A DNA stretch of 39,872 nucleotides from Candidatus Bathycorpusculum grumuli (GTDB lineage Archaea > Thermoproteota > Bathyarchaeia > Bathyarchaeales > Bathycorpusculaceae), in the NCBI GenBank assembly GCA_009776805.1, contig WRNB01000006.1, positions 1-39,872 of the forward strand, in the 5' to 3' direction. The position numbers and the translations under genes were made by a program. The notes under the pieces are model-generated. The model had not been told where the DNA came from and ran no database searches. It was given only the letters and a program-made list of their open reading frames with translations. Positions 1 to 39,872 of this stretch are shown one piece after another. Positions within the stretch are counted from its first letter, which is position 1. Each line of letters opens with the position of its first letter.

Positions 1-2090
1 AAAAAAAAGACATAGGGACAAATATTGTGTAAAACTTTCAATTCCCGTTTGTTGGGATGTTATTTTGAACCACGAAGGCTTAAGCACTCTAAAAACTTGG
101 TAGGTAACTTTCAATTCCCGTTTGTTGGGATGTTATTTTGAACCAAAAACCACAAAATAACACTTATTTCACTCTGGACGAACTTTCAATTCCCGTTTGT
201 TGGGATGTTATTTTGAACCCTATAATAATTAGCATTTCAGGTTTGTTTGGTAGTGACTTTCAATTCCCGTTTGTTGGGATGTTATTTTGAACCTGACGAT
301 AGTAGAAGTATAATAATTGATGCAATATTTCGCTTTCAATTCCCGTTTGTTGGGATGTTATTTTGAACCATCAACATCTTTTATACCGCAAACCATACAT
401 GTACCACTTTCAATTCCCGTTTGTTGGGATGTTATTTTGAACCTTATGTCCATTCCTGAACAACGAAATAAATTAAATTCAACTTTCAATTCCCGTTTGT
501 TGGGATGTTATTTTGAACCACCCACTTGGCGCACTGTGTACGCATGGTATTATAACGACTTTCAATTCCCGTTTGTTGGGATGTTATTTTGAACCACAAA
601 GACCAAACCTATAAAATTCGTGTTAAAGATATCTTTCAATTCCCGTTTGTTGGGATGTTATTTTGAACCAATTTCTTTACTTTCAACATCACAGGCTATC
701 CTTATAAACTTTCAATTCCCGTTTGTTGGGATGTTATTTTGAACCTACTGGCAGCGAGGCGGCTAACTGGTGCGATACGCATCCCTTTCAATTCCCGTTT
801 GTTGGGATGTTATTTTGAACCATGTAAAATACATACTAGTACTTTTTTGAATATACTCTTTCAATTCCCGTTTGTTGGGATGTTATTTTGAACCCACTGG
901 TCCCGTCGGATTTGGTCTATCGTAGTTATACCATCTTTCAATTCCCGTTTGTTGGGATGTTATTTTGAACCAACCTAACAGGCGATTTAAACGCTAAAAG
1001 TGGTAAAGCTTTCAATTCCCGTTTGTTGGGATGTTATTTTGAACCAATTATCTACTTTTACATAATAAGATAACTTTAAATGTTCTTTCAATTCCCGTTT
1101 GTTGGGATGTTATTTTGAACCCGTAGTAAAAGCAATTTTCACAACAATGTTCACTCATCTTTCAATTCCCGTTTGTTGGGATGTTATTTTGAACCTTTTT
1201 CTACGTGACACCGTCGGAATTGACGCAGAGTACTTTCAATTCCCGTTTGTTGGGATGTTATTTTGAACCAACGCAGTGTTTGTGTTGAGTGGGTTTGATT
1301 CGTTGTACTTTCAATTCCCGTTTGTTGGGATGTTATTTTGAACCCAAGAAGAAACACACCGTATACAACACGCACATATAACTTTCAATTCCCGTTTGTT
1401 GGGATGTTATTTTGAACCCTAACGACATAACAAACACCTACATAACATATAGTATCTTTCAATTCCCGTTTGTTGGGATGTTATTTTGAACCCCGCACAC
1501 ATGCTAAAGACTGTGTTGCAAAATAACAACGTCTTTCAATTCCCGTTTGTTGGGATGTTATTTTGAACCGGGTGACGTGTTTTTCATTTTTTACTCTACC
1601 GACATCTTTCAATTCCCGTTTGTTGGGATGTTATTTTGAACCCTCTATACTATTATATATTCTCAAATACTTTTTTAAATAGCTTTCAATTCCCGTTTGT
1701 TGGGATGTTATTTTGAACCATCTGGCGTATGTCGCGCTTAAAAATTATGGTACATGTACTTTCAATTCCCGTTTGTTGGGATGTTATTTTGAACCATGTG
1801 CCTTGTTGTCGTAAACATTGGCATTTGATTGCCTTTCAATTCCCGTTTGTTGGGATGTTATTTTGAACCTTAGACTATGTAACACCATTATTGTTGTATC
1901 CTAAACTTTCAATTCCCGTTTGTTGGGATGTTATTTTGAACCAAGTGAACAAAGGATATGATGAGGGCATAACTTCAACCTTTCAATTCCCGTTTGTTGG
2001 GATGTTATTTTGAACCTTCAACCCATTTTAATTTACCATCACGATAAGCATCACTTTCAATTCCCGTTTGTTGGGATGTTATTTTGAACC
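1..2090 (-). CRISPR. CRISPR array, 28 identical 37-bp repeats, continues off left edge
   Basis: Repeats of 37 bp start at 35, 108, 183, 257, 333, 407, 483, 559, 633, 709, 785, 858, 935, 1009, 1085, 1159, 1233, 1308, 1382, 1456, 1533, 1606, 1683, 1759, 1833, 1906, 1980 and 2054. All 28 read the same on inspection. On the + strand each begins CTTTCAATTCCCG and ends TTTTGAACC. The 27 complete spacers are 36-40 bp, and bases 1-34 look like the end of another spacer. The minus-strand repeat ends in ATTGAAAG, the usual 8-nt crRNA 5-prime handle, so the array is transcribed leftward and the leader is on the right, next to csa1. A short TCCC/GGGA stem with a 7-nt loop lies mid-repeat. I saw no repeated spacers. 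No decayed terminal repeat is visible because the leader-distal end is outside the window. Confidence 0.99.
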
Positions 2091-2207
2091 CGAAGGTGTT
2101 TTTGCTTGATTTATAGTTTAAAGCTCATATTGAGCATGGTTACGGATACATGTCCGATTATTATTAAAACATCAGCTAGTTTATAAAGATAATCGGATAA
2201 AATATAG
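2091..2207 (-). promoter_or_regulatory. CRISPR leader and divergent csa1 promoter with inverted repeats
   Basis: This is the A+T-rich stretch between the leader-proximal repeat and csa1. It holds a palindrome GCTCA-TAT-TGAGC (2123-2135) and a 9-bp inverted repeat, TCCGATTAT (2153-2161) and ATAATCGGA (2189-2197). The two arms flank a symmetric TATA box TTTATAAA (2180-2187). A further CGGA lies at 2143-2146. Read leftward, ACTATAAATC near 2112-2121 sits about 25 bases before the first repeat and could be the array promoter. Read rightward, TTTATAAA predicts transcription of csa1 from about 2210. The inverted repeat is a good operator candidate; the binding protein is unknown. Confidence 0.7.
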
Positions 2208-2225
2208 TTGAGAGATTGGTCTAAA

Positions 2226-3113
2226 ATGTATTTTCTATCTGATATTGAACAGAAACAGCTTCTCTATCAACTGTTACCAACTGCACGTGATGTAGGTGTT
2301 AGTAAAGAATTACGAGGTTGGAATTGGCATCAACCGCCATTGAAACCATATTTTGAGAATGTCAAATTGCCTATGTATCAGATTAGCTCAAAATATTGTC
2401 CTACGAGTCGGGACATATATCTGCGGGCTGTTGAGAAAAAATTTTGTCCAACCACCAATCGAATGGCAGTTGGTAAACTTTTCCATGACATAGTTAGCGA
2501 TTGTTTAAAAAGTGTCCGTCAGCGTCAAAATTTAAGTTTTGATGTATGGTGGCAAAATATCAGGTGGCAGGAAATTGGTGAAAAATCTGACAAGTTAATT
2601 GATAGTTGTAGACAGGTTTGGGATTTTACTCGTAAGATGTGTGATGCACAGTTAGCAGAACTTTCGTGTAGCCAACCGTATGCAGATGAGATGGATTTGT
2701 TGTGTACTGCGGTTCCTTTTTTGGTTGAGCACAAACTTTCGGGAGAATTGCTCGGTCTTAGTGATATTTTAAGCGTGGATTGTTTTGATTACCTTAGAAC
2801 AATAATGTTTGACCTGAAAGTTACCACTGTAAAAGAAGAGTGGCATAGGCTTTACTCACTTGGTTATGCACTAGTATTTGAGAGCATCCATGAGGTGCCT
2901 GTAGATATTTGCTGCACTGTTTACTTGAGTGTTGAGAATGATAAAATTAGTGTTCAAAAAGATTTGTTCTTTGCTAATGATGAATTACGGCAGTGGTGGC
3001 TTGAGGAGAGAGATAAAAAGCTTGAAATTGTTGCAGAACAGAAAGATCCTGGAAAACCTGAAAGTTCACAGTGTAAGGAGTATTGTCAATACTACAAAGT
3101 GTGTTATAGTTAG
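2226..3113 (+). CDS. csa1: CRISPR-associated exonuclease Cas4, Csa1 family
   Basis: Csa1 is the larger Cas4 relative that works with Cas1-Cas2 in spacer acquisition, helping to choose and trim protospacers. The 295-residue protein has the family's opening (YFLSDIEQK, then LPTARDVGVSKELRGWNW). Candidate iron-sulfur cysteines are C58 near the N-terminus and C283, C287 and C293 at the C-terminus. A RecB-like nuclease core is visible as GLSDILS followed by FDLKVT. An upstream in-frame TTG at 2208 would add six residues. I prefer ATG 2226 because family members start MYFLSD and the TATA box at 2180-2187 predicts transcription beginning near 2210. It is the first gene of an adaptation operon with cas1, cas2 and a second cas4, a set most typical of type I-A loci. 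Confidence 0.9.
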   Translation: MYFLSDIEQKQLLYQLLPTARDVGVSKELRGWNWHQPPLKPYFENVKLPMYQISSKYCPTSRDIYLRAVEKKFCPTTNRMAVGKLFHDIVSDCLKSVRQRQNLSFDVWWQNIRWQEIGEKSDKLIDSCRQVWDFTRKMCDAQLAELSCSQPYADEMDLLCTAVPFLVEHKLSGELLGLSDILSVDCFDYLRTIMFDLKVTTVKEEWHRLYSLGYALVFESIHEVPVDICCTVYLSVENDKISVQKDLFFANDELRQWWLEERDKKLEIVAEQKDPGKPESSQCKEYCQYYKVCYS

Positions 3114-3125
3114 GAGGTTAAAGCT

Positions 3126-4166
3126 TTGAATGTGTTTTTAGATGATTTTGGGCTTTATCTATCTAAAAAAAGGAATCGTTTTTGTATAAAAAAGAAGGAC
3201 AGTAAAGAAATTAAAGAGATAGTTGCCGATGATGTTGAGTCGATAATTTGTTGTTCGACAGGTGTTTCTTTTTCGTCTAGTGCGTTAGAGTTAGCGGTTG
3301 ATAATAATATACAGGTTGTATTTGCCAAATATAGTGGTTGGCCATATGCCGTTTTGATGCCTGCCTCTTTAACAGGTTCTGTGCGGGCACGGCGAGAACA
3401 ATTTCTCGCATACAATGATGAACGCAGTGTCATTTTAGCTAAAAAATTCGTTGCTGGAAAACTTGTTAATCAAGCGAATTTTCTAAAGTTAATGGCTAAA
3501 AATCGGCGTCAAACTGATCCAAAGTTATCTGAGAAATTGTATCAATCAAGCAAGTTGATAGGTGATACAAATGATCGTATCAGTAAAGAACATGGTAACA
3601 ATATTGATGTTAAACGACAAGAGATTATGAATTTGGAAGCTGAGGCTGCACGGTATTATTGGGATTGTGTGCGTCAGATTTTACCGCCTGAGTTAAAATT
3701 TACAGGTCGGATTACACGAGGAGCAACTGACCCATTTAATGCTATGTTAAATTTTGGTTATCAGGTTATTTTGTTTTCTGAGGTTTGGAAAGCGATTAGT
3801 TATGCGGGTTTGGATTTTTATGCGGGGTATTTGCATGCGGATCGTTCGGGAAAACCGTCTCTGGTTTTAGACATGATGGAAGAGTTTCGTCAACAGTTGG
3901 TAGATAGAACATTAATCGGTTTACTAACTAAGAATGTTATAAAGCCAAATGAAATTATAGCTACTGATTCGGTTGAAGAAGGTCGTGTTTTACGTAAAGA
4001 GGTCATAAAAGTCTTGTTAAATAGCCTGCATGAACGTTTAGATAGTGAAGTGATGTTTAACAATCAGAAAGGGTCAATGAAAAAATTTATTCACATGCAA
4101 CCTCGTCATATGGTACGTTTTCTATTAAAAGAATCAGAATATGTACCGTTTTATTTAGGATGGTGA
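3126..4166 (+). CDS. cas1: CRISPR-associated endonuclease/integrase Cas1
   Basis: Cas1 is the metal-dependent integrase that, with Cas2, inserts new spacers at the leader end of the array. The 346-residue protein shows the family's catalytic residues: E171 in the NLEAEAARYYW segment, H237 in YLHADR, and D249 with E252/E253 in LVLDMMEEFR. The N-terminal beta-rich domain occupies about residues 1-85. The start is TTG, preceded by a clear AGGAGGT at 3115-3121; GTG at 3132 is the alternative. It lies 12 bases after csa1 and its stop is followed by cas2 within a few bases, so the genes are very likely cotranscribed. No key residue is missing. Confidence 0.98.
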   Translation: MNVFLDDFGLYLSKKRNRFCIKKKDSKEIKEIVADDVESIICCSTGVSFSSSALELAVDNNIQVVFAKYSGWPYAVLMPASLTGSVRARREQFLAYNDERSVILAKKFVAGKLVNQANFLKLMAKNRRQTDPKLSEKLYQSSKLIGDTNDRISKEHGNNIDVKRQEIMNLEAEAARYYWDCVRQILPPELKFTGRITRGATDPFNAMLNFGYQVILFSEVWKAISYAGLDFYAGYLHADRSGKPSLVLDMMEEFRQQLVDRTLIGLLTKNVIKPNEIIATDSVEEGRVLRKEVIKVLLNSLHERLDSEVMFNNQKGSMKKFIHMQPRHMVRFLLKESEYVPFYLGW

Positions 4167-4172
4167 GTGTTT

Positions 4173-4463
4173 ATGCGTTATGTTGTGATATATGATGTTT
4201 CTGACGATAATTTGCGCAATCAAGTTGCTGAGACACTTAAGGATTATGGATTACAACGAATTCAATACAGTGGATTTATGGGCGATCTTCGCCGAGATAA
4301 AATAAACAGTTTACTGGTGGATCTCAAAAAGCTGATTAACGATTTAGTGGAAAATGTACAGTTGTTTCCCATGTGTGATAACTGTTTGAAGGGGAAAAAA
4401 ATAGTAGGTAAACCCAAAAAGTACGAATTCAAAGAGGTTAAAGATAAAATAGCATACTTCTAA
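4173..4463 (+). CDS. cas2: CRISPR-associated protein Cas2
   Basis: Cas2 is the small ferredoxin-fold partner that bridges two Cas1 dimers in the spacer-integration complex. The 96-residue protein opens MRYVVIYDVSDD, the conserved first beta strand with the family Asp, and continues with the typical GLQRIQYSGFMGDL segment. ATG 4173 is preferred over GTG 4167: it has GGTGA at 4162-4166 as a ribosome-binding site with about 6 bases spacing, and family members begin at this methionine. The ribosome-binding site overlaps the cas1 stop codon, indicating translational coupling. A C-terminal CDNC motif is present; its role is unclear. Confidence 0.96.
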   Translation: MRYVVIYDVSDDNLRNQVAETLKDYGLQRIQYSGFMGDLRRDKINSLLVDLKKLINDLVENVQLFPMCDNCLKGKKIVGKPKKYEFKEVKDKIAYF

Positions 4464-4479
4464 AACGGACAGAAATAAC

Positions 4480-5145
4480 ATGAAAACAAAAACGACCAAA
4501 GAGAATACATGGTTAAAAAATCAGCAGAAATTGCGCACCTCAGATGTTGCTGAGGCATTTATATCAGCAACAGATGTTAAGCATTATATTTACTGTCCAA
4601 GACTAATCTATTTTGACCATGTTTTACATGCAACACCAGTTTTTGGTTCACAACAAAAAGAAGGAAAAGAAGCACATGAAGAACAAATGACAAAAGAGCT
4701 TAAACGCAAAGATGCCATATATTATTCATCAGAATTTGCAGGAGCAGAAAAACTGCTATATACAACTCTTTGTTCAGACACCTTAGGCTTACAAGGTAAT
4801 GTTGACCTAATAATCCACACTGTTCGAAATGAATACATCCCCGTTGAATACAAAAATATGAACAGCGACAAAGGCAGAGTCTGCATGGATCACAAATACC
4901 AACTTACCGCGTATGCCCTACTCATCGAAGAGACTTTCAACACAACAGTAAAACAAGGCATAGTAAACTACCTCCCAGAAACGAGAGTTCTACAATTCGA
5001 AATAACTCCCACCATGAAAACTCACGTCAAACGCATAATAGGTCACATAAAAAAAATAATACAAGCAGAAACACTACCCCCCATACGAGTAACATCTTAT
5101 AAATGTCAAGGCGGCTGTGGACATAAACAAACATGTCAACCATAA
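4480..5145 (+). CDS. cas4: CRISPR-associated exonuclease Cas4 (Cas4a type)
   Basis: This is a second, canonical Cas4: a RecB-family nuclease with a 4Fe-4S cluster that processes pre-spacers. The 221-residue protein has the N-terminal cysteine in HYIYCPRLIYFDH. The nuclease core is GNVDLII followed by PVEYKNM (Asp, Glu and Lys of the PD-(D/E)XK site), then the Q-Y-L-A helix KYQLTAYALL. A C-terminal cysteine group CQGGCGHKQTC completes the cluster. It is the last gene of the adaptation operon. Together with Csa1 this makes two different Cas4 proteins in one operon, a pairing known from archaea such as Pyrococcus. From about 4850 the coding strand becomes rich in A and C. The stop codon is separated by one base from the stop of the opposing cas3. 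Confidence 0.95.
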   Translation: MKTKTTKENTWLKNQQKLRTSDVAEAFISATDVKHYIYCPRLIYFDHVLHATPVFGSQQKEGKEAHEEQMTKELKRKDAIYYSSEFAGAEKLLYTTLCSDTLGLQGNVDLIIHTVRNEYIPVEYKNMNSDKGRVCMDHKYQLTAYALLIEETFNTTVKQGIVNYLPETRVLQFEITPTMKTHVKRIIGHIKKIIQAETLPPIRVTSYKCQGGCGHKQTCQP

Positions 5146-5146
5146 G

Positions 5147-7384
5147 TTACTCGGGTCTATCAATAGAACTAAGACACAAACCATGAGTAAATGAATAAGG
5201 TTTTTTAATAACCCACGGATCAGAATTTGTATCAATATCCTTGATCAAATAAGAAAGACTATTAGTTCTTACTTGAACAAGAAGTTGGTCAGCTTCAAGC
5301 CATAAACCTGAAGATAAAGCCTCTTGATATTCTGATTTCAGAGAACTTGGGAGCAAATCAATAGTTCCATCAGATTTATCGATAACATCTTTGGTCCAAT
5401 CATTGTGACAACCAGCAACGAGATACTCTTTGAATTTCTTGATAAGTGGATGATTAAGAGCCGCAGTATACTGTTGAAGATCTTCACCACAGTATCCACC
5501 CTGATAAATTTGATCTGCTGCGTTAACGAGATCGCTTTCGCTTAATGGGTTAGAAAGATGTTCTAATTCGCCTAACGATCTGTCAACTATATCTTTGCTA
5601 TAAATGTTATATGAAGCAATTTGTTCTTTGAAAACTATAACATTAGCAGGTGGACGACTGCATTTTCTGTTGACACGCCCTAGACGTTGTATTATAGCAT
5701 CTATTGGAGCCGGTTCGAAAAAGCCCTGCTCAAAATCAACATCTAAACTTACCTCAACAACTTGTGTAGCAACAAGAACTTTAGGTAATTGTGACTGTAT
5801 TACTTTCTCAATTTTGTTTCTATCACGTTTACAAAATCGGCTGTGCAAAAGTAAAGAATCCTTGATGCCTCGTTTTTGAATCTCATCAAAGACTTTCTGT
5901 GCTGAAGGCACATGGTTACATACAATAAGTGTTGACTTGGACTCGTTAAGTGTTTTCAAAATTAAGTCGATATTAGTTAATATTGTTCCATCTTGAATTT
6001 GCAAATTATGTCGTTGCTTATTAAGTATGTGACTATCAATTTCATCTTCAGAATTTGGAAATAAAAAAGGTTTTGGAGCAATCTCGTCTAATATCAATTT
6101 TTTTAGAAACGTAGGCATAGTTGCTGAAAGAAAAAGACAAGAAGCTTGTAAGTCACAAACCAATTTTGCTGTAGCTATTATAAACCCCGTTATAATCGGG
6201 TCATAGGCATGAATTTCATCGAAAACAAAGCAAGCGTTTGGAAACTCTGAAAGCATCAATTCCCAACCCTTACCATGCAAAGTATACCTGAGAATCTGAT
6301 GGGGCGTACAGACGCGGATTGGATACCATAATTCCCGTGAAAGTTTCTTAGCCATACGAGCCTCTTTTTGCCTAACTAAAGATGAATACTCTTCGTTTTC
6401 CAAAATTGAATACAATGAAGAGCTTGCACGAGAATGTAGTAAACCCACAGTAGCTTGTCCAAAATCTTTGCATAGGCGGAGATACATAGCGTTAATACTT
6501 GCAGTATTGGGCAATGTGTAGAAAAGTCGTCCATTTCTTTTTTGATTTCTGCGCACCCAAAGCAACGCGGCAAGAGTTTTTCCAGAACCAGTAGGTGCCT
6601 GTAAAATCAAGTTGCCATTTATTTCTCCAGCTTTTTTTTGGAAATTAAAGAGATAAGGAACAGTTATATTAAGTTTTGAAAAATCTGGCATTTTTGGAAA
6701 AGCAAAACGAACCCCGCTACTGCCAATATGGTCACAAGACATTAGTAGACCACGTAAAGTTGCAGCGTAAAGTCTGCTATTAAAGCTAATTTTAGAAGTT
6801 TGTTTCCCACGATCTATCCAATCATAAGTAAATGAGGAATAATCAAGTCCTATTTGAGAGCTAAGTTTGTTGCTTTTTACGCCTTTAAGAATTTGATTCC
6901 ACTCATTTACGAAAGAAGAGATATTTTGTTTCCATTCGTTTTCCATCTGAAACCAAACAGGATACGGCGACGGTGGTGTACTGCTCGAAGTTGCAAATGG
7001 AAGTTCTGCAAAGTCCAAACAGCCCTTACCTGAACAAGCCCAACCGGCTGGAATTGTGCGATGATGAGTTAAAACAGCAAATATAACTTCCGGTTTAAGT
7101 TTCTGGAATGAAGCAAAAGCTGCAGAAATAATTTCATGTCTATGACCCCATCTTTTTGCATCAGGTAGCAAAGATTTCTGAAAACCAACAGCAGCTTTTC
7201 CAACATCATGCACTGCTATGGCAGATATAAGGTCTGACTTTATAGAAACAAGTATATCATCCTCAAAAGGAAGATTTTCAACAATATTTTCAGCTACTGC
7301 TATACAACGCAAAGTATGTTCTGATAGCGTTTCGCCAGTATCCTTTGCCAATATCTTTGACTGTTCAATCATTGCTGAAGCCAT
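5147..7384 (-). CDS. cas3: CRISPR-associated helicase/nuclease Cas3 (HD plus DExH)
   Basis: Cas3 is recruited by the R-loop-bound Cascade and then nicks, unwinds and degrades target DNA. The 745-residue protein fuses both activities. The N-terminal HD domain has H23, H59-D60 (AVHDVGK), H83 (HRHEII) and H107-H108 (LTHH). The superfamily-2 helicase has Walker A QAPTGSGKT (about 262-270), a DExH box FDEIHAYD (about 388-395), SAT in LSATMP (about 420), and motifs V/VI in ATQVVEVSLDVDF and IIQRLGRVNR. A fused HD-helicase fits type I-B rather than I-A or I-D. ATG 7384 overlaps the cas5 3-prime end by 16 bases. It is the last gene of the interference operon and converges on cas4. Confidence 0.97.
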   Translation of the reverse strand: MASAMIEQSKILAKDTGETLSEHTLRCIAVAENIVENLPFEDDILVSIKSDLISAIAVHDVGKAAVGFQKSLLPDAKRWGHRHEIISAAFASFQKLKPEVIFAVLTHHRTIPAGWACSGKGCLDFAELPFATSSSTPPSPYPVWFQMENEWKQNISSFVNEWNQILKGVKSNKLSSQIGLDYSSFTYDWIDRGKQTSKISFNSRLYAATLRGLLMSCDHIGSSGVRFAFPKMPDFSKLNITVPYLFNFQKKAGEINGNLILQAPTGSGKTLAALLWVRRNQKRNGRLFYTLPNTASINAMYLRLCKDFGQATVGLLHSRASSSLYSILENEEYSSLVRQKEARMAKKLSRELWYPIRVCTPHQILRYTLHGKGWELMLSEFPNACFVFDEIHAYDPIITGFIIATAKLVCDLQASCLFLSATMPTFLKKLILDEIAPKPFLFPNSEDEIDSHILNKQRHNLQIQDGTILTNIDLILKTLNESKSTLIVCNHVPSAQKVFDEIQKRGIKDSLLLHSRFCKRDRNKIEKVIQSQLPKVLVATQVVEVSLDVDFEQGFFEPAPIDAIIQRLGRVNRKCSRPPANVIVFKEQIASYNIYSKDIVDRSLGELEHLSNPLSESDLVNAADQIYQGGYCGEDLQQYTAALNHPLIKKFKEYLVAGCHNDWTKDVIDKSDGTIDLLPSSLKSEYQEALSSGLWLEADQLLVQVRTNSLSYLIKDIDTNSDPWVIKKPYSFTHGLCLSSIDRPE

Positions 7385-8061
7385 TGATGAAGATAAATGA
7401 CATTATTAACATCAGGTAGATTAGACGGGTGATAAAGATTTTTCATAGATACAGAAAAACGTTCTCGCGTAGTTGGCAATAATCCCTGATAAAACCCAAA
7501 TGGGCCAACTATTCTTGTTCGGCCTTCAATATTATTTTCAAACCACTCAGGACAACGAACAAGTAACGAGGGAATATTCATCTTAACCTCTGGAATTAGA
7601 GTAGCACCCAGTTTTCCTGAAGGTACCTCAGTTAAATTGACTCTTTCTACTTTTTTTATCCAAGCAATATCTTGAGAACGTCCAAAAGAAGGAGTTGAAA
7701 CTGGAGAAAGAAATGCTTGCTCTAACTCAAGGTTAGTTACGTATAAATCAAGCTCTGGTCGAAAATAGACATATCGTTTAATAATACCTTGCCCTTCCCT
7801 ATGTGGTGAAAGAACACCTTTTTTCAATGATAAACGATCAGTTTTTTCTATTTCAATATCTCTCGAAGAGCAATAGAACTCAAAACCAATTCTTGTATCG
7901 GATGGTCTAATTACTCGCCCTGCAATGGCACTTAACATACCTAAAAGTGTACTGTAAGGTGGACATGGTAATGAAATCTGCGTCCCCGTTATAGTTAATG
8001 GATGCTTAAAGAAAGCGGTAAACCCTTCCATTTTAACATGAAGGGCCGCAAATGTTGACAT
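7369..8061 (-). CDS. cas5: CRISPR-associated protein Cas5, type I-B (Cas5t-like)
   Basis: Cas5 caps the 5-prime handle of the crRNA in the type I Cascade complex and contacts the large subunit and Cas7. The 230-residue protein has the RAMP-type N-terminal strand ending in a hydrophobic-GFTAFF-KHP segment and the Cas5-typical PPYSTLLGMLSAIAGR helix near residues 34-50. This length and the run between cas7 and cas3 match Cas5 of the Cst (Tneap) variety of type I-B. The start codon lies two bases after the cas7 stop, and the 3-prime end overlaps cas3. There is no sign of truncation. Confidence 0.93.
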   Translation of the reverse strand: MSTFAALHVKMEGFTAFFKHPLTITGTQISLPCPPYSTLLGMLSAIAGRVIRPSDTRIGFEFYCSSRDIEIEKTDRLSLKKGVLSPHREGQGIIKRYVYFRPELDLYVTNLELEQAFLSPVSTPSFGRSQDIAWIKKVERVNLTEVPSGKLGATLIPEVKMNIPSLLVRCPEWFENNIEGRTRIVGPFGFYQGLLPTTRERFSVSMKNLYHPSNLPDVNNVIYLHQWLQQ

Positions 8062-8062
8062 A

Positions 8063-9163
8063 TTAAGTCAAAACCATTGCCATTTCTTGAGCCGATTCTA
8101 TGGGGGTAAGAACTTTAAAGGTAACACCTATATCGACCACATTTTGGAGTTGAAGCACATCTGACTCATTTTTGAGATATCCCTTTCTGATACCGATAAA
8201 TATTGGCGTTACAATTCTATCAGCATAATCCTTAGCTATTTCTTTAAGGGTATCAATTTTCAAACATGGGCCACTTCCATCATCGACAAATAGACTATTA
8301 AGCATGGGATTTCCACAAGATACACCTGCCAAAATGAGAGCCTTCGGTGCCACATCAGTACCAAACGCAGCTTGTTTTGCACCACCTCTAAGATGAGCTA
8401 ATGCATTCAATACCGCTGACGCACGTTCTTTCCGTTTTACAGCAACATCAGTTACTTCATAAACTTTACCACTTTTTTCTTCTTTTACTATCTTAATTTT
8501 TCCGTCAGTAAGAAGTTTACAAGTCTTTGCTTCATCTAATTCAACACGATCACCTATATTCCAAAACACACCTAACCGCATATAATTCAGAGAAAAAATC
8601 CCTTCCAAATGTGTATTATAGAATTCAGTAGTATAGGGCAACGGTGTTCCTTCTTTTAAATGAACAAAACCTTCATCTCGCCCCTGCCAACCAGATTTTC
8701 TAATGGAACATAAAATAGATGTACTAAAAGGTGAAGCTCTTATAACGGGTTTTACTGGTTGTCCCTTTTCTTTTACCACATCTGTTGCATCATTTTCACT
8801 ATCTTCAACATCTATGCGAGGTTTTTGTTTAGCTTCAGCACGCATATATCCAAATATGTCGTCTTCTGGATAATTAATCGGATCAAATTCACCGCCAATT
8901 TTATTTGTTGTTCCTTTTTCAGATAAATCAAGTGGTCTAAGCACGCTAGCTGGCCAATTAGTTTCTTCAATCAGAGTATTTCGAAGCCATCTTCTCCATG
9001 CTTGAGAAGAAACATATGGCACTCGATCTCTGCCGTCTCGAAAGGTTTTAGGTAAAGTTACATTACGGTTTTCACCATCACCTAAACCAGCTCCGTTAAG
9101 AAATGATGCTGAAGCTTCCACGAGAAAAGTTCCAGCTATATGAGTAAGTATTTTTGATGACAT
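8063..9163 (-). CDS. cas7: CRISPR-associated protein Cas7, type I-B (Cst2/DevR family)
   Basis: Cas7 polymerises along the crRNA spacer to form the Cascade backbone. The 366-residue protein belongs to the Cst2/DevR group: it starts ILTHIAGTFLVEASASFLNGAG, with a following DRVPYVSSQAWRRWLR segment typical of the RNA-binding face. A later GGAKQAAFGTDVAPKAL stretch marks the conserved glycine-rich region near residues 260-275. The middle (about residues 115-145) carries a polar insertion rich in Asp, Glu and Lys. It is the second gene of the interference operon, 24 bases after cas8 and two before cas5. Family assignment is from recall of conserved segments. Confidence 0.93.
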   Translation of the reverse strand: MSSKILTHIAGTFLVEASASFLNGAGLGDGENRNVTLPKTFRDGRDRVPYVSSQAWRRWLRNTLIEETNWPASVLRPLDLSEKGTTNKIGGEFDPINYPEDDIFGYMRAEAKQKPRIDVEDSENDATDVVKEKGQPVKPVIRASPFSTSILCSIRKSGWQGRDEGFVHLKEGTPLPYTTEFYNTHLEGIFSLNYMRLGVFWNIGDRVELDEAKTCKLLTDGKIKIVKEEKSGKVYEVTDVAVKRKERASAVLNALAHLRGGAKQAAFGTDVAPKALILAGVSCGNPMLNSLFVDDGSGPCLKIDTLKEIAKDYADRIVTPIFIGIRKGYLKNESDVLQLQNVVDIGVTFKVLTPIESAQEMAMVLT

Positions 9164-9187
9164 ACCTTGTAGTATTGTTTACTTAGT

Positions 9188-11113
9188 TTAAAAACTTTGC
9201 CTATAACAGTTTATCAATTCTAAACTTAATTGGAATAATCGAACATTTGCAATAGAACGCCCATTGACATCTACTAAGAAAGTTTCCCAAAAAATGTCAC
9301 CATAATAGTTTTTATTTAAAGAGGCCAGTTTCTGTTTAAACCACCAAAGCCCTTTTTCACCAGTTATTAAACCAGAAATTATCTCTTTTTCAAATCGTTC
9401 ATTCCCACGTTGTTTGAGATAATAATGAACAAATTGATAAATATCTGTTTTTATTTCCAAGGGTAACACTGATTCCTCTATTTGATCTTCTTGTAAATTA
9501 GGCACATCTATGCTGACAGGCAGATTGTTTGTTCTAAACCATTCAGTCCATAAAAGCCTAAACCTGTAAAGTGTCTCAAAAAGATTTTCCTGTTCAGTCT
9601 GACCTGAAATTAAAGATTTCCAAATACCGTAATCAAACCCCTTAGTAGTCAACGCATTTTTCAAAAACTGACGGCGCAACCAAGGTGTACCTATTTTTCC
9701 AACGGAAAATCTATCCAAAACTTCTTTTTTGAACCGTTCCCGACCTTTTTCACCGATATATTGTATAAAAATTTGTTTTGCAACATACTGTAAAGCAGAA
9801 ATAGTCATATCAGAATCAAGCATTTCAGATGGCGATGACCAATCAGTGTTAGATGCAAAATACAGAATGTATTTCCAAGCAGACCTTTTTACACCTGTGT
9901 AACGGTCTGTGTCTTCAGCAAAAAGTTTAACATATTCACTATAGCTTAAACCACCATCCTCAATCATTTCAACCATTAGTTTTCTAATTTTACTCTGAAC
10001 AGCATAGTTTGTAGTGATTTCTTTTGCTGTAGCTTCATATTTTTTCTTATCAGCTATTCGCTCCTTCAATCTACAAGCAATTTTATGCGCTACTAAAAGA
10101 CTTGCTTTTTCTGCTCTACATACTTCCGTCTGGTAAAGCATAAATAACATAGGAGATACACCAGCACTCTTTTTGTAGGGATAAAGTTTGTTGTAATCTT
10201 TCCCGACAGACACACAATTAAAAAATGAATATTCAGCATTTTTATCTGTAGCAACAAGATTTAAAATTTCGGCATTATAACCAGAAACATATGCCTTAAA
10301 TAGAAACTGCAATGCATAATTAGGTATTTCATCAATTTTACAATCAGGACCTTGACCGGAATTTGAGAACATCCATATAAAAAGGGATATCCCAGAATCC
10401 ATTCGCTTTATCTTATCCATTGCCTCAAAAGTTTTTTTGAGAAGAGCTACACTTCCTTCTTTTTTACCTAAGGTCTCAACGTTACCCGCTATAATTCTTT
10501 GATCTATTTCAAAGGCAATTGATTTGACTAAATCGTACCAAAGCTCAGTTGAGGTCGATTGAAAAACAGAAAGTTTACTTTCCCGAAGAATTACACCTTG
10601 CGGCAAATAATGAACAGCAAAAAGGCATTTTGCACACAAATTAGGTGAACGAGACCCAGCAGGCAATGCTTGCGCATCGCTACCAATACTTCCTGCAAGA
10701 GGGAACCAATCTCGTCCAACATATTTAGCATCATCTTTTTTGTAGCCTAAAGGTATTAACGTTTCTGCAATTATTTTGTCGATATCTAAACTTTTTGAGT
10801 TACCACAACTTTCACATCTCTCAGGAGAATTTTCTTGACCTATTTTATTAAGAAACGCCGTAGTAATAGCCGCATAATATTGACTTCTTTTTTCAACAGG
10901 TTTGATTCCCGGATGAGTCGCAAGGGAGTTAACAGTAAAAACTATAGTCATACTTTTTAGTTTTGAATTTCGACGTGCCAGTTCACTTCCGTCGCCATGT
11001 ACCTCTTTTATCTTTTCAAGAGTAAGGTCACCTATACAGTTACAACCACTTTTTGCAGCAAGAACTGCGAGTCCTGTATCAACAAACGGATTACCAGTAA
11101 GAGAGAGATACAT
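9188..11113 (-). CDS. cas8b1: CRISPR-associated large subunit Cas8b1 (Cst1)
   Basis: Cas8 is the Cascade large subunit that reads the PAM and stabilises the R-loop. The 641-residue protein starts YLSLTGNPFVDTGLAVLAA, the hallmark opening of the Cst1/Cas8b1 family, and has a zinc-finger-like pair CESCGN (about residue 99) and CAKCLF (about residue 158). Its position directly upstream of cas7-cas5-cas3 confirms the role. ATG 11113 has no ribosome-binding site but lies about 27 bases from a strong TATA box (11137-11144), so the transcript is probably leaderless. The assignment makes the effector type I-B of the Cst kind. Confidence 0.9.
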   Translation of the reverse strand: MYLSLTGNPFVDTGLAVLAAKSGCNCIGDLTLEKIKEVHGDGSELARRNSKLKSMTIVFTVNSLATHPGIKPVEKRSQYYAAITTAFLNKIGQENSPERCESCGNSKSLDIDKIIAETLIPLGYKKDDAKYVGRDWFPLAGSIGSDAQALPAGSRSPNLCAKCLFAVHYLPQGVILRESKLSVFQSTSTELWYDLVKSIAFEIDQRIIAGNVETLGKKEGSVALLKKTFEAMDKIKRMDSGISLFIWMFSNSGQGPDCKIDEIPNYALQFLFKAYVSGYNAEILNLVATDKNAEYSFFNCVSVGKDYNKLYPYKKSAGVSPMLFMLYQTEVCRAEKASLLVAHKIACRLKERIADKKKYEATAKEITTNYAVQSKIRKLMVEMIEDGGLSYSEYVKLFAEDTDRYTGVKRSAWKYILYFASNTDWSSPSEMLDSDMTISALQYVAKQIFIQYIGEKGRERFKKEVLDRFSVGKIGTPWLRRQFLKNALTTKGFDYGIWKSLISGQTEQENLFETLYRFRLLWTEWFRTNNLPVSIDVPNLQEDQIEESVLPLEIKTDIYQFVHYYLKQRGNERFEKEIISGLITGEKGLWWFKQKLASLNKNYYGDIFWETFLVDVNGRSIANVRLFQLSLELINCYRQSF

Positions 11114-11136
11114 AAACTTTCAAATATGTTGTGTAC

Positions 11137-11152
11137 TATTTATACTTTCAGA
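11137..11152 (-). promoter_or_regulatory. TATA/BRE promoter of the cas8b1-cas7-cas5-cas3 operon
   Basis: On the minus strand CTGAAAG is followed directly by TATAAATA (11144-11137), an A-rich BRE plus TATA box. Its centre is about 27 bases from the ATG at 11113, which predicts transcription starting at or next to the start codon. The remainder of the 228-base gap to cas6 is A+T-rich and shows no gene. Confidence 0.75.
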
Positions 11153-11341
11153 AATTTTTTCACAGAGAACCACTAAAAACTTGTTAGTTTAAAGAACATA
11201 TCAAAAACACTTCAGTAAAAAACCAAAAATATCGTCAACAAGTTAATTCACTCTGTTTACAAAAATGAACAAGAAAAATAGATACTCAACATAACAATTT
11301 TCATATCTACAATCCAATAAAAACTCAACACAAAACTCAAG

Positions 11342-12139
11342 CTACCAAAGTTTTACTTGTCCGTATGCCGCTGTTTTGTTTCCACCTATGTTTGCGTATT
11401 CGGCGTATTTGGCTAGCATATGTGTTATTTTGTTGTAGGGGTTTTCTTTATCATCTAGTTTATAGGTTATTGTACCGGTGAAACCTGTGGCTTTTTTGTT
11501 GCGCATTGTTGCCAGTTTTGTTTGCAGTTCATATTTGCTTACGCCCACATTTTTTTGCAGCCATTCTTTATAGTTTAGGTATTCTTCTTTGCTAAATGTT
11601 GTGCTATCACTGAATTGGTTCCAGCGTCGCATTAGACTGCAGAAAACTTTTAGGGGATCTGGAAACATCCAGTGATAGTTACTGTTTAAGTTTGATAGGT
11701 AAGTGGGGGTTTTAAATTCTAGTGTTAAATTGCCTATTGAGTGTGCTTCTTTTTCTAGGTCAGCGTAACTTTTACAGTTTATATGCATGGAAGCTATTTG
11801 GAACGTCGTATCAAAAATTAATGCAGTGTTTTGTTTCTGAAAAAAATTCAAAATATAATTTGCATATTCATCTTTTAAAAAACGAAAACTTACTTTACAT
11901 GGAAATAACGGATTTAACAGGTAACCGTTTTCAGCACGACTGCTGCTTCGGAATCGTAGAGGAGTTACACTATAGGGCTTAGACACATCAAGCTCATGTA
12001 ACAATGCTGAAGCACTCGGATCAACTAATCGTATAAAATGTAACAATAACCCACGCGCAACATGACCAGTAAAAAACGGCATCTCAACAGCATTCTCTGC
12101 ATACATTACTAAACCAATCTCAATAGGCAACAAATTCAC
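11342..12139 (-). CDS. cas6: CRISPR repeat endoribonuclease Cas6
   Basis: Cas6 cuts the repeat in the precursor crRNA 8 nt from its 3-prime end, leaving the ATTGAAAG handle. The 265-residue protein has the double ferredoxin-like RAMP pattern, with a late TGFTGTITYKL strand. The family C-terminal glycine-rich loop reads NIGGNKTAAYGQV. A conserved GHVARGLLLHFIRL helix lies near residues 25-38 and may carry the catalytic His. The start is GTG, within AAAGGTGA; TTG codons just downstream are alternatives. It is set apart from cas8 by 228 bases and has its own TATA box, so it is probably an independent transcript. Within the gene the + strand is G+T-rich at 11342-11700 and A+C-rich near 11950-12130. 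Confidence 0.9.
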   Translation of the reverse strand: MNLLPIEIGLVMYAENAVEMPFFTGHVARGLLLHFIRLVDPSASALLHELDVSKPYSVTPLRFRSSSRAENGYLLNPLFPCKVSFRFLKDEYANYILNFFQKQNTALIFDTTFQIASMHINCKSYADLEKEAHSIGNLTLEFKTPTYLSNLNSNYHWMFPDPLKVFCSLMRRWNQFSDSTTFSKEEYLNYKEWLQKNVGVSKYELQTKLATMRNKKATGFTGTITYKLDDKENPYNKITHMLAKYAEYANIGGNKTAAYGQVKLW

Positions 12140-12171
12140 CTTTTATTAACTAAACTAATGATACTAATAAC

Positions 12172-12182
12172 GGATTATAAAC
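12172..12182 (-). promoter_or_regulatory. Putative cas6 TATA box
   Basis: The minus strand reads TTTATAATCCG across this point, about 38 bases from the GTG start of cas6, leaving room for a short leader with the AAAGGTGA site. The same string TATAATCCGTT occurs upstream of glyA (25891-25902), also at promoter distance. Confidence 0.5.
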
Positions 12183-12811
12183 AAATGGCAAACTATAAAC
12201 ATTTTTACAAATAAAGCTTTGAAACAAAAATCAGGCCTCTTTGTTCAGAATTTTTTCAGCTTGAACCATTAAGTCGATACGTCTAATGTACCTACTGCAC
12301 ATTACCATTTAGTAGATTCAAACTGTGTGTAATGTATTTACAACAAAATGGTTCATACATAGTGTTTATTTTTATTTTTCTTATTTATTTCACAGTCAAG
12401 TTTTTGGTGCTGTAAACTAATCGGTTATTTTGTTATGTAGTGAAATGTGTCTCTGTTAGTCCATCAATAAATAGCAGGAAGTGAAAGTTTTCATGTGTAG
12501 ATAAATAAGGTTGGTTTTTTGTAATTTTGCTCACTATCATCAACATTTTTAACCAACAAATTTCAATTTTTCCACATCTTTCACCTTTTCTTTTACAATC
12601 TGACGAGATTAAATTTACAAATCTAACTAAAAGTGAAAGCTCTCCAAAAAGTTTTCGCGCGGATGTAATCTAGACATTAAACATTTATCTGTTTAAACTA
12701 TAATGGTATAGTTGTAGAGAAAAGTGGTGGAAATAATATTGACTCAAAACATGTTGGTTGGATAGGTTTTTATTTGGGGGTGTAAAGTTATGTTCTTTGC
12801 ATTGGTTGTTT
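12183..12811. other. Intergenic region between cas6 and tRNA-Pro
   Basis: I see no gene in these about 630 bases. The sequence is A+T-rich with neutral strand composition. The only structured item is TTACCATTTAGTAGA (12302-12316), whose near-copies lie at 22725-22739 and 22811-22825, with CTACT just upstream at 12292-12296 giving an AGTAG/CTACT inverted pair. No integrase or attachment repeat was recognised beside the tRNA. Confidence 0.6.
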
Positions 12812-12886
12812 GGGGCTCTCGGCTAGCTTGGTCTAGGCTTGTAGACTTGGGCTCTATAGACTCCGGTTCAAATCCGGAGAGCCCCA
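12812..12886 (+). tRNA. tRNA-Pro (TGG anticodon)
   Basis: The cloverleaf folds fully. The acceptor is GGGGCTC with GAGCCCC. The D-stem is GGCT with GGCT (two G-U pairs) and an 11-base loop containing GG. The anticodon stem is GTAGA/TCTAT around loop CTTGGGC, giving anticodon TGG. The variable loop is 4 bases and the T-arm is TCCGG-TTCAAAT-CCGGA. The discriminator is A, and CCA is encoded at 12887-12889. No intron is present. It marks the boundary between the compositionally neutral CRISPR-Cas block and the strongly strand-skewed region to its right. Confidence 0.96.
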
Positions 12887-12889
12887 CCA

Positions 12890-13227
12890 TTTTACTCACG
12901 TTTTATATTGTTTTTTGTGTTAATTTTTTTATATAGTAAAATTTGATTTAATACGAGTTTGAAAGATGTTTTTTAAGATGGTTAATTTTGTTAACATTTA
13001 ACAGGTTCTATTGGTGTTTTATAGTAAAGTGGTTCATATATAATATTTTATTGTGTTTTTTCTGTTTTATAGTGCAATTGTAAAAAAATTATGCGTGTTT
13101 TTTTATTATCGAGGAGCGTCATTGTGTATTTCTGTTGTGTGGTAGTAAAAAATGTGGTTTGTGGTGGTGTTTTTGTGTTTGTTTGTTGGTTGATGGGTTT
13201 TTTGGGGTTTTGTTGTTTGTTTTTTGG
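12890..13227. other. T/G-rich intergenic stretch right of tRNA-Pro
   Basis: No gene is supported. T runs follow the tRNA (around 12890-12930) and could serve termination. From about 13150 the + strand is almost only G and T: bases 13201-13260 hold 58 G/T. Open frames on the + strand here translate into Phe/Val/Cys-rich strings that are composition artefacts. Confidence 0.6.
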
Positions 13228-13767
13228 TTATGTTTTGTTTGGGTTTTGTTGTCTTTTTTGTTTGCGTTTGTCTTGTCTTTTTGTGTTTTTGTTGTGTGTT
13301 TTGTTTTCTTTGTTGGTTTCAATTTCAATGTAATTGTCATCATCGTCGTAATGTTCATCGTCATCATCATCGTCGTAATGTTCATCACCATCATCATCAT
13401 CGTAATGTTCATCACCATCATCATCGTAATGTTCATCATCATCGTCGTTGTATGTTTCGTTCATTTCTTTTAGCATGAGTGTGAATGCCATCATGACTTC
13501 GACGTGTTTGATGATGTTGTCTAGGAGGAAGTCGATTCCTTTTGTTGTGATTTCTATGGTGTTGTTGGTGCGTTCGAACAATTTTTTGTTGATGGCCATT
13601 TTTTCGAGTTGTTCGCGTACTTTTGGGGGGAGATGTTTGTAGTATTTTGTTACTTTTTTTGTGGGTTTTAGGTGGTATAGGCATATTATTGTGTAAACTG
13701 TGTTAGTTGTGATTTCGCGTATTAGTTCTGTGTCTATTTCTTCTAGGTTTACTTGGTTTTCGTCCAT
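13228..13767 (-). CDS. Uncharacterised protein with winged-helix-like N-terminus and Asp/His repeat tail
   Basis: I do not recognise the 179-residue product. Residues 1-100 are predicted helical and end in an EITTKGIDFLLDN strand-helix resembling the wing and last helix of small archaeal winged-helix regulators; this is a guess from pattern only. Residues about 107-143 are four units of the form DEHYDDDD, a strongly acidic stretch with regularly spaced His and Tyr. The last 35 residues are Lys/Asn/Gln-rich. An alternating Asp/His tract could bind divalent metal or mimic nucleic acid. ATG 13767 has GGAGACC 8 bases upstream, supporting translation. It lies in the most G+T-skewed block of the window. 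Confidence 0.65.
   Translation of the reverse strand: MDENQVNLEEIDTELIREITTNTVYTIICLYHLKPTKKVTKYYKHLPPKVREQLEKMAINKKLFERTNNTIEITTKGIDFLLDNIIKHVEVMMAFTLMLKEMNETYNDDDDEHYDDDGDEHYDDDDGDEHYDDDDDDEHYDDDDNYIEIETNKENKTHNKNTKRQDKRKQKRQQNPNKT
13338..13449. repeat. 27-bp coding minisatellite (DEHYDDDD units)
   Basis: The string CGTAATGTTCATC recurs at 13347, 13374, 13401 and 13425, with spacings 27, 27 and 24. CATCATCATC triplet runs of varying length separate the copies. All lengths are multiples of three, so the minus-strand frame is kept and the repeat encodes Asp-rich units with a constant EHY core. Unit-length variation suggests replication slippage. Confidence 0.9.
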
Positions 13768-14315
13768 TTTTTGGTCTCCGATTTGTTTTTTGTTTGTGGG
13801 GTTGTTTGTTTTTTTGTTGTAATTATATGTATATGTTGTTTTTCGTTTATTAATTGTTTTGGTGTGTTGTTTTTTGGGAGTTTGTTTGTGAAAATGGTGG
13901 GTTTTTGTTGTTGTAAATGGTTTTGTGTGTTTTTTTGGGAGTGTTTTTGTTTAGAGAGGTTTGTAGTGTAATATTTTTACGGTGGGTAGTGGGGTGGAAA
14001 TTAATGGTAAATATAGAGTTGTTTTCTAGAAAGATGTTAAAATCAGTAAAGTGTGAAAAATGTTTTTATCTTTTTAAATGTGAAAACTCTTGATGTTTTG
14101 GTTTTTGTTTGTGTTTTGTTGTTGTTTTTTTGTTGTTTTGTGTGTTTTGTGTTGTTTTTGGTTTGGTGTTGTTGTTTTGTTGTTGGTTGGTTTGTTGAAA
14201 AATTGGGGGTTTGGTTTGTTTGGGTTTGTTTTTTGGTTTGTTTTTTTGTTGTGTTTTTGGGTGTTGGTTGTGTTGGTGTGTTTTTGTTAGTTGGTTGTTT
14301 GGTTTTTGGTTGTGT
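13768..14315. other. Extreme G+T intergenic tract
   Basis: No gene is supported. Bases 14094-14197 (104 nt) contain no A or C, and 14203-14288 (86 nt) likewise. Open frames on the + strand are Phe/Val/Cys/Leu strings without protein features. The minus strand would be a pure C/A tract. I saw no simple tandem period in it; GTTT, TTG and GGTTTGT words recur irregularly. Confidence 0.85.
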
Positions 14316-14744
14316 TTAGTGTATGTATGTGTATGGTGTTGTTGGTTGGGTGTTTTCGGTTTTTTGTATTGTTTTGCAGATGTTGTTTAGTGAGTTTTCT
14401 GTGTATGTGATGATGTTTTTGCCTGTTGTTGTTATGGTGAAGACTTTGCAGGGTTTTTCTGCGTTCATGTTCCAGTTGCTGTGGAGGTAGCCTTTTTTTT
14501 CGAGTTTTGTTAGTAGTGGGTAGATTGTGCTGGGTCCGAAGTTTGCGCCAAAGATTTGGTGGGTTTTTGTGATTATTTGGTAGCCGTGCATGGCTTGTTG
14601 GTTTATTAGTTGTAGTACGATTAGGTCGAGTAGGTTTTTTGTTAGTTTTGTTTGTATTGCTTTTTGGTAGTTTGCGTATATGTTTTTTGTTTTTGTGTTG
14701 TTTGTGTGTGTTTTGTTTGTGTTTATGTTTATGTTTGTGTTCAT
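14316..14744 (-). CDS. PadR-family transcriptional regulator
   Basis: PadR regulators are dimeric winged-helix repressors, usually of small-molecule or membrane-stress genes. The family core spans about residues 33-112 of 142: LTKNLLDLIVLQLINQ, then MHGYQI, the recognition segment GPSTIYPLLTKLEKKGYL, and a wing ending in FTITTTGK. The N-terminal 27 residues are Asn/Thr/Lys-rich and may be untranslated or simply reflect the A+C-rich coding strand. The C-terminus is short for the family. It is monocistronic as far as can be seen, with an unrelated gene 548 bases downstream; its target is unknown. Confidence 0.87.
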   Translation of the reverse strand: MNTNININTNKTHTNNTKTKNIYANYQKAIQTKLTKNLLDLIVLQLINQQAMHGYQIITKTHQIFGANFGPSTIYPLLTKLEKKGYLHSNWNMNAEKPCKVFTITTTGKNIITYTENSLNNICKTIQKTENTQPTTPYTYIH

Positions 14745-15075
14745 TTTTTTTCGTCTCTTGTTTTCGGTATATTATTTTTTAGTTGTCGTATGTATTACTT
14801 AATAACTATTCATTCATATAAGATCTCATACATAATTTGGGCATATGGTTTTTGGGTTTGTTGTATATGTGTTTTACGTGGATACGGGTTTAACGTGGTT
14901 TTTCAACAGTATTTAGTGTTTTTTTGGTGTTTTTTGATGTGTAGTACAGTACAACATTAACTTGAAATATTACCACATGGACAACATACAAAAGCACAGT
15001 ATAATATTCAACAACACAAACCATAAAATATAAAAATACAAAAAAATAAAAAATAAACAAATATAATCCTAAAAA
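14745..15075. other. Intergenic region where + strand switches from G+T- to A+C-rich
   Basis: No gene is supported. The stretch 14760-14850 is A+T-rich with several TATA-like strings (CATATAAG near 14816) that could serve the PadR gene. Between about 14940 and 15000 the + strand changes from T/G-rich to A/C-rich over tens of bases. Confidence 0.6.
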
Positions 15076-15306
15076 CTAGACCGAATCAACCCTTTGAATT
15101 TCAGGCACACACGCCTTAACATGCGCCTCAATACCATTCTTAAGAGTCATCATAGCCATAGGACAACCAGCACAATGACCAACCAACCGCACCTTCACAA
15201 CATCACCCTCAACAGCAACCAACTCTACATCACCACCATCACCCTGAATCTGCGGCCTCACATCATCAAGTGCAGCTTGAACACGTTTCTTAACTAAATC
15301 TTCCAT
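15076..15306 (-). CDS. NifU C-terminal-domain protein (Fe-S cluster carrier)
   Basis: This stand-alone NifU-like domain transiently holds an iron-sulfur cluster and passes it to apo-proteins. The 76-residue protein begins MEDLVKKRVQAALDDVRPQI, continues with the family's QGDGGDVELV, and has the cluster-binding CxxC in GHCAGCPMA, then MTLKNGIEAHV. An earlier in-frame start would add 30 hydrophobic residues that match nothing in the family, so ATG 15306 is chosen. Its coding strand is G/T-rich, opposite to the neighbouring PadR gene although both are read leftward. Likely clients include the radical-SAM enzymes MoaA and NrdG. Confidence 0.93.
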   Translation of the reverse strand: MEDLVKKRVQAALDDVRPQIQGDGGDVELVAVEGDVVKVRLVGHCAGCPMAMMTLKNGIEAHVKACVPEIQRVDSV

Positions 15307-15500
15307 AAACATCACATAAACCCACATAACAAACAAACAATGTTTAAAGATTTCTGAAAAAAACACCAAAAACAACCAACAAAAAAACAAAACCACAAAC
15401 CAAACAAAAAATGTAACAAAAACACAAACCCTAAAAAAACAACCACAACAACAAAAACTCTACAACCAAAAAATCAAACAACCCCCAAACACACCACCAA

Positions 15501-16565
15501 TTAAACACCTGACCTTGGCTGCTGCTGAGAAACACAATGAATCGCCCCATACCCATTAACCAAATCAACACAATTTATACCCACAACCTTCCTATCAGGA
15601 AACAAACCCTGCAAAATACCCAAAGCAACCACATCATTCTCATGACCAAAAACCGGCACAAGAACCTTTGTATTACCAACATAAAAATTAGTATAACTCG
15701 CCGGAAGCAAACAACCCTCACCATCAACAACATCACCAGGCATAGGCAACTTTACAACATCCAAAAACTCACCATCCTGATCCCTCGCAGACACTAAAAT
15801 CTCATAATTAACCCTTAAAGCATCAAAATTCCCATCACCCACATCATCCTGATAAGCACAAACAACAGTCCTAGGACCCACAAACCGCGCTATATCATCA
15901 ACATGCCCATCAGTATCATCCCCATTAATACCATTCTTAAGCCAAATAAAATGACTAACACCCAAATGAGACTTCAAATAATCCTCAATAACCTGCCAAG
16001 ACAAATTCGGATTCCGATTCGAATTCAACAAACACTGCATAGTTGTAAGCAAACTACCCCGACCATTAACATCAAACGAACCACCCTCCATAACTAGAGA
16101 CGGCCTAAAACATGGAACCCCAAGAAACTGATTAACAACCTGAGGAATAACCTTATCCTTCAAAAGCGTATCATACTTATCACCCCACGCATTAAACACC
16201 CAATTCACCATCGCCAACTCCTGCCTACCATTCACTATAAAAGTAGGACCATAATCACGAAACCACACATCAGCATAATCAAACACAAAAAAACGAATTT
16301 TAGCAAAATCCACATCCACAGCATGTAGTAAAGCGGTAACCTTTTGCTGCATACTCTTACTTTTTACAAAAAGATTAACATTTTCACTTGTATGAATCTC
16401 CTTTATTATTTCCACATACGTTGCTTCAACACCATCAACACAATTAGGAAAAGTTAAAGGATCATGAGGCCAACTTAACCATATAGCATCATGAGGCTCC
16501 CATTCAGCAGGCATACGATAACCCAACTCAACAGGCGTTTTTGAAGTAATAATATTGTTAAACAT
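15501..16565 (-). CDS. aguA: Agmatine deiminase
   Basis: The enzyme hydrolyses agmatine to N-carbamoylputrescine and ammonia. The 354-residue protein has the guanidino-group-modifying fold signatures: WLSWPHDPLTF, RDYGPTF, MEGGSFDVNGRG, GDDTDGHVDD (catalytic His and Asp) and the nucleophile C344 in GAIHCVSQ near the C-terminus. ATG 16565 lies one base after the stop of the upstream amidase and is preceded by GGTGAG, so the two are translationally coupled. Together they convert agmatine to putrescine without urea. Archaea more commonly use agmatinase, so the pair may have been acquired from bacteria; that is inference. Confidence 0.95.
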   Translation of the reverse strand: MFNNIITSKTPVELGYRMPAEWEPHDAIWLSWPHDPLTFPNCVDGVEATYVEIIKEIHTSENVNLFVKSKSMQQKVTALLHAVDVDFAKIRFFVFDYADVWFRDYGPTFIVNGRQELAMVNWVFNAWGDKYDTLLKDKVIPQVVNQFLGVPCFRPSLVMEGGSFDVNGRGSLLTTMQCLLNSNRNPNLSWQVIEDYLKSHLGVSHFIWLKNGINGDDTDGHVDDIARFVGPRTVVCAYQDDVGDGNFDALRVNYEILVSARDQDGEFLDVVKLPMPGDVVDGEGCLLPASYTNFYVGNTKVLVPVFGHENDVVALGILQGLFPDRKVVGINCVDLVNGYGAIHCVSQQQPRSGV

Positions 16566-16566
16566 T

Positions 16567-17460
16567 TTATTTCTCACCAATTTTTTTAGTCAAAAACTTG
16601 TATGTATCAGGACGACGATTTTTAAGAAAACCCCACCCATCTCTAACACGTTTATTAAATGACAAATCAACCTCAGCAATCAAAATCTCTTCTTTTCCAC
16701 CTGCTTGAGCAAGAATAGTTCCAAAAGCATCACAAATAAAACTACCACCCCAAAACTCAAGATCACCCTCACTACCCACACGATTAACCGCTGCAACATG
16801 CACACCATTTACAATAGCATGACTACGTTGAACAGTTTGCCACGCATCTTGCCAATCACCATCACCAGAAACATGACCTCTAATATACCCAATTGCTGTG
16901 GGATAAAATATAATGTCTGCACCTTGTAGAGTACAAATTCTTGCAGCTTCAGGAAACCATTGATCATAACATATCAGTACTGCAATTTTAGCAAAAGTTG
17001 TATTGTAAATTTGGTAACCTAAATCACCTTGAGCAAAATAGTTTTGTTCATAAAACATTGGATCTTGAGGAATGTGAATTTTGCGGTACGTTTTAAGTAG
17101 TTTACCATTAGTGTTAACTACAACAACAGAGTTGTAAAATTTATTGTTTAAAGCTTGTTCATATAAGGGTATTATTATGACGATTTTGTGTTTTTTTGCA
17201 AGTTTACAAAAAATTTGTGTTGATTTGCCGGGTATGGTTTCAGCGTATTTTGTGGTGTTTTGTTGTTCTTCTTTTTCTTTTTGAGGAAAATATTGGGTGT
17301 GGTAGAGTTCTTGTAAACAGATTATTTGTGCACCTTTTTTTGCGGCTTCTTCAATTTTGTTAATTGTTTTTTCTAAATTTGCAGTTAGGTTTTCTGAAAC
17401 TGTTGTTTGAATAAGCCCTAGTATTACAGTTTTTTCAAGTTTACTGTTAACGTCTACCAA
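16567..17460 (-). CDS. aguB: N-carbamoylputrescine amidase (nitrilase superfamily)
   Basis: The enzyme cleaves N-carbamoylputrescine to putrescine, CO2 and ammonia, the step after agmatine deiminase. The 297-residue protein shows the Glu-Lys-Cys triad of carbon-nitrogen hydrolases: the Glu in CLQELYHTQYFP, the Lys in YRKIHIPQDPMFYEQ, and the Cys in AVLICYDQWFPEAAR. The segment HTQYFPQ and the FYEQNYF loop are typical of the putrescine branch. The start is probably TTG 17460; no better ATG fits the family's N-terminus. Strand composition changes inside the gene, with the + strand A/C-rich below about 16900 and G/T-rich above about 17100. Confidence 0.94.
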   Translation of the reverse strand: MVDVNSKLEKTVILGLIQTTVSENLTANLEKTINKIEEAAKKGAQIICLQELYHTQYFPQKEKEEQQNTTKYAETIPGKSTQIFCKLAKKHKIVIIIPLYEQALNNKFYNSVVVVNTNGKLLKTYRKIHIPQDPMFYEQNYFAQGDLGYQIYNTTFAKIAVLICYDQWFPEAARICTLQGADIIFYPTAIGYIRGHVSGDGDWQDAWQTVQRSHAIVNGVHVAAVNRVGSEGDLEFWGGSFICDAFGTILAQAGGKEEILIAEVDLSFNKRVRDGWGFLKNRRPDTYKFLTKKIGEK

Positions 17461-17505
17461 ATTGTGACTCGCCTTATAGTGTGTATAATGTTTTAAATGG
17501 AAAAA

Positions 17506-17524
17506 CCTTTCTAGTGGAAAGGGG
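17506..17524 (+). promoter_or_regulatory. Possible mini-ORB (Orc1/Cdc6 binding site)
   Basis: The string CCTTTCTAGTGGAAAGGGG lies in the 162-base gap upstream of orc1. It has an imperfect dyad CTTTC/GAAAG around TAGTG plus a downstream G run, resembling the archaeal origin recognition box core (TTCCASTGGAAA followed by GGGG). A second TGGAAA is at 17498-17503. Only one reasonable copy is seen, so origin function is uncertain. Confidence 0.35.
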
Positions 17525-17622
17525 AAAATTAGGGTTATTTAAATGTGTTAGAGTTGTTTGCTATTGGTTTATTAAGTGTGATTGTTAGATAGTTAGTGTT
17601 GTATTTAGTGGAGGTAGAGTTG

Positions 17623-18807
17623 ATGTCTCATGTAAGTGTGTTTAAAGACGAGTCAAAGTTGGATATAAACTACCTTCCGGTTCGTATTCTTCATAGGGAT
17701 TTGGAAAATCGGCTTTTGATGGAGTTTTTTAGTTTTCTTACTCATTGTCCGGATCGTATGTCGCAGCGTGTTTTGGTGGTTGGTGAGGTGGGTACAGGGA
17801 AGACTGTGTTTTGTCAGGTGTTTGGTAGAAGTATTAGTGTTGAGATGGGTAAAAGGGGTATAAAGTTTCGGTATATTCATGTTAATTGTCGTGAGTATCG
17901 TGGGAATTTGTTGCAGATTTTGCATCAGGTTATAGTGGGTTTTCAGCCTAATTTTCCTTCGAGGGGTTATTCGATTGGTGAGATTCTTAAGAGTTTGTTG
18001 CAATTGTTTGAGAGTGAGCAGGTGTTTGTTGTTTTGGCTCTTGATGAGTTTGATAGTTTAATTGAAAAGGAAGGTTCGGATGCTGTTTATGAGCTTACAA
18101 GGATTCAGGAAATGTGTCAGGGGAAACCTCATCGGGTTTCGTTTATTTTTATTCAGCGTAGGCTTTCGGCGTTGAAGGTTTTGGATGATAGTGCTCAAAG
18201 TACTTTGCAGAGTAATGTTATAAGGCTTGAGAGGTATGGTAAAGAGTCGTTGGTTGATATTTTGGGTGAACGGGTTAGGTTGGCTTTTGAGGTGGGTGTG
18301 GTTGCAGAGGATGTTGTAGAGTTGGTTGCAGAGTTGGCTGCGAGTAAGTTGGGGAATGCGCGGTTTGGTATAGAGTTGTTGTGGCGTTCGGGTAAGTATG
18401 CTGATGCTCAGGGTGTGAAGTGTGTTGAGCCTGAATGTGTGCGTCAGGCGGTTTCGGCGATTTTGCCTACGTTTAAGCGTAATGAGGTGAATGGGTTAGA
18501 GTTGCATGAAAAGTTTTTGTTGTTGGCGGTTGCGCGTTTTTTTAAGGAGAGTAAGGAGGCTTTTGCGTCGTTAGTGGAGATTGAGGATGTTTATGGTGTT
18601 GTTTGTGAGGAGTATGGGCAGGCTCCGTATAGTCATACGCAGGTGTGGAAGTATTTGCAGCAGTTTGCTCAGAAGGGTATTGTGAATGCTGAGGTGGTTT
18701 CTGGTGTTTCGCGGGGGCGTTCGACTAGGGTTTCGTTGCCGTTGGTTTCTGCGGTGGTGTTGGAGCGGGAGTTGTTTGAGTTGTTGGAAATGGAGTTTGG
18801 TAGTTAG
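17623..18807 (+). CDS. orc1: Orc1/Cdc6-family replication initiator AAA+ ATPase
   Basis: Archaeal Orc1/Cdc6 binds origin recognition boxes and loads the MCM helicase. The 394-residue protein has Walker A GEVGTGKT (54-61), Walker B LALDEFD (about 138-144), sensor 1 around SFIFIQRRLSALKV, the lid segment, and a C-terminal winged helix from about residue 285 to the end. ATG 17623 has GGAGGT seven bases upstream; the in-frame GTG at 17596 lies before that site and is rejected. The coding strand is G/T-rich. It heads a tightly packed set with a winged-helix regulator and moaCBA. Sequence is typical for the family but somewhat divergent, so a paralogue not acting at the main origin is possible. Confidence 0.93.
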   Translation: MSHVSVFKDESKLDINYLPVRILHRDLENRLLMEFFSFLTHCPDRMSQRVLVVGEVGTGKTVFCQVFGRSISVEMGKRGIKFRYIHVNCREYRGNLLQILHQVIVGFQPNFPSRGYSIGEILKSLLQLFESEQVFVVLALDEFDSLIEKEGSDAVYELTRIQEMCQGKPHRVSFIFIQRRLSALKVLDDSAQSTLQSNVIRLERYGKESLVDILGERVRLAFEVGVVAEDVVELVAELAASKLGNARFGIELLWRSGKYADAQGVKCVEPECVRQAVSAILPTFKRNEVNGLELHEKFLLLAVARFFKESKEAFASLVEIEDVYGVVCEEYGQAPYSHTQVWKYLQQFAQKGIVNAEVVSGVSRGRSTRVSLPLVSAVVLERELFELLEMEFGS

Positions 18808-19085
18808 TGGAGTTGGAAGATGTTTTTTCGTCAAGGATGCGTGTAAAGATTTTAAAGTTGATTTTCAAGTTTGGGCAGCTTAATGTTTCTGAGATTGCGC
18901 GTCGGGTTAATTCGAATTATTCGTCTACTGCTGGGCATTTGAAGGTTTTGGAGTCTGAGGGGGTTTTAAAGGTTTATTTGTATGGTCGGGTGAGGTTGTA
19001 TAGTTTTAATAGTGGTTCTCAAAAGTCGAAGGTTGTGCAAGCTTTAATAGATGTGTGGGAGCAGAGTGGTAGGAGTGGTTATTGA
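18807..19085 (+). CDS. Small winged-helix (ArsR-like) transcriptional regulator
   Basis: The 92-residue product is a single winged helix-turn-helix domain: SSRMRVKILKLIFKFG, LNVSEIARRVN, then the recognition helix YSSTAGHLKVLESEGVL and a wing ending in VRLYSF. No metal-binding cysteines are present, so it is not a classical metal-sensing ArsR. The GTG start overlaps the orc1 stop by one base and its stop overlaps the moaC start, so it is firmly in the operon. It could regulate the operon or act with Orc1; nothing in the sequence decides this. Confidence 0.87.
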   Translation: MELEDVFSSRMRVKILKLIFKFGQLNVSEIARRVNSNYSSTAGHLKVLESEGVLKVYLYGRVRLYSFNSGSQKSKVVQALIDVWEQSGRSGY

Positions 19086-19522
19086 TGGTTATGGTTGATG
19101 TTTCGGGTAAAGGTGAGGTTTTTAGGGAGGCGTTGGCTTTGGGTGTGATTCGTCTTAAGGCTGAGACGGTGAGGCTTGTTTTGGAGGGGAAGATTGTTAA
19201 GGGTGATCCGTTGTGTGTTGCTAGGGTTGCGGGGGTTTTGGCGGCTAAAAAGACTAGTGAGTTGGTTCCGTTGTGTCATCCGTTGCCGTTGTCTAGTGTT
19301 GAGGTTTGTCCTAGGGTGGTTGATGGGGGTTGTATTGAGGTTTTAGCTACTGTAAAGACTTGTGCTCAAACGGGTGTAGAGATGGAAGCGTTATCTGCAG
19401 TGTCAGCGGCTTTGTTAACAATATGGGATATGGTTAAGCAGTATGAAAAGGATGAGAATGGTCAGTATCCTTCTACGGTTATAGAGAGTATTCGTGTTGT
19501 GCGTAAATTTAAGCAGGTTTGA
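19085..19522 (+). CDS. moaC: Cyclic pyranopterin monophosphate synthase MoaC
   Basis: MoaC converts the MoaA product (3-prime,8-cyclo-GTP) to cyclic pyranopterin monophosphate, an early step to molybdopterin or tungstopterin. The 145-residue protein has the signature KKTSELVPLCHPLPL (about 58-72), the TCAQTGVEMEALSAVSAALL segment and the C-terminal YPSTVIESIRVVRK. ATG 19085 overlaps the previous stop (TGATG); ATG 19091 is possible and would give the common MVDVS start. The coding strand is G+T-rich, in sharp contrast to moaA 500 bases downstream. No residues expected for catalysis are missing. Confidence 0.96.
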   Translation: MVMVDVSGKGEVFREALALGVIRLKAETVRLVLEGKIVKGDPLCVARVAGVLAAKKTSELVPLCHPLPLSSVEVCPRVVDGGCIEVLATVKTCAQTGVEMEALSAVSAALLTIWDMVKQYEKDENGQYPSTVIESIRVVRKFKQV

Positions 19523-20073
19523 TTATAGTGAATGAAATAAATATGCATAAAACTCAGGTGTCTGAAAAGTTGAATTTTGCGGTATATATTTGTAGTACAT
19601 CTCGTTATCGTCAAATCGAAAAAGGTGAATCCTTTTCAGATGTCAGTGGAGACACTATACAAACCCTAGTACAAGCCGCTGGACACACAATACTATATAA
19701 AGAAATATTATTAGACGATAAAACAATAATTAATAATGCATTAGAAAACTGTTTAACAATAAACAATTTAGACGTAATAATTTTTTCAGGCGGCACAGGC
19801 ATCTCACCTACAGATGTAACAATTGAAACCATCACACCCTTCTTAGAAAAAACTTTACCAGGATTTGGCGAATTCTTCAGACGCCTCAGCTACGACGAAA
19901 ACAAAACAGAATCACTACTAACAAGAGCCACAGCAGGCACAAAAAATGGCAAAGCATTTTTCTGCATCCCAGGCTCACCTAACGCAGCAAAACTTGCAAT
20001 TGAAAAACTCATCCTACCCGAAGCACCACACATCATTAAACATGCACGTGAACAACATGACACTTCACGATAA
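19519..20073 (+). CDS. moaB: Molybdopterin adenylyltransferase-type protein MoaB/MogA
   Basis: The MoaB/MogA fold adenylylates molybdopterin before metal insertion; archaea use MoaB for this. The 184-residue protein has VYICSTSRY near the N-terminus, SDVSGDTIQTLVQAAGH, the substrate-binding FSGGTGISPTDVTIE (about 94-108) and a late CIPGSPNAAKLAIEKL. The start is uncertain among TTG 19519 (overlapping the moaC stop by four bases), GTG 19528 and ATG 19543. Strand composition flips inside the first quarter of the gene, near 19600: G/T-rich before and A/C-rich after. It overlaps moaA by 17 bases. Confidence 0.93.
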   Translation: MIIVNEINMHKTQVSEKLNFAVYICSTSRYRQIEKGESFSDVSGDTIQTLVQAAGHTILYKEILLDDKTIINNALENCLTINNLDVIIFSGGTGISPTDVTIETITPFLEKTLPGFGEFFRRLSYDENKTESLLTRATAGTKNGKAFFCIPGSPNAAKLAIEKLILPEAPHIIKHAREQHDTSR

Positions 20074-21001
20074 CTTTGGACGACCACTACTTAACCTAAG
20101 AATATCAGTCACACAAAAATGCAATTACCACTGCACATACTGCCACATGGAAGGCGAAACCACACACACAAACAACACAGAAATGAACACAAAAGAAATC
20201 ACACAAATAGCAAAAGCAACCGTAGAATTAGGAATCACACGCATAAAACTCACAGGCGGCGAACCCTTAATACGAAAAGACATCTGCGAAATTGTAAAAA
20301 ACCTATCAACCATACCAGGACTAAAAGACTTATCATTAACAACCAACGGCTCACTACTACTACCAAACACTGCAAAAAAACTATACCAGTCAGGCCTAAA
20401 CCGAATAAACATAAGCCTACCCACCCTAAACCCTAAAACATACAACAAACTTACAAAAAACAACCTCAACAAAACACTAACAGGCATAAACGCAGCAATA
20501 AAAGCAGGCTTCAACCCCATCAAACTAAACATGGTCATACTTAAAAACATAAACGAAAACGACGTACTAGACATGATAACCTACGCAGAAAAAACACAAG
20601 TAATCCTACAACTCATAGAACTTGACCCAATAAACCTCAACACCCAATATTATAAACAACACCACCACAATCTAGAAAAACAAGAAGAAATACTAAAACA
20701 AAAAGCAATAAACATAAAACAGCGGCAATTTATGCACAACCGTCAAATCTACCAATTACCAAACACTACAGTAGAAACTGTACATCCCATAGAAAATACC
20801 GATTTTTGTAACCACTGCACAAGACTACGTCTTACAAGTGATGGAAAACTCAAGACTTGCCTTATGCAAAACAACAACCTAACTGATATTCTAACACCTC
20901 TTCAACAAGGAGCTGGCAAAGAAGAGCTAAAACAAATAATCAAACAGGCAAACCAACAAAGAAAACCCTACAACAACCAAACAACAAACAATCCACTCTA
21001 A
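20057..21001 (+). CDS. moaA: GTP 3-prime,8-cyclase MoaA (radical SAM)
   Basis: MoaA uses a radical-SAM 4Fe-4S cluster to cyclise GTP in the first step of molybdopterin synthesis. The 314-residue protein starts MTLHDNFGRPLLNLRISVT, as family members do, with the SAM cluster at C22, C26 and C29 (CNYHCTYC) and the GGEPL motif (about 62-66). The second cluster's cysteines near the C-terminus read FCNHCTRLRLTSDGKLKTC. Longer in-frame starts at 19946 and 20042 would add residues not in the family. The protein is unusually rich in Asn, Thr, Lys and Gln, which follows from the A+C-rich coding strand. It is the last gene of the orc1-moa operon. Confidence 0.95.
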   Translation: MTLHDNFGRPLLNLRISVTQKCNYHCTYCHMEGETTHTNNTEMNTKEITQIAKATVELGITRIKLTGGEPLIRKDICEIVKNLSTIPGLKDLSLTTNGSLLLPNTAKKLYQSGLNRINISLPTLNPKTYNKLTKNNLNKTLTGINAAIKAGFNPIKLNMVILKNINENDVLDMITYAEKTQVILQLIELDPINLNTQYYKQHHHNLEKQEEILKQKAINIKQRQFMHNRQIYQLPNTTVETVHPIENTDFCNHCTRLRLTSDGKLKTCLMQNNNLTDILTPLQQGAGKEELKQIIKQANQQRKPYNNQTTNNPL

Positions 21002-21405
21002 AACCAAACACAACAAAAACTATTAAAAATTCAACAAAACAAAAACAATAAAAATTAGACTGTGTAAAAGATTTAAAAATATATGTTAGATAAATATTTT
21101 GAAATAAATTATGGTTTTTTATGTTTTATAAGTTGTTGTAAAAAAGTTGGTGAATTGTTCAATCAAATTTAACTTTTAGGATATATTATCATTTTGTTTA
21201 CCTTAGACTGTTTCTGTTTATTACACTTTGCCCATTAAAATATAAAACGTAAATTTACAAAAAATGGATATTTTACAATATTTAGAATGTACACGTTTAT
21301 GTTTAAAACTGATTCCTTAAAACACTTTTTTAAAACCAATCTAACACAACACTAATATACCACAATATACGACCGTTATTTATACAAATATTGGAGAAAA
21401 ATGAA
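21002..21405. other. A+T-rich intergenic region upstream of the secreted-protein gene
   Basis: No gene is seen in about 400 bases. The composition is neutral and very A+T-rich. AATATAC at 21364-21370 and TATTTATAC at 21378-21386 are TATA candidates for the secreted protein; the first would place transcription near 21394, just before its ribosome-binding site. Confidence 0.55.
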
Positions 21406-22635
21406 ATGGTAAATAACAACATAAAAAACATAACAACAACAGCACTTGTATTAGTGCTTGTTGCAAGCTGTTTTACAATAATGGCTTCAACAGCAAACGC
21501 AGCAAACACAAACGCAAATAATAAAAACGGCGTAACTTTTACCCCACACGTCAACATGGAAACCATTACCTGGAACATGCATGCCCACGAAAAAACCAAT
21601 CAAGATCAAGCATTTACCGCGACCCGTGCACATGACCCCACTGATGCGCACCATATTCAACTAGATGGTAATGAAGCATATTTCTACGGATATTATACCG
21701 GCAGCTATTCTGACTATGTGTATTTCAAAGAAGATGACGCAACCGAAAAAACCTTCAAGTTTAACATGAACTTCGCAATCTTTCCAGAAAACAGTGAGAT
21801 TCTAGCACCTCAGCGTTGGCATTCTCTGCGCTCTGTAGGCTTCTTAGTCAACTGTATAATTAATAACGATGGATCATTCAGTGGTTTCTATTTTTCCTTA
21901 GAACCGCAAAAGGGCTATAATAACGGTGGTGATAGTCAAATTGTAGTCAGATTTATAGATAATATGGACTTCAATGATTTATATGAAGATTCACATCTCA
22001 TCACTGGTACAAAGACTACTATTTTGACTAAAATTGAGCTTGATAACTTAATGCAAACTGATGATTACGAAATTAAATCTTCAAATCAAGCATTTTCGGT
22101 GACGAAAAACACAGAAGAAATCTTTTCATTTGATTTAGCTGATGAAAATTCACAAATACCTGATGACTACACTGGCGGTAACGACTTTGGTTTCTATGCT
22201 GGATACATTGGACAGGAAGATGGTCACGCATGCAGAGAATTGAGTTTTGCTGAATTCGGCAACATCGAGCTTTGGACTAAATCGCTTGTGCCAGATATAT
22301 CTGAAGTAAGCTGGAATAATGGCAACGGTAATGGCAATGGCAACGGCATAAATCAGCTCACAGTTAATGGCATCACATTGAAGAACAATAAAAATTATGT
22401 AGAACCTAAAAATTTTGAGACCACAGTCACTAAAACGGTATTGGCTAAAAATGATCCAACCGCAATTTATACTGTTATAGACAAACCCGTAAGCAATACT
22501 AACGGTGGGCAGTATGAGAAAGTCTATGATATAAAAATTGGGTTATTTGAAAACGGTGCTTGGAAGGTTTATTCAGGACTACTCTCAACAGATAATCCAG
22601 GCGGAAATGAAGCAATTCAACCAATAATAGGATAA
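21406..22635 (+). CDS. Secreted protein with signal peptide and Asn-Gly linker, function unknown
   Basis: The 409-residue protein opens with a clear signal peptide: MVNNNIKN, a hydrophobic core TTTALVLVLVASCFTIMA, then the likely signal-peptidase site ANA|A near residue 31. Residues about 40-295 are rich in aromatic and acidic residues in a strand-like pattern (FYFSLEP, DNMDFNDLYEDS), suggesting a jelly-roll or lectin-like fold; I cannot name a family. A short Asn-Gly repeat linker lies near residue 308, followed by a second small domain of about 90 residues. There is no C-terminal membrane anchor or sorting motif. ATG 21406 has GGAG nine bases upstream. Composition is balanced, unlike both neighbours, and the gene stands alone. 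Confidence 0.85.
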   Translation: MVNNNIKNITTTALVLVLVASCFTIMASTANAANTNANNKNGVTFTPHVNMETITWNMHAHEKTNQDQAFTATRAHDPTDAHHIQLDGNEAYFYGYYTGSYSDYVYFKEDDATEKTFKFNMNFAIFPENSEILAPQRWHSLRSVGFLVNCIINNDGSFSGFYFSLEPQKGYNNGGDSQIVVRFIDNMDFNDLYEDSHLITGTKTTILTKIELDNLMQTDDYEIKSSNQAFSVTKNTEEIFSFDLADENSQIPDDYTGGNDFGFYAGYIGQEDGHACRELSFAEFGNIELWTKSLVPDISEVSWNNGNGNGNGNGINQLTVNGITLKNNKNYVEPKNFETTVTKTVLAKNDPTAIYTVIDKPVSNTNGGQYEKVYDIKIGLFENGAWKVYSGLLSTDNPGGNEAIQPIIG

Positions 22636-22902
22636 TATTATTCATAACCAACACTTTTCCTATTTTTTTTAACACATATTCTCAAAAAACAGATCATTTA
22701 TTTGAATACTATAAATGTTTACAATTACCAATTAGTAGACATTAGCTCTAATTATTATCTTGACAGTTGCTTATGTGATAGCACAGTTTTTGTGTTTTTA
22801 TACATCTGACTTACTATTTAGTAGCAGATTTATTGAGTTTTAGTGTACAAAAATAATAAACTAAGCGCATTATGTTAAAAATTTGAAAAGGAAGAAAGGT
22901 TG
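22636..22902. other. Intergenic region with two copies of a TTACYAWTTAGTAG motif
   Basis: No gene is supported between the secreted-protein gene and convergent serA. TTACCAATTAGTAGA (22725-22739) and TTACTATTTAGTAGC (22811-22825) resemble the string at 12302-12316. The rest is A+T-rich. Confidence 0.55.
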
Positions 22903-24084
22903 TTAGTGTTTGACGTTGCAGATGTTGGGTATTGTTTTTAGTTGGGTGATGATTTCTGGTGTTGCTTTTTGGTGTAATGCGTAGACGCTTATGGCGTAGC
23001 CTGTGTTTATTTGGCGACTATAGTTTGCGCGTATATTGATGTTGTTATCAGCTAAAACTTTGTCGATGCTTGCAAACACGCCTGGTATGTCTTTGTGGTG
23101 TATAAATAGATTATAGATTTGTTTTTCTTCTACTGCAATGTTTGCGCTTGCGTTGACAGCGTTAGTAAAGTCTCCACTTTTAAGATAGTTTGAAAGAACA
23201 CACGCGATTTCAGTGGACGTTTCTACTTGAGCTTCAACTGTAGATGCACCTAGATGGCTACTTAATACAACATTGTCAAGTTCTTTTAATGGATCATTGA
23301 AAGATTCACATTCGGTTTTTGGTTCTTCTTTGTAAACATCTGTTGCGTAACCGCCAATTTTTTTCTCTTTTAACGCATTATAGAGAGCTATTTGGTCAAT
23401 GTTGTTACCTCGGGAAGTGTTTATAATAAACGCTTTAGGTTTCATCTGGGTTAATTCTTTTTCACCAATGATTATGTCTTTGCCACCTGTGTGAATACTT
23501 ATGTAATCAGCTTGTTTGAGAAGTTCTTCTTTGCTTACAAATTTCATTCTAATTTCTGAATTAGGACAAATATCATAACCTATGATTTCCATGTCAAACC
23601 CACGCTTAGCAATCTGAGCAAGCTTTTGACCAATCCTACCACAACCAATAACACCTAACGTTTTATGCGCCAACTCTGTCCCTTCAAACTTCTTTTTAAT
23701 CCATACACCATTCTTAAGCGAATAATGAGATTGCGAAGTATTACGAGAAATACTTAACATCAAAGTAATAGCTAATTCTGCAACAGCATTAGTACTACCA
23801 AAAGGCGCAATTTTCACCACAACCCCATTCTCAGAAGCAGCCACTACATCAATATTATCATAACCAACTCCTGCACGACCAATAATTTTCAAATTACCTT
23901 TTGCACCAGCTTCAATAATTTCACGCGTAACTTTTGTGGCACTCCTTACAACTAACGCATCAAACTGTCCTATTTCAGCAATTAATCCGTTTAAATCACG
24001 TTTTCTTGTATCAGTTTCTATTCCAGCTTTCTGGAAAACTTCTAAACCTTGGGTCTCTAAACCATCATTTAAGAGTACTTTCAC
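22903..24084 (-). CDS. serA: D-3-phosphoglycerate dehydrogenase
   Basis: SerA oxidises 3-phosphoglycerate to 3-phosphohydroxypyruvate, the first step of serine synthesis. The 393-residue protein has the substrate domain, the NAD-binding Rossmann motif GVIGCGRIGQ (about 144-153), the catalytic Arg in NTSRGN, and the His in LSSHLGAST. A C-terminal ACT domain (about 322-393) probably senses serine. It is the short form without the intervening domain. The GTG start has AAAGGAGA eight bases upstream. Serine made here feeds glyA, encoded nearby in the same direction after a small zinc-ribbon gene. Confidence 0.95.
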   Translation of the reverse strand: MKVLLNDGLETQGLEVFQKAGIETDTRKRDLNGLIAEIGQFDALVVRSATKVTREIIEAGAKGNLKIIGRAGVGYDNIDVVAASENGVVVKIAPFGSTNAVAELAITLMLSISRNTSQSHYSLKNGVWIKKKFEGTELAHKTLGVIGCGRIGQKLAQIAKRGFDMEIIGYDICPNSEIRMKFVSKEELLKQADYISIHTGGKDIIIGEKELTQMKPKAFIINTSRGNNIDQIALYNALKEKKIGGYATDVYKEEPKTECESFNDPLKELDNVVLSSHLGASTVEAQVETSTEIACVLSNYLKSGDFTNAVNASANIAVEEKQIYNLFIHHKDIPGVFASIDKVLADNNINIRANYSRQINTGYAISVYALHQKATPEIITQLKTIPNICNVKH

Positions 24085-24159
24085 AGCAAGAGTCTCCTTT
24101 AAGAGTTAACAAACATATACACTTATTAACTAATAAAGTTCACTAGCAAAAAACCCATT

Positions 24160-24444
24160 TCAAACTTTACGTTTAACTTTCGGTTGACTAACTCTAGTTG
24201 AAGCAATATCAAACATGTTAACCTGCCTACAATATGGACATTTAAGACGTCGCCGATTACCATACCGTAACGAAGTCAAAGTTGCACCAGGCACCCAATG
24301 AAAATTAAACACTTTTTTACACATCGGACAAACCAACCTAGATGTATAATGCGGACCATACCTAGGTAACAAAATAAATAAAACAAGAAAGCCAATTACC
24401 ACAACAGGCGTAAGAACATAAACAATCATTACATCCATAATCAT
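24160..24444 (-). CDS. Small membrane-anchored zinc-ribbon protein
   Basis: The 94-residue product has one N-terminal transmembrane helix (about residues 5-27, IVYVLTPVVVIGFLVLFILL) followed by a zinc ribbon with CPMC near residue 39 and CPYC near residue 69. The C-terminus is basic. Zinc ribbons of this sort often bind nucleic acid or act as assembly modules, but I cannot assign a role. It sits between serA and glyA with gaps of 75 and 90 bases on the same strand, so cotranscription is possible. An alternative start at the third residue is possible. Confidence 0.75.
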   Translation of the reverse strand: MIMDVMIVYVLTPVVVIGFLVLFILLPRYGPHYTSRLVCPMCKKVFNFHWVPGATLTSLRYGNRRRLKCPYCRQVNMFDIASTRVSQPKVKRKV

Positions 24445-24534
24445 TCATTACTACAAACACTCTGATAATAATTAAAGCTTAGCTAAAAAATCAAAAATAA
24501 AAATGAAAAAAATAAGTGTAAATAAAAATGGGTG

Positions 24535-25869
24535 TTACATTTTAGCATATTTTAAGGCTTCATCAACACTTTGGAAACCGTATTTTACTTGACTAAATTC
24601 TTCTTTCAAAGCCATAACATCTACTTTAACCTGTTGAGATGATCGTTTGCCTTTAATCACATCCATCATTAAATCACACAAATACTTTATGTCACCTTCT
24701 TGCATACCATGTCGAGTTACATCTTGGAAACCAACACGTAAACCAGCAGGATTTTCTTTATCACTCTGGTCATCATAGGGTAATATGTTTTTGTTAAGTA
24801 TAATGTTTGCATCTTCAAGTTCTTGAGCAATTTTGTTGCCACCACCAAACTCTCTAATGTCTAGTGCTAATTGGTGTGATTTTGTAAAGCCTTTGTGTTC
24901 TGCAACAACTTTAACGCCGTTTTCGTACAGGTATTGACCTGCTGTTTGAGCGTTTTTAACAATTTGAGCGGCCAAGCTTTGGCCAAATATTTTCATCTCA
25001 AAACAGGCTATACCTAGTGCTGGAAGTCTTCCAAGGTGTGTACTTGAGGCGGTTAGTGGAAATACTGAGTGTTGAATTTTTCGTACAGCTTTTTCTTTAG
25101 CTGGAGTGTCGGGTATACCCATGATTACACCGCCTTGTGGGCCTGGGAAAGTTTTGTGTGTGGATGCAGTGATAAAGTCTGCACCTTCTCGTAGGGGGTC
25201 TTGGAATTGTCCTCCTGCAATTAAACCTAGTACGTGTGCTGCGTCATAGGCTATGTAGGCGTTTACGTCTTTGCATGCTTCTTTGAGTTCTTTTATTGGG
25301 TGTGGGAATAGGAATAGGCTGCCGCCGAAGGTGACGATGCCGGGTTTTGTTGTGCGTATGATGTGGGCTGATTTGTCTGGGTCAATGTTGAATTCGTTGA
25401 TGTTGTAAATGTGGTTGATGTTATCTAGGCCTAGGATGCTGCCGGCTAGTCCGGTGTAGTCGTGGCTTATGTGTGCTCCGCAGCTTAGGGGTGTTACGGC
25501 CATTTTGTTGTTTTTTGATGCTAGGGCTAGTCCTTTGAATGTTGCTGTGTTTGCGTGTGTGCCTGAGATTAGTCGGATGTCTGCCCAAGTTGTTTGGAAT
25601 AGGCTTTTTATGGCGTCTGTTGTGTGGTTTTCGATTTGGCTGCTGTATTTTTGGCCTTGGTAGAAGCGTTTTTCCACGTGTCCTTCTTTGTTGTTGTTTC
25701 CTTCTGCGTAGCGTGTGGCAAGGTCGTGGGTTAGGTCTAGCATTTGGCATACTGCGGGTGATTTGAGGCCTTCGCTTGCTATCAGGTTTATGCATTCTTT
25801 TTTGCGGTATTGTTCGTGTTTTTTTGTTGTTTCTATTAAGTCTAGGATTATGTTTGGCAGGTCTTTCAT
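24535..25869 (-). CDS. glyA: Serine hydroxymethyltransferase
   Basis: GlyA interconverts serine and glycine, moving a one-carbon unit to a tetrahydropterin. The 444-residue protein is a fold-type I PLP enzyme. The Schiff-base lysine lies in ASTHKTFPGPQGG (about residue 235), preceded by YDAAHVLGLI with the PLP-binding Asp. Early conserved elements LIASEG and RYAEG are present. Length is slightly above bacterial GlyA, as usual in archaea. ATG 25869 lies about 30 bases from a TATA box. The + strand is strongly G/T-rich over the 5-prime half of the gene (25100-25870) and near neutral over the rest. Confidence 0.96.
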   Translation of the reverse strand: MKDLPNIILDLIETTKKHEQYRKKECINLIASEGLKSPAVCQMLDLTHDLATRYAEGNNNKEGHVEKRFYQGQKYSSQIENHTTDAIKSLFQTTWADIRLISGTHANTATFKGLALASKNNKMAVTPLSCGAHISHDYTGLAGSILGLDNINHIYNINEFNIDPDKSAHIIRTTKPGIVTFGGSLFLFPHPIKELKEACKDVNAYIAYDAAHVLGLIAGGQFQDPLREGADFITASTHKTFPGPQGGVIMGIPDTPAKEKAVRKIQHSVFPLTASSTHLGRLPALGIACFEMKIFGQSLAAQIVKNAQTAGQYLYENGVKVVAEHKGFTKSHQLALDIREFGGGNKIAQELEDANIILNKNILPYDDQSDKENPAGLRVGFQDVTRHGMQEGDIKYLCDLMMDVIKGKRSSQQVKVDVMALKEEFSQVKYGFQSVDEALKYAKM

Positions 25870-25892
25870 GTATAATTCTCACGTTGCTTACA

Positions 25893-25905
25893 ACGGATTA
25901 TATTT
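25893..25905 (-). promoter_or_regulatory. glyA TATA box
   Basis: The minus strand reads AAAATATAATCCG here, with the TATA centre about 30 bases from the glyA ATG, so the leader would be only a few bases long. The string TATAATCCGTT is shared with the cas6 promoter. Confidence 0.55.
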
Positions 25906-25982
25906 TGCAGTATTTAGCCGTTACTGGTAAGGGAGTTTGAAAGGTTTGGGTTTGTGGTTTTTGATGTTTTGTGTTTGTTTAA

Positions 25983-26030
25983 TTTTTTAGGTTTGCCTAA
26001 AAATTTAGGCATATTACCACATATTTTAGG
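25983..26030. promoter_or_regulatory. DtxR/IdeR-like operator cluster
   Basis: TTAGGTTTGCCTAA (25987-26000) is an inverted repeat of TTAGG around four bases and resembles the DtxR/IdeR iron box (TTAGGTTAGCCTAA). It overlaps a second dyad, TGCCTAAA-AA-TTTAGGCA (25994-26011). A further TTTTAGG is at 26024-26030. The cluster is about 120-160 bases upstream of glyA and about 380 upstream of the SEC-C gene, so the controlled transcript is unclear; CTTTATACA near 26062 could be a rightward TATA box for an unseen short RNA. Confidence 0.5.
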
Positions 26031-26412
26031 TTACATTACAAAGAACAGTGCTTAAATCAACCCTTTATACAAACAAAACAAAAATTTTGTGAGGACTAAA
26101 AATTAAGAAAGTTGTTTTTACTGTGTTTTTTGTGAGCAAGATATGTTGTAGTGAATAATTGAGAGTAATATTGTTGTTGTAGTGTTAACTTGAAAATGAA
26201 GCAATAAAGTCTTTGAAGACGGCAAATTGTCTTCTGATCAAGTTATGAAAAACTAATTGGATGGTCGTATGGAAAAAAACACAAACAATCACCCGTCTAA
26301 AATCTCAAAAAGAATAAGTTTAATGTTTATACAACAATGACCTATACTTAACAAACATAATTAGCTACGGTCATAGATAAAACTATATACAATGAGATGC
26401 TATTTGTTATAT
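26031..26412. other. Intergenic region upstream of the SEC-C gene
   Basis: No gene is supported. A possible TATA (TTTATAC near 26061) precedes a stretch with a small hairpin GAAGAC-8-GTCTTC (26215-26234). TATATA at 26384-26389 lies about 26 bases before ATG 26413 and is the likely promoter of the next gene. Confidence 0.5.
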
Positions 26413-27288
26413 ATGAAAATTGGTCGAAATGCACTATGCCCATGTGGGAGTGGGAAAAAGTATAAGCATTGTTGCCTGTTTGGTGGTAGGAAATTGCCGG
26501 TGAAACAGAGATCAAACTTTGTAAACCCCATGGACAAAAGGATATATGATCCAGTTAACGCTATGATGATTACGAGAAGACTATTTCTAAATATACACAA
26601 ACGCCGATTGTCATCTAAACCGCATATAAAGGCCTATAAAAAAATAAGAAAACTACATGCCGAGATTTTTAAAAATATGCAAGATTATCATGAAAGTGGA
26701 AAATTTAAATGGGAAACTGACCCTAATTATGTTTCTAAACATCCACCAAGTATAGATGACTATAACGAAATTACTTTAGTTAACAGCCAGTTTGATACAA
26801 CTACTGATGTTGGAATAAACGCGTTTATGGATATTATGATTTATAAAGCTGCATCAAATATGAATTGTATTGTAGAAGAATTCATTAACAATAAACATTA
26901 TAGAAAACCTGAAAAAATAGAACTTTTACAAAGTATGTTAAAGTCTAGATTAGGCTTGTTTGAAATTATTAAAAAAGATTCAGAAGAGGGATATGTACAC
27001 ATCAGAGAAGTGTTTACAGGTCGCGAATATAAAACAACCGATATAGCACTTAGCTATGAATCAGACGATATCAACGTATATTATTATATGAGAATCATCA
27101 CTCATCAAGGAATTAGTTTTAATTCAGGAATCGCCATGCCATTTAAAAAAACAGACCCCTTTATTCAAAAATTCATCACAGAATACATACAAAACTATGA
27201 CCCACAAGACGAATTTATCAGATTCACAGAATTATACAACCAATACACTCAAAACCCAAACGAATTCCTCATAATCACAAACCACTAA
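26413..27288 (+). CDS. SEC-C zinc-motif protein of unknown function
   Basis: The N-terminus KIGRNALCPCGSGKKYKHCC is a textbook SEC-C motif (CPCGSGKKYKHCC), which binds one zinc and occurs at the C-terminus of SecA and in many stand-alone proteins. The remaining 270 residues match nothing I recognise; they are mixed alpha/beta with many Tyr, Lys and Asp and no membrane segment. ATG 26413 is chosen because the motif normally starts the protein and TATATA (26384-26389) is centred 26 bases upstream, predicting a leaderless transcript; ATG 26392 would lie before transcription starts. Total 291 residues. Confidence 0.82.
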   Translation: MKIGRNALCPCGSGKKYKHCCLFGGRKLPVKQRSNFVNPMDKRIYDPVNAMMITRRLFLNIHKRRLSSKPHIKAYKKIRKLHAEIFKNMQDYHESGKFKWETDPNYVSKHPPSIDDYNEITLVNSQFDTTTDVGINAFMDIMIYKAASNMNCIVEEFINNKHYRKPEKIELLQSMLKSRLGLFEIIKKDSEEGYVHIREVFTGREYKTTDIALSYESDDINVYYYMRIITHQGISFNSGIAMPFKKTDPFIQKFITEYIQNYDPQDEFIRFTELYNQYTQNPNEFLIITNH

Positions 27289-27301
27289 GCCAACAAACTT
27301 T

Positions 27302-27952
27302 TCATTCCTCCTGTTTTAAATTTTTAGGAACAATCCAATAATCAATAGTCCCACCCTTCACCCATTTACCACCTATACTTCTCACAATATCATTAATATC
27401 CTCCCACTCAGTTTTTAAATACTGTATTGGCTTAATAATAACATAATCATCATCCGAAGTAAACCTAAGCAACTTACGCTGCGCTTTAGTAAATTCATCT
27501 TCAAACCTACAAGTACCAATATTTGTTTCAGGTTTAGTTCCCAACGTTTTAACACCTGTACTTAAATCAATAGACGAAACTGGTTGACCCATTGACGTTG
27601 TTAACGTTTGAATCAAAGATTTTTGCGGTGTTACAATTGACGCTACAGACGTTTGCAAATCAACCATAGAATTTTTCGGCACAACATCCTGCTTTACCTT
27701 CAATGACTGTTTACTTGAAACTACCGATTGATTTGATTGCAACATTGCAACATCATGATACGGAGTAGGCACATTTTCAGGAATATCATCAAAAATATCA
27801 CTTCTAATAACTGTTATTACTTGCTTAGCAAAAACGTCATACTGTATGTTAATTAACTCTGCATCTTGTGGAAGATTATACCCTTGGGTTGAATTACCCT
27901 GCAACAAACGTATTAACTCTTCAGGCGTAAACTTTAACATTCTTTGTTTCAC
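27302..27952 (-). CDS. Uncharacterised protein with Ser/Thr/Val-rich linker
   Basis: The 216-residue product is not recognised. An N-terminal helical segment (FTPEELIRLLQGN) and a strand-rich part occupy residues 1-60. Residues 70-145 are a low-complexity Ser/Thr/Val/Gln linker. A compact C-terminal domain of about 60 residues ends NDIVRSIGGKWVKGGTIDYW, with conserved-looking Trp and Gly. GTG 27952 has GAGGG about eight bases upstream. It converges on the SEC-C gene with 13 bases between stops. The coding strand is G/T-rich. Confidence 0.7.
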   Translation of the reverse strand: MKQRMLKFTPEELIRLLQGNSTQGYNLPQDAELINIQYDVFAKQVITVIRSDIFDDIPENVPTPYHDVAMLQSNQSVVSSKQSLKVKQDVVPKNSMVDLQTSVASIVTPQKSLIQTLTTSMGQPVSSIDLSTGVKTLGTKPETNIGTCRFEDEFTKAQRKLLRFTSDDDYVIIKPIQYLKTEWEDINDIVRSIGGKWVKGGTIDYWIVPKNLKQEE

Positions 27953-28306
27953 ATCATTCCCTCACATAATTTGTACAACTACCTTGTTGTGGTATAAAAA
28001 TTATTGTATACACCAACTCACACAAACCTATACACACAAACATACACACACAAACCTATTTGCAAACAAATTTTATACAAACTTTAAAAGTATCACAGAA
28101 GAGTACACCGTCAGCGACGCACCGACGCTGGAAAAACACAAAAACACTTTCATAAAAACAAACACCAAAAACACAACCTCCACACCACCATATTTAACAC
28201 CCCAACCACAAAAACAAAACATAACTATAGATTAATTTTATCTAGAAAAACAAACTGATCAAACTCTAAGATTTTTAGAGTTCACACCAATCAGCACGTT
28301 TTTTGA
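27953..28306. other. Intergenic region with two hairpins and transposase remnant tail
   Basis: No intact gene is seen. A G+C-rich hairpin stands out at 28112-28130: CAGCGACG, loop CAC, CGACGCTG, eight pairs with one A-A mismatch, in otherwise A/C-rich sequence. A second hairpin, AACTCTAA-5-TTAGAGTT, is at 28262-28282. The right end (about 28230-28306) holds frame-shifted, stop-interrupted coding remnants of the adjacent transposase. Confidence 0.6.
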
Positions 28307-28681
28307 CTACATCACATCTTTTTTGGTCGTTTGCATGGAGCATCTTTTTTTGAAAGTTAGTCCAAGTTTTTTAAATACTTTGCTTAGTCCTGATTCTGAT
28401 ATTTTAAGGTCAAACATTTCTATAATTTCTAATAAAGTGCGATCAGGGTTTTTGTTAACTTCAGCTTTAATTTGATCTATCTGGGCCTCGCTTAATTTTG
28501 AGGGGCGACCACAATTTTCATAATTAGGCAGGTATGTGCCTGTTTTGCGGTATTGTGCCCAGAGTTTTGTTACTGTGCTTTGGCTTATGGAGAGCCATTG
28601 TGCGATGTCTGTTTCGTTTTCGTTGTTTTGTTTGTGTTTGATTATTTTTTCTCTTTCTTTGTTTGTAATTGGCTTTGGCAT
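28307..28681 (-). pseudogene. IS630-type transposase remnant (N-terminal HTH part)
   Basis: The 124 residues from ATG 28681 contain the tandem helix-turn-helix of IS630/Tc1-like transposases: ETDIAQWLSISQSTVTKLWAQYRKTG, GRPSKLSEAQIDQI, then the second winged helix ending SGLSKVFKKLGLTFKKR. The frame closes at KKDVM-stop. The expected continuation VKKRADW appears in another frame just after (28285-28306), followed by more stops. No DDE catalytic domain is found, so the element is dead. Some IS630 members use frameshifting between two frames, but the absent catalytic domain argues for decay. I found no convincing terminal inverted repeats or TA duplication. Confidence 0.8.
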
Positions 28682-29162
28682 AATATCATAATTCACAAGC
28701 ATGTAGTAAAACTTTTTGCATGTTACTATACTGTGGAAAATAGTCAAAAAACTCGATACCAACACATACTGCTCAATTTTTGCCAACATATAATAAAACA
28801 CTATAGTTATTATAGTAAAACTTGGCTTAACAGTTTTATATTTAGCAACCACACGAGCTCAACTATCATCAAACCTTGACACAGTCAACATTAATAACAA
28901 CAAAATCCCATATTTTCGACCCAAACACACCATCTACATCTCTTAATTACCTATTTAATTTTTAAAGTGAAAAAGAAGAGGTGATTAATTTTTAAATTTA
29001 CTTTTCGGTTGCGATTGTACAATCAAGCTTTGCTTGTAATTTTTCTAAATCAGTTTTGGGTTTTTTGTTTTTTCGGCATCAAAAATCGTGTAACAGGTAA
29101 AATTGTCAGGGTATCACTTGGGTTTATGTGTGTGTTTGAAGTGTGGTGCTTAAATTTGAAAG
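28682..29162. other. A+T-rich intergenic region
   Basis: I see no supported gene. Near-repeats TGTAGTAAAACT (28702-28713) and TATAGTAAAACT (28811-28822) may be ends or debris of the IS630 element. A possible ribosome-binding site AGAGGTGA near 28976 leads to no open frame. Confidence 0.5.
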
Positions 29163-29351
29163 TTATGGGGGTATTTTGCCTATGTAGTTTGTTTGTGTGG
29201 CTCTTAGGCATAATGCTAAGATTAGAGTGATAAATACGCCTGTAAAGGCTGATTCTTTAAGTGGCATCACATGTAACAGTGTTGTCATCACTAACGGAAC
29301 TAATACTGCAGGCAAAAATACTATAAAACCCATCAGATCCCATATCGACAT
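29163..29351 (-). CDS. Small two-helix membrane protein
   Basis: The 62-residue product has two predicted transmembrane helices, about residues 7-28 (GFIVFLPAVLVPLVMTTLLH) and 36-50 (TGVFITLILALCL), joined by a short polar loop with Lys-Glu, and a polar tail TQTNYIGKIPP. ATG 29351 is preceded by GGTGAT at suitable distance, which supports a real gene. I do not recognise a family. It lies upstream of nothing obvious and is separated from nrdG by 104 bases. Confidence 0.55.
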   Translation of the reverse strand: MSIWDLMGFIVFLPAVLVPLVMTTLLHVMPLKESAFTGVFITLILALCLRATQTNYIGKIPP

Positions 29352-29455
29352 ATCATCACCAATAAATCCAAATTTTTTATTTCTTTTTTTTAAAAAATAG
29401 AAAGGGTTATATTTTCAAAGTTTATGTTTAGAGTTTTTGTAGTGTGGAAAAAGTT

Positions 29456-30133
29456 TTAGGTGCGTAATATTGTTTTTTCTGTGTATTTGTTTAGTGTTTC
29501 TGCGAATTCTGTTATGGTTTCTTGTGCGTAAACGGGTAGTGTTTGGTAATGTTTATCTATGGTGTTTTCTGGGATGAATTGTTGGAGTGCATGTGTTTTA
29601 GAGCCTTTGGTTAATTCGCCTATGTTGATTATGTCTTGTAGGGTGACAAGTTCAGGGACAAGGGTTGTGCGGAATTCGTGTGTAATATTATTTGTTTTTA
29701 GTAAGTTTATACTTTTTTGTAGATTGTCTGTGTTTTGTGCACCTAATTGTTTATATTTTTCCAGGCTGGTTTTAACATCTACAGCTATGTAGTCTGTATA
29801 GTTAAGACATTCTTTAAGTGTTTCTGGATAGAATCCGTTAGTGTCTAATTTTACTGAAAAGCCATGTTCTTTTAGTTTAGCAAGAAATTTAGGTAATTCT
29901 TTGTGCATGCATGGTTCTCCGCCTGTTACAACTACTGCGTTAATGTATTTTTTTCGTTTTTCTAAAATTTCTAAGGCGGTAGTTTCTTGTAGAAATGGTG
30001 GTTGTGGATCAGTGGCGATTTTCCAGTTGTAGCAGTAGGGACAGCGTAGATTGCAGCCTGGCGTGAATAGTATACTTGCTACTTTGTCTGGGTAATCAAG
30101 TAGACTTGTTTTTTGTAGCCCGCTGAACTTCAT
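29456..30133 (-). CDS. nrdG: Anaerobic ribonucleotide reductase activating protein (radical SAM)
   Basis: NrdG uses a radical-SAM cluster to generate the glycyl radical on NrdD. The 225-residue protein begins MKFSGLQKTSLLDYPDKVAS and has the CxxxCxxC cluster at C27, C31 and C34 (CNLRCPYC), then VTGGEPCM (about 61-68). The longer archaeal-type form, with the KLDTNGFYPE segment, is typical of the Pfl-activase-like subgroup paired with NrdD. An in-frame start 35 residues upstream would overlap the nrdD stop and adds a His-rich string outside the family, so ATG 30133 is used. It is the third gene of nrdR-nrdD-nrdG, 14 bases after nrdD. Confidence 0.95.
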   Translation of the reverse strand: MKFSGLQKTSLLDYPDKVASILFTPGCNLRCPYCYNWKIATDPQPPFLQETTALEILEKRKKYINAVVVTGGEPCMHKELPKFLAKLKEHGFSVKLDTNGFYPETLKECLNYTDYIAVDVKTSLEKYKQLGAQNTDNLQKSINLLKTNNITHEFRTTLVPELVTLQDIINIGELTKGSKTHALQQFIPENTIDKHYQTLPVYAQETITEFAETLNKYTEKTILRT

Positions 30134-30147
30134 TTTTTGGTTTTCAC

Positions 30148-32277
30148 CTATTGTTGTATGAGAGGGATAGTGGTGATGGTGTTTGATTTGTCGAAGGTTT
30201 TTCGTATGGTGAATTCTGCTTGTTTTCCGTTGTTCCATTGATCTACTGGGCGTAGGTAGCCGACGACGCGGCTATAGACTTCGCTGTATGCGCCGCATGT
30301 TGGGCAGTGTTTGTGTTCGCCTGTGTTGTAGCCGTGGTTGGGGCAAATGCTAAAAGTGGGTGTTAGGGTGAAGTATGGGATGTTTGTGTTTTCGGCTACT
30401 TTTTTGGTTAGTTCTGCTGCTGATTTCCATGATGGTAGGCGTTCGCCTAGGAATATGTGGAAGTTTGTTCCGCCGGTGTATAGTGTTTGTAATGTGTTTT
30501 GGTGTTCTAGGGCTTCAAAGAGGTCGCCTGCAAAGTCTACGGGTAGTTGTGAGGAGTTGGTGTAGAATGGTTCAGCGTTTTGTGTTTGGATGTGTTTTTG
30601 GTTGGCAAAGATTATGTTGCGGTAGCGTTTTTGGTCGATGCGTGCTAGGCGGTATGCTGTGCCTTCTGCGGGGGTGGCTTCTAGGTTGTATATGTCGCCT
30701 GTTTCTTTTTGGTATTCGCTTATGCGTTCTCGCATGTATGTGAGTATTTTTACTGCGAATGTTTGTCCGTCTTTAGAGGCGATGTTTTGGCCAAGTAAGT
30801 TGAGGATTGCTTCGTTTATGCCTACGATGCCGATTGTTGAGAAATGGTTTTTCCAGTAATTGTTGTATCTTTCTTTTACGTTGCGTAGGTATCGTCTGGA
30901 GTATGGGTATAGGCCTTTTTCTGTAAAGTCTTCAAGTACTTTGCGTTTAAGTTCTAGGCTGTCTTGGGCGGTGTCCATTAGGGTGCCTAGTTTTTCGAAG
31001 AATTCGTCTTCGTTTTTTGAGAGGTAGCCTGCTCTTGGAATGTTTAGTGTAACTACGCCTATGCTGCCTGTTAGGGGGTTTGCGCCAAAGAAGCCTCCGC
31101 CTCGTTTTCGTAATTCTCTGTTGTCAATGCGGAGTCGGCAGCACATGCTGCGGACGTCTTCGGGTTTTAGGTCACTGTTTATAAAGTTGCTAAAGTTTGG
31201 TACGCCGTATTTGGCTGTGACTTCAAATATTGCTTGTGAAACAGGTGAGTCCCAATCGAAGTCTTTGGTGATGTTGTATGTTGGGATTGGGAAAGTGAAT
31301 ACTCTGCCTTTTGAGTCTCCTTTGGACATTACTTGGGCGAATGCTATGTTGAGCATTTCCATTTCTTTAGTCATGTCGCCGTAGGTGTCTTTTGTTATTG
31401 CTCCGTTGTAAATGACGGCTTCGTTTTTCATAAATTCTGGGATTGTTAGGTCTAATGTGAGGTTGGTGAAGGGTGTTTGGAAGCCTACGCGTGTGGGGAC
31501 GTTCATGTTGAAAAAGAATTCTTGTAGAGCTTGGGTTACGTCTTTTTGGGTTAAATTGTCGTAGCGTATGAATGGTGCTAGATAGGTGTCAAAGTTGCTA
31601 AATGCTTGTGCGCCTGCTGCTTCTCCTTGGAGTGTGTAGAAAAAGTTTACGATTTGTCCCAGTGCGGTGCGGAAGTGTTTGGCTGGTTTGCTTTCGATTT
31701 TTCCTGATACGCCTCCAAATCCTGATAATAGTAGGTCGCTTATGTCCCAGCCGACACAGTATGGTCCTAGAACGCCAAGGTCGTGGATGTGTATGTCGCC
31801 TGAAAAGTGTGCGTTGGCAATGTTTTCGGGGTAGATGCGGCCTATCCAGTATTTGGCAATTACTGTGGATGAGAGGTAATTGTTTAAGCCTTGTAGGGAG
31901 TAGCTCATGTTGCTGTTTTCTTTTACACGCCAGTCTTCTACTTCGAGGTATTGGTCAACAAGGTCAGCTGAGCTTAGTAGTGCGGCTAATTCGCGCATGT
32001 CGTTGTGTTGTTTGCGGTAGAGGATGTAGGCTTTTGCGGTAGATGCGTTGCCGTTTTCTATTAATTGCTTTTCGACGGTATCTTGTACTTCTTCTACAGT
32101 AGGTACACCGTCATCTCCATACTGTTTGTTTAATGCAATTACTACTGCGTCGCTGACGCGTTTAGCTTGTTCTTTATCTTTGCCGCCTACAGCTTTGGCA
32201 GCTTTCCAAATAGCTTGAGTAATTCGTTCTTGGTCAAAGGGTTCTAATTTACTGTCACGTTTTAATACAAACTTCAT
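30148..32277 (-). CDS. nrdD: Anaerobic ribonucleoside-triphosphate reductase (class III)
   Basis: NrdD reduces ribonucleoside triphosphates to deoxyribonucleotides under anoxic conditions with a glycyl radical. The 709-residue protein has an N-terminal ATP-cone (about 1-90) for allosteric control, the ten-stranded barrel region with NPLTGSIGVVTLNIPR, a C-terminal zinc site of four cysteines in CPNHG and CPTCG, and the glycyl-radical segment RVVGYLRPVDQWNNGKQAEF near residue 670. Length is normal. The start overlaps the nrdR stop by one base (TAATG). No NrdA/B or NrdJ is seen here, consistent with strict anaerobic life. Confidence 0.97.
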   Translation of the reverse strand: MKFVLKRDSKLEPFDQERITQAIWKAAKAVGGKDKEQAKRVSDAVVIALNKQYGDDGVPTVEEVQDTVEKQLIENGNASTAKAYILYRKQHNDMRELAALLSSADLVDQYLEVEDWRVKENSNMSYSLQGLNNYLSSTVIAKYWIGRIYPENIANAHFSGDIHIHDLGVLGPYCVGWDISDLLLSGFGGVSGKIESKPAKHFRTALGQIVNFFYTLQGEAAGAQAFSNFDTYLAPFIRYDNLTQKDVTQALQEFFFNMNVPTRVGFQTPFTNLTLDLTIPEFMKNEAVIYNGAITKDTYGDMTKEMEMLNIAFAQVMSKGDSKGRVFTFPIPTYNITKDFDWDSPVSQAIFEVTAKYGVPNFSNFINSDLKPEDVRSMCCRLRIDNRELRKRGGGFFGANPLTGSIGVVTLNIPRAGYLSKNEDEFFEKLGTLMDTAQDSLELKRKVLEDFTEKGLYPYSRRYLRNVKERYNNYWKNHFSTIGIVGINEAILNLLGQNIASKDGQTFAVKILTYMRERISEYQKETGDIYNLEATPAEGTAYRLARIDQKRYRNIIFANQKHIQTQNAEPFYTNSSQLPVDFAGDLFEALEHQNTLQTLYTGGTNFHIFLGERLPSWKSAAELTKKVAENTNIPYFTLTPTFSICPNHGYNTGEHKHCPTCGAYSEVYSRVVGYLRPVDQWNNGKQAEFTIRKTFDKSNTITTIPLIQQ

Positions 32278-32723
32278 TATTTTTCCACTTCCATAAGTAA
32301 TCGTCCGAAATCTTCGGGTTCTTCAAATTTTTTGTATACAGATGCAAATCTAATGTATACTATGCGGTCCATGGTTTTGAGGTGTTTCATGATTAAATCT
32401 CCAATTTCTTGTGTTGTGACTTCTTCTGTGTCTTTCATCATTAAATCTTGTCGTATTTGTCCTGCTAGCTCGTTTATTTGAGCCATAGTTACAGGTCTTT
32501 TTTCGCTTGCTTTTTGTATGCCGCGAATTATTTTGTTTACATCGAAGCGTTCGAGTTTTCCGTCTTTTTTGCGTACCATTAATTCGATTGTTTCAACGTA
32601 TTCGTAAGTTGTGAAGCGTTTGTTGCAGTTTACGCATTCTCTTCGTCTTCGTGTAGTGTTATCTGGTGAATCTCGTGTTTCTAATGTTTTAACATTTTCA
32701 GAGTTGCAATACGGACATTTCAT
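32277..32723 (-). CDS. nrdR: Transcriptional repressor NrdR
   Basis: NrdR is a zinc-ribbon plus ATP-cone repressor that senses ATP/dATP and binds paired NrdR boxes before ribonucleotide reductase genes. The 148-residue protein starts MKCPYCNS and has the second CVNC pair (zinc ribbon, residues 1-35), the RRRRECVNCNKRFTTYE signature, and an ATP-cone (about 48-135). ATG 32723 is the family start; three upstream residues are possible. NrdR is nearly universal in bacteria but patchy in archaea. Its place at the head of the nrdD operon, with candidate boxes upstream, suggests autoregulation. Confidence 0.95.
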   Translation of the reverse strand: MKCPYCNSENVKTLETRDSPDNTTRRRRECVNCNKRFTTYEYVETIELMVRKKDGKLERFDVNKIIRGIQKASEKRPVTMAQINELAGQIRQDLMMKDTEEVTTQEIGDLIMKHLKTMDRIVYIRFASVYKKFEEPEDFGRLLMEVEK

Positions 32724-32736
32724 GAATCTCACACAA

Positions 32737-32796
32737 ACTGGTTGTTTAGTGTTAACAGATTATTATATTACACTATGCATAGCGCATATTTAAAGA
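32737..32796 (-). promoter_or_regulatory. nrd operon promoter with two candidate NrdR boxes
   Basis: ACACTATGCATAGCGC (32770-32785) matches the bacterial NrdR-box consensus ACACWATATATWGTGT at 12 of 16 positions and has a perfect CTATGCATAG core. A weaker site, ACACTAAACAACCAGT on the minus strand (32752-32737), matches at 10 of 16. The centres are 33 bases apart, three helical turns, close to the spacing of known paired boxes. CTTTAAATAT (32795-32786) is a TATA candidate predicting transcription near 32768, inside the first box. Confidence 0.6.
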
Positions 32797-32953
32797 ATTT
32801 ACACATAAAATCTAAAATAACCCCTAAACCACCCAAACACTAATCCATAAAAATATACAGATTCAACGAAAACAAAAAGCCATAAAAACGCCCAATTAAC
32901 CCAAACAACCCACATATCCAAAAAATTACATACTATAAAATTCAAACAAACAA

Positions 32954-33181
32954 TCACACAGGACGCACAATCAAATAACCCTTATCAATCAACCAATGAT
33001 GAAAACAATAAGCAGAAAACAAACAACCAGACACACAAACCTTACGAACCGCCTCATACTCCACAGAACCCTCAACCAAACCATTCAACTCCACCTGAAC
33101 ACTACACTTTACATCATTACAAAACTCCCTACGCCCATACCCAACAAAACCATCCAACAACAATTCACCAACAACCAACAA
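32954..33181 (-). CDS. Small Cys/His-rich protein, unknown function
   Basis: The 75-residue product contains FCNDVKC, then VCVSGCLFSAYCFHHWLI and a conserved-looking end DKGYLIVRP. Five cysteines and two histidines could form a zinc or metal site. The mix of charged residues argues against a composition artefact, although the coding strand is G/T-rich in a region where such frames appear by chance. The start (TTG 33181, or a TTG a few codons later after GGTGA) is weak. It lies 57 bases downstream of dph6 on the same strand. Confidence 0.55.
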   Translation of the reverse strand: MLVVGELLLDGFVGYGRREFCNDVKCSVQVELNGLVEGSVEYEAVRKVCVSGCLFSAYCFHHWLIDKGYLIVRPV

Positions 33182-33238
33182 ACCAAAACAAACATATAAA
33201 CATTATACCAAACAAAAACCCAGCCAAAAACAAAACAC

Positions 33239-33919
33239 CTACTTCACCACCAAAACTGCACGCTTAATCACATAAACCCCCGAAGTACGATCCCACACCA
33301 CCTCAAAATCCAAAACTTCAACCCGCTGCCTAAACAACGGCGCATCCAAAACAGTAGTCTCAATTTCACCCCCCTCCCCAGACACACTAATACCATACTT
33401 CTCCGACAACACTAAAAGCCGCCCAAACAAATCCCTATCCAACAACCTACCCAACCACGAAACATCCAACGGATAAGCAAACACACCCGAAATAACCACA
33501 CTAAACTTACACTCAAACAACCTCTCCAACAACGCCTTTTGACCAAACTTCCACAACGGATTAAAACACACCAAACCCAAACCATCACAAATCCTCTGAA
33601 CCCTACTCACCTGATACACCGACTCAACCGCACCAGTAACCACACCCTCAATACCAAACAAAACCTTAGCCTGCAAAATAGCCCGCTCCAAATCAACAAG
33701 CTCCTCCTCCTTACACCCCTCCGTAACCACCGAAACCAACGGCAACCCCAAAGCCTGAGCCTGCAACACAGTAACATCCACATTAGGCGTATGAAACATA
33801 TAACTCTCCTTATTCTTCGAAACAACAGTAATCAAACAAACAACCTGCCCCTTTTCAGCAGCCAAATGTAAAGCAAGCGTAGAATCCTTGCCACCTGAAA
33901 ACAACACACCAAATCTCAT
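33239..33919 (-). CDS. dph6: Dph6-like ATP-pyrophosphatase (diphthine-ammonia ligase family)
   Basis: Dph6 carries out the last step of diphthamide formation on elongation factor 2, amidating diphthine with ATP. The 226-residue protein has the PP-loop SGGKDST (8-14) and the family's later GVVTGAVES and SGEGGEIETTVLDAPLF (about 183-200). It corresponds to the archaeal stand-alone ATP-binding domain form. ATG 33919 is about 27 bases from TATATA (33944-33949) and has no ribosome-binding site, so the transcript is probably leaderless. Substrate assignment rests on family membership; related PP-loop proteins can have other substrates. Confidence 0.88.
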   Translation of the reverse strand: MRFGVLFSGGKDSTLALHLAAEKGQVVCLITVVSKNKESYMFHTPNVDVTVLQAQALGLPLVSVVTEGCKEEELVDLERAILQAKVLFGIEGVVTGAVESVYQVSRVQRICDGLGLVCFNPLWKFGQKALLERLFECKFSVVISGVFAYPLDVSWLGRLLDRDLFGRLLVLSEKYGISVSGEGGEIETTVLDAPLFRQRVEVLDFEVVWDRTSGVYVIKRAVLVVK

Positions 33920-33942
33920 ACAAAAACACTACAAATAAACTT

Positions 33943-33951
33943 GTATATACA
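33943..33951 (-). promoter_or_regulatory. dph6 TATA box
   Basis: TGTATATACA is centred about 27 bases from the dph6 start codon. Being symmetric, it could also fire rightward, but XPB begins about 90 bases away. Confidence 0.5.
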
Positions 33952-34037
33952 CCTTAAGCTACTTTAACCAACATTTTTGTCCCATTACATAACTATTTTA
34001 GCGTAAGTTTATTGATGACACTTGAACTATTTGATAT

Positions 34038-35402
34038 ATGCCTCATCTATGGTTTGACAAAGGTACACTACTACTAAAAAGCGAAATAGGAACACCCTAT
34101 GGCAAATGGGATTCTCGCAACAATTGCTACCGCATTAAAGCTAGTCATTATCGAGATGTTTTAGATTTTTTAAAAGAAAGCAACCTTAACGTTGATAATA
34201 CAGCTTTAAATTTACCAGCCCTTGAACAATTAAAAGGAAGCATCGAATTACGCTCTTATCAAAATGAAGCATTAGATCAATGGTTAAATGCAGATAAACG
34301 AGGCGTACTAGTTTTACCAACTGCTGCTGGAAAAACTTTCATTGCACTTAAAGCAGTTGATTTGCTTGGAGTACAAACATTAATTGTGGTTCCTACTTTG
34401 GATTTGCTTGATCAATGGAAACAGCGAGTGAGAGAATGTTTGGGTGTGGAGGCTGGTGTTGTAGGTGGTGGTGAGTGTGTGGTGCGGATGGTAACTGTTG
34501 CAACGTATGATTCTGCGTATGCGCAAGCATCGTTTTTGGGTAACAAGTTTTTGTTGTTGATTTTTGATGAGGTGCATCATTTGGCTTCGCCTGGTTTTAT
34601 GCAGATTGCAGAAATGTTTCTTGCGCCTTTTCGTATGGGGTTAACTGCAACCTATGAACGAGTTGATAAACGACATAATTTGTTGCCATTGTTGGTGGGT
34701 GATCCGGTTTATTCTGTATCTGTTGAAGAGTTAACCGCTGGGCAGCATCTTTCGGATTATACATATGAACGGGTGGCTGTAGAGTTAACAGATCAAGAGC
34801 AACAAGTTTATGAGGAGAAAATGGCTGTTTTTAAAAATTATTTGACGACGCGACATATTGTGTTACGGTCAGCACTTGATTTTAAACGCTTTATCATGTC
34901 AACAGGGCGTGATCCTCAGGCAAGAGAAGCTCTTTTGGCACGCAATAAAGCGTTGAAAGTTGCTGTTAATTCTGAAGCTAAACTTGACTTGTTGGCACAA
35001 AAACTTGAAGATTACCAAAACGAGAAAATATTAATTTTTACATTACATAATGATTTGGTTTATGCTGTTAGTCAACGTTTTTTGGTGCCTGCCATAACAT
35101 ATCAAACATCACGAGAAGAACGACGCGAAATTTTAACTAATTTTGGCAAGGGTAAATATATGGTGATTGTTACCTCACAAGTACTTGATGAAGGAGTAGA
35201 TGTTCCTGACGCATCAGTTGGTATTGTACTTGGTGGAACAGGAAGTAAACGTGAATTTGTACAACGACTAGGACGACTTCTCAGAAGAAAAGATGGCAAA
35301 ATAGCTAAACTTGTAGAAATTATTTCTAAAGAAACAGTAGAAGTAAACATTAGCCGCAGACGTCACATAAAAAAAGAAGGAACAACCAATCGTGCTACCT
35401 AG
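34038..35402 (+). CDS. xpb: XPB-family DNA helicase (Rad25)
   Basis: Archaeal XPB is a superfamily-2 DNA translocase that works with the nuclease Bax1 in repair-like DNA processing. The 454-residue protein has an N-terminal damage-recognition-like domain (about 1-65), Walker A LPTAAGKT (93-100), motif II FDEVHH (about 176-181), motif III LTATYER followed by VDKR in place of the RED motif region, and motifs V-VI SQVLDEGVDVPDA and QRLGRLLRR. Composition shifts within the gene, with the + strand G/T-rich near 34400-34620 and A/C-rich after about 35050. It overlaps bax1 by 11 bases. Confidence 0.94.
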   Translation: MPHLWFDKGTLLLKSEIGTPYGKWDSRNNCYRIKASHYRDVLDFLKESNLNVDNTALNLPALEQLKGSIELRSYQNEALDQWLNADKRGVLVLPTAAGKTFIALKAVDLLGVQTLIVVPTLDLLDQWKQRVRECLGVEAGVVGGGECVVRMVTVATYDSAYAQASFLGNKFLLLIFDEVHHLASPGFMQIAEMFLAPFRMGLTATYERVDKRHNLLPLLVGDPVYSVSVEELTAGQHLSDYTYERVAVELTDQEQQVYEEKMAVFKNYLTTRHIVLRSALDFKRFIMSTGRDPQAREALLARNKALKVAVNSEAKLDLLAQKLEDYQNEKILIFTLHNDLVYAVSQRFLVPAITYQTSREERREILTNFGKGKYMVIVTSQVLDEGVDVPDASVGIVLGGTGSKREFVQRLGRLLRRKDGKIAKLVEIISKETVEVNISRRRHIKKEGTTNRAT

Positions 35403-36966
35403 CAACCTACTCTTAGTGTATAAACACAAAGGTGAAATTCAACCTCGCTACGCAAAAATATCACCTGAAAATCTACAACTTGCCAACCAACTCATTGAAA
35501 TATACAAAAAACAAGTTGGAGAAAAGAAAAAAAACATCACACCATTTATAACCAAACAAGAACAAAACCACGAATACCGATTTGTCAGAGCATTAGCTTT
35601 ACTGCTTGACAGAAAAAGCCAATTTATATGCAACACTAAAACTAACCCACAATTTTTAAGAAAAAAAATTTTCCAAACAACAGAAAAACAAGGCCTACCC
35701 ACAACAACTAAAAAACGTCAACAAATCCTAGAAACAGTTGCCCTAGAATTATCATTAAACATTAAAGACATCGAAGAACAAATGTATGCTGACTTAGATG
35801 CTGAACTTTTCCTTGAAAAATTTGAAGCCCCAACACCCACCGAACTATTACAACAATACAACCTTAGCCTAACACAAACCCTACTCTTCGAAAGCAACGA
35901 ATTAACATTTACAACCTCAGGCAACTGGCAACAACTATTCTACCAAATAAAAAAACTAGGCTTAATCTACGAAATCTACCAAACCCCTGAAATTTACATA
36001 AAAATAGACGGCCCATCAAGCCTCTTCAAACTCACCAAACGCTACGGCACCAACATCGCAAAACTCTTACCCACAATCATTACAAACCAAACCTGGACAA
36101 TAACCGCAAAAATACTCTGGAAATACACAAACGAAATCTGCACCTTCGAAATGAACCATACAAAACACAACCAACTATTAAAAACCCAACCACTACAAAT
36201 AACAACCTACGACAGCACAATAGAAGAAACCTTTGCCAACCAATTCAAAGCCTTAAACACTGGTTGGACACTTAAACGCGAACCCGAACCCATACCCGTA
36301 AACAAAAGTGTACTTATTCCCGATTTCTCACTTGAAAAATCAAACCTCAAAATCTACCTAGAAATCATCGGATTCTGGACCGAAGACTACCTACAACGAA
36401 AAACAGAAAAACTCAAACACGTCAACACCAAAATGATACTACTAATCCATGAAAACTTAGCCTGTGAAAAAATCACCAAACTAGAAAACCAACCACAACT
36501 ACATTTCATCTACTACAAAGACAAAATACCCCTATCACACATACTACAATACCTTCAAAAAGAATTCGAAACCATAAAAACAAAAGAAATACAACTCCTC
36601 CAAAAACTACCCATCATATTCACAGAACCCATAATAAACTATACCGAATTCGCAAACCAAACAGGCCTCTCAATTGAAGCAATACAACAAACACTAACAA
36701 TTAACCCTCCAAAAAATTACATCCCCATAAACAACGGCCTAATCAGTCAAGAAAAACTCCAACAAATAGCCACTATACTTGACAACACCATAAAACAAAC
36801 AAAAAAACTAACACTCACCCAAGCAACCACCATAATAGAAACACAAGGCGTAAACGACACAACCACCATACTCAAACACCTCAACTACAAAATAAAATGG
36901 AACGGCATAAACACACAACAAGCCGAAATAATCCCACCAAAACCCCAAACAACAAATGAAAAATAA
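35392..36966 (+). CDS. bax1: Bax1-type nuclease (DUF790), XPB partner
   Basis: Bax1 is a structure-specific nuclease that binds archaeal XPB and cuts at bubble or fork junctions. The 524-residue protein starts LPSNLLLVYKHKGEIQPRY, the usual opening of the family, and has a PD-(D/E)XK-like core LIPDFSLE followed by YLEIIGFWTEDYLQRK (about 307-345). GTG 35392 overlaps the end of xpb by 11 bases, so coupling is strong. The protein is very rich in Thr, Asn, Gln and Lys, reflecting the A+C-rich coding strand. A C-terminal extension past about residue 400 is weakly conserved in my recollection. Confidence 0.9.
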   Translation: MLPSNLLLVYKHKGEIQPRYAKISPENLQLANQLIEIYKKQVGEKKKNITPFITKQEQNHEYRFVRALALLLDRKSQFICNTKTNPQFLRKKIFQTTEKQGLPTTTKKRQQILETVALELSLNIKDIEEQMYADLDAELFLEKFEAPTPTELLQQYNLSLTQTLLFESNELTFTTSGNWQQLFYQIKKLGLIYEIYQTPEIYIKIDGPSSLFKLTKRYGTNIAKLLPTIITNQTWTITAKILWKYTNEICTFEMNHTKHNQLLKTQPLQITTYDSTIEETFANQFKALNTGWTLKREPEPIPVNKSVLIPDFSLEKSNLKIYLEIIGFWTEDYLQRKTEKLKHVNTKMILLIHENLACEKITKLENQPQLHFIYYKDKIPLSHILQYLQKEFETIKTKEIQLLQKLPIIFTEPIINYTEFANQTGLSIEAIQQTLTINPPKNYIPINNGLISQEKLQQIATILDNTIKQTKKLTLTQATTIIETQGVNDTTTILKHLNYKIKWNGINTQQAEIIPPKPQTTNEK

Positions 36967-37040
36967 CACTAAACCCCCTTCCAAACAATAACAACTAATA
37001 ATTCTTTACAAAAAAAATTGGATAAAAAATAAACGGTATA

Positions 37041-37451
37041 TTAGGAAAATATTGAAAAAGACGAATCATCATCATTAGCAGTTTGCTGATTTAATTTATC
37101 ATTAATCTCTTTTACACGCTTTTCAATTTCTTCTGCTTCTTTAACATTTCCCACAGCCATTTGAGCACTTTTAACCTCTTCAAGCGCACTTAACCCATAA
37201 CGATCAAAACCTTTATTCAAAGCAATATCAGCAGCTTTACTGAAAAACTCTACCGCCTGCAAATACTCTTTCAACACCACACTACATTCACCAGCCTTAT
37301 AAAACATTTCAGCAGCACCAAAATAATTTTGACCCTTAAAGTAAAGCTCACCACTTTTTACAAACAAATCACGAGCTTCAACAGGTTTACTACTCTCCAT
37401 TAAAGCATTAGCATCTTTATGAATTTTAATCGGATCTTCTTTAACACTCAT
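37041..37451 (-). CDS. TPR/SNAP-like helical repeat protein
   Basis: The 136-residue protein is built of helical hairpins with tetratricopeptide spacing: EARDLFVKSGELYFKGQNY, GAAEMFYKAGECSVVLKEYL and AVEFFSKAADIALNKGFD, followed by a long charged helix. The pattern recalls alpha-SNAP or small archaeal TPR adaptors. ATG 37451 is used; an in-frame start 28 residues upstream adds a Cys/Val-rich string outside the repeat. The C-terminus is acidic and serine-rich (DDDSSFS). It probably mediates protein contacts; the partner is unknown. It is isolated on its strand between bax1 and the ECF gene. Confidence 0.78.
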   Translation of the reverse strand: MSVKEDPIKIHKDANALMESSKPVEARDLFVKSGELYFKGQNYFGAAEMFYKAGECSVVLKEYLQAVEFFSKAADIALNKGFDRYGLSALEEVKSAQMAVGNVKEAEEIEKRVKEINDKLNQQTANDDDSSFSIFS

Positions 37452-37666
37452 CACTATCACTACACATATTTTATAAGAACATACATTATAATTTTTCCTC
37501 TTCAAAAACACACTACCAACAAAATAACCATACAATCAAACAAATAAAAAAACATGGATCACCTTTAGAATTCAGATAATCCTTTGCAGTTGTAAGCATA
37601 AACAACATATTTATCGACACAAAAAGGTTATCATAGTAAAGTTAGTGTATCCGAGGATAATGTGTA

Positions 37667-38206
37667 ATGCGGATCAAAACGGTTTCAAAAAAACATAGAG
37701 TATCAACTATTCATGTAACAGCGGCAGCTGTTTTTGCAGCTCTTGTTGCCATAGTTACAATGATTTCAGTCATACCCATTCCTGCAACAAGTGGATATTT
37801 TAATCTTGGAGAGGCACTTATTTACTCGTCAGCGTTGCTGCTTGGACCATTTGTAGGGTTATTTGCTGGTGCAGGGGCGTTTATAGCTGATATACCATTG
37901 GCATCAGTGTATGCACCTGGAACTCTTGTCATAAAATCTGCAGAGGGTTTTCTTGTAGGTTATTTGTTAAAAAAGTTTAACAGAAAAATTAAAAGTTTAA
38001 CTTTGTGTGCGTTTAGTGCAATTTTGATTGGAGGTTGTGTAATGGTTATTGGGTACTTTATTTATGAAATGTTTTTGTTTGGTTTTCCATATGCAATATT
38101 GGGAGTGCCGTTTAATGTTGTTCAAATGTTGACAGGGTTGTTGGTTGCTGTTCCTGTTATGTATACTGTGTTACGTGCTTTTCCTCAACTTGGGAGTTAT
38201 TTTTAG
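37667..38206 (+). CDS. ECF transporter S component (ECF-ribofla_trS-like)
   Basis: This is the substrate-binding membrane subunit of an energy-coupling-factor vitamin transporter. The 179-residue protein has about five or six transmembrane helices. An AAAVFAALVAIVTMISVIPIP helix and SGYFNLGEALIYSSALLLGP come first, followed by VYAPGTLVIKSAEGFLVGYLL, typical of the riboflavin/related S-component family. The substrate cannot be read from sequence; thiamine precursors, riboflavin or queuosine precursors are options. GAGG about 13 bases upstream is the ribosome-binding site. The T and A subunits are not in the window, suggesting a shared module elsewhere. It is 13 bases before the AIR-synthase-family gene. 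Confidence 0.88.
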   Translation: MRIKTVSKKHRVSTIHVTAAAVFAALVAIVTMISVIPIPATSGYFNLGEALIYSSALLLGPFVGLFAGAGAFIADIPLASVYAPGTLVIKSAEGFLVGYLLKKFNRKIKSLTLCAFSAILIGGCVMVIGYFIYEMFLFGFPYAILGVPFNVVQMLTGLLVAVPVMYTVLRAFPQLGSYF

Positions 38207-38219
38207 GGGAGGGTGAAAT

Positions 38220-39227
38220 GTGAAGTTACCGCTTGGAAAAGTTCCTGTTGATGTTTTGGAGAATATTGTTTTTAAGAATTTGGGTGCGGTTCGTAAGGAA
38301 GTGGTTTTAGGTTCGACTATTGGGTGTGATGGTGCGGTTCTTGATATTGGTGATCAGTCTGTTGTTGTTTCTATGGATCCTATTACTGGAGCGGTTGAAC
38401 ATATAGGGTTTGAAGCTGTAAATGTTAATGCTAATGATGTTGCAACGTTTGGGGTTCAACCAGCTTTTATTTTTTCTTGTATTATGTTGCCTGAGGGTGC
38501 GGATAGTCAAATGGTTGAAACTATAAGTGTTCAAATGGGTAGGGCTGCTAAAGAATTGGGAATTGCCATAGTTGGTGGACATTGTGAAACCACACCAAAG
38601 TTGGATAGCCCGATTGTGGTTTGTTGTATTATAGGTTTAACTAAAAAAGGTGTTTATGTTACTGCTGCAGGAGCAAAAGTTGGAGATAAGTTGATTCTTA
38701 CTAAAAGCGCGGGTATTGAAGGTACGGCTATTTTGGCTACTGATAGAGAAGTACAGTTATCAAAAGTGTTAACGCGGGAAGTATTGGAGTCTGCTAAGGG
38801 GTTTTATAGTCAGATTAGTGTTGTTAAGGATGCTTTGACAGCGTTTCAAACTGGTGGAGTGCATGCAATGCATGATCCTACTGAAGGTGGCGTTCTTAAT
38901 GGTGTTTATGAAATGGCTGATGCTTCGGGTTTGGGTTTAAAGGTTTTTAGAGACAAAATTGTTGTTAAATCTGAGACAATGAAAATTTGTCAATATTTCA
39001 ATATTGACCCATTACAATTGATAAGTTCTGGTGCTCTACTTATTGCCGCTGAATCCAACTTTGTTTTGAAAATTTTAGAAACTTTGAGGCAACAGGGTAT
39101 TTATGCAGCTGTTATTGGAGAATTTACTGATAACCCCAATGAACGTGTTTTTGAATCAAAAAAAGGAACCATTCAAACACTACCAAGACCAACAACTGAC
39201 CAACTTTGGACAGCACTATCACAATAA
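38220..39227 (+). CDS. AIR synthase-related (PurM/HypE/ThiL superfamily) protein
   Basis: Members of this superfamily (PurM, SelD, HypE, ThiL) use ATP to activate an oxygen or transfer phosphate. The 335-residue protein has the N-terminal GCDGAVLDIGDQSVVVSMDPI segment (about residues 35-55) for Mg-ATP, VNANDVATFGVQPAF, GGHCETTP, and the second-domain MHDPTEGGVLNGVYEMA. It resembles HypE but lacks the C-terminal cysteine that HypE carbamoylates, ending DQLWTALSQ, so it is not a functional HypE. The pairing with an ECF S component hints at a vitamin-related kinase, possibly thiamine; this is inference. GTG start with GGGAGGGTGA upstream. Confidence 0.86.
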   Translation: MKLPLGKVPVDVLENIVFKNLGAVRKEVVLGSTIGCDGAVLDIGDQSVVVSMDPITGAVEHIGFEAVNVNANDVATFGVQPAFIFSCIMLPEGADSQMVETISVQMGRAAKELGIAIVGGHCETTPKLDSPIVVCCIIGLTKKGVYVTAAGAKVGDKLILTKSAGIEGTAILATDREVQLSKVLTREVLESAKGFYSQISVVKDALTAFQTGGVHAMHDPTEGGVLNGVYEMADASGLGLKVFRDKIVVKSETMKICQYFNIDPLQLISSGALLIAAESNFVLKILETLRQQGIYAAVIGEFTDNPNERVFESKKGTIQTLPRPTTDQLWTALSQ

Positions 39228-39872
39228 TCCATCATAAAACACCACTTTTCTAAAATACAATAACCAATTACACACAAATTAAGAGTATATACTTTTAGAC
39301 AAAATTGCAAATTTCATCTCGTTAAACATTAAAAGAAAAAATAAAAAACACGAAAAAATGAAACACGACAACCAAAAACGTTGATAAAAATAGATAAAAT
39401 TACAAAAACCCACAATATCTACCATCACAAAAACCCTCCAAGCGCAGTTTATTTTTTTGTTCACATTTTTTCTTCAACTATTTTTCCACTTTACCATTGC
39501 ATTATTGTAACATATTTACTGCAGTAGCATAATGTTCAAATTTTTCACATTACAAATTTAGTTTGGATCAGCAAAAATTAAATCATAAACACTTTTAAAC
39601 AACATAACTGATACTTTGCGTTTTTACGTCATTTCGTGTTAATCATCCTCATCAAACACCTAGACAACAAAACAGAACCCCTAACCACACAAACAAACAT
39701 ACCCCCAACCAACCCACACAACCACACAACCACACCAAACATAAACAAAAAAATCTTAACCCCCTAACACAAAAACCTAAAACACAAAACATAAAAAAAC
39801 ACAAACACCAAACAAACCAAACACACATGTATAAACACCACTACACACTAACAAAATTCACACCCCCACCAA
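39228..39872. other. A+C-rich terminal region without recognised genes
   Basis: No gene is supported. The last about 230 bases of the + strand have almost no G; bases 39721-39780 hold 54 A/C. A 61-residue frame on the minus strand (39279-39464) is hydrophobic but lacks a ribosome-binding site and any family features. TTACTGCAGTAGC at 39517-39529 is a short palindrome resembling the motif seen at 22811. Confidence 0.6.

What the first reader, a model, noticed from the sequence alone, without database searches (positions are those of the whole stretch)
14094..14288. Two long runs with no A or C (104 and 86 nt) in an intergenic tract
Bases 14094-14197 and 14203-14288 contain only G and T, broken by five A residues. 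The complementary strand is pure A/C. There is no fixed tandem period. Such a tract cannot self-pair and would make a very asymmetric duplex; it might promote R-loops, bind single-strand or KOW-type proteins, or be the extreme end of the skew process above.
Basis: seen in the sequence. Interest (0 to 1): 0.55.

Follow-up and report, generated by a model that had tools for sequence, protein, structure and literature searches.

The report
Saturated one-strand mutation bias tract
The two G/T-only runs are most likely not a special element but the unconstrained part of a stretch of archaeal DNA in which one strand has lost almost every A and C, the sign of an unusual patchy strand-specific mutation process in this group of archaea.

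Summary
Confirmed: 14094-14197 and 14203-14288 hold only G and T, separated by AAAAA. They lie between two minus-strand genes of a Bathyarchaeia MAG, genus Bathycorpusculum by its relatives. They look like no discrete element: the adjoining PadR gene has 53 of 53 four-fold sites G/T on the same strand, the next gene, same orientation, 9%. The runs are non-coding DNA in a saturated 'keto' block (about 12.9-14.945 kb). Blocks of either sign, about 1 kb in correlation length, recur in the genome and genus; G/T-only 50-mers occur in 16 of 25 genus genomes, 0 of 16 others. A-loss and C-loss are coupled gene by gene (r 0.73-0.94 in 11 genomes of two clades). Polarity is shared across convergent gene ends but not across divergent gene starts and does not follow coding direction. 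Best reading: a local strand-specific transition process (A to G plus C to T). Both clades lack intact Endonuclease V, but a specific prediction of that cause failed, and 7 of 14 long runs sampled lie nearest to a balanced gene. What sets the sign is unknown.

The parts
14094..14197 (+). 104-nt run of G and T only
14203..14288 (+). 86-nt run of G and T only, separated from the first by AAAAA
12900..14945 (.). block with G/T-rich + strand (67-94% G+T in the seven 300-bp bins from 12901); left edge behind the tRNA-Pro gene, sharp right edge at about 14945
13228..13767 (-). small gene with AprA-type winged-helix similarity (below Pfam cut-off) and acidic repeat tail; 91% G/T at 46 four-fold sites on the + strand
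14316..14744 (-). PadR-family regulator gene; 53 of 53 four-fold sites are G or T on the + strand
14945..17000 (.). neighbouring block of opposite sign (A/C-rich + strand), fading rightward; covers the NifU-like and PAD_porph genes
15076..15396 (-). NifU-like gene, same orientation as PadR but 9% G/T at four-fold sites on the + strand; the true start is probably internal, since the Pfam match begins at residue 39
15357..15411 (+). 55-nt A/C-only run, mirror image of the finding, in the opposite block
17596..19522 (+). Cdc6/Orc1, HTH and MoaC genes: 93-95% G/T at four-fold sites on the + strand
19519..21001 (+). MoaB-type and MoaA genes, directly behind MoaC on the same strand, but 22% and 17% G/T: polarity flips at a gene junction
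33239..33919 (-). Dph6-type (diphthamide synthase) gene, 3% G/T on the + strand, next to NrdR and NrdD (75% and 90%)

Best explanation
The runs are neutral, non-coding DNA in a block where a strand-specific mutation process has gone to completion: on the + strand A has become G and C has become T, so only G and T remain; in coding DNA of the same block mainly synonymous sites have followed. Shown: the same one-sidedness at synonymous sites next door, blocks of both signs, coupling of A-loss and C-loss, limits at gene starts, restriction of the long runs to this genus among the genomes searched. Inferred: that the changes are transitions, and the chemistry. I think repeated exposure of one strand, with deamination of its A and C (to hypoxanthine and uracil) and weak repair, is the most likely cause; fixation of G-T mispairs in favour of one strand is nearly as good. 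What decides which strand is hit is not known. (Mutational saturation about 0.85; the deamination step alone about 0.35.)
For: PadR 53/53 four-fold sites G/T, NifU and PAD_porph in the same orientation 9%. Four-fold composition on the keto strand of extreme genes: A 0.087, C 0.009, G 0.302, T 0.602 (1739 sites) against A 0.357, C 0.138, G 0.092, T 0.412 in balanced genes (9878 sites). Log(G/A) and log(T/C) per gene correlate 0.73-0.94 in 11 of 11 genomes of clades A and B. Spread of gene polarity far over binomial: sd 0.170 against 0.044, 295 genes. L073 has the same flip, PadR 0.07 and NifU 0.89 on the coding strand, and the same polarity in the DNA behind PadR. EndoV is absent (10) or broken (1) in 11 of 11 genomes of clades A and B, intact in 11 of the other 14 genus members and in 15 of 16 outside the genus. 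The window's own genome also lacks a PF03167 UDG match.
Against: EndoV loss should raise the purine side (A to G) above the pyrimidine side; it does not: the two spreads are about equal in clades A and B, and the purine share is higher in some genomes that keep EndoV (G007, G011, G016). Among members without intact EndoV, G017 and G018 have little polarity and G022 is moderate; G036, outside the genus, lacks both EndoV and UDG and has none. Ranges overlap: EndoV-containing G009, G005 and G014 spread more than EndoV-lacking G001 and G024. The EndoV association (p 0.035 and 0.023; 0.040 by another measure) is not corrected for ancestry and rests mainly on two clades. EndoQ-like and NucS genes are still present in G000. 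Of 14 pure runs of at least 45 nt in the sample, the nearest scored gene has matching strong polarity in 7 and is near balance in 7, so long runs also form in short blocks that genes do not share. No rate or direction of substitution was measured.
Confidence: 0.6

Rival explanations
1. Net transcription sets the strand: the non-template strand of the dominant transcript, sense or read-through antisense, is exposed and mutated over the whole interval between promoters.
For: Polarity is shared within gene clusters and across convergent ends but not across divergent starts. The window block begins just behind a tRNA-Pro gene pointing into it.
Against: Coding-strand polarity centres near 0.5 (mean 0.528) and does not clearly shift with upstream or downstream gene context; sense transcription should push it one way. 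In L073 a tRNA-like sequence beside the block seems to point away from it (+ strand, 13293-13413, sub-threshold Rfam match; ARAGORN calls nothing there).
Confidence: 0.25
2. Strand-biased fixation of G-T mispairs: one strand of each block is repeatedly copied or repaired with G-T wobble errors kept in its favour, for example through many local replication or gap-repair starts at promoters.
For: A to G and C to T move together with similar amplitude, as one mispair type would give; blocks tend to end at gene starts.
Against: Needs replication or repair units of a few kb or less, not known in archaea (recalled); NucS, which acts on G-T mismatches (recalled), is present in 38 of 41 genomes.
Confidence: 0.25
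3. A long-range replication skew broken up by gene shuffling.
For: An IS630-type HTH gene is present (28307-28852) and two sharp flips on different contigs lie in similar sequence. MoaB has 22% coding G/T here but 38-78% in nine relatives, so a local replacement cannot be excluded there.
Against: The order Cdc6-HTH-MoaC-MoaB-MoaA and CNhyd-PAD beside it is kept in the named relatives as far as their contigs reach, while polarity varies; the PadR/NifU flip is shared with L073, where the two genes are also adjacent.
Confidence: 0.05
4. A functional G/T tract (protein-binding, recombination-stimulating or R-loop site) kept by selection.
For: Unusual length and purity; G/T-rich DNA is a preferred substrate of RecA-type proteins (recalled).
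Against: Equal one-sidedness at synonymous sites of the adjacent gene; no run of 35 nt or more behind PadR in L073; run length mostly expected from local bias; no Rfam match in 12000-16000 except the tRNA.
Confidence: 0.04
5. Assembly or sequencing artefact.
For: Metagenome assembly of 173 contigs.
Against: 16 genomes of the genus have such runs and a separate MAG has the same block polarity.
Confidence: 0.02

Closest known systems
Replication-linked strand skew of bacterial chromosomes
   Same: Skew seen at synonymous and non-coding sites; [quoted passage not shown]
   Different: Bacterial skew runs over half a chromosome (recalled); [quoted passage not shown]
Heavy-strand asymmetry of animal mitochondria (recalled)
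   Same: One strand loses both A and C, attributed to deamination of exposed DNA.
   Different: One replication unit with one sign; here many small blocks of either sign in a cellular chromosome.
Transcription-linked strand asymmetry (recalled)
   Same: Limits at gene starts; A>G and C>T on one strand.
   Different: Sign should follow coding direction; here it does not on average.
Strand-coordinated mutation clusters (kataegis; recalled)
   Same: kb-sized stretches with strand-coordinated changes, either strand.
   Different: Those are single events; saturation of synonymous sites with proteins kept needs long repetition at the same place.

Membership tests
Replication-linked strand skew | One sign over long replichores, flipping only at origin and terminus | tested here: not met
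   Signs alternate every few kb in the window; polarity autocorrelation nearly gone by 2-4 kb
Replication-linked strand skew | Effect at synonymous and non-coding sites | tested here: met
   (intergenic G/T correlates 0.24-0.48 with flanking genes)
Transcription-linked asymmetry | Block limits at gene starts | tested here: met
   Mean product at 300-1000 bp 0.0150 (same direction) and 0.0088 (opposite) without an upstream gap between, 0.0009 and -0.0016 with one; bootstrap over 59 loci; distance classes. Weaker for tandem neighbours: in strict calls still r 0.29 across a gap
Transcription-linked asymmetry | Sign follows coding direction | tested here: not met
   PadR and NifU same direction, opposite sign; convergent neighbours share + strand sign, r 0.39 (102 pairs), divergent -0.04 (94 pairs)
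Deamination asymmetry | A and C both lost on the same strand | tested here: met
Deamination asymmetry | Loss of EndoV raises the purine side specifically (my prediction) | tested here: not met
Deamination asymmetry | Measured excess of C>T and A>G on the exposed strand | not testable with these tools
   needs reads or strain polymorphism
Tandem repeat / microsatellite | Fixed period with high identity | tested here: not met
Structured RNA element | Covariance-model match or stable fold | tested here: not met

The most novel reading that the evidence does not exclude
These archaea carry a heritable, promoter-bounded patchwork of strand identity: each interval between gene starts has a 'keto' strand kept for long evolutionary times independently of coding direction, so some strand-specific process (local replication starts, antisense traffic or a self-reinforcing exposure of G/T-rich strands) marks DNA strands at the scale of single transcription units.
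Probability: 0.35. Interest if true: 0.82.

Novelty: new variant of a known kind. Interest (0 to 1): 0.58.

Why it matters
Archaeal chromosomes are held to show little strand-specific mutation (PMC12999951, abstract and passages). A genus in which blocks are driven to near-total loss of A and C on one strand, with limits at gene starts but no tie to coding direction, is a natural experiment on which cellular process exposes or mis-repairs one DNA strand. It also warns gene finders: such DNA has few stop codons on either strand, so ORF length means little there.

Tried and rejected
Tandem repeats, RNA families (window 12000-16000), stable folds, relatives of the tract among plasmids: nothing (phage and E. 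coli collections were not searched). Breakpoint motifs at 32 sharp flips: 16 of each sign, no common motif by eye. A sawtooth (sharp one way, gradual the other) suspected in the window: the numbers of sharp flips of both signs are equal. NucS loss: present in 38 of 41 genomes. EndoQ-like loss (TIGR00375; that this family is EndoQ is recalled): present in 38 of 41, none over the curated cut-off. A genus-specific deaminase: PF00383 in 23 of 25 genus genomes, mostly one copy, and in 8 of 16 others, so not specific. Function of extreme genes: 18 of 28 scanned (8 in the window; 10 others), no common theme. Read-through from tRNA-Pro as general driver: not supported by L073.

Limits: genes outside the window were called with my own classifier (253 homology segments, mostly Cdc6 and Moa genes; right frame in 99.6% in leave-one-family-out tests), not a standard gene finder; 'promoter' means a gene start with at least 80 bp of upstream gap. 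Of the 14 long runs, my caller puts 5 inside ORFs, which may be spurious. Genome samples are unequal (5.6 to 400 kb); G026, outside the genus, shows a high spread on 5 genes only. The tree used three proteins, 28 genomes having at least two of them; some nodes are weak (0.13, 0.46, 0.53). Absence of a gene in a MAG may be incompleteness. The bootstrap left out four loci (L139, L141, L153, L157) that repeat the Cdc6-Moa region; searches kept them. Three named loci (L072, L075, L076) turned out to share exact sequence with G020, G021 and G001, so one search counted them twice; the corrected correlation is.

Full report
1. The observation. Bases 14094-14197 and 14203-14288 contain only G and T, separated by AAAAA. 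The tract is intergenic, between two minus-strand genes: a winged-helix-like gene (13228-13767; Pfam WH_AprA, E 7.9e-5, below its cut-off) and a PadR-family gene (14316-14744; E 5.6e-16). There is no fixed period, neither strand folds as RNA, and Rfam finds only the tRNA at 12812 in 12000-16000.

2. Where it is. The window is contig C6, 1-39872, of a 2.29-Mb, 173-contig genome, 97.6% complete. The seven closest named relatives of the PAD_porph protein at 15501-16580 (69-73% identity, of 14 found) include five titled Candidatus Bathycorpusculum; the other two are titled Nitrososphaerota archaeon. This genus covers termite-gut lineages and MAGs from peat, sediment and digesters (PMC10684969, passages read).

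3. The run is part of a block. G+T on the + strand is 0.67-0.94 in the seven 300-bp bins from 12901, then 0.19-0.38 in the six from 15001; the steepest change is at 14945. At four-fold sites PadR is 53/53 G/T on the + strand; NifU and PAD_porph, in the same orientation, 9%; Cdc6, HTH and MoaC 93-95%; MoaB and MoaA directly behind them 22% and 17%; Dph6 3%. First and second codon positions shift the same way, less strongly (PadR 0.73, NifU 0.35, MoaA 0.32). Given the local bias, block shuffles of this region already yield longest runs of 53 nt on average and up to 102. The run therefore needs no function of its own.

4. Genome-wide. In 440 kb of the genome (400 kb sampled plus the window), 295 genes with at least 40 four-fold sites have coding-strand G/T fractions with mean 0.528 and sd 0.170 (binomial 0.044); the distribution has one central peak with long tails, 42 genes above 0.7 and 27 below 0.3. 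Extreme genes have A 0.087, C 0.009, G 0.302, T 0.602 on the keto strand; balanced ones A 0.357, C 0.138, G 0.092, T 0.412 on the coding strand. The window is thus an extreme part of a general feature. Of 14 pure runs of at least 45 nt in this sample, 9 are intergenic by my calls; the nearest scored gene has matching polarity (at least 0.69 or at most 0.31) for 7 and is near balance (0.46-0.61) for the other 7, two of which have a gene of 0.08 next in line. So the match between run and neighbouring gene seen here is not universal; some blocks must be shorter than a gene.

5. Across relatives. G/T-only 50-mers occur in 16 of 25 genomes of the genus and in 0 of 16 of other genera in the order. 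Per gene, log(G/A) and log(T/C) correlate 0.73-0.94 in all 11 genomes of clades A (G000, G001, G002, G008, G010, G020, G021) and B (G004, G012, G015, G024); among the 11 genus members with intact EndoV the range is 0.00-0.76; G022 0.74, G018 0.27, G017 -0.07; in eight genomes outside the genus 0.02-0.73, the highest on 10 genes (clades). A single process acting on both A and C of one strand would explain this (inference).

6. Sign and its inheritance. NrdD has coding G/T below 0.5 in all 25 genus genomes (0.10-0.48) but 0.48-0.55 in five outside. Dph6 and Cdc6 vary in sign between lineages. Over 17 window genes the window values correlate with the mean of clade A and four further named relatives (r 0.58, p 0.015; clade A alone 0.56, p 0.021, duplicates removed); with clade B r 0.71 (7 genes, p 0.07) and with the EndoV-containing members r 0.63 (10 genes, p 0.05). 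L073 shares the PadR/NifU flip and the polarity of the DNA behind PadR, without a pure run of 35 nt or more there. PadR is below 0.35 in all five other relatives held, NifU 0.41-0.89 in four; MoaB, by contrast, is 0.22 here but 0.38-0.78 in nine relatives, so some signs change.

7. Limits of blocks. In 11 polarised genomes, neighbouring genes less than 20 bp apart in the same direction correlate 0.49 (230 pairs) in + strand polarity, convergent neighbours 0.39 (102), divergent -0.04 (94). Strict calls: 0.50 (114), 0.34 (42), -0.16 (38), but tandem neighbours across a gap still 0.29 (84). In the 11 EndoV-containing genus members, taken separately, convergent 0.42 (68) and divergent -0.11 (58); in eight outgroups convergent 0.05 (25), divergent 0.01 (24). 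At 300-1000 bp the mean product is 0.0150 (same direction) and 0.0088 (opposite) without an upstream gap between, 0.0009 and -0.0016 with one; the difference was not positive in 0 and 0.4% of 2000 locus bootstraps. It holds in 200-bp distance classes, least at 200-400 bp. Mean coding polarity shows no clear shift with gene context (largest -0.023, SE 0.012); uncentred, the + strand falls by 0.066 (SE 0.027) across divergent and rises by 0.051 (SE 0.017) across convergent junctions, a small excess of A/C on coding strands. So blocks tend to end at gene starts, yet sign hardly follows gene direction.

8. Repair genes. EndoV (PF04493) is missing in 12 genus genomes, broken or fragmentary in 2 (G012, G022), intact in 11; 15 of 16 others have it. 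All 11 genomes of clades A and B lack an intact copy. Lost against intact: median excess spread 0.144 against 0.111, p 0.035; 50-mer counts p 0.023; neither corrected for ancestry, and the ranges overlap. UDG (PF03167) is missing in G000 and G022 only within the genus, and in G030, G032 and G036 outside. Against a causal role: the purine side is not raised relative to the pyrimidine side; G017, G018 and, outside the genus, G036 lack EndoV without strong polarity. I treat EndoV loss as a possible amplifier or a companion of something else, such as host association.

9. Literature. [quoted passage not shown] A term search of the termite Bathyarchaeia paper (PMC7886697) and the Bathy-6 MAG paper (PMC11697101) gives no 'skew'. 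Searches for Bathyarchaeia with GC skew (one paper, on rRNA, seen in the listing only), termite with archaea and nucleotide skew (none), and wider ones on strand asymmetry and deamination (listings only) showed no earlier report, within an open-access library only.

10. Verdict. The finding is real, but the tract is most likely a by-product. The interest lies in the genus-wide, block-wise, gene-start-limited, direction-independent strand bias that produced it, whose cause is open.

Noticed in passing
window 2208-12139: CRISPR-Cas genes (Csa1 at 2208-3113 and Cas6 at 11342-12139 by Pfam, with further ORFs between them) at the left end of the contig, in a region of mostly weak polarity.
   Followed up: partly
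window 13228-13767: Small winged-helix-like protein with an acidic tail of repeated DDDDGDEHY-type units, encoded by a 27-bp tandem repeat at 13337-13456.
   Followed up: no
window 15076-15396: The GTG start of the NifU-like ORF is probably too far upstream; the A/C-only run 15357-15411 would then be non-coding too.
   Followed up: partly
window 28307-28852: IS630-type helix-turn-helix gene between blocks of opposite sign.
   Followed up: no
G012:C26:7790-8342: Endonuclease V match in three pieces with internal stops, probably a pseudogene; G022:C30 has a short remnant with stops.
   Followed up: partly
L042 near 5910 and L044 near 8658: Similar sequence at two sharp polarity flips on different contigs, possibly a repeated mobile element carrying its own skew.
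   Followed up: no
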